Origin: a bacterium
Lineage (GTDB): Bacteria; Lindowbacteria; 2-12-FULL-62-27
Direction of reading: 5' to 3'
Assembly (NCBI GenBank): GCA_016202645.1
Contig: JACQOF010000012.1
Coordinates: 1 to 42,477 of the forward strand
DNA: 42,477 nt
The translations under genes and the position numbers were made by a program. Positions 1 through 42,477 of this stretch are shown in pieces. Position 1 is the first letter of the stretch; the number at the start of each line of letters is the position of its first letter. The notes under the pieces were generated by a model. The model was not told where the DNA came from. It worked only from the letters and a program-made list of their open reading frames with translations, and made no database searches.

Positions 1-912
1 ACCAACGACACCGTCACCCACGCCATCATCATGGCGGGATTCGGCCGCGTTCAGCCGTCGAACAGCGAGACGGTCACCAGGCTCGGGACGTTCTGCCACG
101 AATTCGGCCACGCGCTGGGCCTGCCGGACCTCTACAGCACCGCTCTCGGGTCCGGCGGCATCGGCGATTGGGGGCTCATGGGCACGGGAAACTTCGCCGG
201 AAAACCGCAGGGCGACAGCCCGTCCTGGATGTGCGCGTGGTCGCGGGAGTTTCTCGGCTGGGCCGATACGAAAACGCTGGACACCGGGCAGACCATCACG
301 CTTACAAAGGCCGAGGCGGATAGCACGATCTACAAGATCCGGGTACATCCGTCGTTTGACACCGAGTATTTTCTGCTGGAGGTCCGGGAACCGAGCAGCA
401 GCGGTCTGGACGCGACTCCAGGCTCTGGCTTCGGGATGCTGATCTGGCACATCGACAACACGATGGGGAGCATCACGAACAACACGGTCAACAATCTTTC
501 CGTCGCCGCCCACCGCCGGGTCGATCTGGAGGAGGCCGACGGCTCGGATATCGGCTCGTCCGGTTCCGCGTTCGCCGGCACCGCGAGCCAGCCATGGCCG
601 GGCAGTGCGAGCAAGACCTCCTTTGGCGACAACTCCAACCCGAGTTCCCGCGGCTACAGCGATACCGTGGCCCGGTTCGCCCTCAAAAACATGTCCTTCG
701 GCGCCAGCGTTAGGTTCACCACAGACTTTACCGACGTCAGCGTCGCGGACGACGTCATCGTTAAAAAACCCTCGGCATGCCTCATCGCCCGCGCGCTTTC
801 CCCGTGGCCGTCCGCGGTGTCGTTCGTCAGGGCGATGAGGGACGCGGCGCTGGGGAATGCTTTTGGGAGGAAGGCGGTTGCGAGATACTACGTGGGAAAT
901 CCTAAATCCTAA
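1..912 (+). CDS. M6-family secreted metalloprotease, C-terminal part
   Basis: The frame is open from base 1, so the N terminus lies outside the window. A zinc-binding HEFGHALGLPDLY motif (near residues 33-45 of the visible part) followed by a GDWGLMG motif is typical of M6 (immune inhibitor A-like) metalloproteases. These are secreted enzymes that cut protein substrates outside the cell. The last 45 residues begin with Cys-Leu-Ile-Ala and contain VRAMRD, GR and YY in the spacing of the CFI-box C-terminal domain, but the usual Ala/Tyr/Gly stretch is degenerate. The final residues Gly-Asn-Pro-Lys-Ser and the stop are encoded by the first units of the AAATCCT repeat that starts near 895, so the repeat has trimmed or replaced the original end. 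The substrate is unknown. Confidence 0.85.
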   Translation, partial: TNDTVTHAIIMAGFGRVQPSNSETVTRLGTFCHEFGHALGLPDLYSTALGSGGIGDWGLMGTGNFAGKPQGDSPSWMCAWSREFLGWADTKTLDTGQTITLTKAEADSTIYKIRVHPSFDTEYFLLEVREPSSSGLDATPGSGFGMLIWHIDNTMGSITNNTVNNLSVAAHRRVDLEEADGSDIGSSGSAFAGTASQPWPGSASKTSFGDNSNPSSRGYSDTVARFALKNMSFGASVRFTTDFTDVSVADDVIVKKPSACLIARALSPWPSAVSFVRAMRDAALGNAFGRKAVARYYVGNPKS

Positions 913-961
913 ATCCTAAATCCTAACGAAATCCCAAATCCTAAATCCTAACAGGGAAAAT

Positions 962-1333
962 TCAGCTTAATTTGTCGATGATTGTGCTCAGGATGGACTT
1001 CAGTTCCGTTACTTCGTCGAGCGCCTCCTGCGCGGAGGGGGTGGATGGCCAGCGTTTGCGGATGATGCGGAGCCAGTAGCGGGTTTCCTGGGCTTCTTTG
1101 CGCGCAACTACAAACATATGCCGTTTATCCGCCTTGGTCGCGCTCCCGTCAGCCTCCTCGATATTTGCTCCGATTGAAGTTCCGGACTTGGCCAATTGAC
1201 CGCAAATGTGGTTTCCCTCCCGCACATCGGGAATCGCCGCGGCCACATCCAAAACCAAATTCGCAAATTCAAAGGCGCGTTCTCTCAGATCGTAAGGTTT
1301 TTCAGCCATTTCAAGTTTTGTAACTGTCGTCAT
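962..1333 (-). CDS. Four-helix-bundle protein (23S rRNA IVS-type family)
   Basis: This 123-residue protein (115 if started at the internal Met at 1309) carries the family hallmarks: a YDLRERAFEFA start, a central QLAKSGTSIGANIEEADG segment, and helices rich in Lys, Arg and Glu. Relatives are encoded in intervening sequences of 23S rRNA genes and as free-standing genes, and form pentameric helical bundles related to diversity-generating-element Avd proteins. No molecular role is established here, and no rRNA or reverse transcriptase lies in the window. The Met at 1333 falls inside the REP-like hairpin at 1329-1406. The start at 1309 fits the family length better, but neither has a strong ribosome binding site. 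The gene sits alone between inverted repeat arms. Confidence 0.85.
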   Translation of the reverse strand: MTTVTKLEMAEKPYDLRERAFEFANLVLDVAAAIPDVREGNHICGQLAKSGTSIGANIEEADGSATKADKRHMFVVARKEAQETRYWLRIIRKRWPSTPSAQEALDEVTELKSILSTIIDKLS

Positions 1334-1406
1334 TCCCGTCCGCCTGAGGCGGAGGAATCCAGACTAATCGCAAAGCAATCTGGATTCCCGCTTTCGCGGG
1401 AATGAC
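1329..1406. repeat. Nested REP-like palindrome
   Basis: Outer arms GTCATTCCCG (1329-1338) and CGGGAATGAC (1397-1406) are perfectly complementary. Inner arms GGAATCCAGA (1354-1363) and TCTGGATTCC (1379-1388) pair as well. Small hairpins TCCGCC-TGA-GGCGGA (1339-1353) and CCCGC-TTTC-GCGGG (1387-1400) are nested. Elements of this general look are common intergenic repeats in many bacteria. The 1339-1353 hairpin is the same module found inside the secretin gene near 7035 and 7092. Confidence 0.85.
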
Positions 1407-1478
1407 GGAGGGGGCTGAATAGTAACCGTTGGGATTTAGGATTTAGGATTTCGTTAGGATTTCGGATTTAGGATTTCC

Positions 1479-4400
1479 TCATGGCGCTACGTATATCTTG
1501 TCTTTAATCTGGTTGAAGATTTCGTCGGTGATGTCCGGAACCTGTTTCAAGTCCGATACGGTTTTGAATTTGCCGTAGGTGTAGCGGTAGGCGTCGATCA
1601 TTTTGGCGCGGTACTCGTCGATGCCCGGGAGTTTCTGGAGTTCTTCCAGGGAAGCCGAATTCACGTCGATCTTGCCCTGTTCCTCGGGCGTAGCCTGGGG
1701 GGACGTGGAGGGGCGAATTTCGGGCGGCGGCAGAGTTGCGTCATAGGGATCGGCCGGCGCCGGTTGGGGGGTCGGGGCCGGGGCCGGTTGCGGCGGCGCG
1801 GTCGCCGCGGCGGGCGCCGTCGGCGTTGTCTTGATGCCGGCGGCGGGCGGCGGCGCCAGTTTAATCGGATCTTTTTGCGTGGGCGCGGGCGGCGCGGCGA
1901 CGGGTATGGGTTTTGGCGCCGGCGGCGGCAGAGGGGATCTCGGTGACGGCTTTGCGGGCGGCGGCGTCACGACCGGCGCAGGCGCCGCGATGGCCGGCGG
2001 GGGTGTGTATGCCGGGACCGGCGCCGGCGCCGCCTGTCCGCCCGATACGGCGGGCGGCGGGGCGGCGGATCGAGCCTGCGGCGCGATGGGCAATTTTTGT
2101 TCCTGGGGCGGAAGCCCGAGTTCTCCGGCGCCGCGGACGACGATGACGGGTTTCAGGAACCGGTCATAGAATCCCTTGTTCATCCCGATGCTGAGCATCA
2201 GGGATTCGAATTCCTCGTCGCTTCGGAATATCCCGCGCGCGCGGCGGTCCTCGATGATCTTCTGCGCCATCCCGAGCGTGAGACCCTTGATGCGGACCAG
2301 TTCCTGCAGGTTGACGACATTGATGTCGATTTTGTACTCGATCCGGTAGACGATATCGTCGAAGACGATCCGGGTCAGGCCCGGCACCGTCAGGAGCTGT
2401 TCGAGGGATTGGTAGGGGCCGAACTGTTCGCGCCGCGCGACGATTCTCTGGGCCAATCTGAAGTGCTGTTCCTGGTCGGCGGAACTGCGGAGGCCCGGCA
2501 GTTCCGACAGTTCCGCGATGGAGGAGGTATTGATGTTGACGGGAAAGGGCGTGATCTGTTGAAGGGACTTGGCGACGTCCTTCGTCACCTGGCTGGCCTC
2601 CGGCAAGTTGGTGATGACGCGCGGGGTGATGAAGATCATGAGTTCGGTTTTCTGTTTTCTCTCGGTCTTTGACTTGAAGAGATTCCCGACCACCGGCACG
2701 TCCTTCAGAAACGGCACGCCCGCGTTGGTGGTGGTTTTTTTATCGCGGATGACGCCGCCGAGCACCAGGGTCTGCGCGTCTCCGAGGAGGATCTTGGAAC
2801 TGGCCTCGCGCCGGTCGATGGTCAGGACGGACCCGCTGATCGGAGACGCGGAGAATTCGTTGATGGTTACCAGAATATCCAGTTCCACCGTGCGTTCGCT
2901 CGAAATGGTCGGCGTAATTTCAAGGCTGAGATTGGCGTCGAGGTCCTTGGTTTGCGACGTGATCACCCCCGCGGCCGTGACCTGGTCGAGCCTGACGGTC
3001 GCCGTCTGGCCGAACAGGATCTTCGCCTTCTTGTTGTTCAACGTCGTCACCTTCGGCGTGGCCAGGACTTCGGCGCGGTTGGAGGACTGAATGAATTCGA
3101 ACAGGATCTTGGCCTGCGCGGCGTTCAGAATCACGCGGTACGTTCCGGGCCCAAGCATCGCCGGCGAGAACTCCGTGCCGATTTTTCCCTCATTTCCGGT
3201 CAATCCGGCCGGATCAAAGATATCGGCCTGGGAACCCCCGGCGGCGCGCGTGACGTCCTGGTTGGTGATAAAATTAATGCCGCGCTGGTCTTGGTCTTCA
3301 AGGGTATATTCGAGGATGGTCGCGTCGATGAGGACCTGGGGCGCGGGGCGGTCGTGGGCGGCGATGATTTTTTCAATTTCCGTCATATGGGCTGGGGATG
3401 CGAGGATGGTGATGATGTTCAGGCGGTCGTCCGCCGTGATGCTGGCGATCAGGGAGCTGATGGTTGACTGCGAGTAAACCGCGTCCGACTGCCCCGGCCC
3501 CTGTGTCGTTGTAATGCTGCCTCCGGCTGACCCCCCCGTCGTTCCGCCGGTTCCCACCGTCGCCTGAACCTGGGATCTGGTGACCTCGCCCCTCCCTTTC
3601 AGGATGAGGACCATATCGGACGGCTTGATGTACCGCAGAATAAATGACTTGCTGATCAGGTCCGGCGGCGGCGGCGCGACGACGTCGATATTGGCGATGA
3701 TGTCGTCCAACACGGGGATATTTGGCTCCAGTGTTGCCACGGCAACGGCGTTGCTCCGGTTGATCGGCAGGACCCTGCCGATGATGCCTGTGAATGCGCC
3801 GCCGACGCCTGTGGTGGTGGTCAAGAGTCCCTGCAGGAGGGTATTGGCCTCGGCGGCCGGGATGTTCTTCAATTGATAGACCTTGACCTTGAGCCCGGGC
3901 ATGCCGAGGGGCGGCACGTCCATGGCGCGGATCATGTCTTCGATGGTTTTCATATTTTCAGCGGTCGACAGCACCAGGATGGCATTGACGCTGTTTTCCG
4001 CCGCGAGGGTCCCGTAAATCCTGTCGCGATTGTCCTGGACGGCGGTCAGGAGCGGGTCAAGGGCGATTTTGATCTGAGACGCCGCCGCATGTTTGATGAA
4101 GATGGTCCTGTTGACCAGCGCCTCATTCACTGGGTACTGCATGTCGAGTTTTTCAATGAGCCGGTCCAATTTTTCGGCGTGAGATTTGGGCACGACGGCG
4201 AGGAGTGAATTTCTTCCAAAGAGTTCCGTGACCACGGCCGGGATGCGGCCCGGCTGGACGCCGGCCTGCAGGAAAGTCTGGGCCGGTCCGGCCGAGAAGA
4301 GACCTCCCCCGCCGAGGCTGAACGGGGAGATGAGGAAGCTGTTCAGCGCCCGCAGGACATCGGCGGCCCTCGAAAATTTGAGAGTGTAGAGCTTGAACTC

Positions 4401-7400
4401 GGTATCGACCATATTGGCGTCGTCGAGTTCCTTCAGGAAATTAATGATGCGTTCGGCGATTCCGGGGGCGTCGTAGATGATGAAGGTACCGGTTGGCGGG
4501 TCGAGCAGCCACCAGCTTTCTTCCGGCTCGTTCGATTCCGTTGTCGTTGAGATGTCGAGGCTGGATCGTCCGAACGTTCCGGTGGTGCGAGTGGTGGACT
4601 GCGCGCTGGCCGGGGCGCCCTGCTGGATCATCTTGTCGATGATCTGCCGGATGACCGACCCGCCGTCGACCGGGTCGAGGTTGCGGAATTTGTAAGTCCG
4701 GAACGCGCGGATGCCCTTGTCGAGCGCCGCCATGGCCCCCTCGATCTTCTGAATGGCCTCGCGCCGGTCCTTGACCAGAATGGTGTTGATCTCCGGAAAT
4801 TTCTGAAGGGTCCCCTCCGGCGTGAGGTACCGCTTGACCATGGCTTCGGCCTCGCTCATGGGAATGAATGCGAATTTGAATTCGCGGACGCCGATATTGG
4901 AAAACTCGGTCTGGACGTCGAGGGACTCGAGGACCTGTCCCACGAGGCTCAAAATCTCGCGGGTGCTCAGCACGGTGATGCTGTTTGTGGTGGCGTTCAC
5001 GGTCATGATGTTCAGGGTGAGGATCTGCTTGAGGAATGTCTCGCTCACCCGGTCCTTCCCGGTCTTGGTGCTTTTCGTCAGCGTGAACGTCCGGTAGTCC
5101 ACAAGTCCCCGCCGGCGGACGGTGAGATCGCTGTTGATGACCGTAAACGCGAAATCCTCGCCGCTCATGACCGAGGAGAGCCGGTCGGCCATGTCGATGG
5201 CGGAGACATTTTTGATCTGGAATGTTCGGACCTCGAGATTGGTCTCCCGGGACTTGGCGGTGGGCAGGTCGAGCAACGCAATGACATCCGCCACCTTCTT
5301 GACGTTGTCGGCCGTCTGGACCACGAGGAGCTGGTTGGACAGGGGGTCGCCGATGATCTGGCCTCCGTCGTGTTCGACGAATTCGGACAGGAGTTTCTGC
5401 ATGTTTTCGGCGTCCGTGTATTTGAGTTTGAACACGTGGGTGACGAATTTTCCTCCTCCGCCCGGTGTGTCTGTGACCACCGGCAGGGGCCGGCCCAGCG
5501 CGCGCTGTTTGGCGATGATGCGGATGGCATTGCCCTCGACGACGCGCGTGAGACCCGCGCTTTCGAGGACCATGTCGAGGGCTTCGATGACGGTGACGTC
5601 GACGACGTGAATGGTGAGGGGCGGGATGGCGGTTTTCTTTTCGGCGCCTTTGGGGTCGATGAAGGGGACGACGAACCCCTTTTTGGCTTCGTCATATTCG
5701 AGGTCAAAGATGACGTTCATGTTCCCGAGCTGTGCGAGGGTTCGGATGACGTCGACGATATTGGCGTCCTTGAAATCCAGCGAGACCACCCGCTGGCCGG
5801 CCTTGGCGGAAAAGAGCACGCGGTCGCCCGTTCCGGCCACGCCGACGAGCCGGGCCTCGACCAGCTGTTCGCCGGCCTCGGCCCCGAGAACCCAGACTTC
5901 GCAGCGGGCAATTCCCTGGGTGTCCGCGATGGATTCGTTGTCCTTGGGATCGTTGGCCCTGATGGTGTCCAGGCGTCCGTTGCCTTTCAGGATCGCGAAT
6001 TGGACTTTTGCGTCCGGCACGGGGTTGTCGAATTCGTCCAGGGCGCGAACGACAAGAGGGAGGGGCAATTCCTCCCCGGAGATGACTTCCTGCGCGTCGC
6101 CCGAAACTTTTTCAAGGCTGACGGGCGGCCCCGGCGCCGCTTGGATGGGAAAACTCATCTCGGCGAGATTGAATTTGGCGGGGTCGCCGACCGACGCCCT
6201 CACGTAGAGACTTCCGGGTTTTTTACCCACGGAAACCTTCAGGTCCACATGCCCACTCTTGTCTGTTTTAACGCTGACCTTCGTGACGCCTTCGGTGTAG
6301 GGCCCGCTGAGGGACGCGGCAACCTCTCCCGGAACGATTTCGAACGTCACGGGCAGGTCGGCGACGGGTACGGCGCTGGCGGCGTCGAGGACTTTGAGGG
6401 AAATGGCTTTTGAGAATTTGGTAACGGTCACGGACTGCCCCGCCCCCCCGATTTCCGTGAAGGCGTACCTGGGGCCGATCTCGATTACGGGCGTCGGCGC
6501 CGCCGGCGTTATGGTTTCCGGCCCCGCGGCCGCCGTTCCCGGGGAGACGCCGGTCGCTGCGGGGGTCGGCGCCGTTGCCGGCGGTTTCGGGGCTCCGACG
6601 GCCGCAGCCAGGCTCTGCGGCACAGACGCGGCTCCGAATCTGACCCATATTCCGCCCTCGGCGGCTTCGACGGCCGGCATTTCGACGCCCCGTTTCAAAT
6701 CGACGACGATGCGCGCGGTGTTGATGGGAAATGTGCTGAACTGGCTGTGACGGATACGGAGGATCGGCCCGCGTTTAACGTCCAGGACTTTCCGGGGCAG
6801 TTTATCGACGGCGCCGAGAAGATCGATGGCCGTCATGGGCGGGGAGAGGATGGGATTGGTCAGGAAATCGACGCCCTCCGTCGTCCGGATGAACACATAG
6901 GGCGCGGATGCGTCGCCATAGACTTCGATGGCGTAGACGCTGCCCTCAAATCCGGCCGGCGGGGCGTCGGAACCGAACCTGAGAACAGCGCCGTCTGGCG
7001 TGGAGGCCGCAGTCGCCGTCGGCGGAGACACCGGTCCGCCTGAGGCGGAGGGCGCCGGGGGCGCTGATCCGGCCGGCGTCGGAGACGCCGGTCCGCCTGA
7101 GGCGGAAGGCGCCGGAGGCGCTGATCCGGGCGCCGCCTCGGCGGGCACGTCAAGGATCATGACATCGACATCCGCCGTCGGCGGAGACACCGGAGACCCG
7201 GTTCGAACCTGGGGTTCTACCGCGGGAGTCGGCGCCGGGGCCGGCGGCAGGTCTTTATTGATTTCCTCAATCAGCTGTTTGGCCTTCTCATGTTTTGGAT
7301 TCTGCTGGATGACCCGTTCGAGCATCATACGGGCCTCCTCGAGTTTGCCCTCGACGTACATGCGAGTTGCCGTCTGGAAGAGTTCCTCTGTGGTTTCGGC

Positions 7401-7559
7401 GGCGGCGGGAGTCAGCGCGAGGGGGGCGGGGAATGGAGAGAGAGAGAGAGTCAGGGCAAGCAGAAATAGAGTAAATCGATGAAACCCCCCTCCCGGCCTC
7501 CCCCTCAAGGGGGGAGGAGGTGTCGGGGCTGAGTGGAGAGTATGTGTCAGGCGGTTCAT
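1479..7559 (-). CDS. pilQ: Giant type IV pilus secretin with C-terminal ComEA-like HhH units
   Basis: 2026 residues, far longer than usual PilQ (roughly 450-900). From the N terminus: signal peptide (RFTLFLLALTLSLSPFP region) interrupted upstream by a repeat; short TPR-like segment (about 55-105); repeat-rich Ala/Pro linker (about 110-200); AMIN domain (about 200-305); two bacterial Ig-like domains (about 370-580); secretin N0/STN domain (about 585-695); about eight N1/NolW-type repeats (about 700-1400); the secretin channel with VPVVGNLF and LMIFITPRVI motifs (about 1400-1650). Two ComEA-like helix-hairpin-helix segments follow (NINTSSIAELSELPGL; INVVNLQELVRIKGL), then an Ala/Pro linker and a third (KIDVNSASLEELQKLPGID). 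Secretins form the outer-membrane pore for the pilus; HhH units of ComEA bind incoming DNA. The ATG overlaps the previous gene's stop (ATGA). It is last in the pilM-N/O/P operon. Confidence 0.93.
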   Translation of the reverse strand: MNRLTHTLHSAPTPPPPLRGRPGGGFHRFTLFLLALTLSLSPFPAPLALTPAAAETTEELFQTATRMYVEGKLEEARMMLERVIQQNPKHEKAKQLIEEINKDLPPAPAPTPAVEPQVRTGSPVSPPTADVDVMILDVPAEAAPGSAPPAPSASGGPASPTPAGSAPPAPSASGGPVSPPTATAASTPDGAVLRFGSDAPPAGFEGSVYAIEVYGDASAPYVFIRTTEGVDFLTNPILSPPMTAIDLLGAVDKLPRKVLDVKRGPILRIRHSQFSTFPINTARIVVDLKRGVEMPAVEAAEGGIWVRFGAASVPQSLAAAVGAPKPPATAPTPAATGVSPGTAAAGPETITPAAPTPVIEIGPRYAFTEIGGAGQSVTVTKFSKAISLKVLDAASAVPVADLPVTFEIVPGEVAASLSGPYTEGVTKVSVKTDKSGHVDLKVSVGKKPGSLYVRASVGDPAKFNLAEMSFPIQAAPGPPVSLEKVSGDAQEVISGEELPLPLVVRALDEFDNPVPDAKVQFAILKGNGRLDTIRANDPKDNESIADTQGIARCEVWVLGAEAGEQLVEARLVGVAGTGDRVLFSAKAGQRVVSLDFKDANIVDVIRTLAQLGNMNVIFDLEYDEAKKGFVVPFIDPKGAEKKTAIPPLTIHVVDVTVIEALDMVLESAGLTRVVEGNAIRIIAKQRALGRPLPVVTDTPGGGGKFVTHVFKLKYTDAENMQKLLSEFVEHDGGQIIGDPLSNQLLVVQTADNVKKVADVIALLDLPTAKSRETNLEVRTFQIKNVSAIDMADRLSSVMSGEDFAFTVINSDLTVRRRGLVDYRTFTLTKSTKTGKDRVSETFLKQILTLNIMTVNATTNSITVLSTREILSLVGQVLESLDVQTEFSNIGVREFKFAFIPMSEAEAMVKRYLTPEGTLQKFPEINTILVKDRREAIQKIEGAMAALDKGIRAFRTYKFRNLDPVDGGSVIRQIIDKMIQQGAPASAQSTTRTTGTFGRSSLDISTTTESNEPEESWWLLDPPTGTFIIYDAPGIAERIINFLKELDDANMVDTEFKLYTLKFSRAADVLRALNSFLISPFSLGGGGLFSAGPAQTFLQAGVQPGRIPAVVTELFGRNSLLAVVPKSHAEKLDRLIEKLDMQYPVNEALVNRTIFIKHAAASQIKIALDPLLTAVQDNRDRIYGTLAAENSVNAILVLSTAENMKTIEDMIRAMDVPPLGMPGLKVKVYQLKNIPAAEANTLLQGLLTTTTGVGGAFTGIIGRVLPINRSNAVAVATLEPNIPVLDDIIANIDVVAPPPPDLISKSFILRYIKPSDMVLILKGRGEVTRSQVQATVGTGGTTGGSAGGSITTTQGPGQSDAVYSQSTISSLIASITADDRLNIITILASPAHMTEIEKIIAAHDRPAPQVLIDATILEYTLEDQDQRGINFITNQDVTRAAGGSQADIFDPAGLTGNEGKIGTEFSPAMLGPGTYRVILNAAQAKILFEFIQSSNRAEVLATPKVTTLNNKKAKILFGQTATVRLDQVTAAGVITSQTKDLDANLSLEITPTISSERTVELDILVTINEFSASPISGSVLTIDRREASSKILLGDAQTLVLGGVIRDKKTTTNAGVPFLKDVPVVGNLFKSKTERKQKTELMIFITPRVITNLPEASQVTKDVAKSLQQITPFPVNINTSSIAELSELPGLRSSADQEQHFRLAQRIVARREQFGPYQSLEQLLTVPGLTRIVFDDIVYRIEYKIDINVVNLQELVRIKGLTLGMAQKIIEDRRARGIFRSDEEFESLMLSIGMNKGFYDRFLKPVIVVRGAGELGLPPQEQKLPIAPQARSAAPPPAVSGGQAAPAPVPAYTPPPAIAAPAPVVTPPPAKPSPRSPLPPPAPKPIPVAAPPAPTQKDPIKLAPPPAAGIKTTPTAPAAATAPPQPAPAPTPQPAPADPYDATLPPPEIRPSTSPQATPEEQGKIDVNSASLEELQKLPGIDEYRAKMIDAYRYTYGKFKTVSDLKQVPDITDEIFNQIKDKIYVAP
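7015..7129. repeat. Tandem in-frame palindromic element, family A, in the secretin
   Basis: Two tandem copies of about 57 bases (19 codons), so the frame is kept. The second copy holds three hairpins: GCCGGCGTC-GGA-GACGCCGG, TCCGCC-TGA-GGCGGA and GCGCC-GGA-GGCGC, ending in TGATCCGG. They encode the repeated Gly-Ser-Ala-Pro-Pro-Ala-Pro-Ser-Ala-Ser-Gly-Gly blocks in the N-terminal linker of the secretin. A further fragment of the first hairpin is visible near 7172-7195. Related copies lie in pheA, tyrA and the S1-protein gene. Confidence 0.85.
7483..7520. repeat. Palindromic element, family C, in secretin signal region
   Basis: CCTCCCCC-TCAA-GGGGGGAGG hairpin (7497-7517), preceded by CCCCCCTCCCGG. 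Read on the minus strand it encodes the Pro-rich block PTPPPPLRGRPGGGF between the start Met and the hydrophobic core of the signal peptide. The same element lies upstream of pdxA and at the end of scpA. Confidence 0.85.
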
Positions 7560-10500
7560 TGTCCGAGGAGCCTCAAGACTTTTTCGAGCCGGGTGCGCAG
7601 TGCCATGGCATCCGGGTGGCCGGGGTGAGCGGAGAGGAAGAGTTCGACGGCGCGTCTTGCGGTTTTATAATCTCCGCGGTTGACCATCGCCTGGATCTCC
7701 AGGAGCGACGGGATGGTGGACGCCGGCGCCGGCGTGGACTCGACTGCCGGCAGAAATTCGGATGTGGCCGTTCCAGGGCCCGGCGAGAGCGACACGACGA
7801 GGAGGTTGGCCCGGGCGTTGACGGAGTAGGCGTACCTCGAATCCATTTTGAGAATGAGACGCGGGGTGGCGGGGACGTCGGACGTGGCGTGCGCGGACAA
7901 TTTGGCCGCGCGGAGTCCCGGGAAGTCGAGCGCGTCGTATTGAATTTCCCTTTGAAGGGAAGCGTTCGGAAAGGTCAAAACGAGCGCGTCGAAACCGTCC
8001 CCGTACCGGCTGGGCTCGGCCGCCCGGTATTCGACTGGCCCGCTGGCCAGAAGATAGATGTCGGTGCGGTCGCCGGTGTATCCGTAGGTTTTGAAATAGA
8101 GCCCCTCGATCCTGGAAGCCTTTTCCGGAATCCACCCGCCGCCGGCCTCTCCCGGACTGTCTTTGATCTGCAGGGTTACCCGCCCCGCCTGCGGCACGAC
8201 GAGCCAGGCTTCCGCGGAACCCCCTCGAAAGAGTTGAGGGGATAGGGCGTCGGGGGTGACGATCTGGCCGCGTTTCTGACTGCCGATCCGGACGTGCCGT
8301 CCGAGAGATTTCATATTTTCGACGGGGTTTCCGAACGCGTCCACCGCGTTGACGCGGACGCGAAAGGGTTCGCCGGCCGTGACGGGATCGAGGACATCGA
8401 CGCGATAGGACGCGGGTTCCGCGGGCAGAACGGTCACCGGATTGGATTTTCCGACGGCCTTGCGGTCTTCCGTCGCGACGGTGATTTCCGTCTGTCCCGT
8501 GGCGGACACCGCCGCCTGGACGAGGGCGACGCCATTGGCGAACCGTCCGGCATCGATCTGCGCCGGCTGGACGGAGGCGTTGCCCGAAGCGGAGAGGCGG
8601 ATATATCCGGACGTTTGAAGCTGCCGGACCAGGTTGTAGTACATGTCCTGGGCCTCGATGCGGATCGGGAATTTTTCCCCGGCCTGGATGCGCGGCGACG
8701 CGGAGACGAGGAAGTGGTCCAGCGGTCCCGCGGAAATGTTGATCCGGCCGGACCGGCCGGAGGCCGATCCGAAGCGTTCGGTGGCGGTGAGGAGGAGGGA
8801 TTCCGCGGCGTAGGTTACGACATCCACCTGCGCGACGCCCTTGGTGAAAGCCGCCGGCATCACGACAGCCGGTTGAACTTCACTCACCCCGGATGAATGG
8901 ATCTGGACGCCCTGTCCCGTCCGGTCATAATCGGCCGGCGTATTTCCAAACGCGTCGCGCGCGCGGAGGGTCAGCCGGAACGGCTCGCCGGCGCGTCCCT
9001 GCGAGGGCAGGTCCAGATCGAAGTGGTGGAGTGCGGCGGGGAGGATTTCCACGGGACTGGACGTTATTTTTCTGCCGTTCAATTCCGCCGACACGCGCGC
9101 GCTTCCGGCCATGAAATAATTCACCGTGACCTCGGCGCGGCCCTTCACGAAGGCCTCCGGGGAGACCTCCGTCGCCGGCGGCGCGTTGGGCGCTTCAACC
9201 CGGACGGTCGTAACGTGATCGGAGCGGTCGAAGGTTTCGACGGTATTCCGATACGCGTCGACGGCCGTGATCCGGACGGTGATGCCGGCGCCCGCGGTGA
9301 CCTTGTCCGGCACCGCCACATCAAGCCCGGCCGGGGGTCCATGCCGGACGATGACGCGGACGGGGTCCGACCGGATGATCCCGGCGGCGTCCTGGGCGGC
9401 AAGGACAATCTCCTCGGCGATGTTGTAGGAAAGCTTGCGATCCGCCTCTCCATTTTTGAATCCGGCCGCCGGAATATCAATCGGCGTAGTGGCGACCGAC
9501 CCGCGGACTTCGAGAATGACGCGCTGGCCCGCCGACTTGGAAAGGTTGCCCCTGGAGTCGACCGTCCGGATTTTAACGCTGAAGGGGTTTCCGGCCTCGA
9601 TGGCCGGCGGCGCCTCCAGCTCCAGCCGCGCGACTTTGCCGGGCTGAACCGCGACCGGCGCGGACGCTCCGGTGCGTCCCGTTCCGGGTTCGGAAACGAG
9701 GAGCGATATGTTTTCGGGTTTGTCATACAGGATCTTCGCGAAGGCCACGCCCTTGACGAACTTGTCCGGCGGAACTTGCGCGTTCGTGATCGCCCCGGAC
9801 CCGTCGGAACCGATCACAACCATGGTGCCGACGGCGTTGAAATCGGTGACGACATTGCCGTAGGCGTCGAGCACGGTCAAGGCCACGTCGAAGGCCTCGT
9901 CGACCAGCGCCTGTCCGGGCGCCGTCACCTGAAACTTGACCGGCTCGCCCGGCCCCACCGAAATTTTCCCCGCCGACCGACCTGTGACACCGTCGGCGGG
10001 ATCTTTGGCGATGATCTCGATGTCCCCGGTCCCGGTGTAGGTGATGGAGACGTCGGCGACCCCGCCGGAGAACGCCGCGGGCGCGACGCGCATCGGATTC
10101 AGGAGGCCGTACCCTCCGGTTGAGAGGACGATGCCGGTCGAACGCTCCTTGAAGTCTTTCAGGATGTTTCCAAAGGCGTCAACGGCCGTGATGGAGGCGC
10201 GGAAGGGCGTTCCGGCTCTGGCGGCGGCCGGCGTGACGACACGAAGTTCCGCGAGTTTCCCGGGACCCACCGAGAACGGCGGGCTTCGGAATTCCACTCC
10301 GGACCATGAGCCGCCGCGGGAAACCGCGGCCGCTCCGCCGGGCCGTACCGCCAGTTCAATCCGTTCCGCCACCTGATAGACCGCCTGAATTTCCGCCATG
10401 CCTTCCCGGAATGATTCGGGGGATATGGACTTGGGGCGGACATCACCGCGTCCGACCGCCCGGAGTTCGAAGGGCGTTCCGCGCCGGTCGAAGTCCATAA

Positions 10501-10696
10501 CCACGTTGCCGAACCGGTCGCGCACTTCGATCTTGACGGTAAATGGCTCGCCGGCCCGGGCCTTGGCCGGAACGGTCCAGACGATGGATGCGGGCGACGC
10601 CGCGGATACGTCGACCTCGGCCGCGCGGGCGGAGAGAGGGAGAGAGAGCGCGGCCATGCAGATGGCTGCCCCGGCCAGCATTGCCTTACGTCCCAT
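7556..10696 (-). CDS. Periplasmic Ig-repeat/AMIN/TPR protein of the pilus operon
   Basis: 1046 residues with a clear signal peptide (Met-Gly-Arg-Lys, hydrophobic core, cut after ARAA). About eight Ig-like repeats of roughly 100 residues follow, each marked by a T/S-A-G-x-P-F...V/I-x-A-x-D-x-x-G-N pattern (for example AGEPFTVKIEVRDRFGNVV; AGTPFRASITAVDAFGN; AGEPFRVRVNAVDAFGN). After these comes an AMIN-like beta domain (about 890-985) and a short TPR-like helix pair at the C terminus (NRGDYKTARRAVELFLSAHPGHPDA). It starts one base inside the pilP stop behind an excellent GGAGGTGA ribosome binding site and ends in an ATGA overlap with pilQ, so it is part of the pilus operon. AMIN domains commonly bind peptidoglycan. 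A scaffold around the secretin is the most likely role, but this is inferred. I recognise no named family for the whole protein. Confidence 0.85.
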   Translation of the reverse strand: MGRKAMLAGAAICMAALSLPLSARAAEVDVSAASPASIVWTVPAKARAGEPFTVKIEVRDRFGNVVMDFDRRGTPFELRAVGRGDVRPKSISPESFREGMAEIQAVYQVAERIELAVRPGGAAAVSRGGSWSGVEFRSPPFSVGPGKLAELRVVTPAAARAGTPFRASITAVDAFGNILKDFKERSTGIVLSTGGYGLLNPMRVAPAAFSGGVADVSITYTGTGDIEIIAKDPADGVTGRSAGKISVGPGEPVKFQVTAPGQALVDEAFDVALTVLDAYGNVVTDFNAVGTMVVIGSDGSGAITNAQVPPDKFVKGVAFAKILYDKPENISLLVSEPGTGRTGASAPVAVQPGKVARLELEAPPAIEAGNPFSVKIRTVDSRGNLSKSAGQRVILEVRGSVATTPIDIPAAGFKNGEADRKLSYNIAEEIVLAAQDAAGIIRSDPVRVIVRHGPPAGLDVAVPDKVTAGAGITVRITAVDAYRNTVETFDRSDHVTTVRVEAPNAPPATEVSPEAFVKGRAEVTVNYFMAGSARVSAELNGRKITSSPVEILPAALHHFDLDLPSQGRAGEPFRLTLRARDAFGNTPADYDRTGQGVQIHSSGVSEVQPAVVMPAAFTKGVAQVDVVTYAAESLLLTATERFGSASGRSGRINISAGPLDHFLVSASPRIQAGEKFPIRIEAQDMYYNLVRQLQTSGYIRLSASGNASVQPAQIDAGRFANGVALVQAAVSATGQTEITVATEDRKAVGKSNPVTVLPAEPASYRVDVLDPVTAGEPFRVRVNAVDAFGNPVENMKSLGRHVRIGSQKRGQIVTPDALSPQLFRGGSAEAWLVVPQAGRVTLQIKDSPGEAGGGWIPEKASRIEGLYFKTYGYTGDRTDIYLLASGPVEYRAAEPSRYGDGFDALVLTFPNASLQREIQYDALDFPGLRAAKLSAHATSDVPATPRLILKMDSRYAYSVNARANLLVVSLSPGPGTATSEFLPAVESTPAPASTIPSLLEIQAMVNRGDYKTARRAVELFLSAHPGHPDAMALRTRLEKVLRLLGQ

Positions 10697-11586
10697 CAGA
10701 AATCACCTCCGAAGTCCATCCCGTCGCCGCCATCGCCGCCGGCGTCCCCGCCACCATCGCCGCCGCCGTCCCCGCCGGCGTCTCCGCCGAGACCATCGTC
10801 TCCAGCCCCGGCGTCCTCGTCCCCCTCGTCCTCGGCTTCATCCGTCTTTTTCTTGCGTCCGCTCCCCTTCTTTTGCGATTTCTTTGCATCTCCCGCCGCC
10901 TCAACCGGGGCTTCCTCCTCCTCGTCCTCTCCCTTGACCACCGGCGCCGGCCGCTTGGTGGAGTATTTCCAGTTGGACTGGGTCTTGTACACGTTGTTCT
11001 TGAGGGACTGGCTGAGATCGGCGAGCCCGTGTTCAAACGGGAGAGCAACGGGCGACGGGATCAGTCCCTCTTCCTGGACTTTGATGAAACTCCGGCCGAT
11101 CTCAACGACCTTTTTTCGGGTCCCCCGGATACTACTGCCCTCCCGGACGACGATTGCGACATTGTTGAATTCGATGAGCGCCGTGCGCCGTGTGGGGGTA
11201 TGGGAATAGACGGTGCCGACGAGTTCAATCCCGCTGACGTCGGTAAATTTTTCTTCCTCATCCCTGATTCCGGTTTGTTCGATCATTCCGGGCGGGAGGA
11301 ACGGGTTATGCTGTTGAAGGATGCGCACGGCATAACTTTTCTGCGCCGGCGGCGCCGGCGCCGGCGGATCCCTGTGTTTGATCCGTCTCATTTGTTCCTC
11401 GACCCTCGCGCGGACTTTCCGGGCGTCCTCGAGACCGTAGAGGACGAAGAAGTCCGGGTCGAAGGTAAAGGGGTCGATGAGGAGGTATCCGGCGACCACG
11501 ATACCGGCAAGGGACACGAAGATGAGTATCCGGACGAGCGGGACCTTCGCATTGATCTTGAAAAATAATTCCTTCAATTTTCCCAT
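10696..11586 (-). CDS. pilP: PilP/GspC-like inner-membrane pilus protein with acidic tail
   Basis: 296 residues. One N-terminal membrane segment (PLVRILIFVSLAGIVVAGYLL, about 15-35) is followed by a periplasmic region. The NPFLPP motif (about 95) and a small beta domain (VGTVYSHTPTRRTALIEF... VEIGRSFIKVQEEG) match the homology region of PilP/GspC that contacts the secretin N0 domain. Classical PilP is a lipoprotein; here a membrane anchor replaces the lipobox, as in GspC. The last 80 residues are low complexity: Lys-rich, then Glu/Asp, then Gly-Gly-Asp repeats (10700-10830 on the DNA), which is odd for this family. The position between pilO and the Ig-repeat protein supports the call. Confidence 0.8.
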   Translation of the reverse strand: MGKLKELFFKINAKVPLVRILIFVSLAGIVVAGYLLIDPFTFDPDFFVLYGLEDARKVRARVEEQMRRIKHRDPPAPAPPAQKSYAVRILQQHNPFLPPGMIEQTGIRDEEEKFTDVSGIELVGTVYSHTPTRRTALIEFNNVAIVVREGSSIRGTRKKVVEIGRSFIKVQEEGLIPSPVALPFEHGLADLSQSLKNNVYKTQSNWKYSTKRPAPVVKGEDEEEEAPVEAAGDAKKSQKKGSGRKKKTDEAEDEGDEDAGAGDDGLGGDAGGDGGGDGGGDAGGDGGDGMDFGGDF

Positions 11587-11590
11587 GCGA

Positions 11591-12148
11591 TCAGGACTCC
11601 CCGATGGTCGAGGAATAGACGTTCGCGCTGAGGACGATCTGAAACCGCTGGGCTTTCTGTCCCGGCTCCATCGTCTCGGGGGTCAGGCTGATGACGGAGA
11701 CGTCGATGATGCGTTCAAAATTTTCAAGCCGCCACAAAAAGTCAATGAATTGGAACCAGTAGCTGCTTCCCTCAATACGAAAGCCCACCGCCGACCAGCC
11801 CTCCCCCCGTTCCTTGCGTTCTTCGATCGATATCCCCGATACCCTCACTCCGGAAAAGGCCGCCAGGCCCTGAAGTTTTTCAATCAGCTCAAAGGACCCC
11901 TCTTCCGTCGGCAGGACTTTCTTCAGATCCGCCAGGCGGTATTTCAGAACTTCAACTTCCGCGTTCAGCCCGCCCATGTTCTCGGCTTTCCGGTGCGCGA
12001 GCCTGAGTTCCCGGACGAGGTCCTGAATTTCCACCTCCCGTTTCTGGTAGGTGTCGAACATGGGCATGACATAGAGATAGATCAGGGCGCCGGTGCCCGC
12101 GACGGCGAGGAATGCCAGCGCGCGTTTGTCGCTTTCCTTCAGCGCCAT
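11591..12148 (-). CDS. pilO: PilO type IV pilus inner-membrane assembly protein
   Basis: About 185 residues starting MALKESDKRA. One membrane segment (ALAFLAVAGTGALIYLYVMPMF, about 10-32) is followed by a coiled coil (QKREVEIQDLVRELRLAHRK...) and a ferredoxin-like C-terminal domain (GVRVSGISIEERKE... YWFQFIDFLWRLENFERIIDV). This is the PilO plan: an inner-membrane partner of PilN that links PilM to PilP and the secretin. The start at 12148 was chosen because a GGGAGGAG ribosome binding site lies 7 bases upstream and it follows the pilM-pilN stop by one base. A longer frame to 12220 would overlap the preceding gene. Confidence 0.9.
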   Translation of the reverse strand: MALKESDKRALAFLAVAGTGALIYLYVMPMFDTYQKREVEIQDLVRELRLAHRKAENMGGLNAEVEVLKYRLADLKKVLPTEEGSFELIEKLQGLAAFSGVRVSGISIEERKERGEGWSAVGFRIEGSSYWFQFIDFLWRLENFERIIDVSVISLTPETMEPGQKAQRFQIVLSANVYSSTIGES

Positions 12149-12149
12149 C

Positions 12150-14546
12150 TCACGCTCCTCCCGGCTCGGACTTGACGGAGACGGCCGTGTGATCGACCCG
12201 GAGATCAAACTGGACCTCAAACATATCGATCCCGCCCATGTTCGTTTTCCGCGGGCTTGGCTTGTTGGTGAGCGAGAAATAATTTTTCGTATATTCCGGG
12301 GATTGGAATCGTTTTCCGATGTCCGGTATTTCGGTCAGGGAATTGGCAATGACCTGGAGGGCGATTTGGTCCTTCGCCGGCATGGACATCGACCTCACCG
12401 AGGCATTATCGGGGAGGGTCCTGTCCAGCGCCACGAGTACGGGGATCCACTTGGCCTTGGCGGACACGAGACTCGCAATTGATTTTTCAAGGTCGTTGAC
12501 GGTCTTCTGGTCTTTCTCGAGCTGCCGCGTCTGCATGACCACCGATTCGAGTTCCTGAACATCGCCCTGGAGTTTGCGGTAGAGCGTATCCTGATTGCGG
12601 GTGATCATGAATGCGTAGACGCCCAATTGAGCCAGGAGCAGGCCGGCCGCGATCGCCAGATATTTGAGGTCCCGGCCCATGCTCCGCATGCGCCGGATGG
12701 CCTGAATATTGGCGGGGATGAGATTGATATCGAGGGGAGTTCCGTCCAGAAGCCGCATGCCCATGCCGACGACCGAGGCGAAAATCTGGGAATTCAATGT
12801 TTCTCTGCCCGCCGGGGGCGGCGGGACCGCCGCGGTCAGCGGATCGAAGAGGACAACGGGAACATTGAGCTGGGCGGTCAAATATTCCGGCAGTCCCTTC
12901 AGGCTCGCGCCGCCGCCGGAAAGAATAATTTTTTTGACGTCTCCTCCTCCAAGTTGGCTGCTGAAGTAATCGAAAGAACGCCGGAGTTCGGTCACCATGC
13001 GGTCCGCGATGGGCTTGATGGCGGCGGTCACTTTGTCCTTGTCGATCTTTTCGTCGTCTCCGCCGCCCTCAAAAAGCGAGAACACCTCGCCGTCCTCGGC
13101 TTTCGCCGCGCCCAGGGATTTGCCGTCACCGGGTTTCGGAGGAAGGGGCCTGAGTCCGGGCGGAGGCGGTGCGGTTATCGGAGGTTTCGGCATGGCCGGC
13201 CCAGGGGGTGGCGCGGGCGGCATTTGCGGCATGGCCGCCACGCCGGGGGGCTTGGGCAGAGTGAGCGCCGGCGGTTTGGTGGGCGCGGCGGGGGGCGTCG
13301 GCGCCGGCGTCGTGGCGGGCGCGGCGGGCGCGGCCCCCGGCGGTTTTGGCAACGCCAGCGTTGGCGGTTTGGGCGTTGGCGGAGCGGCTGGTCCGGCCGG
13401 CGCGGCCGGCGGGGTCGGCGGCGCGGGGGGTGTCGCGCCCGGCGGTTTGGGCAACGCCAGCGTCGGCGGGGATGGCAAGGGAACTTCTGTCGGCTTTTTC
13501 GGTATTTCTTTTTCCTTGGCGCCTTCCGGCGTCGCGGCCGTGGGGGGCCGAAGGGACGGCGGCGTCAACCCGCCGGATTTGGGAGGGACGAGACCTCCTC
13601 CGGCGCTGGGCGGAACGAGTCCGCCGCCGGCGGCCGGTTTCGGCGGCATCAGGCCCCCCGCGGACGGCGGCGCAAGCCCGGGCGCCTTGGCCGTCGGCAG
13701 AGCGGCACCCGGAGCTTTGGGCGACGCGAGTCCCCCGGCGATGGGCGCGGGACCCTCGAGCGCGGCGAGGTCGACGGCGATGGCTTTGATCTCAGCGTGC
13801 CTGATCTTGATTCTCTCCGCTTTCTCCTCCGGAATATCCAGCCGCTTGGCGATGATTTCCGTAAAGCTTCGCCCGGCGATCGGGACGCTGCGCGTGAAAA
13901 AAACGCGCTGGTCCTTCAGAAACGCGATGTCGGTCGTCCCGGCGCCAATGTCGACGAAAACTTCCGCGCCGGTATCGGCCTCGGATTTTTGCTTGAGCTC
14001 GCTGTGGTAGTACAGGGAGAAGAGCGCGAGGGTGCTGACGTCGACGACCTGGACCTCAAGACCCGCCTCCTCGATGATGGCGACCATGCTGTCGAGTTTG
14101 TCCTGCTTGATCGCCACGAGCAGTACCTCGAACCCATCCGCGGTCTTTCGGGCCTCGCACCAGTCCAGAGACACTTCCGCCAGCGGAAACGGGATGTGCC
14201 CCTCGGCCTCGTGACGCACCACGCCTTCGAGCCGCTCCTTCGGGATGCCCTTGAGCGTCAAGTAGCGGATGACGACCGATTGGGCCGGAAGGCAGAAGAT
14301 GACATTTTTCTGCTTGATTTTATTTTTCTGAACGAGTTCCTTGAGCAGATCCGCGGCCCTGGCTTCGAACTCCTTGCCGGAGAGCCCGGGGGGCATGGGA
14401 AGCGCGTCCCACATATCGACCCTGTACTTCCCCCTCCCGCCCGACAGCCGGCATAACTTCACGGCGGACGCCCCCACATCGACGGCCAGGTAGGACTTTT
14501 TCGCAAACAATGACGGCAGACTCAAACCCGATAGTTTGAATGCCAT
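12150..14546 (-). CDS. pilMN: PilM-PilN fusion, pilus ATPase-like and membrane protein
   Basis: About 798 residues from MAFKLSGLSL. The N-terminal part is PilM, an actin-like cytoplasmic protein: YLAVDVGASAVKLCRL (phosphate 1), a SHS2-like region, DIGAGTTDIAF (phosphate 2), then after a long insert LSGGGASLKGLPEYL (adenosine motif). The insert (about 260-500) is Ala/Pro/Gly-rich with repeated LxLPKPPG and GGLVPPxSG units. PilN follows directly: LDINLIPAN (about 602), one membrane helix (YLAIAAGLLLAQLGVYAFMI, about 627-646), a coiled coil and a ferredoxin-like domain. In other bacteria PilM binds the INLLP-type tail of a separate PilN; here the two are covalently joined. A longer frame reaches 14618, but 14546 matches the family start. 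First gene of the pilus operon. Confidence 0.92.
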   Translation of the reverse strand: MAFKLSGLSLPSLFAKKSYLAVDVGASAVKLCRLSGGRGKYRVDMWDALPMPPGLSGKEFEARAADLLKELVQKNKIKQKNVIFCLPAQSVVIRYLTLKGIPKERLEGVVRHEAEGHIPFPLAEVSLDWCEARKTADGFEVLLVAIKQDKLDSMVAIIEEAGLEVQVVDVSTLALFSLYYHSELKQKSEADTGAEVFVDIGAGTTDIAFLKDQRVFFTRSVPIAGRSFTEIIAKRLDIPEEKAERIKIRHAEIKAIAVDLAALEGPAPIAGGLASPKAPGAALPTAKAPGLAPPSAGGLMPPKPAAGGGLVPPSAGGGLVPPKSGGLTPPSLRPPTAATPEGAKEKEIPKKPTEVPLPSPPTLALPKPPGATPPAPPTPPAAPAGPAAPPTPKPPTLALPKPPGAAPAAPATTPAPTPPAAPTKPPALTLPKPPGVAAMPQMPPAPPPGPAMPKPPITAPPPPGLRPLPPKPGDGKSLGAAKAEDGEVFSLFEGGGDDEKIDKDKVTAAIKPIADRMVTELRRSFDYFSSQLGGGDVKKIILSGGGASLKGLPEYLTAQLNVPVVLFDPLTAAVPPPPAGRETLNSQIFASVVGMGMRLLDGTPLDINLIPANIQAIRRMRSMGRDLKYLAIAAGLLLAQLGVYAFMITRNQDTLYRKLQGDVQELESVVMQTRQLEKDQKTVNDLEKSIASLVSAKAKWIPVLVALDRTLPDNASVRSMSMPAKDQIALQVIANSLTEIPDIGKRFQSPEYTKNYFSLTNKPSPRKTNMGGIDMFEVQFDLRVDHTAVSVKSEPGGA

Positions 14547-14845
14547 AACCCTCGCGTTCCGCCCTTCAGTTATCCGCGCCCCCCTTGGGCCCGGCTTCCG
14601 GCCCAGTTGGACCGACAACCCTCCCGCCCTGCGTCGCGAAACACAGAGCCGTGTGCCCCCACAGCACCCCCCTTCCTATTTACATTATCGGGATGTAAAC
14701 CATTCGACATTACTTAATGAATATGTCCACGTCAATAAATACAGTAAACATTTTTGGCGGTCCCGGGCGTCGACTTTGGAGGAAAGTTGACAATTCCGGG
14801 CGGGCAATCCACAATTGGCGAAATTTTGGATGGAGGTTGCGCTGG
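14547..14845. promoter_or_regulatory. Divergent intergenic region, pilus operon / NCS1 permease
   Basis: About 300 bases without a supported gene. For the permease, TTGACA (14787-14792) and CACAAT (14810-14815) are 17 bases apart, a plausible sigma-70 promoter. An inverted repeat TTTACAT-7-ATGTAAA (14679-14699) could be an operator. I found no convincing -10/-35 pair for the pilus operon and no riboswitch I recognise. Confidence 0.4.
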
Positions 14846-16636
14846 ATGTCAAAAGTACGGGAAGTGGGGGGCTTGGTGGAGTTGACGGAACCTCTGCCGC
14901 CGAGTCCCTACGCGAACGCGGACATTTCACCGACGCCGATTTCGGCGAGAAGCTGGAACTGGTGGCACATCGCCTGTCTCTGGGTTGGACTCAGCGTCTG
15001 CATTCCCACGTACATGCTGGCCGCGGGGCTCATCGCGGCGGGAATGACCTGGGTCCAGGCGGTGATGGCCATTCTTCTGGGAAACGCCATCGTCCTTCTT
15101 CCCATGGCCCTCAACGCCCACCCCGGAACCAAATACGGCGTGCCGTTTCCCGTTTTGATCCGGTCGTCTTTCGGGCTCAATGGCGCGCACATCCCGTCGC
15201 TGTCCCGCGCGTTCGTGGCCTGCGGGTGGTTCGGCATCCAGACGTGGGTGGGCGGAAAGGCCATTTATGAGTTGGTGAAGCTGGTCTATCCCGGGATATC
15301 GGAATGGGGACCGGGTCTTGTGTCCGCAATCGGGATCAACGGCGGGGAACTGGCGAGTTTTCTGCTCTTCTGGGCCGTCCACATGTGGTTCGTCTATGCG
15401 GGCACGGAATCGATCAAATGGCTGGAGACGGCATCGGCGCCGATTTTGATTTTTGTCGGCCTTTGCCTTCTTGGCTGGGCTTGGAACGCTGGCGGCGGCC
15501 TCGGATCGGTTCTGCGGCAGAGCGAGGTCTTCGCGAAACCCGCCCTCTCGGCCCATGTGGAAAACGGCCAAGTCACAGCGAACCTTTTGCTCTTGAAGGG
15601 GGCTGACGGCGTCGTCAAGGCGTCGGAAATGCGCGTGGCCGCGTCGAAGGAGGATCTCCCGAATGCCGAATGGCAGCCGGTCCGGGAGCAGTTTCCCGTG
15701 ACCGTACCGTCCGAGGCGGCTCACGTGGTGGTGGAGATCCGGTCGGCCACCGGTCGTACGGCGGTTCTTACGGCTGTGGTCGAATCACCCGCCTCCGGTG
15801 CCGCCGCTTCGCGGTCGTGGTTGCTCACGGTTTTTTTCCCCCTCCTCACCGCGATGGTCGGATACTGGGCGACGCTAAGTTTGAACATTCCCGATCTCAT
15901 GCGGTTCGCCAAATCCCAGAAGGATCAGGTCATCGGGCAGCTTTTGGGCCTGCCGACGACCATGACATTTTACGCGTTCGTCGGGATCGTGTCGACCTGC
16001 GCCGCGGTTCTTGTGTTTCCGGATGTCCTGGTCCCCAGCCAGGCCCCGTGGGATCCGGTGTCGCTCCTGTCGCATTTCGAGCATCCCGTGCTTCTCGCCG
16101 TCTCGCTCTTTTCCCTCATCATCGCCACCATCACGACGAACCTCGCCGCGAATGTGGTCTCTCCGGCCAACAGCATCTGCAACCTCGCGCCGGCCTCCAT
16201 TTCCTACAAAATGGGCGGATACATCACCGGCGTGATCGGCATCCTCATGATGCCCTGGAAACTTCTGGAAAACGTCGGCGCCTACATTTTCACGTGGCTC
16301 ATCGGGTATTCGGCCCTCATGGGAGGCATCGCCGGCGTCATGATCGCCGACTACTGGATCCTCCGCGGAGGGAAACTTAATCTTCCGGACCTGTACCGGG
16401 AGGGTGGTGAGTATCCGAGGTGGCGCTGGAAGGGAATCCTCGCATTTTTCCTGGGCGTGATCCCGAATGTTCCGGGGTTTCTGAACGCGGCCACCACGCC
16501 GGGCGGCCGGGTGGCCAACCCGGGATTTTTTGACGGCCTGTACGCTTATGCGTGGTTTGTCAGCTTCGGAATTTCGCTGGTCGTCTACATGATCCTGACA
16601 ATGGGCGAGAAATCCCGGCCGCCGGCGGCCGCCTGA
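14846..16636 (+). CDS. NCS1-family nucleobase/hydantoin permease with periplasmic insert
   Basis: About 596 residues. The N-terminal half shows NCS1 (nucleobase-cation symporter-1) signatures: WNWWHIACLWVGLSVCIPTYMLAAGL (TM1), FGIQTWVGG (TM3) and YWATLSLNIPDLMRFAKSQ (TM6). The Trp residues in the last two sit where Mhp1 stacks its substrate. Between TM5 and TM6, by my count on the outer side, lies an extra segment of about 100 residues (SAHVENGQ to VVESPAS). It looks like an Ig-like domain (SEMRVAASKEDLPNAEWQPV, then VVVEIRSATGRTA). The substrate is not predictable; uracil, cytosine, allantoin and hydantoins are all transported in this family. The start at 14846 has GGAGGTT 8 bases upstream and leaves a promoter about 30 bases away; the frame is open further up to 14717. 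Confidence 0.9.
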   Translation: MSKVREVGGLVELTEPLPPSPYANADISPTPISARSWNWWHIACLWVGLSVCIPTYMLAAGLIAAGMTWVQAVMAILLGNAIVLLPMALNAHPGTKYGVPFPVLIRSSFGLNGAHIPSLSRAFVACGWFGIQTWVGGKAIYELVKLVYPGISEWGPGLVSAIGINGGELASFLLFWAVHMWFVYAGTESIKWLETASAPILIFVGLCLLGWAWNAGGGLGSVLRQSEVFAKPALSAHVENGQVTANLLLLKGADGVVKASEMRVAASKEDLPNAEWQPVREQFPVTVPSEAAHVVVEIRSATGRTAVLTAVVESPASGAAASRSWLLTVFFPLLTAMVGYWATLSLNIPDLMRFAKSQKDQVIGQLLGLPTTMTFYAFVGIVSTCAAVLVFPDVLVPSQAPWDPVSLLSHFEHPVLLAVSLFSLIIATITTNLAANVVSPANSICNLAPASISYKMGGYITGVIGILMMPWKLLENVGAYIFTWLIGYSALMGGIAGVMIADYWILRGGKLNLPDLYREGGEYPRWRWKGILAFFLGVIPNVPGFLNAATTPGGRVANPGFFDGLYAYAWFVSFGISLVVYMILTMGEKSRPPAAA

Positions 16637-16653
16637 CCGGAGAAGGCCGGCCC

Positions 16654-17022
16654 GTGAAAAAAAGCGGTTCTTCGGCGGGGGCGGATTGTCTTTTCTGCAA
16701 AATGGTTCGCGGGGAAATTGCGCCCAAGAAGGTGTACGAGGACGACCGGATTCTGGCGTTTCACGACGTCAATCCCCAAGCACCGGTGCATTTTCTCGTG
16801 ATTCCGAAGGCCCACATCCCCACCGCCAACGATGTTACGCCGGAATCCGCCGGGGTCATGGGATACCTCCTGTCCGTCATACCGAAACTCGCGGCGGACC
16901 TTGGCATCGCCGAGGGCGGGTACCGGCTGGTCGTCAACTGCAACCGCGATGCCCAGCAGACGGTCTTTCACATTCACGTCCACGTCCTGGGAGGGCGCCC
17001 CTTTCGCTGGCCGCCGGGGTGA
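16654..17022 (+). CDS. HIT-family (HinT-like) purine nucleoside phosphoramidase
   Basis: 122 residues from a GTG start with GGAGAAGG upstream. The histidine triad HIHVHVLGGR is near the C terminus, and the protein ends in the typical Trp-Pro-Pro-Gly of HinT. CLFCKM near the N terminus and the conserved IPKAHIPTANDV segment support the assignment. HinT enzymes hydrolyse nucleoside phosphoramidates and adenylates on small molecules. The frame is open further upstream to 16552, but that part overlaps the permease gene. The 3' end overlaps the convergent pabC gene by about 49 bases. Confidence 0.92.
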   Translation: MKKSGSSAGADCLFCKMVRGEIAPKKVYEDDRILAFHDVNPQAPVHFLVIPKAHIPTANDVTPESAGVMGYLLSVIPKLAADLGIAEGGYRLVVNCNRDAQQTVFHIHVHVLGGRPFRWPPG

Positions 17023-17828
17023 CGGAATAGCTTCCGGTAGATGCGGTGAAGCCGGATAACCGCCGGGTGTGGTTTTCGCCAGGTTTTCCTCTTTAGTCCT
17101 GACAATCTCCGGACCCACTCGATGCCGATGACGGCGTTGGTCCGGAAGGCGCCCTCCGAATTTCCAATATCCTCAAGCGCGCCGTCTTTTTCCCGCACGG
17201 CCAGGCCGATTTTCCGGCAAGTTTTCAGCACCCAGGCCCGTGTGAGTCCCGGGAGACATCCCGTGCCAAGCGGCGGGGTGTGGATGACGCCGTTTTGAAT
17301 CCAAAAAATATTCGCGCGGGATGTTTCGGCAATCCGCCGTCCGGCAAGTACCAGGAGCGCGTCGTCCGCGCCGGCGCGCCGCGCGCGGTCATAGGACCGG
17401 TCGAGGCCGCGGCGATCTATCGTTTTGAGACCGGGCCAATTGCCGGGATAACCGCATGGCGCCGCCATGGCGGCAAGATGGCAGGCGGGGAACCCCGCCG
17501 CCCAGGCGCCCCCCCTGGTGCCGCCCACCCTGGTGCCAGGTATTGACTTATTGACTTTTCGGGTCCGGGGCTGTGTCATCCGGCGGAATTCATGGATCAT
17601 CGAACCGTCCGGTTTCAGAACCAGGCGGACGCGCCAGGGTCTGGCGGGCAGGAGGCGGAGCCATGCGATGGTTCGGCGTTTGAGATCGGGCGAGATTTGG
17701 ATTCCCGTTTTCTTCGCGGACCGAGTCAGCCGTTTCCAGGATGCCTCGAAGAACGGCGCCGGATGCCGGACCTGAAGGAAGGTTTCGATGAGTCCTTTCA
17801 TCAGCGGACAGGGATGTCCTGTCCCCAA
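16974..17828 (-). CDS. pabC: Aminodeoxychorismate lyase-like (class IV aminotransferase)
   Basis: 284 residues at most. The start is uncertain: MGTGHPCPL at 17828 is encoded by a repeat, and MKGLIETFL at 17801 begins the recognisable part. Class IV features are present: an ET near the start (normally in GLFET), the likely PLP lysine in GLKTIDRR, ETSRANIFW, and PPLGTGCLPGLTR. The enzyme should release pyruvate from 4-amino-4-deoxychorismate to give p-aminobenzoate for folate. The normal N-terminal strand before the GLFET motif is missing. This is the arrangement seen when PabC is the second half of a PabB-PabC fusion. A stretch of about 40 residues before GLKTIDRR (RTRKVNKSIPGTRVGG...) is repeat-derived. 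The C-terminal extension overlaps the HIT gene. Confidence 0.8.
   Translation of the reverse strand: MGTGHPCPLMKGLIETFLQVRHPAPFFEASWKRLTRSAKKTGIQISPDLKRRTIAWLRLLPARPWRVRLVLKPDGSMIHEFRRMTQPRTRKVNKSIPGTRVGGTRGGAWAAGFPACHLAAMAAPCGYPGNWPGLKTIDRRGLDRSYDRARRAGADDALLVLAGRRIAETSRANIFWIQNGVIHTPPLGTGCLPGLTRAWVLKTCRKIGLAVREKDGALEDIGNSEGAFRTNAVIGIEWVRRLSGLKRKTWRKPHPAVIRLHRIYRKLFRHPGGQRKGRPPRTWT
17529..17559. repeat. Repeat fragment inside pabC
   Basis: CCTGG-TG-CCAGG followed by GGTATTGAC-TTATTGAC-TTTT. The TTGAC direct units recur in the perfect palindrome upstream of rsmA (26910-26971), and GGTAT recurs in the hairpin after pilT. It encodes an extra low-complexity loop in PabC. Confidence 0.7.
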
Positions 17829-17883
17829 CGCTCCAGTCTCAGAAATTTTCAGGAGGGAAATTTCTCCATTGCGCGTTGGGGGC
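17806..17883. repeat. Palindromic element, family B, at the pabB/pabC junction
   Basis: GGACAGG-GATGT-CCTGTCC, then CCCCAACGC (17823-17831) pairing with GCGTTGGGG (17873-17881), and an inner AGAAATTT / AAATTTCT stem (17841-17848, 17858-17865). It supplies the pabB stop codon and last residues, and an upstream pabC start. Two more copies are in the S1-protein gene. Confidence 0.85.
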
Positions 17884-19012
17884 AGGCTCCCAGGGCCTCG
17901 AAAAATCGACCGGCTTTGAGCAGCGACTCCTCATATTCTTTTTCCGGGTCCGAGTAAATGGTGATCCCGCCGCCGGCTGTATAGCGGAGAACGCGTCCGA
18001 CGATCGCCGCCGTCCGGATGGCGACGGCGAACTCCATGTCGTCCCGGCCGATCCAGCCGTAGGCCCCGAAGGATTCCTCGCGGGCGAAGGGTTCCAGGGA
18101 GTCGATGATTCGGCAGGCGGAGATTTTCGGCGCGCCGGTCACGGAACCTGACGGAAAGACCGCCGCCAGCAGTTCAATCAGCGGGATGGACTTCCGGAGA
18201 TGACCCGAAACCCGGGAGAAGAGGTGCCGCGCATAGGGGATTCGCATCTCGATCGGGCCTTCCGCGTGGATACTGCCGGTCCGGCAGATTTTGCCGAGGT
18301 CGTTCCGGAAGAGGTCCGTGATCATCAGCAGTTCCGCGCGGTCTTTCGCGCTTCCGACAAGACCCCGTTCGCCCGTCCCGGCGGTTCCCTTGACCGGTTC
18401 GGCCTGGATGCGGGTTTTTCGGACCGAAAAAAACAGTTCCGGAGAAAATCCCAGGATCGCGGAGGCGCCGGTCCGTTCGAAAAATCCGAATCGCGGGTGC
18501 ATCAAGCGGCTGGCGCGGTCGAAAATCCGGCGGGCGTCCGGGACGCGCGGGTATCGCCATTCCCATCTTTGGGAAAGGTTCACTTCGTAGGCGTCTCCCC
18601 TCTGCAGGGCTTTTCGAATCTTGAATATCTTGTCCCCGTAAGATTCGCGGTCGTCGGTTTGGGCGGTCTTCGCCCGTATCCGCGATCCCCGGCTCGCCGG
18701 TTCGGAAACCGGTTTGCAGGCGGAGACGCGGTGAAAGCGGAGAAGCGGCAACTGCCGGCGCCAGGACCGGGTAAGGCCCGGCAGGAACATCCGCCCCAGC
18801 TCGTAGGAGACAAATCCGATCCAGCCGGATTCCCAAGGCCGACCGCGCCTGAGCGTTTTCCGGCCGGCGTCAATCCGGTCCAGGCACCAGACCGCCTCGT
18901 CCGGAGTCCACGCGGTGAGAGTCTCTTCGATCCGCCCCGCACGCACGCGCCGCGCGCGCCCGTTCTCCCATCGTTCGATCAGAACTTCCGATTCACCCGT
19001 GTTTGTCGCCAC
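17849..19012 (-). CDS. pabB: Aminodeoxychorismate synthase component I
   Basis: 387 residues from a GTG start with GGAGGG immediately upstream. The chorismate-binding core is intact: AEPVKGTAGTGERG, DLFRNDLGKICRTGSI, FPSGSVTGAPK and the C-terminal GGGITIYSDPEKEYEESLLKA. It transfers ammonia from the glutamine amidotransferase partner to chorismate, giving aminodeoxychorismate for folate synthesis. No pabA glutaminase is present in the window. The last 10 or so residues (ACPQRAMEKFPS) come from a palindromic repeat. It lies upstream of pabC on the same strand and divergent from pilT, with 57 bases between the starts. The PabB family also includes anthranilate and salicylate synthases; the adjacent lyase favours PabB. 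Confidence 0.92.
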   Translation of the reverse strand: MATNTGESEVLIERWENGRARRVRAGRIEETLTAWTPDEAVWCLDRIDAGRKTLRRGRPWESGWIGFVSYELGRMFLPGLTRSWRRQLPLLRFHRVSACKPVSEPASRGSRIRAKTAQTDDRESYGDKIFKIRKALQRGDAYEVNLSQRWEWRYPRVPDARRIFDRASRLMHPRFGFFERTGASAILGFSPELFFSVRKTRIQAEPVKGTAGTGERGLVGSAKDRAELLMITDLFRNDLGKICRTGSIHAEGPIEMRIPYARHLFSRVSGHLRKSIPLIELLAAVFPSGSVTGAPKISACRIIDSLEPFAREESFGAYGWIGRDDMEFAVAIRTAAIVGRVLRYTAGGGITIYSDPEKEYEESLLKAGRFFEALGACPQRAMEKFPS

Positions 19013-19069
19013 GTCCCTCCAGAGTACCTAGACAGCCACGAAGACACAAAGGTACATTGGTGGACTGTC

Positions 19070-20170
19070 ATGTCGACGAACTATCACATCAACGATTTTC
19101 TGAAAATGATGGTTGAAAACGGCGCATCCGACATCATCGTCAAGGCCGGGTCGGCGCCGGCCATGCGGATCAACCGGGGGCTGGTGAAGATCGAGATGGA
19201 TCCCATCACCCCGGAGGGCATGGAGAAGCTCTGCCTGAACATCACCGACTGGGAGAAAATCGCGAAAGTCAAAGCGGGCGAGGAGCAAGACTTGGCCTAC
19301 GGCGTTTCGGGCGTCGGCCGGTTTCGCGTCAATATCTTCCGCCAGCGCGGGTCCCTCGGGATGGTGATGCGGCACATCAAGGGCAACATTCCGAACTTCG
19401 AGGAATTGACGCTCCCGCGGGTGATGTACAACCTCTGCGGATTTCAGTACGGCATCTTTCTCGTGACCGGCACCACCGGCAGCGGCAAGTCGACGACGCT
19501 GGCGGCGATGATCGATCATATCAATACGAACATGGCCAAACACATCGTGACGATCGAGGACCCCATCGAGTTTCTCCACAAGGACAAAATGGGCGTGATC
19601 ACCCAGCGCGAGATCGGGCTTGATACCGCCAGTTACGGCACCGCCCTGAAATATGTCCTCCGCCAGAACCCCGACATCATTCTAGTCGGGGAAATGCGGG
19701 ACAAGGAAACCGTCGAGACGGCATTCACCGCGGCCGAAACCGGCCACCTCGTCTTTTCGACCCTTCACACCGCCAACGCCCCGCAGACGATCGAGCGAGT
19801 TTTGGAGTTTTACCAGGAGGAGGAGAAAGACCGGATGCGGATTTTGATGTCGGAATTCATCGTGGCGGTCGTGTCCCAGCGGCTTATCCCGAAGGCCGAT
19901 GGAAGCGGCATGGCGCCGAACGTCGAAATCATGATCCAGTCGCCGATGATCAAGAAACTGATCGTCGACAACCGCATCCCCAAACTCAAATCCGCCATCC
20001 ACCAAGCCCGGCAGGACGGCATGCAGACCTTCGACCAGTCCCTCGTCGATCTCTTCAACGCGGGCCTCATCAGCACCGAGGAAGCGCGCGCCCGCGCGTC
20101 GAAGCCGGCCGCGTGGGAGCTCTATCTCAAGGGCCATTTCCCCGACATCGAAACTGGTATTCTGGGGTAG
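19070..20170 (+). CDS. pilT: PilT/PilU-type twitching motility ATPase
   Basis: 366 residues starting MSTNYHINDFL. The family start ASDIIVKAGSAPAMRIN is followed by Walker A GTTGSGKST (about 142), IVTIEDPIEFLH, Walker B DIILVGEMRD and HLVFSTLHTANA. PilT hexamers power pilus retraction and, in naturally competent bacteria, DNA uptake. The C-terminal half keeps the ring-forming segment (SQRLIPKADGSG). GGTGG lies 7 bases before the ATG. The frame is open upstream to 18200 only because pabB lies antisense. The gene is on the opposite strand from the pilM-Q operon and separated from it by the permease and pab genes. A long hairpin follows its stop. Confidence 0.95.
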   Translation: MSTNYHINDFLKMMVENGASDIIVKAGSAPAMRINRGLVKIEMDPITPEGMEKLCLNITDWEKIAKVKAGEEQDLAYGVSGVGRFRVNIFRQRGSLGMVMRHIKGNIPNFEELTLPRVMYNLCGFQYGIFLVTGTTGSGKSTTLAAMIDHINTNMAKHIVTIEDPIEFLHKDKMGVITQREIGLDTASYGTALKYVLRQNPDIILVGEMRDKETVETAFTAAETGHLVFSTLHTANAPQTIERVLEFYQEEEKDRMRILMSEFIVAVVSQRLIPKADGSGMAPNVEIMIQSPMIKKLIVDNRIPKLKSAIHQARQDGMQTFDQSLVDLFNAGLISTEEARARASKPAAWELYLKGHFPDIETGILG

Positions 20171-20176
20171 AAAGGA

Positions 20177-20259
20177 ACAGACCCGGGTATCAGACTTTGA
20201 ATTATTGAGTTGTTGTGTGGAGAACAATTCAATAATTCAAAGTCTGATACCAAGTCTGT
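20177..20259. repeat. Long hairpin between pilT and the radical SAM gene
   Basis: 29-base arms GGTATCAGACTTTGAATTAT... (20186-20214) and its complement (20223-20251) differ at one G/T wobble and leave an 8-base loop. Outer ACAGAC / GTCTGT (20177-20182, 20254-20259) extends the stem. The following ATG is 4 bases beyond, so the hairpin may affect its translation. There is no T-run, so it is not a standard terminator. Confidence 0.9.
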
Positions 20260-20263
20260 CTTT

Positions 20264-21946
20264 ATGAAGTGCTGGGCCACAGATTTTTCGAAGGTTGGGC
20301 GCCGTGCTGCGGATGGATGGCCAGTCCGGGAAAAGCGCTCGCGGCTGCTTGCCGGGGAGATATATATCCCTCCCGCTCCCTATGATCCCCACGCCGGATC
20401 TGTCCGGGCGCTTTTGGTTTATCCGAATACCTACCACGTGGGCATGTCCAATCTCGGGTTTCTGTATCTCTACCGCCTTCTGAACGAGCGTCCGGAGATC
20501 GCCTGCGAGCGGGCGTTTTACGAAGAGGGGCTGAAGACGCAGAGTTTCGAAACCGGGTCGGGGATTCTGAGTTTCGACGTCATCCTGTTTACGCTTCCCT
20601 TCGAGATGGACGCTCTCCAGATTCTGCGGTTTCTGAAGGAGACCGGCATCCCCCCTCTGGCATCGGACCGCACGGACAAAACCTGGCCGCTGGTGGTGAT
20701 CGGCGGGGCCGCGCCGAGCCTCAATCCCCGGTTTCTCCTTCCGTTCGCCGACGCGGTTTTCGCCGGCGACGTCGAACCGGTCTTTGATCAGCTTGTATCG
20801 GTCTTCGCGGATATCCGCCGGGAGCCGCGCCGGGCGGTGGTGGAACGTCTGGAGGAAATCCCCGGCGTCGCGACGGCTGCGCGGGTGGCGGCCGGCGCGC
20901 CCATTCCCAAACCGGAAATATCCACCCCCCGGGGGTGTTTCAATACGGTCGCGACGCCGCACACCGAATTTGCGCGAAGCCTCCTCGTGGAGATCGAGCG
21001 CGGGTGTCCCTTCCGGTGCCGCTTCTGCACCGTGGGCTTTGAGCGCCGCCGCCTGACGGAAATGCCGCCCGCCGAGGTTGAGAAACTGGTCCGGTCGGCG
21101 GAGGAGCATGGCCTCAGGTTCGGCATGATCGGATCGGCGCTTCTGTCCTCCAAACTCTGGAAGACCGAACGCCAGGTTTTCGAGGAATCCTCCGTCGACT
21201 TTACCTTCGCATCCCTCCGCGCCGACAAGCTCCACGCGGGCAACCTCCGATCTCTCTCGAAATTTCAGAAATCCCTCACGCTGGCTCCCGAAGTCGGCAC
21301 GATGCGGATGATGCGGCTGATCAACAAGCGCATGGACCTTGCCGCGGCGCGCGAGAAACTGGCCCAGGCGAAAGCGGGCGGGATCCGCAAGGTGAAGCTG
21401 TATTTCATCTATGGATTTCCATTCGAGACCGAGCCGGACATCCGGGGTATCGTCGACTTCTGCGCCGACGCCGTCAAACTGGGCCTCAAAGTCCGCGCGA
21501 GCCTGAATCCCTTCATCCCCAAACCCCAGACCCCGCTCCAGTGGTTTCCGATGGAACCCCTCGCTGTTTTAAAATCCAAGTTCCGTTATCTCCGAAACGC
21601 GCTCCGTGCCGCGAAAGTCCACGACGTCTCTGGCTACAGTCCCCGGGAGGCGGTCCAGCAGGCGTTTCTCATTCACGCCTGGGAGTCGGCCGCGCCGGCC
21701 ATCCTTGCCATGGCCTACGGAAAGGGGAGTGTATCGGGGTATCGGGGTATCGGAGTATCGGGGAATACGAAGGGTCACCGATACGCCGGTACTCCGATAC
21801 TCCGATACTCTCCGGCCGAAGCCCTGCCCTGGGACATCCTCCAGACCGCCGTTTCCAAATCCTCCTTGGAGGCCGAGGCCCGCGAAATTCTGGAGGCCTG
21901 TAAAACGGAATCTATGATCTTGAATTCTCCCGCGCAGGGTGATTGA
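20264..21946 (+). CDS. B12-binding-type radical SAM protein
   Basis: 560 residues from MKCWATDFSK. An N-terminal cobalamin-binding-like region (PNTYHVGMSNLGFLYLY) precedes the radical SAM core with ERGCPFRCRFCTVG, a CxxxCxxC 4Fe-4S cluster motif. This matches the family that in many bacteria is fused to a DUF2344 domain; that domain is missing here. The function of the family is not firmly known. Near the C terminus, residues about 489-517 (SVSGYRGIGVSG... TPILRYSP) are encoded by an inverted repeat inserted in frame before the conserved LPWDI segment. Starts upstream of 20264 lie inside the hairpin repeat. The stop abuts the atpZ start, suggesting co-transcription with the F0 genes. Confidence 0.85.
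   Translation: MKCWATDFSKVGRRAADGWPVREKRSRLLAGEIYIPPAPYDPHAGSVRALLVYPNTYHVGMSNLGFLYLYRLLNERPEIACERAFYEEGLKTQSFETGSGILSFDVILFTLPFEMDALQILRFLKETGIPPLASDRTDKTWPLVVIGGAAPSLNPRFLLPFADAVFAGDVEPVFDQLVSVFADIRREPRRAVVERLEEIPGVATAARVAAGAPIPKPEISTPRGCFNTVATPHTEFARSLLVEIERGCPFRCRFCTVGFERRRLTEMPPAEVEKLVRSAEEHGLRFGMIGSALLSSKLWKTERQVFEESSVDFTFASLRADKLHAGNLRSLSKFQKSLTLAPEVGTMRMMRLINKRMDLAAAREKLAQAKAGGIRKVKLYFIYGFPFETEPDIRGIVDFCADAVKLGLKVRASLNPFIPKPQTPLQWFPMEPLAVLKSKFRYLRNALRAAKVHDVSGYSPREAVQQAFLIHAWESAAPAILAMAYGKGSVSGYRGIGVSGNTKGHRYAGTPILRYSPAEALPWDILQTAVSKSSLEAEAREILEACKTESMILNSPAQGD
21726..21813. repeat. In-frame inverted repeat in the radical SAM gene
   Basis: Arms of about 36 bases built from GTATCGG direct units (21726-21761) and their complement CCGATAC units (21778-21813), with several mismatches. 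The insert is read through in frame and adds about 29 residues between AYGKG and the conserved LPWD motif. Confidence 0.85.
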
Positions 21947-22216
21947 ATGAGTGATTTGAATAGTGGTCGGCAGGGTTCTTCCGGAGGGCCGAACTGGCTG
22001 GCGGCGATGTCGATACCGGTGACGTTGCTGGTGTTGCCCGGCGTCGGGGGGTATGCCGGGGCTGCGGCGGATCGGCATTGGGGTGTTTCTCCGTGGGGAA
22101 TTTTGGCCGGAGTTGTGCTGGGTCTTGTGCTGGCGGCGGTTCGGATTCGGTACTTGCTGGCGCAGTTGTCGGAGGAAGACCGTAAAGAGGGCAATACTGA
22201 AAATCGGGAGAAGTGA
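21947..22216 (+). CDS. atpZ: AtpZ-like F0 accessory protein
   Basis: 89 residues with two membrane helices (MSIPVTLLVLPGVGGYAGAAAD and PWGILAGVVLGLVLAAVRI), the Gly-rich plan of AtpZ/AtpI family proteins that precede F0 subunit a in many operons. AtpZ-type proteins are linked to Mg2+ supply and c-ring assembly. It begins right after the radical SAM stop with AGGGTGA upstream. Assigned by size, topology and position. Confidence 0.75.
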   Translation: MSDLNSGRQGSSGGPNWLAAMSIPVTLLVLPGVGGYAGAAADRHWGVSPWGILAGVVLGLVLAAVRIRYLLAQLSEEDRKEGNTENREK

Positions 22217-22227
22217 AGGGTATGGAC

Positions 22228-22605
22228 ATGAGGAAACGGATTTGGGCGTCGAGCGGGTTTGCGTTTGTTCCGGTGGTTGCGGGATTGCTGGCCGTGCCGG
22301 TGCTTGGCTCGAAGGGTTGGTGGAGTCTGGCCGCCGGCGGAGCGTTTGCGGCGCTGGCATTCGGCTCATTTCTTGAGATCGCCGGCGCCATTACGGGATT
22401 CCAGGGTTGGAGAACCGTCGCTCCCGTCGTTCTGCCGGTTGCGGCCTTGCTGGCCGTGGGTTTTCTCGGCGCCGTCAGTTTGGACCTGGTGACGCGTAGC
22501 CTGCTCCGTCCGGAGACGTTCGTTTCCGGGATTCTGGCGGGGACTCTCTTTTCTCAATTCGCGCTGATGGTGTCGGCCCAGTCCGCCGCCTCCATCCGGG
22601 AGTAA
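22228..22605 (+). CDS. AtpI-like F0 membrane protein
   Basis: 125 residues from MRKRIWASSG with about four predicted membrane helices. Sequence similarity is not obvious to me, but the size, topology and location between atpZ and atpB fit ATP synthase subunit I, a c-ring assembly helper. ATG 22228 has AAGGG 7 bases upstream. GTG 22213 and ATG 22222 are alternatives, and the GTG would overlap atpZ by 4 bases. Confidence 0.55.
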   Translation: MRKRIWASSGFAFVPVVAGLLAVPVLGSKGWWSLAAGGAFAALAFGSFLEIAGAITGFQGWRTVAPVVLPVAALLAVGFLGAVSLDLVTRSLLRPETFVSGILAGTLFSQFALMVSAQSAASIRE

Positions 22606-22634
22606 CTGTGATGCCTCCGGGGGATCGGGTTTAG

Positions 22635-23438
22635 ATGTCCGGTGGCGGCGGTCACGGGTCTTTAGAACCGCCGAATTTTATATCTCTTTTGCACGGCCGG
22701 TTTCCCGATAACCACGTTGTGCACTGGCTGGTCCAATACGAAAACATTCTGTTTGCCGTTCTGGCCGGCGTGTTTCTATCCGTGGTTTTCGCGGCCGGCA
22801 CACGGCGGATGACGGTGGTCCCCGGAAAGATTCAGAACCTGATGGAACTGATCGTCGAGACACTCCAGGATTTTTTTACGGGAATCCTCGGGCGCTACGG
22901 CAAGACCTTTGTTCCCTTCCTGGGCACCCTGTTTCTCTATGTTTTCTGCATGAACATGATGGGTCTTGTGCCGTTTCTGAAGTCCTCGACCACGGACCTG
23001 AACCTGACCCTGGCTCTCGCGTTCTGCGTTTTCGTCACCGTCCAATACACCGCGGTCACGAAACTGGGCGCCAAAAACTACATCGACCATCTGGCCTGCC
23101 AGCCGCGAAGTCCCGGCATGTATTTACTGGCCGTTTTCATGCTTCCCCTCTTTCTGTTGCTCGACGTCATCATGCCGCCGATCACGCTTTCCCTGCGTCT
23201 ATTTGGCAACATCACCGGCGAGGACACGCTCCTCGGCGCGTTCCTCGACATGAGCGCCCGGAATCTCTTTGAGGGATCCGGCATCGGATCCATCATCGGG
23301 GGGGGGATGTCTTTTTTGACGACCGTCATCCTGCGCTTTCTTTCGGTGCTCCTCGGCACCATCCAGGCTTTGGTCTTCGCACTTCTTTCGACCATTTACA
23401 TTCTGATGGTTCTTCCGCATGAAGAACATGCGCACTAA
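22635..23438 (+). CDS. atpB: ATP synthase F0 subunit a
   Basis: 267 residues, hydrophobic, with the conserved subunit a segments [19 protein letters not shown] (bearing the essential Arg in SLRLFGN) and [16 protein letters not shown] near the C terminus. Subunit a forms the ion half-channels beside the c-ring in the inner membrane. It lies between the atpI-like gene and atpE, 26 bases before the latter, in an F0-only operon. Confidence 0.96.
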
Positions 23439-23464
23439 CAATTCTTAGAGGAGGTTTTCTGACG

Positions 23465-23701
23465 ATGGATTATCAGACAGGTTTGGCGCTGGCCCTGCCG
23501 ATTGGCGTGGGACTGGCGGGACTCGGCTGCGGGATTGGTCTTGGCAACGCCGTCCGCGGCGCGATGGAGTCGATCGGCCGCCAGCCGGAGGCTCACGGTA
23601 AGATTCAGCTCACCATGATCATCGGCGCGGCCTTTATCGAGGCCCTGACGATTTACGCGCTGGTGACGGTGTTTCTGTTCATGGGGAAAATCGGAGCTTA
23701 G
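23465..23701 (+). CDS. atpE: ATP synthase F0 subunit c
   Basis: 78 residues, two helices joined by the polar loop RQPEAHGK. The ion-binding Glu is in [12 protein letters not shown]. The Gln in helix 1 and the Ser after the Glu that mark sodium-binding rings are replaced by Leu and Ala, so proton coupling is likely. AGGAGG lies about 10 bases before the ATG, a strong site fitting the high copy number of this subunit. Confidence 0.96.
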
Positions 23702-23707
23702 GCGTTC

Positions 23708-24223
23708 GTGGAAAGCATTCTCCATTCGCTCGGGGTCGAAGGCCCCAAGGTTCTCACGAATGTCATCGGCTTTCTCGTCTTCTTCGGCATCCTCTACAAG
23801 TTTGCCTGGAAGCGGGTGGGCGACGCGCTGGAATCCCGGCGCGATAGCATCCGCCGTCAGCTCGAGGAGCTTGAGCAGGGCCGCAGGGAAATCGAGCGGC
23901 TGAAGGAGGAGTACCGGACGAAAATCGGCGCGATCGAAGCCGAGGCGAAGTCCCGCGTGGAGCGGATCGAATCAGACGCGCGGGAGAAGGCCCGGCAGGC
24001 GATATCGGATGCGTCGGACAAGGCGCACACCCTTTTGGAGAACGCGCGCAAGACCATCGAACTTGAGGTTGAGCACGCGCGCCGGGACCTGGTGGGCGAG
24101 ATCGCGGCTCTGGCGCGCGCGGCGGCCGAGAAGGTTTTGGAACGGGAGATCAACGAGGATGACAGCCGGAAGCTGGTCGAATCCTTTTTGACGGATCTTG
24201 AACGAAGCAAAGCCGCGGTCTAG
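23708..24223 (+). CDS. atpF: ATP synthase F0 subunit b
   Basis: 171 residues from a GTG. One N-terminal membrane helix (VLTNVIGFLVFFGILYKFAW) precedes a long charged coiled coil, the peripheral stalk of subunit b. It follows atpE by 6 bases. No delta, alpha, gamma, beta or epsilon genes follow; lepB does. The F1 part must be encoded elsewhere. Confidence 0.93.
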   Translation: MESILHSLGVEGPKVLTNVIGFLVFFGILYKFAWKRVGDALESRRDSIRRQLEELEQGRREIERLKEEYRTKIGAIEAEAKSRVERIESDAREKARQAISDASDKAHTLLENARKTIELEVEHARRDLVGEIAALARAAAEKVLEREINEDDSRKLVESFLTDLERSKAAV

Positions 24224-24257
24224 CGACGCCCCCTGCCCGCCGGCCGGGTTTGCGGGA

Positions 24258-24821
24258 ATGGTGTGGTTTCACATCAAGTCCGTTTTCATCGACTACCCGG
24301 GCAAGCCGGTCTGGCGCCAGATCTTCGACACGATCCTCTCGGCACTTGCTCTGGCGCTCCTCATCCGGTGGCTTCTTCTCCAGGCGTTTTTCATTCCCTC
24401 CGCTTCGATGGAGAACACTCTTACCAAGGACGACCGGATTCTGGTCTCGAAGGTCCAGTACTATTTCCGTCCGCCCGAGCACGGCGAGATCATCGTCTTC
24501 TGGTTCGACGAGGAGGAGAAGCACTTCATCAAGCGCGTCATCGGCGTCCCCGGGGACCGCGTTGAGATGGTTCGGAAGAAACTCTACGTGAACAGTGTCC
24601 TCCAGTCCGAGCCTTACGCCGTCCACAAGGACATGAACTACGAATCCTCCCGGGACGACTTCCGTCCCCTGACTGTTCCTCGCGACCGGTACTTCGTCAT
24701 GGGCGACAACCGGGACTACTCGAAAGACAGCCGGTTCTGGGGATTCGTCCAGGAAAAGGACATCGTCGGCAAGGCCTTCGTCATCTACTGGCCGCTGACG
24801 CGGGCCGGCCGGCTCCATTGA
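24258..24821 (+). CDS. lepB: Signal peptidase I
   Basis: 187 residues from MVWFHIKSVF. A membrane helix (ILSALALALLIRWLLLQAFFI) is followed by PSASMENTL with the catalytic Ser, KRVIGVPGDRVE with the general-base Lys, and GDNRDYSKDSRFWG. It removes signal peptides from exported proteins at the inner membrane. TTG 24198 gives a 20-residue longer form overlapping atpF; either is possible. Its stop overlaps the TTG proposed for the SurA-like gene. Confidence 0.95.
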   Translation: MVWFHIKSVFIDYPGKPVWRQIFDTILSALALALLIRWLLLQAFFIPSASMENTLTKDDRILVSKVQYYFRPPEHGEIIVFWFDEEEKHFIKRVIGVPGDRVEMVRKKLYVNSVLQSEPYAVHKDMNYESSRDDFRPLTVPRDRYFVMGDNRDYSKDSRFWGFVQEKDIVGKAFVIYWPLTRAGRLH

Positions 24822-25774
24822 GTCTGGAAGGGAGAAAGGGAGATAGGGAGAAAGGGAGAAAGTCGCATTCTGCCTTTCTAAAAATATGTTTAACCTTTCT
24901 CCCTCTCTCCCTTTCTCCCTCTCTCCCTTCCCAGGCCGAAATCGTGGACCGCATCCTCGCGGTGGTGAACGACGAGATCATTACCCAGCGGGAGATGGAG
25001 GAGAAGGCCTACCCGATCCTCTTGTCCCTGCCCGCGCCCCCGTCCGACGCCGATCTGACCCAGATCCGGCGGAACATTCTTGTGGAATTGGTCAAGAGCC
25101 GGCTGGTGGTCCAAGCCGCCAAAGAAAAACGCATCCTCCTCGACCGGCAGGAAGTCGAGTCCTACGTCGCCTCGCGCCTGCGGGCCCTGTCGGACCGATA
25201 CGGGGCAAACGTCGATGAAGTCCTGGCCGAGCAGGGGTTCAGCCTTGCGGAATTTTCGGATCTCCTTCGCCGCGAAGCCAAGCAGGAGCTGATCAAGTCG
25301 CGGCTGATCGCGCAGGCGGTCGAAGGCGGGGTCGTGGTGACGGACGATGAAGTCCGCGCGGAATATCACACGCGCATGATCTTGGCGCGGTCGAACGACG
25401 AGGCCCTCCGGGCGCTCCTGCAGCTTAAGTCCGGCAAGCTGACGTTCCCGGAGGCCGTCCGGCAGTTTTCCGCGGGGCAGGACCGGGACGAGGGCGGGGA
25501 CATGGGGACATATCTGCTCGGGAAGTGGTCGGAGGAAATCGAGGCGGAAGTCATCAAGTTGAAGACGATCGGCGATCTGACCGGGGTGATTGCCACGCCC
25601 GCCGGGTTTGCCGTGGTACAGCTGGTGGAACGCGGCCTGCGCCCAATCGAAACCATTCCCGCGGCGGACCGCGAGAAGATCCGCGGGCGACTGAAGGCTC
25701 TGAAGTCCGTGTCCGAATCGAACGCCTACGTGTCGTCGCTGTGGGACCGCGCCTATATCAAATTCCTTGATTAA
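24818..25774 (+). CDS. SurA-like periplasmic chaperone/peptidyl-prolyl isomerase
   Basis: 318 residues as a TTG-started frame. The mature part begins EIVDRILAVVNDEIIT, the SurA start; a helical SurA N-terminal domain follows and one parvulin-type PPIC domain (YHTRMILARSNDEALRAL... FSAGQDRDEGGDMGTYLLGK... ATPAGFAVVQL). It probably escorts outer-membrane proteins such as the secretin. The signal peptide core (LTFLPLSLSPSLPS) is encoded by the pyrimidine arm of a long inverted repeat, which is highly unusual. The start is uncertain: there is no ATG in frame and no good ribosome binding site. Overlaps the lepB stop by 4 bases. Confidence 0.85.
   Translation: MSLEGRKGDREKGRKSHSAFLKICLTFLPLSLSPSLPSQAEIVDRILAVVNDEIITQREMEEKAYPILLSLPAPPSDADLTQIRRNILVELVKSRLVVQAAKEKRILLDRQEVESYVASRLRALSDRYGANVDEVLAEQGFSLAEFSDLLRREAKQELIKSRLIAQAVEGGVVVTDDEVRAEYHTRMILARSNDEALRALLQLKSGKLTFPEAVRQFSAGQDRDEGGDMGTYLLGKWSEEIEAEVIKLKTIGDLTGVIATPAGFAVVQLVERGLRPIETIPAADREKIRGRLKALKSVSESNAYVSSLWDRAYIKFLD
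24824..24934. repeat. Purine/pyrimidine inverted repeat between lepB and the SurA-like gene
   Basis: A purine arm of GGGAGAAA units (24824-24862) and a complementary pyrimidine arm of CTTTCTCCC units (24895-24934) flank a 32-base A/T-rich loop. The arms match over about 38 bases with a few differences. The right arm codes for the hydrophobic part of the SurA-like signal peptide. Confidence 0.9.
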
Positions 25775-25820
25775 TAACCGAACTTTTGCAAATTCGATTT
25801 ACCGCATTTGCACAACTAAC

Positions 25821-25908
25821 CCTTCCCCCCTTGAGGGGGAAGTTGGATGGGGGGTTTCCGGGGAAAAAGCAGTGACCCCCCTCCTTACCTCCCCCTCAAG
25901 GGGGGAGG
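25821..25908. repeat. Paired palindromic element, family C, before pdxA
   Basis: Two inverted copies of the family C hairpin (CCCCCCTTGAGGGGG near 25825-25839; CCTCCCCCTCAAGGGGGGAGG at 25888-25908). The pdxA frame reads through the second copy if started at 25847. The region 25775-25924 holds nothing else I can identify. Confidence 0.85.
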
Positions 25909-25924
25909 AACAAATTTGAAGCTG

Positions 25925-26908
25925 ATGTCCAATCCGATTCTCATCGTCACCCTCGGCGATCCGAACGGGATCGGGCCGGAGGTTGCCGCGAAGTCAGCCG
26001 GGCCGTTCGCCGCGGGCCATGCGGTGGTCCTGGTCGGCCCTCAAGAGTCTCTGCTGCCTTGGCGCCGCTTTCTCAAGCGCCCCGTGATTTCGATTCCCGC
26101 CGATCGACTTCAGGTCGCAGCGCGGGACGGTCTTCCGCCGGGACTTTACGGCGTCGAGCCGCCCGGTCCGCCTGTGTTGATTTCGCCGGGGCGGATGTCG
26201 GCCGGCGCCGCCCGTGCCGCCTTTCGTTCTTTTGATCTCGCGCTGTCGGCGCTCAAGTCCTTCCCGGCCCGGTTTGCGTTGATCACCGGTCCTGTCGCGA
26301 AGGAACCGATGTTAAGAGCGGGTCTTCCCTTCACCGGCCACACGGGCGTTTTGGGCCGTGCGTTCGGCGTCCATCCGGTCATGCTGCTCATGGCCGGGCC
26401 TCTGCGCGTGGCGCTGCTTACAGAGCACATCCCTCTCTCGCAAGTCCCGCGGCATGTCCAGACCGATAAAATTCTTGAGACCCTGAAAATCCTCAGCTCC
26501 GGCCTGCGGCGATTTGGACTGCGCCGTCCGCGTCTCTGCGTTCTCGGCCTGAACCCGCACGCCGGCGAAGGCGGTCTGATCGGAACCGAGGAGAAGAAGA
26601 TCCTCCCGGCCGTTCGGGCGTTCAACCGATTAAACCTCGGCCGTGCGACGGGTCCCATTCCGGCGGACAGCGCGTACACGAAGTCGTCCTATGACGCGTA
26701 TCTCGCGCTCTATCACGATCAAGGCCTCATCCCGGTGAAACTTCACGGCAGCGCCGGCGTTATCAACGTCACCCTCGGCATCCCCGCCGTCCGGACATCC
26801 CCCGCGCACGGCACCGCCTACGACATCGCCGGCCGCGGCATCGCCGACCCGCGCAGCATGCGCCTGGCGATTTCCTGGGCTGTCCGCCTGCAAAGGCAAA
26901 TGAAGTAA
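25925..26908 (+). CDS. pdxA: 4-hydroxythreonine-4-phosphate dehydrogenase
   Basis: 327 residues from MSNPILIVTLGDPNGIGPEV, the canonical start of PdxA. Further signatures: FALITGPVAKEPM, FTGHTGVLGRAF, metal-binding His regions (LNPHAGEGG, ALYHDQGLIPVKL) and RTSPAHGTAYDIAG. The enzyme oxidises 4-phosphohydroxy-threonine in pyridoxal phosphate synthesis. A longer frame from 25847 would add 26 residues encoded by a palindromic repeat (SSDPPPYLPLKGGG), which I consider spurious. The only Shine-Dalgarno-like GGGAGG is in the repeat, about 15 bases upstream. Confidence 0.95.
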   Translation: MSNPILIVTLGDPNGIGPEVAAKSAGPFAAGHAVVLVGPQESLLPWRRFLKRPVISIPADRLQVAARDGLPPGLYGVEPPGPPVLISPGRMSAGAARAAFRSFDLALSALKSFPARFALITGPVAKEPMLRAGLPFTGHTGVLGRAFGVHPVMLLMAGPLRVALLTEHIPLSQVPRHVQTDKILETLKILSSGLRRFGLRRPRLCVLGLNPHAGEGGLIGTEEKKILPAVRAFNRLNLGRATGPIPADSAYTKSSYDAYLALYHDQGLIPVKLHGSAGVINVTLGIPAVRTSPAHGTAYDIAGRGIADPRSMRLAISWAVRLQRQMK

Positions 26909-26909
26909 A

Positions 26910-26971
26910 TGGGGCCGGGTATTGACATTATTGACATTTGCAAATGTCAATAATGTCAATACCCGGCCCCA
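26910..26971. repeat. Perfect 62-base palindrome carrying the rsmA start
   Basis: 31-base arms with no loop: left 26910-26940 (T, GGGGCCGGGTATTGACATTA...), right 26941-26971, fully complementary. It begins two bases after the pdxA stop. Both likely rsmA start codons (ATG at 26944 and 26953) lie inside the right arm. Confidence 0.95.
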
Positions 26972-27756
26972 ATCCCACCAATCCCCGGCGGATTCTTGAA
27001 GAAATAGGATTTCAGCCGAGCAAGGCCCGCGGGCAGAATTTTCTCGTGTCGGAGTCGACCGCCCGAAAAATCGCCGGGTCGGCCTCCGGGAAATTCGCGA
27101 CCGCCGTGGAGATCGGGCCCGGTCTTGGCGCGCTGACGGAGGCGCTCTTGGCTGTTGCGCCGGAAGTTCACGCCATCGAGATCGACCGCCGGTTGTCGGC
27201 GTATCTATCCGAGCGATTCGGGTCTGAGCCGTCGTTTCATCTGATCGAGTCGGACGCTCTCGACCTAAACTGGCGCGAACGGTTTTCCGGAGCGCCCGCC
27301 CCGCGGGTTCTCTTCGGTAATCTGCCCTACTCCGTGGGCGCTCCGCTGATCGAAAAATTTTTCCAGAACGTGGATTTGTTCACGGAAGGCGTATTCTGTC
27401 TCCAGTCCGAAGTTGCCGACCGTCTGGTCTCGGCGGGCGGCCGCGGCATGGGCCCGATCACGCTTCTGGCCCACCGTTTCTCGCTTCGCCGCGAAAAACT
27501 TTTCCGCATCCCCCCCGGCGCATTTTATCCGCGCCCGAAAGTCACCTCGACGGTCATCCGCCTGGTCCCGCGCCCGGGCGTGGCGTGGACACCGCTCGAC
27601 GCCGAAATTCCGCGGCGGCTGTTTTCCGGCCGGCGAAAAAAACTCTCGTCCGTCCTGCCGCGCCGCCTCCTGCCCGCCGGCCTTGCGGACAAGCGGATCG
27701 ACGAACTCGACGTCGACACGGCGGCTTTTCTGGCTGACCGCCTCCGTGAGCCTTGA
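26944..27756 (+). CDS. rsmA: 16S rRNA dimethyladenosine transferase
   Basis: About 270 residues. Motifs: ARGQNFLVSESTARKI, SAM-binding VEIGPGLGALTEAL, acidic IEIDRRL, DALDLNW, and catalytic GNLPYSVGAPL. It dimethylates two adjacent adenines in the 3' helix of 16S rRNA. The start codons available (TTG 26938, ATG 26944, ATG 26953) all lie in the repeat, and the first 10-15 residues (MSIMSIPGPNPTN) are repeat-encoded. The mRNA start would be locked in a very strong hairpin unless translation is coupled to pdxA, 36-45 bases upstream. Confidence 0.95.
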   Translation: MSIMSIPGPNPTNPRRILEEIGFQPSKARGQNFLVSESTARKIAGSASGKFATAVEIGPGLGALTEALLAVAPEVHAIEIDRRLSAYLSERFGSEPSFHLIESDALDLNWRERFSGAPAPRVLFGNLPYSVGAPLIEKFFQNVDLFTEGVFCLQSEVADRLVSAGGRGMGPITLLAHRFSLRREKLFRIPPGAFYPRPKVTSTVIRLVPRPGVAWTPLDAEIPRRLFSGRRKKLSSVLPRRLLPAGLADKRIDELDVDTAAFLADRLREP

Positions 27757-27791
27757 GATTTTGATATTCCTTAAGTAGGGTTCGCCGTGGA

Positions 27792-28694
27792 ATGGATGCG
27801 ATGCCCGTTCAGGTCGAGGGGGAAGCGGGGGGCGCGGCCGAGCCGGGGGGGTTTACGGTCACTCTGGATCGGTTTACGGGTCCGCTGGATTTGCTCCTCT
27901 ATCTGATCAAGAAAAACCAAATGGACATTCTGGAACTTCCGGTCGCGCCGATCACCGATCAGTACGTCCAGTACATCGAGTCCCAGAAGGATGTGAACCT
28001 TGAGGTGGCCGGGGAGTACATGGCGATGGCCTCTGAGCTTCTTCAGCTCAAGAGCCGCATGATTCTGCCGCGTCCCCCCGTTTTGGAATCGGAGGAATCC
28101 GATCCGCGCCGGGCGCTGGTGGACCGCTTGCTCCTGTACCGGCGGATCCAGGCCGCGGGCGGCGTGCTGAAGGATCGTTCCATCGCCGCCGCGAAGCGTT
28201 TTTACCGGGGCACCGTCGATCTGGCAGCGCCTTACCGCAAGGGCGTGATCCTTCTTCAGGAGGCCACCCTGTTCACGCTGTTGGCCGAATACCGGATTGT
28301 TCTTGACGCCGCGCGCGGCCGCCGCCGGCCGCCGGAAGAAATCGCGATCGACGCTTCCCTCGTGGAGGAGCGTTCCACGGACATTCTGCGCCGCCTGTCC
28401 GGCGTGCCCTTTGGCGAGATCGTCTTCGATGAAGTGTATTTCGTCGCCGCCCCGCGCGTTGAAGTCCTCGTCCTCCTGCTCTCGCTCCTGGAACTTTCCC
28501 GTCTTCATCTCATCCTTGTCCGGCAGGAAGCGCCGTTCGCCGCGATCCGGCTTGAGCCCGGCCCGCGGTTCCGGTCCGATGTTCCGCCTGCGTCGCTGCT
28601 CCAGTCGGAGCAGGTTTTTGAAACGGATGAAACCCCCCTCCCAGCCTCCCCCTCAAGGGGGGAGGAGGTTTCGGCCGGGGCGGGGATGACATGA
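27792..28694 (+). CDS. scpA: Segregation and condensation protein A
   Basis: 300 residues. N-terminal FTVTLDRFTGPLDLLLYLIKKNQMDILELPVAPITDQYV is the kleisin signature that binds the SMC head; a winged-helix C-terminal part (SGVPFGEIVFDEV... VLVLLLSLLELSRLH) follows. With ScpB and SMC it condenses the chromosome. The last 30 residues (TDETPLPASPSRGEEV) are encoded by a family C palindrome. The stop overlaps the scpB ATG (ATGA). Confidence 0.95.
   Translation: MDAMPVQVEGEAGGAAEPGGFTVTLDRFTGPLDLLLYLIKKNQMDILELPVAPITDQYVQYIESQKDVNLEVAGEYMAMASELLQLKSRMILPRPPVLESEESDPRRALVDRLLLYRRIQAAGGVLKDRSIAAAKRFYRGTVDLAAPYRKGVILLQEATLFTLLAEYRIVLDAARGRRRPPEEIAIDASLVEERSTDILRRLSGVPFGEIVFDEVYFVAAPRVEVLVLLLSLLELSRLHLILVRQEAPFAAIRLEPGPRFRSDVPPASLLQSEQVFETDETPLPASPSRGEEVSAGAGMT
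28631..28668. repeat. Palindromic element, family C, at the end of scpA
   Basis: CCCCCCTCCCAGCCTCCCCC-TCAA-GGGGGGAGGAGG, nearly identical to the copy in the secretin signal region but read in the other coding direction. It encodes the Pro/Ser-rich tail of ScpA. Confidence 0.88.
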
Positions 28695-29314
28695 CGACCG
28701 AACTGGCTTTGTCCCGGTTGATCGAGGCGTGTCTATTCGTCTCCGACTCGCCGCTGTCGGATCGCCGCCTGGCGGAAGTTTTGTCGCGGCCGATTTCGGA
28801 GGTGCGTGCGGGTCTGGCGGAACTGCGGGCGCTTTACGACGACGGCGGCTCGGCCTTGGAGCTGGTGGAGATAGCCGAAGGCTGGCGGATTGCCACGCGG
28901 GCGTCGCTGGAGCCGACCCTCGCGCGGATTTTCGGCGTGCGCCGTCTTCAGCGTCTGTCGCGCGCCGCTCTGGAGGTTTTGTCGATCATCGCCTACCGCG
29001 ACCGCGCGTCGGACCCGGCGACGGCGCAGGATGTTGAGCAAGTCCGCGGCGTGGACAGCTATGCGGTGATCAAGGGACTCATGGAGCAGGACTACATCCG
29101 GCAGGCGGGCCGGAAGGAAGTTCCCGGCTCGCCTCTACTCTACGTCACCACTCCGCGGTTTCTCGAGTATTTCGGTCTCAAGGACCTGAAGGATCTTCCG
29201 GACGAAATGGAATTGGACGCACTCTTCAAGGAGTCCCCTCAGCCCGTGATGGAACCATCTCCAGAGCCTTCCTCGGCATCCCCCGCCGACAGCACGCCCG
29301 CGCCCCCGCCATGA
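28691..29314 (+). CDS. scpB: Segregation and condensation protein B
   Basis: 207 residues. Tandem winged helices with LIEACLFVSDSPLSDRRLAEVL, LSRAALEVLSIIAYRDRASDPA and VTTPRFLEYFGLKDLKDLPD are typical of ScpB, the partner that bridges ScpA in the SMC complex. The tail is rich in Pro/Ser/Ala. It overlaps scpA and pheA by 4 bases each, so translation of all three is probably coupled. Confidence 0.95.
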   Translation: MTTELALSRLIEACLFVSDSPLSDRRLAEVLSRPISEVRAGLAELRALYDDGGSALELVEIAEGWRIATRASLEPTLARIFGVRRLQRLSRAALEVLSIIAYRDRASDPATAQDVEQVRGVDSYAVIKGLMEQDYIRQAGRKEVPGSPLLYVTTPRFLEYFGLKDLKDLPDEMELDALFKESPQPVMEPSPEPSSASPADSTPAPPP

Positions 29315-30471
29315 AGCTCTCGGAGTTGACGCCCCTGCGCAAGCGCATCGACCGTCTCGACACCCACATTCTGTCCCTCTTGAACGATCGTCTGCGCCTG
29401 GTCCGGCAGATCGGGCAATTGAAAGGCCGGTACGATCTTCCCTATTACGATCCGACCCGTGAAAAAAAGATATTCGAGCGGCTCAACCGCCGGAACTCCG
29501 GCCCGCTCAGCGCCGACGCGCTTCGCCGGATTTTCGGCGAGCTGTTTTCCGCCTCCCGGAACCTCGAGCGCCCCCTCCGCGTGGCTTTTCTCGGGCCGCG
29601 ATGGACGTTCACGGAGCAGGCCGCCCGCCAGCATTTCGGATCGGCGCCCGCCTACGCTCCGGTATCGGCCATCGCCGACATTTTTTCCGAAGTCGAGCGC
29701 GGCGACGCGGATTACGGCGTCGTCCCGATCGAAAATTCCACGGAGGGCCTCGTCTCCCACACCTTCGAAGCACTCCTCAGGTCGCCGCTCTACGTCGTCG
29801 CCGAGGAATTCATCCGCGTCCGGCTGGCCCTGCTTTCCCGGGCGCCGCGCCTCAAGGACATCCGGGACGTCTACTCCCACGCGCACGGTCTTGCCCAGGC
29901 CTCGTCGTGGCTCAGCCGGCATCTGCCGGGTGTGCGAACGCACGAAGTTTCAAGCACGTCCGCCGCGGCGAAACTGGTTCGGCGCCGCAAGCGCGCCGCC
30001 GCCATCGCGTCGGAACTGGCGGCCCGGGCCTATGAATTGAACGTTTTGGCGCCGAGCATCGAGTCTTCGAGTCAGAACCAGACGCGGTTTCTCATTCTGG
30101 GAAAAAGTCTTTCGCCCCGCAGCGGGACTGACAAAACCTCCCTGGCTTTTGTGCTCAAGGACAAAGTCGGCGCTCTCAACCACATCCTGAGTCATTTCGC
30201 GCGGCGCCGGATCAATCTCACCCGGATCGAGTCCCGTCCGTCCCGGAAGTTTTCCCGGATCAGCCGCCCCGCGGCCCCAAGTGCCGGCGTCTCTGACGCC
30301 GGCCGGAACCGCCACGGCCGGAATGGCGGCGCCTTCGGTTATATTTTCTTCGTCGATTTTCTCGGTCACATGACCGATCCCGGCGTCCGTCAGGCCCTGG
30401 CACGGGTCCGGACGGAATGCGAGGAGCTGAGAATCTTCGGGTCGTTTCCGCGCAGTCAGCCTGCCGGATGA
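29311..30471 (+). CDS. pheA: Bifunctional chorismate mutase/prephenate dehydratase
   Basis: 386 residues. AroQ-type chorismate mutase (about 5-85: LRKRIDRLDTHILSLLNDR... GQLKGRYDLPYYDP), prephenate dehydratase (about 93-270) with PIENSTEGLVSHT and the catalytic-region NQTRFLIL, then a regulatory ACT domain (about 282-375: KVGALNHILSHFARRRINLTRIESRP). The ACT domain normally gives Phe feedback inhibition. It is interrupted between ESRPSRKF and GYIFFVDFLGH by about 24 residues, the core of which is a 48-base palindromic element. The insert falls at the loop where homologs have only a few residues. Together with hisC and tyrA it makes Phe and Tyr. Confidence 0.95.
   Translation: MKLSELTPLRKRIDRLDTHILSLLNDRLRLVRQIGQLKGRYDLPYYDPTREKKIFERLNRRNSGPLSADALRRIFGELFSASRNLERPLRVAFLGPRWTFTEQAARQHFGSAPAYAPVSAIADIFSEVERGDADYGVVPIENSTEGLVSHTFEALLRSPLYVVAEEFIRVRLALLSRAPRLKDIRDVYSHAHGLAQASSWLSRHLPGVRTHEVSSTSAAAKLVRRRKRAAAIASELAARAYELNVLAPSIESSSQNQTRFLILGKSLSPRSGTDKTSLAFVLKDKVGALNHILSHFARRRINLTRIESRPSRKFSRISRPAAPSAGVSDAGRNRHGRNGGAFGYIFFVDFLGHMTDPGVRQALARVRTECEELRIFGSFPRSQPAG
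30257..30304. repeat. Palindromic element, family A, inside the PheA ACT domain
   Basis: 48 bases (16 codons), reversed relative to the tyrA copy. On the minus strand: GCCGGCGTC-AGA-GACGCCGGC, ACTTGGG linker, GCCGC-GGG-GCGGC, TGATCC tail. It differs from the tyrA copy at only about four positions. Confidence 0.9.
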
Positions 30472-31556
30472 AAAATGGCGCGCCACCGTCCCCGCGGCCG
30501 GAACTGCGGGGTCTTCCGGTCTATGAGCCGGGCCGCGCGGCGCCGCGTGGGGCCATCAAACTTGCGTCAAACGAAAACGCCTACGGCCCCTCGCCGGCAG
30601 CCCGGAAAGCCTTCCATCATTTTTCCGCCTTCGAGCGTTATCCGGACGGCGGCGCGTCGTCTCTCCGGCGGGCGCTGTCCAGGCGTTTACGGGTCCGTCC
30701 CGATCATCTTCTCATCGGCGCCGGCAGTGACGAGATTGGCGATCTTCTCGCGCGGGCTTATCTTCGTCCGGGCGATACCGTGGTCTATCCGAAGTACACC
30801 TTTGTCCGGTATGCCCTGTCAGGCCGGGCGTGCGGCGCGAAGCTGGTGGAGAGCCGTGTTGCCGCCGATTTTTCCGTGGACATCGCCGATCTTGCGCGCG
30901 CGGTCCGCGTCCGCGGTGTCCGAATGGTGTGTCTGGCGAACCCGAACAATCCAACAGGTGCCTACGTGGGCCGCGAGGATCTTCGCCGGATTCTCGACGA
31001 GACCCCAAGGTCGGCGGTGTTTGTGCTCGACGAGGCCTACTTCGAATACGCGCGTCTTTCCCCGGATTATCCCGACGGCGCGCGATTTCTCAAATCCCAT
31101 CCAAATCTCATCGTCCTCCGGACCTTCTCCAAAATCCACGGCCTGGCCGCGCTCCGCGTCGGCTATGCCCTCGCGCATCCGTCGCTCATCTCCGAACTCC
31201 ACAAAGTCCGGCCGCCCTTCAACGTCAACGCTCCAGCCCAGTCCGCCGCCCTCGCGGCCCTGGCGGATGAACGCCGAGTCCGGCGGGTGGCGGCCAGGAA
31301 CGCGTCGGAACGCGCCCGTCTTCAGAAGGCAATGTCGGGTCTGGGCTTCACGGTCTATCCGAGCGCCGGAAATTTTCTTCTCGCGGACGTCGGCATGAAC
31401 GGCCGCAGGGCCTTCCGGCGTCTCGCGCATCTCGGCGTCATCGTCCGCCCGCTCGACGCCTACGGCCTCACGCGGCATCTTCGCGTCACGGTCGGCAAGC
31501 CGTCCGAAACCCGCCGCCTCTGCCGCGCTCTCTCGCGACTCCGGACATCCCGGTGA
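30468..31556 (+). CDS. hisC: HisC-family aminotransferase, likely aromatic
   Basis: 362 residues from MKNGAPPSPRP. Class I/II aminotransferase of the histidinol-phosphate family: KLASNENAYGPSP, GAGSDEIGDLLARAYL, CLANPNNPTGAYV, LDEAYFEYA, and the PLP lysine in RTFSKIHGLAALRVGYA. Family members in Phe/Tyr operons often act on phenylpyruvate and 4-hydroxyphenylpyruvate. The setting between pheA and tyrA favours this role, perhaps alongside histidine synthesis. It overlaps pheA (ATGA) and tyrA (GTGA). Confidence 0.93.
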   Translation: MKNGAPPSPRPELRGLPVYEPGRAAPRGAIKLASNENAYGPSPAARKAFHHFSAFERYPDGGASSLRRALSRRLRVRPDHLLIGAGSDEIGDLLARAYLRPGDTVVYPKYTFVRYALSGRACGAKLVESRVAADFSVDIADLARAVRVRGVRMVCLANPNNPTGAYVGREDLRRILDETPRSAVFVLDEAYFEYARLSPDYPDGARFLKSHPNLIVLRTFSKIHGLAALRVGYALAHPSLISELHKVRPPFNVNAPAQSAALAALADERRVRRVAARNASERARLQKAMSGLGFTVYPSAGNFLLADVGMNGRRAFRRLAHLGVIVRPLDAYGLTRHLRVTVGKPSETRRLCRALSRLRTSR

Positions 31557-32740
31557 AATCCGCGGCTGATCCGGCCGGCGTCGGAGCCGCCGGCACTTGG
31601 AGCCGCGGAGCGGCTGATCCGGCCGGGGTCGTCGCGATCGTCGGCGTCGGCCTGATCGGTGGCAGTGTGGGCCTGGCCCTCCGCCGAACGGGTCTGGCCC
31701 GCGAAGTGATCGGCGTCGGCCGGAATCCCGCTCGTCTCAAGCTCGCCCAAAAAATGGGCGCGATCGACCGCTGGTCGACCGATCCCGCCGCCGCGGCCGC
31801 CGCGGACCTGGTGGTCCTGTGCACGCCCGTCAAGCGGATCTACCGGGACGTCCTCGCCATTCTCCCGTACGCGACCCGGCCGATCGTTTTCACGGACGCC
31901 GGCAGCACCAAAACTTTTCTCGTGAAAAAAATAGCGTCGCGTCTCAAGATCGAGACCCGCCGCCACGGCCTGAGCCACGCCTACGTCGGCGCGCATCCGA
32001 TGGCAGGCTCGGAAAAAGCCGGCGTGGAACGCGCGGACGACCGTCTTTTCGAAAACGCCGCCGTCATTCTCACGCCGACGCCGGGCACCCCTCCGCCGGC
32101 CGTTCGGCGCGTCGAATCTTTCTGGCGGGGCCTTGGCGGCAAGACGATCCATCTCACGCCCGGGGAACACGACCAGGCCTGCGCGCTGGTGAGCCATCTG
32201 CCGCATCTGGTCGCGACGGCGCTGGTGAACACACTGGCCTCCGGTGTTCCCCGCGGCCGGTCCCACGTTTTCTACGGGCTTTGCGCCGGCGGATTCCGTG
32301 ACACGACGCGGATCGCCGAAGCCGACCCCAACCTCTGGTGGGAAATTTTCGACACCAACGCGCGGGAACTCCGCCGCGCCGCCTCTCTTTTCCAAAAACA
32401 TCTTTCCAGTGCCGCCTCGGCGATCCGATCCGGGCGTTCGGCCCCCGTCAAGTCGGCCATCATCCGGGCGGCCCGGCTCCGCCGGCAGATTCCCAAAATC
32501 GGCCGCGGTCTTCTGCGCGCCGCCTACGACCTGATCGTCAACGTCCCGGACAAACCCGGCATGATCGCCCGGGTGGCCTCGCCGCTGGCCCGCCGCAGCG
32601 TCAATATCGCCGACATTGAAGTCCTGCACGTCCGGGAGGGCGAAGAGGGCAATCTCCGGCTGGCGTTTCGAAGCCTGTCCGACCGTCAGGCGGCCGCGCG
32701 GTATCTGCGCAAGGCCAGCCTCACAGTTGTGATCCGGTAA
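31553..32740 (+). CDS. tyrA: Prephenate dehydrogenase with ACT domain
   Basis: 395 residues from a GTG. NAD-binding VAIVGVGLIGGSVGLALRR begins only at residue 27; residues 4-26 (AADPAGVGAAGTWSRGAADPAGV) are encoded by a palindromic element. Downstream: VLCTPVKRI, DAGSTK, GAHPMAGSEKAGV and SHLPHLVATALV are conserved TyrA motifs, and a C-terminal ACT domain (LIVNVPDKPGMIARVASPL) is present. It oxidises prephenate to 4-hydroxyphenylpyruvate, and the ACT domain suggests Tyr feedback. The element sits exactly between the coupled start codon and the Rossmann fold, so the start is kept in frame. Confidence 0.95.
   Translation: MKSAADPAGVGAAGTWSRGAADPAGVVAIVGVGLIGGSVGLALRRTGLAREVIGVGRNPARLKLAQKMGAIDRWSTDPAAAAAADLVVLCTPVKRIYRDVLAILPYATRPIVFTDAGSTKTFLVKKIASRLKIETRRHGLSHAYVGAHPMAGSEKAGVERADDRLFENAAVILTPTPGTPPPAVRRVESFWRGLGGKTIHLTPGEHDQACALVSHLPHLVATALVNTLASGVPRGRSHVFYGLCAGGFRDTTRIAEADPNLWWEIFDTNARELRRAASLFQKHLSSAASAIRSGRSAPVKSAIIRAARLRRQIPKIGRGLLRAAYDLIVNVPDKPGMIARVASPLARRSVNIADIEVLHVREGEEGNLRLAFRSLSDRQAAARYLRKASLTVVIR
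31562..31626. repeat. Palindromic element, family A, at the tyrA N terminus
   Basis: A 48-base unit flanked by perfect 17-base direct repeats GCGGCTGATCCGGCCGG (31562-31578 and 31610-31626). Inside: GCCGGCGTC-GGA-GCCGCCGGC (one mismatch), CACTTGG linker, GCCGC-GGA-GCGGC hairpin. Confidence 0.92.
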
Positions 32741-32747
32741 TTCCACC

Positions 32748-34025
32748 ATGATACGACTCTCGGGTCTGGTCCCGGACAAATCGATCTCCCACCGCGCCGC
32801 GATCCTCGCGTCCATGGCTGACGGCGAAAGCCGCATCGAAAATTTTTCCGCCGCCGACGATTGTCTCCGGACGTTGGCGGCCGTCGAGCAGCTCGGCGTC
32901 CCGGTCCAGCGTTCCACCTCCGCCCTGGTTGTCTCCGGCGGCGTCCGCCGCTTCGCCGCGCCCTCCGCGCCCCTTGATCTCGGAAATTCAGGCACCGGCC
33001 TGAGACTCCTTCTCGGTCTTCTAGCCGGCCAGGCCTTCCGGACCACTCTGACAGGCGACGAGAGTTTGCGGTCCCGCCCGATGGACCGAGTGGCGCGACC
33101 GCTCATGGATATGGGCGCCAGGCTGGAGGGGACCGACGGATTTCACGCGCCGGTTACCGTCACCGGCGCGCGGCCGCTCAAAGGGATTTCGTGGAAGCTC
33201 GTTCCGATCAGCGCGCAAGTGAAGTCGGCAATTCTGATCGCGACCTGTTTCGCCGAAGGCGAGACAACGATTCTCGAGCCCGTTCCGACCCGCGACCATA
33301 CGGAGCGGATGTTGACCGCCGCGGGGATCGAGGTCCGCCGCGCGCCCGATCCATCCGGCCTGGAAATCCGGATGCGTGGCGGCCTTCGGCCAAACCCTTT
33401 CCATATCCGCATCCCCGGCGATTTTTCCGCCGCGGCCTTTTTTGCGGCGCTCGGCATCCTCTCCGAAAAAATCGGCGGCGTCGAAATATCCGACATCGGC
33501 CTCAACCCCACCCGGACCGCCTTCCTGGACGTGGCCCGGCTCATGGGCGCACCGGTTGAGACCCGCGTTGATCGCGAGGAATGCGGCGAGCCGGTCGGCA
33601 CGCTCACCGTCCGTCCCGGGCCGCTTCGGGGGATCGAAATCCCGCGGGAGTGGATCCCGAACCTCATCGACGAACTCCCGATCATTTCCGTCCTCGCCGC
33701 CCGCGCGTCCGGCACGACCGTCGTGCGCGGCGCGGAGGAACTGCGGGTCAAGGAAAGCGACCGGATCAAGGCCATCGTCGAAATGTTGCGCGGATTTTCC
33801 GTTGACTGTTCCGAGCGCGAGGACGGTTTCTCCGTTACCGGCGGCCCGGCCCTGACGCCCGTCCGGGACCGCTTCAAGACTTTCGCCGACCACCGCATCG
33901 CCATGAGCGTTTTGATCGCCGCCGCGTCGTCCGGCCGCCGGCAGGTCCAGGTTGACAACACCGAGTGCATCAATACATCCTTTCCGAAATTCTTCGACGT
34001 GCTGAGGGAGACCCATGACTTCTAA
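32748..34025 (+). CDS. aroA: 5-enolpyruvylshikimate-3-phosphate synthase
   Basis: 425 residues. DKSISHRAAILASMADG (shikimate/PEP site), LGNSGTGLRLLLGLLAG, DESLRSRPMDR and a late DHRIAMS are classic EPSP synthase motifs. The enzyme makes the chorismate precursor, upstream of the pheA and tyrA reactions. The first residues before SGLVPDKS are few, so the protein starts very close to the active-site loop. Seven bases after tyrA; its stop overlaps cmk by 11 bases. Confidence 0.96.
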   Translation: MIRLSGLVPDKSISHRAAILASMADGESRIENFSAADDCLRTLAAVEQLGVPVQRSTSALVVSGGVRRFAAPSAPLDLGNSGTGLRLLLGLLAGQAFRTTLTGDESLRSRPMDRVARPLMDMGARLEGTDGFHAPVTVTGARPLKGISWKLVPISAQVKSAILIATCFAEGETTILEPVPTRDHTERMLTAAGIEVRRAPDPSGLEIRMRGGLRPNPFHIRIPGDFSAAAFFAALGILSEKIGGVEISDIGLNPTRTAFLDVARLMGAPVETRVDREECGEPVGTLTVRPGPLRGIEIPREWIPNLIDELPIISVLAARASGTTVVRGAEELRVKESDRIKAIVEMLRGFSVDCSEREDGFSVTGGPALTPVRDRFKTFADHRIAMSVLIAAASSGRRQVQVDNTECINTSFPKFFDVLRETHDF

Positions 34026-35403
34026 AATAATCGCCATTGACGGCCCGGCCGGCGCCGGCAAATCGACCGTTGCGAGGGGGCTTGCCGAACAACTGGGATT
34101 TACCTACCTCGATTCGGGCGCGCTGTACCGCGCCGTCACATGGTATTTGCTCTCCGGCGGCCCGAAGCGTCCGCCCGGCCCGTCCGACGCCCGGGCTCTG
34201 GCCGCCCGCCAGGCCCAGACCGAATCCTTCATCTCCACCGCCTCGGACGAGGATCTTGCCCGCTCTCTGGACTGCCTGACCATCCGCATGAAGGACGGGC
34301 GGATTTCCGTCGGGGACCTCGACGTGACAGAGATCATCCGGGACCTGACCGTCACCCGTCTCGTCTCGATGGTTTCCGAACGCCGTCCGGTACGCGAAAA
34401 ACTCATGGCCCTTCAGAGGGCCTTCGCCAACGGCAACATCGTGGTGGAGGGCCGGGACATGGGGACGGTTGTTTTTCCCGGCGCGTTTTTGAAAATCTAT
34501 CTCGACGCAAACGTCGCCATCCGCGCCGGCCGCCGCTACCAGGAGCTGGGCGATTCCGGGGTGTCGACTGACTACGATGAAGTCTACGAAAACCTTCGGA
34601 TGCGGGACGACCGCGACACCCAGCGCCAAATCGCGCCGCTCTCCCGCGCCCCCGACGCCGTCTACGTCGACACCACGTATATTTCTCCCGACGAGGTCGT
34701 GGGCCTGATCCGGAAACTGGTGGCGACCCGGGCCCGAAGTCTGTACCGGCGCTGGCAGAATTTTTTCTATCAGTCCACCTGGCTTTTCCTGAGGGCGCTC
34801 ACGTCGGCCTATCTTCGCCGCCGCGCGTCGGGCACGGATCATCCGGACCGTCTGCCCGGCCCGGTTATTTTCGCTTCAAACCACATGAGCCATCTCGATC
34901 CGATTCTCGTCGCCGTCTCGACCCGCCGGCATCTCCATTTCCTTGCGAAGAGAGAGCTGGCGGAGATCCCCATTTTCGGCCAGGTCATTCACTGGCTCCA
35001 CATCATCCCGGTCCGCCGCGGGATTCTCGACCGGGACGCGCTTGACTGGGTGCGGTCCGTCCTTGCGTCCGGCGAAGCCGTCCTGATTTTTCCGGAGGGC
35101 ACGCGCAGCCGGGACGGGACCATTCATGACGCCAAGGCCGGATTCGGCAAACTCGTCTACGAGTCCGGCGCCCCCACCATACCCGTCCGGATCATCGGCA
35201 GTTACCAGTCCTTTCCCCCCGGCGCCCTCTGGCCGCGTCCCACGCCGGTGCGAATCCAATTCGGCGAGCCGATTCAATTTCGAAATGACCCCAACCTTCC
35301 CCGGTCATCCGACCTCCGGGAAGTCTATGAATACATCGGTCGAACGGTCATGGACCGTATTCGCGATCTGAGAGATCCCGCCGGTCCGGTAGAGTCCCCG
35401 TGA
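34015..35403 (+). CDS. cmk-plsC: Cytidylate kinase-PlsC acyltransferase fusion
   Basis: 462 residues. Residues 1-240 are cytidylate kinase: IDGPAGAGKSTVARGLA (P-loop), LDSGALYRAVTWYLL, EGRDMGTVVFPGAFLKIYLDA and RDDRDTQRQIAPLSRAPDAVYVD. Residues about 245-460 are 1-acyl-glycerol-3-phosphate acyltransferase: NHMSHLDP (HX4D catalytic motif) and FPEGTRSRDG. The first domain makes CDP for nucleic acids and CDP-diacylglycerol; the second makes phosphatidate, which is then activated by CTP. In Firmicutes cmk, plsC and an S1-protein gene are often neighbours; here two of them are one protein. No stop or frameshift separates the domains. Overlaps the next gene by 4 bases. Confidence 0.94.
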   Translation: MTSKIIAIDGPAGAGKSTVARGLAEQLGFTYLDSGALYRAVTWYLLSGGPKRPPGPSDARALAARQAQTESFISTASDEDLARSLDCLTIRMKDGRISVGDLDVTEIIRDLTVTRLVSMVSERRPVREKLMALQRAFANGNIVVEGRDMGTVVFPGAFLKIYLDANVAIRAGRRYQELGDSGVSTDYDEVYENLRMRDDRDTQRQIAPLSRAPDAVYVDTTYISPDEVVGLIRKLVATRARSLYRRWQNFFYQSTWLFLRALTSAYLRRRASGTDHPDRLPGPVIFASNHMSHLDPILVAVSTRRHLHFLAKRELAEIPIFGQVIHWLHIIPVRRGILDRDALDWVRSVLASGEAVLIFPEGTRSRDGTIHDAKAGFGKLVYESGAPTIPVRIIGSYQSFPPGALWPRPTPVRIQFGEPIQFRNDPNLPRSSDLREVYEYIGRTVMDRIRDLRDPAGPVESP

Positions 35404-37481
35404 ATCGGTCCACACCGGCCGAACTCGGCCTCAAGCGCCAGCGACTCCTCTATGGCGACGGAACGGGCCGGGAGTCCGAGGACGAACCGCTGGAGTTGAT
35501 TTCCCGGCGCCTCATCGGCTCCCCGGAGTATTCCACGACGTCCCATCGACAGTCTCCCTTTGTTCTTGAATTCATGCGCCGCTACGGAGATCGAATCCGG
35601 AAGATGGCCGAAGCGGAAGTAGTGGAGGCGGAGGTCATATCGGCGCCAAGGCCGCCGGAGGCTGAGGGGGGTCCGATCAGACTGGACTTGTCGCCGGGTT
35701 CCGGCGAACTGGATCCCGCCGAACCCGCTCCTCCCGGCATCCGGTCGGGTGCGCGGCTAATGGTCACCGCCGTCGGCCTGCGCCATCAAACGCCGATCTT
35801 CAGCGCTCGCGCCGCCCGTGGCCGCCAGGCCTTGAGTACGATAGAGTCCTCCTGGGCCGGCGGCATCCCGGTCAGCGGCCGTCTGCTCGATCGCCTGGAT
35901 CCTTCCGGCGGACAGGGAAGTCCAGTCCCCAATGCTCCAGTCTCGGGAAATTCCAGGAAGGAATTTCCTTCATGGCGCATTGGGGGCGGGTGGGTTGTCG
36001 ATCTGGACGGTTTTTACGGCGCTCTCCCGGCCGAAGAAGCGTCGCCTGCCGACGTCGGGTCGGAGTCGGAGACTCCGACACTTGGGGCGCCGGAGGCGCT
36101 GATCCGAGACGTCGGTCCGCCTGGGGCGGAGGGCCGCGGCGCGGCTGATCCGTTGGAGTCATCCGCCTCACGACTCAAATTTTCCGTCATCCATTATGAT
36201 TCGGCCGATTATTGCGTCATTCTCTCGAGGAAAAAATTTCTGGCGGAACACGAGGCCAACATCCGCCGTCGGGCGCCCGCGCGTTTTTCGCCCGGTCAGA
36301 TCGTCAGCGGAACGGTCATCAAGATCGGGCCGACATCAGCCCGGATCAATCTGGCGGGCGGATTTCCCGCGGACCTCTCCGGAGAAAACGCCGGCCACGG
36401 CCCCGCCCATGAAAATCTCGCCGCTCTTGTGCCCGGCCAGCGCCTCCAGGTCTTCGTCCTCGACATCTCCCGGGAAAAAATTGACGTCGGCCTCCGCCAA
36501 CTGACCCCGGACCCGTGGGCTTTCGTTCGCAAGGTCCTGCAGGAGGGATCGCGTCTCACCGTGACCCTCCAGGAGGTCCGATCCGACCGGCTGGTCGTGC
36601 AGCTTCCTGACGGTCTACGAGGTGAGATTCCGCTGAAGGAGGCGGCCTGGCAGTTCTGGGACGCGGCGCGCCTGACGGACCAGTTCCAGCCCGGGGCATC
36701 CGTCGAGGCGGTCTGTCTGTCGATCCTCCGTGAGGAGCGCCGGATTATTCTTTCGATCAAGGCGGTCCAGCCCGATCCGCTTCCGGACATCCAGCGTCGT
36801 TACGCAGTGGGGACCCGCACCGACGTGACGGTTCTCTCCTGGACGGACGAAGTCGCGCGAGTCCAGACACAGGACGGGTATCTGGGGGTGATCGGTCCGG
36901 AGGATCTATCCTGGACAGGCCCGGTTTCACCCCGGCAGTTTTTTTCCGGACGGTCCGGCAGGACCCAGGCGGAGGTCCTCCAGGTGGATCCCCAGACGCG
37001 CCTGATCCGTTTCGGAGTGAAGCAGGTGAAGCCGGATCCATTTGTTCTTCTGTCCCGCGAGATCGAGGTCGGCCGGCGGTACGTCGGGACAGTCGTCCGG
37101 AACATCCCCGCGGGATCTTTGGTGGAGCTTCGCAAAGGACTGGTGGGTCTTCTGCGCAAGAGCGAATATGCCGCGGAAGAAGCGATTCCGGCCGAAGGCG
37201 CGACCCTGGAAGTCCAGGTGCAGTCGATCCAGCCCCAGCAGCGCCGGATGGCGCTTTCGCGGCGGGCGGTCGTCGAGCAGGAGGAGAAGCGGGACATCCA
37301 GATGTTTTTGTCCGAGGGCAAGGCGGAGCGCCGGGTGGCCATGAAAGACCTTCTTCCGACGGACATCTTCAGGCAATTCTTCCCGCCCCCTTCGCAGATT
37401 GAAGGAAATCCCGTCCTGGGATTTCCCGAGTCTGGAGCTTCGGGGACTGGACATCCCTGTCCGCCGGACTCGTCCAAATGA
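35400..37481 (+). CDS. Multi-S1-domain RNA-binding protein (RpsA-like)
   Basis: 693 residues from a GTG. Five or six S1/OB folds: a partial first one (about 115-150), a second (about 155-290) split by two palindromic inserts, then clearer copies near 300-365 (RFSPGQIVSGTVIKIG), 378-455, 470-545 and 560-632 (GRRYVGTVVRNIPAGSLVEL). The order and number fit ribosomal protein S1, which brings mRNA to the small subunit, or a related translation factor. The domains are more divergent than in typical RpsA, and the N-terminal 110 residues are not recognisable. Inserts fall in the loop after GRLLDRL (171-197) and after ALPAEEAS (about 220-251); a third encodes the C terminus (EGNPVLGFPESGASGTGHPC). 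Coupled to cmk-plsC and to the next gene by 4-base overlaps. Confidence 0.85.
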   Translation: MNRSTPAELGLKRQRLLYGDGTGRESEDEPLELISRRLIGSPEYSTTSHRQSPFVLEFMRRYGDRIRKMAEAEVVEAEVISAPRPPEAEGGPIRLDLSPGSGELDPAEPAPPGIRSGARLMVTAVGLRHQTPIFSARAARGRQALSTIESSWAGGIPVSGRLLDRLDPSGGQGSPVPNAPVSGNSRKEFPSWRIGGGWVVDLDGFYGALPAEEASPADVGSESETPTLGAPEALIRDVGPPGAEGRGAADPLESSASRLKFSVIHYDSADYCVILSRKKFLAEHEANIRRRAPARFSPGQIVSGTVIKIGPTSARINLAGGFPADLSGENAGHGPAHENLAALVPGQRLQVFVLDISREKIDVGLRQLTPDPWAFVRKVLQEGSRLTVTLQEVRSDRLVVQLPDGLRGEIPLKEAAWQFWDAARLTDQFQPGASVEAVCLSILREERRIILSIKAVQPDPLPDIQRRYAVGTRTDVTVLSWTDEVARVQTQDGYLGVIGPEDLSWTGPVSPRQFFSGRSGRTQAEVLQVDPQTRLIRFGVKQVKPDPFVLLSREIEVGRRYVGTVVRNIPAGSLVELRKGLVGLLRKSEYAAEEAIPAEGATLEVQVQSIQPQQRRMALSRRAVVEQEEKRDIQMFLSEGKAERRVAMKDLLPTDIFRQFFPPPSQIEGNPVLGFPESGASGTGHPCPPDSSK
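35905..35990. repeat. Palindromic element, family B, inside an S1 domain
   Basis: GGACAGGGAAGTCC, then CCCCAATGC (35927-35935) pairing with GCATTGGGG (35977-35985) and inner GGAAATTCC / GGAATTTCC (35946-35954, 35960-35968). Both stems are perfect. Compared with the pab copy the stem bases changed on both sides. Confidence 0.9.
36059..36151. repeat. Palindromic elements, family A, inside an S1 domain
   Basis: First unit: GTCGGAGTC-GGA-GACTCCGAC (perfect), ACTTGGG linker, GCGCC-GGA-GGCGC, TGATCC (36059-36105). Second unit (about 36108-36151): TCCGCC-TGG-GGCGGA and GCCGC-GGC-GCGGC, again ending TGATCC. Both are read through in frame. Confidence 0.88.
37386..37462. repeat. Palindromic element, family B, at the S1-protein C terminus
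   Basis: Opposite orientation to the first S1 copy. Inner stem GGAAATCCC / GGGATTTCC (37404-37412, 37418-37426) is perfect and GGACA-TCCC-TGTCC (37449-37462) is kept; the outer CCCC/GGGG stem is only partly paired. Confidence 0.87.
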
Positions 37482-38146
37482 CCGCCGGAACGGAGAGGGC
37501 CGACCGCGGCTGGCGCCGGTTCTGGGCCCTGACCCTTGCCGCGTTTGCCCTCTTCCTCGCGCCCACGGTGGTCGACCTCTACCGTCTCTATTCCGCCCGT
37601 CGCGCGTCGGATCTTCCCATGGCCCTTGCGGCCTCGAACGACCTGTCCAAGGGTTTCTTCGGGCCGCTTCTGGCGCCCTGGCTGGATGATGTGTCGATGA
37701 AGATCCGGGATGAGGTCATCGAGGAGAATTTGCTGTCGATTCGCCGGCTGGTGCCGGATTCGCAGGAGTCAGCCTACGCCGAAATGGAGTTGGGCCGGCT
37801 GGCGGTCGAGAAGGGTGATTACACCGCGTCCGTGATCCATCTCGAACGCTATTTGAAATCCGGCCTGGGCCGGGACATCCAGCGCGCCCGGATGCTTCTC
37901 AGCGACGCTTACCGGGAGACCAAACGGTACGACGAGGCGGCGCTCCTGCTTCGGGTCGTCCTGAAGGAGACGCCGGATCCGCAGGAGCGCATGGAGAGTT
38001 CATTCCGCCTGGGTGAACTCTATCAGTTCCACCTGGGCCGGGTCGATGACGCTGTTGAAATTTATAAGAATGCGCTGGAGGACAAAACGGCCCAAGGCCG
38101 ATGGCGCAACGATATCCTGACGAATCTTTCGCTCTTGAAGGAGTAA
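37478..38146 (+). CDS. Membrane-anchored TPR protein
   Basis: 222 residues. One N-terminal membrane helix (FWALTLAAFALFLAPTVVDLY, about 15-35) followed by about three TPR-like helix pairs (AEMELGRLAVEKGDYTASVIHLERYL; ARMLLSDAYRETKRYDEAALLLRVVL; SFRLGELYQFHLGRVDDAVEIYKNAL). A scaffold on the outer face of the inner membrane is likely; no specific partner is known. It overlaps the S1-protein gene (ATGA) and is 3 bases before the NHL/VWA gene, so the two are probably functional partners. Confidence 0.85.
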   Translation: MTAGTERADRGWRRFWALTLAAFALFLAPTVVDLYRLYSARRASDLPMALAASNDLSKGFFGPLLAPWLDDVSMKIRDEVIEENLLSIRRLVPDSQESAYAEMELGRLAVEKGDYTASVIHLERYLKSGLGRDIQRARMLLSDAYRETKRYDEAALLLRVVLKETPDPQERMESSFRLGELYQFHLGRVDDAVEIYKNALEDKTAQGRWRNDILTNLSLLKE

Positions 38147-38149
38147 GTC

Positions 38150-40300
38150 ATGACCGCTCGCCTTTCCGCCCGCGCCGCATGGATCCTGATCCTCGCGGTC
38201 CTGCCTTGTCTGACCGCCGCGTCGCCCGCCCGTGCCGCCGACACGGCATTGCCCACTTCGCCCTTCTTCATCCAATTCGATACCTACGGTCTTCCCTCGT
38301 CGCTGGATATTCTCGACGAGGGCAGTCGGCGAGAGGACGTGTCGGTGAAGGAGACCGCGCGGTTTTTGATGATCGACGCCGCCAGGAAATACTTCGATGG
38401 GCAGATGTCCGAGTCCATGGACCGCGCGTTGGACGGCATCCGCAAAGGCTACTACGTTCTCCAGCAGAAGAGGCTTCTTTCGCGGATCTATTTCATGGAG
38501 GGCCACCTCGATTCCGCGATTCAGATGGCCGCCGACCTCGCCGCCAACACGGATGCCATCCATTACGATAACGTCCGCCATCAGTACCTCCAGGGCGTCG
38601 ACCGCTACCTCCGCGCCGAGGAAGAGACGGGTCCGCCCGCTTACGCCCAGGCTGCTGTTGTTCACGGGGACGAAAAGGCGCCCCACCGATTCATCACGCC
38701 GGTGGGCGTGAAATCGGACGACTTCGGCCGGATTCTCCTGTCGAGCTTCGGGTCCAACGAAGTCGTTGTCTTCTCAAAGGGTCTCGAATATCAGATGAAA
38801 CTTCCGGGCGTCTCCAACGCCTTCGGACTCGACGTCGATCCGGACGGCGGCGTCTATGTCACCTCCTTCGGGCGTGACCGCGTCCACCGGTTCAAGCGGG
38901 GCGGAGAGACGTTGAAGACGTTCGGAAAGGGCGGCCGGTCACCCGGAGAATTTTTCGGGCCTTCCGGCATCGCCGTCTCGCCGGACCGCTACCTCTATGT
39001 GGTCGACGCCGGCAATCACCGGATCCAGAAATTCTCCCCGGACGGCGCGTTTCTCATGTCCTTCGGCGTCCGCGGTGACCGTCCCGGACTTTTTCTCTCG
39101 CCCCGATCGGTCCGGATCCTGTCCGTTCCCGGTACCCGCGAATACTCTGTTTACGTGATGTCCCAGGAGGGACGCCTGCTTCAGCGATTCGATCCATACG
39201 GAAATTTCATGGAGGAAATTCCGTCCGCCGGTGTTCGCCGGCCGAGGGATTTCGACTGGTTCGGCCCCGGCGGCATCCTCTTTGCCACCGCCGACGGCGA
39301 ACTGGTCCAACTCGATACGAAAGCCGACACGAGTTTCCCTCTCATGGACCAGTGGGGCCGCCCTCTGTCCATTCCCGGCATCAGCGGCCTTTCGGTCGAT
39401 CCGGAAGCCGGCCTCATTTACGTCACCGACCAGGTGGCTTCCGATCTCCTCGTTTTCCACCGTGCCGCCGTCGGCGAGCAGACCCTTCTGACCATCACCG
39501 ACGTCGAATTCGACCATTATCCATATCTCGGGATCAATTTCCGTGTCACGAACGGCAACGGCGATCCCATCACGGGCCTTTCGCGCCGGAATTTTCGGGT
39601 GGAGGAGGACAACCAGCGTGGCCACATCGTAAGCATCAAGCCCCAATCGGCCGCCGGCCCCTTGAACCTGGTTGTCCACCTGGATCCCTCCTCGGCGGCC
39701 GCCCGGAAGGAGGTCCTCATCCGAAACCAGCTCACGGAAATCAGCAAGTTACTCCCGTCCGGTTATCGGCTGTCGATCCGCAAGGGCGGGAAGACCATTC
39801 TGGATTCGACCGACAATCCCTACCTCATCCGCAAAAGTCTCGACCAAATCAGCCGCCCGGAACAATCCACCTTCGTGCAGGACATCCGGGCTTCGATTCA
39901 GTCCCTCCTGCCCTACCGGGGCCGCCGCAACATTCTGGTCCTCACATCCCGCATGTCGGATCTTCCGGCCGAGTCCTACGCCGCGCTCTATCTCTGGCTC
40001 GCCAACCAGAATGTTTCCCTATTCACGGTCCACCTCGGTGACCGCGATCTGCCCGTCCTCAAAAAATTGTGCCGGCACTCGGGCGGTTCCTACAGAAATC
40101 TCACCGGCTTGTCCATTCCCGACCTGACATTCGATCTGGCCTCCTCCAAGACCGGGTCCTATTTCCTCGTATATGCCAGCCCCTTCGGGCAGATCCAACC
40201 CAACATGCCGGTCGATCTGGTGCTCCGCCTCTTTTATCTGTCAGGCTCCGTCGCCGACCGCATCGTCTATTACGCGCCCGAGATCCGGGAAGTCAAGTGA
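38150..40300 (+). CDS. Exported NHL-propeller/VWA-like protein
   Basis: 716 residues with a signal peptide (AAWILILAVLPCLTAASPARA). A helical TPR-like part (about 55-150) precedes an NHL beta-propeller (about 175-445) with repeated GIAVSPDRYLYVVDAGNHRIQKFSPDG-type units. A C-terminal domain with a von Willebrand A look follows (LNLVVHLDPSSAAARKEVL... RNILVLTSRMSDLPAESYAALYLWLANQNVSLFTVHLG); the metal motif is DPSS rather than full DxSxS. Periplasmic or surface location and protein-protein contacts are likely. The actual role is unknown. It ends the long operon. Confidence 0.83.
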   Translation: MTARLSARAAWILILAVLPCLTAASPARAADTALPTSPFFIQFDTYGLPSSLDILDEGSRREDVSVKETARFLMIDAARKYFDGQMSESMDRALDGIRKGYYVLQQKRLLSRIYFMEGHLDSAIQMAADLAANTDAIHYDNVRHQYLQGVDRYLRAEEETGPPAYAQAAVVHGDEKAPHRFITPVGVKSDDFGRILLSSFGSNEVVVFSKGLEYQMKLPGVSNAFGLDVDPDGGVYVTSFGRDRVHRFKRGGETLKTFGKGGRSPGEFFGPSGIAVSPDRYLYVVDAGNHRIQKFSPDGAFLMSFGVRGDRPGLFLSPRSVRILSVPGTREYSVYVMSQEGRLLQRFDPYGNFMEEIPSAGVRRPRDFDWFGPGGILFATADGELVQLDTKADTSFPLMDQWGRPLSIPGISGLSVDPEAGLIYVTDQVASDLLVFHRAAVGEQTLLTITDVEFDHYPYLGINFRVTNGNGDPITGLSRRNFRVEEDNQRGHIVSIKPQSAAGPLNLVVHLDPSSAAARKEVLIRNQLTEISKLLPSGYRLSIRKGGKTILDSTDNPYLIRKSLDQISRPEQSTFVQDIRASIQSLLPYRGRRNILVLTSRMSDLPAESYAALYLWLANQNVSLFTVHLGDRDLPVLKKLCRHSGGSYRNLTGLSIPDLTFDLASSKTGSYFLVYASPFGQIQPNMPVDLVLRLFYLSGSVADRIVYYAPEIREVK

Positions 40301-40371
40301 CTGCTCTGCTTGAAAAAGGCCGGTTGCTGTGTTTAAGTCCCGTTTTACCGCAAAAAGCAAGCGATTCGGCG

Positions 40372-40446
40372 CGGGGTGTAGCTCAGCTTGGCTAGAGCGC
40401 TTGGTTCGGGACCAAGAGGCCCCGAGTTCAAATCTCGGCACCCCGA
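40372..40446 (+). tRNA. tRNA-Pro(CGG)
   Basis: Acceptor CGGGGTG (40372-40378) pairs with CACCCCG (40439-40445), discriminator A. D stem GCTC/GAGC, anticodon stem CTTGG/CCAAG with loop TTCGGGA and anticodon CGG at 40407-40409, T arm CCGAG-TTCAAAT-CTCGG. CCA is not encoded. It reads CCG proline codons. Confidence 0.96.
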
Positions 40447-40461
40447 CAACAGGATGTTGTC

Positions 40462-40536
40462 GTCCCCGTTTCGGGAATTCGGCGGAATCAGGAGGATGGA
40501 GCCGCCGAGAACGGGGACGAAGTTCCGAAAGCGGGA
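40462..40536. repeat. Nested palindrome between tRNA-Pro and acylphosphatase gene
   Basis: GTCCCCGT (40462-40469) pairs with ACGGGGAC (40511-40518); TCGGCGG pairs with CCGCCGA inside. A following TTCCGAAAGCGGGAC (to 40536) is roughly complementary to CCCGTTTCGGGAA on the left. A small GACAAC-5-GTTGTC hairpin (40445-40461) directly follows the tRNA. Confidence 0.8.
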
Positions 40537-40560
40537 CTAATACAAGGAGCATGTGGCCTC

Positions 40561-40848
40561 GTGTCTGACACCCTGTTCCGACTGCGCCTCCTGATCCGCG
40601 GCCGCGTTCAAGGGGTTGGGTTTCGATGGTTCGTTTTTCATGAGGCCCGCCGGTTGGGCTTGGGCGGATACGTCCGGAACCGCGGCGACGGCGGCGTGGA
40701 AGTGGAAGCGGAGGGCCCGGAGGATGCGTTGAACAGCCTGGAGGACGTCTGCCGGGGCGGTCCACCGGCGGCTTCAGTTGAGCGCTTGGAACGCTTGGAG
40801 AGAGCGCCACTATCGGGCGCGCCCGACACGGCATTTGAAATCAGGTAA
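40561..40848 (+). CDS. acyP: Acylphosphatase
   Basis: 95 residues from a GTG. RGRVQGVGFRWFVFHEARRLGLGGYVRNRGDGGVEVEAEG carries the catalytic Arg (in GFRWF) and Asn (in YVRN) of acylphosphatases, which hydrolyse acyl phosphates. Length is normal for the family. It lies 9 bases before the sigma factor gene on the same strand. Confidence 0.95.
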   Translation: MSDTLFRLRLLIRGRVQGVGFRWFVFHEARRLGLGGYVRNRGDGGVEVEAEGPEDALNSLEDVCRGGPPAASVERLERLERAPLSGAPDTAFEIR

Positions 40849-40857
40849 AGACGGGAT

Positions 40858-42099
40858 ATGAAAAAACGGCCTGAAGAAAAGAAAATTGTGAATTCCATTC
40901 TGAAGCGGGTCCGCGGACGCGACGGCAAGGTCTCTCTTTCCAATCTTCTGGATACCCTCGAAAGCCGGAGCCTGAAAGGCCGCCGCCTGCCGCGCGTTGT
41001 GGCGAAGCTTTCCAAGCACGCCGAGATCGTGGACGATCTTGATGTGGATGCCGCCGCTCCCGAGAAGTCGCCGATCGTCACCCAGGGCCGGGATGCCCGG
41101 AGTTCTCTGTCGCTCTATTTTCGGGAGCTTTCCCGCATTCCGCTCCTGACCCGGGAGGACGAGGTTTTTCTGGCCAAGCGCATCGAGGAGAGCCATGTGG
41201 GGATCCGGAGGATCTGCCGAACCTGCAAAATTTCGCCCGGCGTCATGCGCAAGATGGTAACGCTTCCGACCCGCCCCCAGCGCCGCGCGTTTCTGGTTTC
41301 CCGGAAGATCCGGTCGAAGCGGAGCGAGCGGATCCTGGATGAACTGGACCGCCTGGAGCGGATGTACGCCCGCGCGAAGGAAAAAATGGTGTTGTCGAAT
41401 CTCCGGCTAGTGATCTCCGTCGCCAAGCGCTACCAGAATCTGGGCATGCCCCTGGCCGATCTCATCAACGAGGGCAATCTGGGACTCCTCAAGGCAGTCG
41501 ACAAATACAATTACAAACTCGGATTCCGATTCAGCACCTATGCCACCTGGTACATCCGCCAGGCCATATCGAGGGCTCTCACGGACAAAAGCCGGACCAT
41601 CCGTCTTCCCGCGCACATCGCCGAATTCATGAGCCGGTTTATCCGCACCAAAATGCGCCTCGCTCACCAGATCGGCCGGGAACCAACCGCCCGCGAAATC
41701 GCAAACGTCCTCAAACTCCCAGTCAAACGCGTCATCGAACTCATGCAAGTCTCCCAGGACACCGCCTCCCTGGACATGCCCATCGGCCGGGAAAAGGACA
41801 CGCTGCTTTTGGAAATCCTCGAGGAGGAGGGTCCCGACACCTACTTTCGCGAACTCAATATCTCCTTCCTCTACGACGAACTCAAAAAAATGCTCGAAAC
41901 CCTCTCACCCCGCGAGCAGACTATCATCAAGCTCCGGTTCGGCCTGGAGGGCGTCCAGCCCAAGACCCTTCACGAAATCGGCAGTCAGCTCAACCTGACC
42001 CGCGAGCGGATCCGGCAGATCGAGGAGCGGACGCTGGACAAACTCAAAAAGCTTTGCATCCGGCGCAATGTTTATGACTTCCTTTCGGAAGTCGAATAA
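40858..42099 (+). CDS. rpoD: Primary-type RNA polymerase sigma-70 factor
   Basis: 413 residues. A short region 1.1-like N terminus (about 8-55) is followed by region 1.2 (SSLSLYFRELSRIPLLTREDEVFLAKRIEES). Region 2 (VLSNLRLVISVAKRYQNLGMPLADLINEGNLGLLKAVDKYNY... FSTYATWYIRQAISRALTDKSRTIRLPAHI), region 3, and region 4.2 (TLHEIGSQLNLTRERIRQIEERTLDKLKKL) are well kept. It directs RNA polymerase to -10/-35 promoters. The spacer between 1.2 and 2.1 is short, giving a compact sigma. Group 1 (RpoD) is favoured by region 1.1, but a group 2 alternative such as RpoS cannot be excluded. Confidence 0.88.
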   Translation: MKKRPEEKKIVNSILKRVRGRDGKVSLSNLLDTLESRSLKGRRLPRVVAKLSKHAEIVDDLDVDAAAPEKSPIVTQGRDARSSLSLYFRELSRIPLLTREDEVFLAKRIEESHVGIRRICRTCKISPGVMRKMVTLPTRPQRRAFLVSRKIRSKRSERILDELDRLERMYARAKEKMVLSNLRLVISVAKRYQNLGMPLADLINEGNLGLLKAVDKYNYKLGFRFSTYATWYIRQAISRALTDKSRTIRLPAHIAEFMSRFIRTKMRLAHQIGREPTAREIANVLKLPVKRVIELMQVSQDTASLDMPIGREKDTLLLEILEEEGPDTYFRELNISFLYDELKKMLETLSPREQTIIKLRFGLEGVQPKTLHEIGSQLNLTRERIRQIEERTLDKLKKLCIRRNVYDFLSEVE

Positions 42100-42123
42100 C
42101 TTTTATACGGTGAGGAGACCGGA

Positions 42124-42477
42124 ATGAAGACGACAGCGGACTGGAAGAAACTGATACGGGACGTTCCCGATTTTCCGAAACCGGGCATTCTCTTCAAGGA
42201 CATCACGCCAATACTTGCCGACCCGAATGCGTTCGGCAGGGTTGTCGACGAGCTGGAGGCGGCGGCCCGGCCCCTGAATGTCCAGAAGATCGTGGCCCCG
42301 GAGGCCCGGGGGTTCATCTTCGGCGCACCCCTGGCCCTCCGGATCGGCGCTGGATTTGTCCCGGTACGCAAGAAGAAAAAACTACCCTACAAGACCGTCG
42401 CGGTGTCCTACGAGCTTGAGTATGGGACCGACACCGTCGAAATGCACGAAGACGCGATCCGAAAAGGCGAGCGGGTC
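42124..42477 (+). CDS. apt: Adenine phosphoribosyltransferase, N-terminal part
   Basis: 118 residues visible; the frame runs off the window. VPDFPKPGILFKDITPILADP, APEARGFIFGAPLALRIGAGFVPVRKKKKLPYKT and SYELEYGTDTVEMHEDAI are Apt signatures. It joins adenine and PRPP to AMP. The PRPP-binding loop lies beyond the end. GAGGAG is a little upstream of the ATG at 42124. Confidence 0.95.
   Translation, partial: MKTTADWKKLIRDVPDFPKPGILFKDITPILADPNAFGRVVDELEAAARPLNVQKIVAPEARGFIFGAPLALRIGAGFVPVRKKKKLPYKTVAVSYELEYGTDTVEMHEDAIRKGERV

Follow-up and report, generated by a model that had tools for sequence, protein, structure and literature searches.

The locus described here raises the question whether an outer-membrane secretin can carry, within one polypeptide, the receptor that draws DNA into the periplasm. 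In transformation, DNA is inferred to cross the outer membrane via the secretin PilQ while ComEA draws it in on the periplasmic side; PilQ and ComEA are separate proteins, and contact between them is assumed. In the 42,477-nucleotide stretch of Lindowbacteria DNA analysed here (the window), positions 1479–7559 on the minus strand form a single uninterrupted open reading frame of 2026 amino acids, which encodes a type IV pilus secretin with a C-terminal helix-hairpin-helix (HhH) tail. An earlier note, made from the nucleotide letters alone, had read this frame as a secretin fused to three ComEA-like HhH segments, a fusion that would put a DNA trap at the pore.

The secretin part is assembled from familiar domains, all on the minus strand: a candidate AMIN domain, typical for PilQ-type secretins, at residues 220–299 (6663–6902; PF11741, E = 3.9e-4, 20.9 bits, barely above the cut-off of 20.5); an Ig-like region (Pfam); an STN-like (N0) segment at residues 648–684 (5508–5618; PF07660, E = 4e-5, under its cut-off); the Secretin_N periplasmic ring domains at residues ~700–1405 (3345–5462; PF03958, E = 1.5e-51, five significant stretches); and, behind these N-domains as in the secretin superfamily, the channel domain at residues 1490–1649 (2613–3092; PF00263, E = 4.5e-43). 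The GspD model TIGR02517 scores 386.8 bits, above its cut-off of 351.35, and the PilQ model TIGR02515 scores 245.8 bits, under its cut-off of 284.35. Despite this order of scores, the protein is identified as a type IV pilus secretin because its operon contains PilM and PilO genes and a PilT gene is near; the operon partners are thus PilM- and PilO-like rather than type II secretion (T2SS) genes. On the same strand as the secretin, the operon begins with a PilM-like ATPase (Amuc_1101-like; 12150–14618; PF11104, E = 5.5e-49, TIGR01175 above cut-off), followed by a PilO-like inner-membrane platform protein (11591–12220; PF04350, E = 1.1e-8), a 296-residue protein without Pfam match in the position of the small inner-membrane pilus-platform protein (10696–11586), and a 1046-residue protein with Ig/filamin-like repeats (7556–10696; Pfam), whose gene shares 4 bases with the beginning of the secretin gene. 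On the plus strand, a PilT-family retraction ATPase is encoded at 18200–20170 (Pfam T2SSE; TIGR01420 at 19088–20107, 440.8 bits, above cut-off), in a frame whose 5' end probably extends beyond the gene. The upstream order of PilO-like protein, small protein and large protein recurs at the fusion in one genome of each of two other phyla (G041 and G135); wherever the sequence upstream of a fusion was read, a large gene occupies the Ig-repeat position, and the G135 counterpart of the 296-residue protein has a weak T2SSC match. The window protein thus resembles PilQ in its AMIN, Secretin_N and Secretin domains, in the pilM and PilO genes upstream and in the nearby PilT gene, and differs from PilQ in scoring under the PilQ and over the GspD cut-off, and in its five Secretin_N stretches, its Ig-like region and its HhH tail of 355 residues.

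Within this tail, C-terminal to the channel, Pfam finds three significant HHH_3 stretches (PF12836; E = 2.5e-39 for the protein), at the places where the earlier note had put its three segments. HhH1 (residues 1672–1741; 2337–2546, minus strand) and HhH2 (residues 1742–1811; 2127–2336, minus strand) lie close behind the channel; HhH3 (residues 1962–2026; 1482–1676, minus strand) forms the C-terminal end of the protein, beyond a Pro/Ala-rich linker of 150 residues, 55% of them proline or alanine (residues 1812–1961; 1677–2126, minus strand), which bears out the long Ala/Pro linker described before the last unit. Every unit is a complete HHH_3 domain with two hairpins, which makes six hairpins in total. 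In HhH1 about eight inserted residues break the first hairpin; the hairpin of HhH2 reads KGLTLGMA, without GxG, and that of HhH3 reads GIDEYRA. The canonical GxG, earlier called weakened, is indeed lost, and more thoroughly than that word implies, being absent from the first hairpin of all units. As judged by profile, the tail domains belong to the ComEA family: TIGR00426, the NCBIfam model of the ComEA helix-hairpin-helix, matches the secretin with 86.6 bits (cut-off 53.1), so that the proposed profile check of the tail places the segments in the ComEA-type HHH_3 family. The whole-protein ComEA model TIGR01259 stays below its cut-off (88.3 against 152.35 bits); ComEA-type HHH_3 occurs here as a domain of the secretin, not as a stand-alone exported protein.

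The predicted structure of HhH3 agrees with this assignment. Its AlphaFold2 model (pLDDT 88.8), compared with solved structures by Foldseek, has Geobacillus ComEA (8dss_B) as top match (TMq 0.88, rmsd 1.2); Tex, PsbU and Thermus ComEA come next, and GspK-type structures are far weaker; according to this model, HhH3 has the fold of the ComEA DNA-binding domain. The single-sequence AlphaFold2 model of HhH1–HhH2 has a pLDDT of 45.8, too low for surface inspection, and modelling of the C-terminus, suggested earlier as a check, therefore speaks for a ComEA fold in HhH3 only. The likeness to ComEA (TIGR00426/PF12836; 8dss, 8dfk, 2duy) comprises a profile score above cut-off, the two-hairpin fold predicted for HhH3, an export context and the presence of competence genes; the differences are that the tail is covalently part of a secretin, comes in two or three copies, has lost the hairpin glycine and, in HhH1, has its first hairpin interrupted.

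The fusion is real and conserved. A profile of the tail, searched against 386 sampled genomes at a threshold that could miss more divergent fusions, gave strong matches inside a secretin-sized frame in seven genomes only, and these are all seven of the genomes sampled from three sparsely sampled phyla. The search for the same fusion in related genomes, proposed in the earlier note, thus found it in six genomes besides the window's own (G000). All three HhH units are present in the secretins of G000, of two other species of its phylum (G001 and G002), and of G135 and G271 in the third phylum; in the second phylum, the G020 secretin has HhH1–HhH2 only, without HhH3, and the G041 contig stops within HhH2. 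The same fusion in G001, G002, G135, G271 and G020 excludes chance or mis-assembly. Among three genera of the window's family, HhH1 and HhH3 are 82–84% and 83–86% identical to the window's copy, the channel 57–77% and the linker 42–56%; since HhH1 and HhH3 are better conserved than the channel, the tail in this family is under strong constraint. No report of a fusion between a secretin or PilQ and ComEA or a helix-hairpin-helix was found in the open-licence papers searched, judged mostly by title and abstract, which suggests, tentatively, that a type IV pilus secretin and a tail of ComEA fold, each familiar by itself, are newly combined here.

All seven fusion genomes also encode ComEC, DprA, PilT-family ATPases and other HHH_3/ComEA-type genes. 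On contig C6 of the window's genome, comEA and comEC form a classical pair; contig C17 carries another comEC, accompanied by a ComEA with two HhH units. The look-out for comEC and a separate comEA that the earlier note had recommended found both, adjoining each other, and the separate ComEA beside comEC carries a GIG hairpin. In G020 the genes follow in the order secretin-HhH, membrane protein, Ndk-like protein (by eye), comEC, three-HhH ComEA, metallo-beta-lactamase-like protein and two-HhH ComEA, so that in this lineage the fusion sits within a competence gene cluster. A membrane protein, of about 390 residues where complete, also lies downstream of the secretin in G002, G135 and G271; the two copies tested had no Pfam match. 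An apparent counterpart of it (by eye) lies on contig C17 of the window's genome, two genes from the comEC-comEA pair. In the window, the place of this membrane protein directly downstream of the secretin is taken by a gene for a 23S rRNA-intervening-sequence-type protein (962–1333, minus strand), and a partial M6 peptidase is found downstream as well.

Whether the tail could grip DNA can be judged from the residues with which ComEA does so. The loop of the first ComEA hairpin (GxG, then Lys) contacts the DNA backbone. In Vibrio cholerae ComEA, the replacements G60V, G60E and K63E abolish transformation; G60A does not, and the G60A protein retains DNA binding (PMC3879209). In Bacillus subtilis ComEA, transformation drops by more than two logs with either K164A or K199A, the two positions that matter most for its function there (PMC9747964). 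Across the seven genomes, the first hairpin has lost its second glycine in all 12 HhH2 and HhH3 units, six of which have Asp in its place; alignments of the HhH1 units show inserts at the first-hairpin site. The ComEA genes beside comEC keep this glycine. An initial contrast of 24/24 stand-alone against 0/12 fusion units was biased to the best-scoring domains and was replaced by a wider comparison with 85 HHH_3 entries outside the fusions, taken from the same seven genomes; about 52 of these have the canonical hairpin pattern and 33 lack it. This count by pattern is rough: GLG is present in two or more of the 33, and one of the domains was counted twice. Eroded hairpins are thus common outside comEA, and on sequence evidence the fusion units fall in an eroded HHH_3 class common on exported proteins other than ComEA. 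In the window's family, the HhH3 residues aligned with K164 and K199 of B. subtilis are Arg and Lys, respectively (alignments, by eye); in HhH3 of G135 and G271 they are Asp, at the place that also corresponds to K63 of V. cholerae, and Lys (by eye); HhH1 and HhH2 of the window are without basic residues at both positions (alignments, by eye). Overall charge was rejected as an argument: the slightly acidic character of HhH1 and HhH3 is shared by several of the genome's stand-alone ComEA domains. Since the G60A protein of V. cholerae still binds, loss of the glycine alone is no proof against DNA binding (PMC3879209). Taken together, these residues weigh against DNA binding by HhH1 and HhH2, which appears disfavoured, and HhH3 could go either way.

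Among the explanations for such a tail, a docking or assembly collar around the pore exit is favoured over a DNA trap tethered to the pore, and can be called probable by a small measure. Docking or assembly is the most likely function because the hairpins are eroded although the domains are highly conserved in a fusion that spans three phyla, with the comEC-adjoining ComEA proteins keeping the glycine that the fusion units have lost, and because other proteins that appear to be exported bear nearly identical modules of HhH3 type. Modules of HhH3 type with the GIDEYRAKMIDAYRYTYG hairpin, 69–71% identical to the secretin HhH3, are found on a TPR protein of G001 (C26:116156–117598, plus strand) and on a 637-residue frame of the window's genome (C17:62946–64859, minus strand), each with an apparent signal sequence; this is the expected look of a shared docking module. 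PsbU, the 12 kDa extrinsic protein of photosystem II, is a member of this fold that acts as a protein subunit; it shares an HHH_3-related fold with the tail by Foldseek and profile matches, although its complex is unrelated and its match weaker than that of ComEA. The C-terminal regions of type II secretins, moreover, bind pilotin (PMC6532946). For a pure protein dock, the basic K164 and K199 positions in HhH3 of the window's family are odd, HhH3 is missing from G020, the binding of DNA by V. cholerae G60A ComEA without the glycine tells in the other direction (PMC3879209), and the low-confidence model precludes a view of the HhH1–HhH2 surface. The same basic positions (PMC9747964) would suit a tail that, chiefly through the tethered HhH3, binds double-stranded DNA on its exit from the secretin and either ratchets it inwards or passes it on to ComEA/ComEC; multimerisation, for which Gram-positive ComEA has an oligomerisation domain of its own, would come from the secretin ring. 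This is a possible but doubtful reading, consistent with the ComEA-type profiles, the predicted HhH3 fold, the competence genes of all seven genomes and the G020 fusion gene, which precedes Ndk, comEC and two comEA genes; it has to contend with a GxG hairpin missing from every unit and interrupted in HhH1, with separate GIG-bearing ComEA genes, and with Asp in HhH3 where G60E, and in G135 and G271 also where K63E, abolishes transformation in V. cholerae (PMC3879209). That the secretin would be its own DNA receptor, with a tethered ring of ComEA-fold domains capturing and ratcheting DNA so that a single polypeptide would serve as channel and receptor in three phyla or more, is on the whole unlikely. 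Of the proposed DNA trap at the pore, the ComEA family assignment and the pilus and competence context have stood; the role of DNA receptor is unsupported, given the separate GIG-bearing ComEA by comEC, the lost hairpin glycine and the non-transformable G60E mutant (PMC3879209).

Two further explanations deserve mention. The HhH units had also been likened to those of GspK, and the protein could be a type II-type secretin of the ordinary kind whose GspK-like interaction module contacts a pseudopilus or pilus tip. The GspD score above cut-off would fit; HhH2 has a weak T2SSK match, GspK has HhH-like segments, and in the PDB the HhH1–2 profile weakly matches T2SS protein K (E = 0.39). GspK is, however, a minor pseudopilin on the filament and no secretin, its matches are much weaker than those of ComEA, and the operon has PilM and PilO with PilT near; this explanation is very improbable, and the likeness noted earlier amounts to a faint resemblance. 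Least credible of all is a relic, HhH domains from a duplicated comEA retained without specific function: these genomes abound in shuffled HHH_3 domains (11 to 32 matches each), but a relic would hardly be better conserved than the channel among genera, in a fusion that persists across three phyla.

On the favoured reading, the protein is the outer-membrane pore of a type IV pilus that can retract, in a lineage capable of transformation. Secretin rings have about a dozen subunits, which would place some 36 modules around the pore exit. The tail lies behind the channel domain in the position of the S-domain of GspD-type secretins, with an HhH fold in place of the short S-domain helices. In type II secretins this C-terminal region after the channel binds pilotin and is not in the channel lumen (PMC6532946). 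Since HhH1–HhH2 take the S-domain place, the tail is most likely periplasmic and arranged around the barrel; the earlier location "at the pore" would accordingly hold for the periplasmic rim and not for the lumen (PMC6532946). HhH1 and HhH2 would form a compact collar right after the channel, with a role in assembly or in binding a putative periplasmic partner, and HhH3 on its flexible Pro/Ala tether would reach into the periplasm and dock a putative pilus or competence partner, a protein or perhaps DNA at low affinity; a link of the tail to DNA uptake is likewise putative. That three phyla conserve such a covalent fusion is a natural hint that secretin and ComEA-fold parts act next to each other, and the PilQ-ComEA link can here be tested within one polypeptide. 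If the tail is a docking module, the ComEA fold would have been reused, as in PsbU, to build the pilus machine.

HHH_3 domains also occur in other combinations in these genomes. Ser/Thr protein kinase-like frames (by eye) carry several HHH_3 domains in tandem on contig C33 of G001 (L056, L231), and one such frame with HHH_3 (C17:8928–10151, L052; by eye) lies close to the comEA-comEC cluster of the window's genome; on contig C4 of the latter, a 510-residue protein combines HHH_3 with a phospholipase D-type nuclease domain (L054:8246–9775, plus strand). Elsewhere in the window, one 462-residue frame (34015–35403, plus strand) joins cytidylate kinase and acyltransferase domains.
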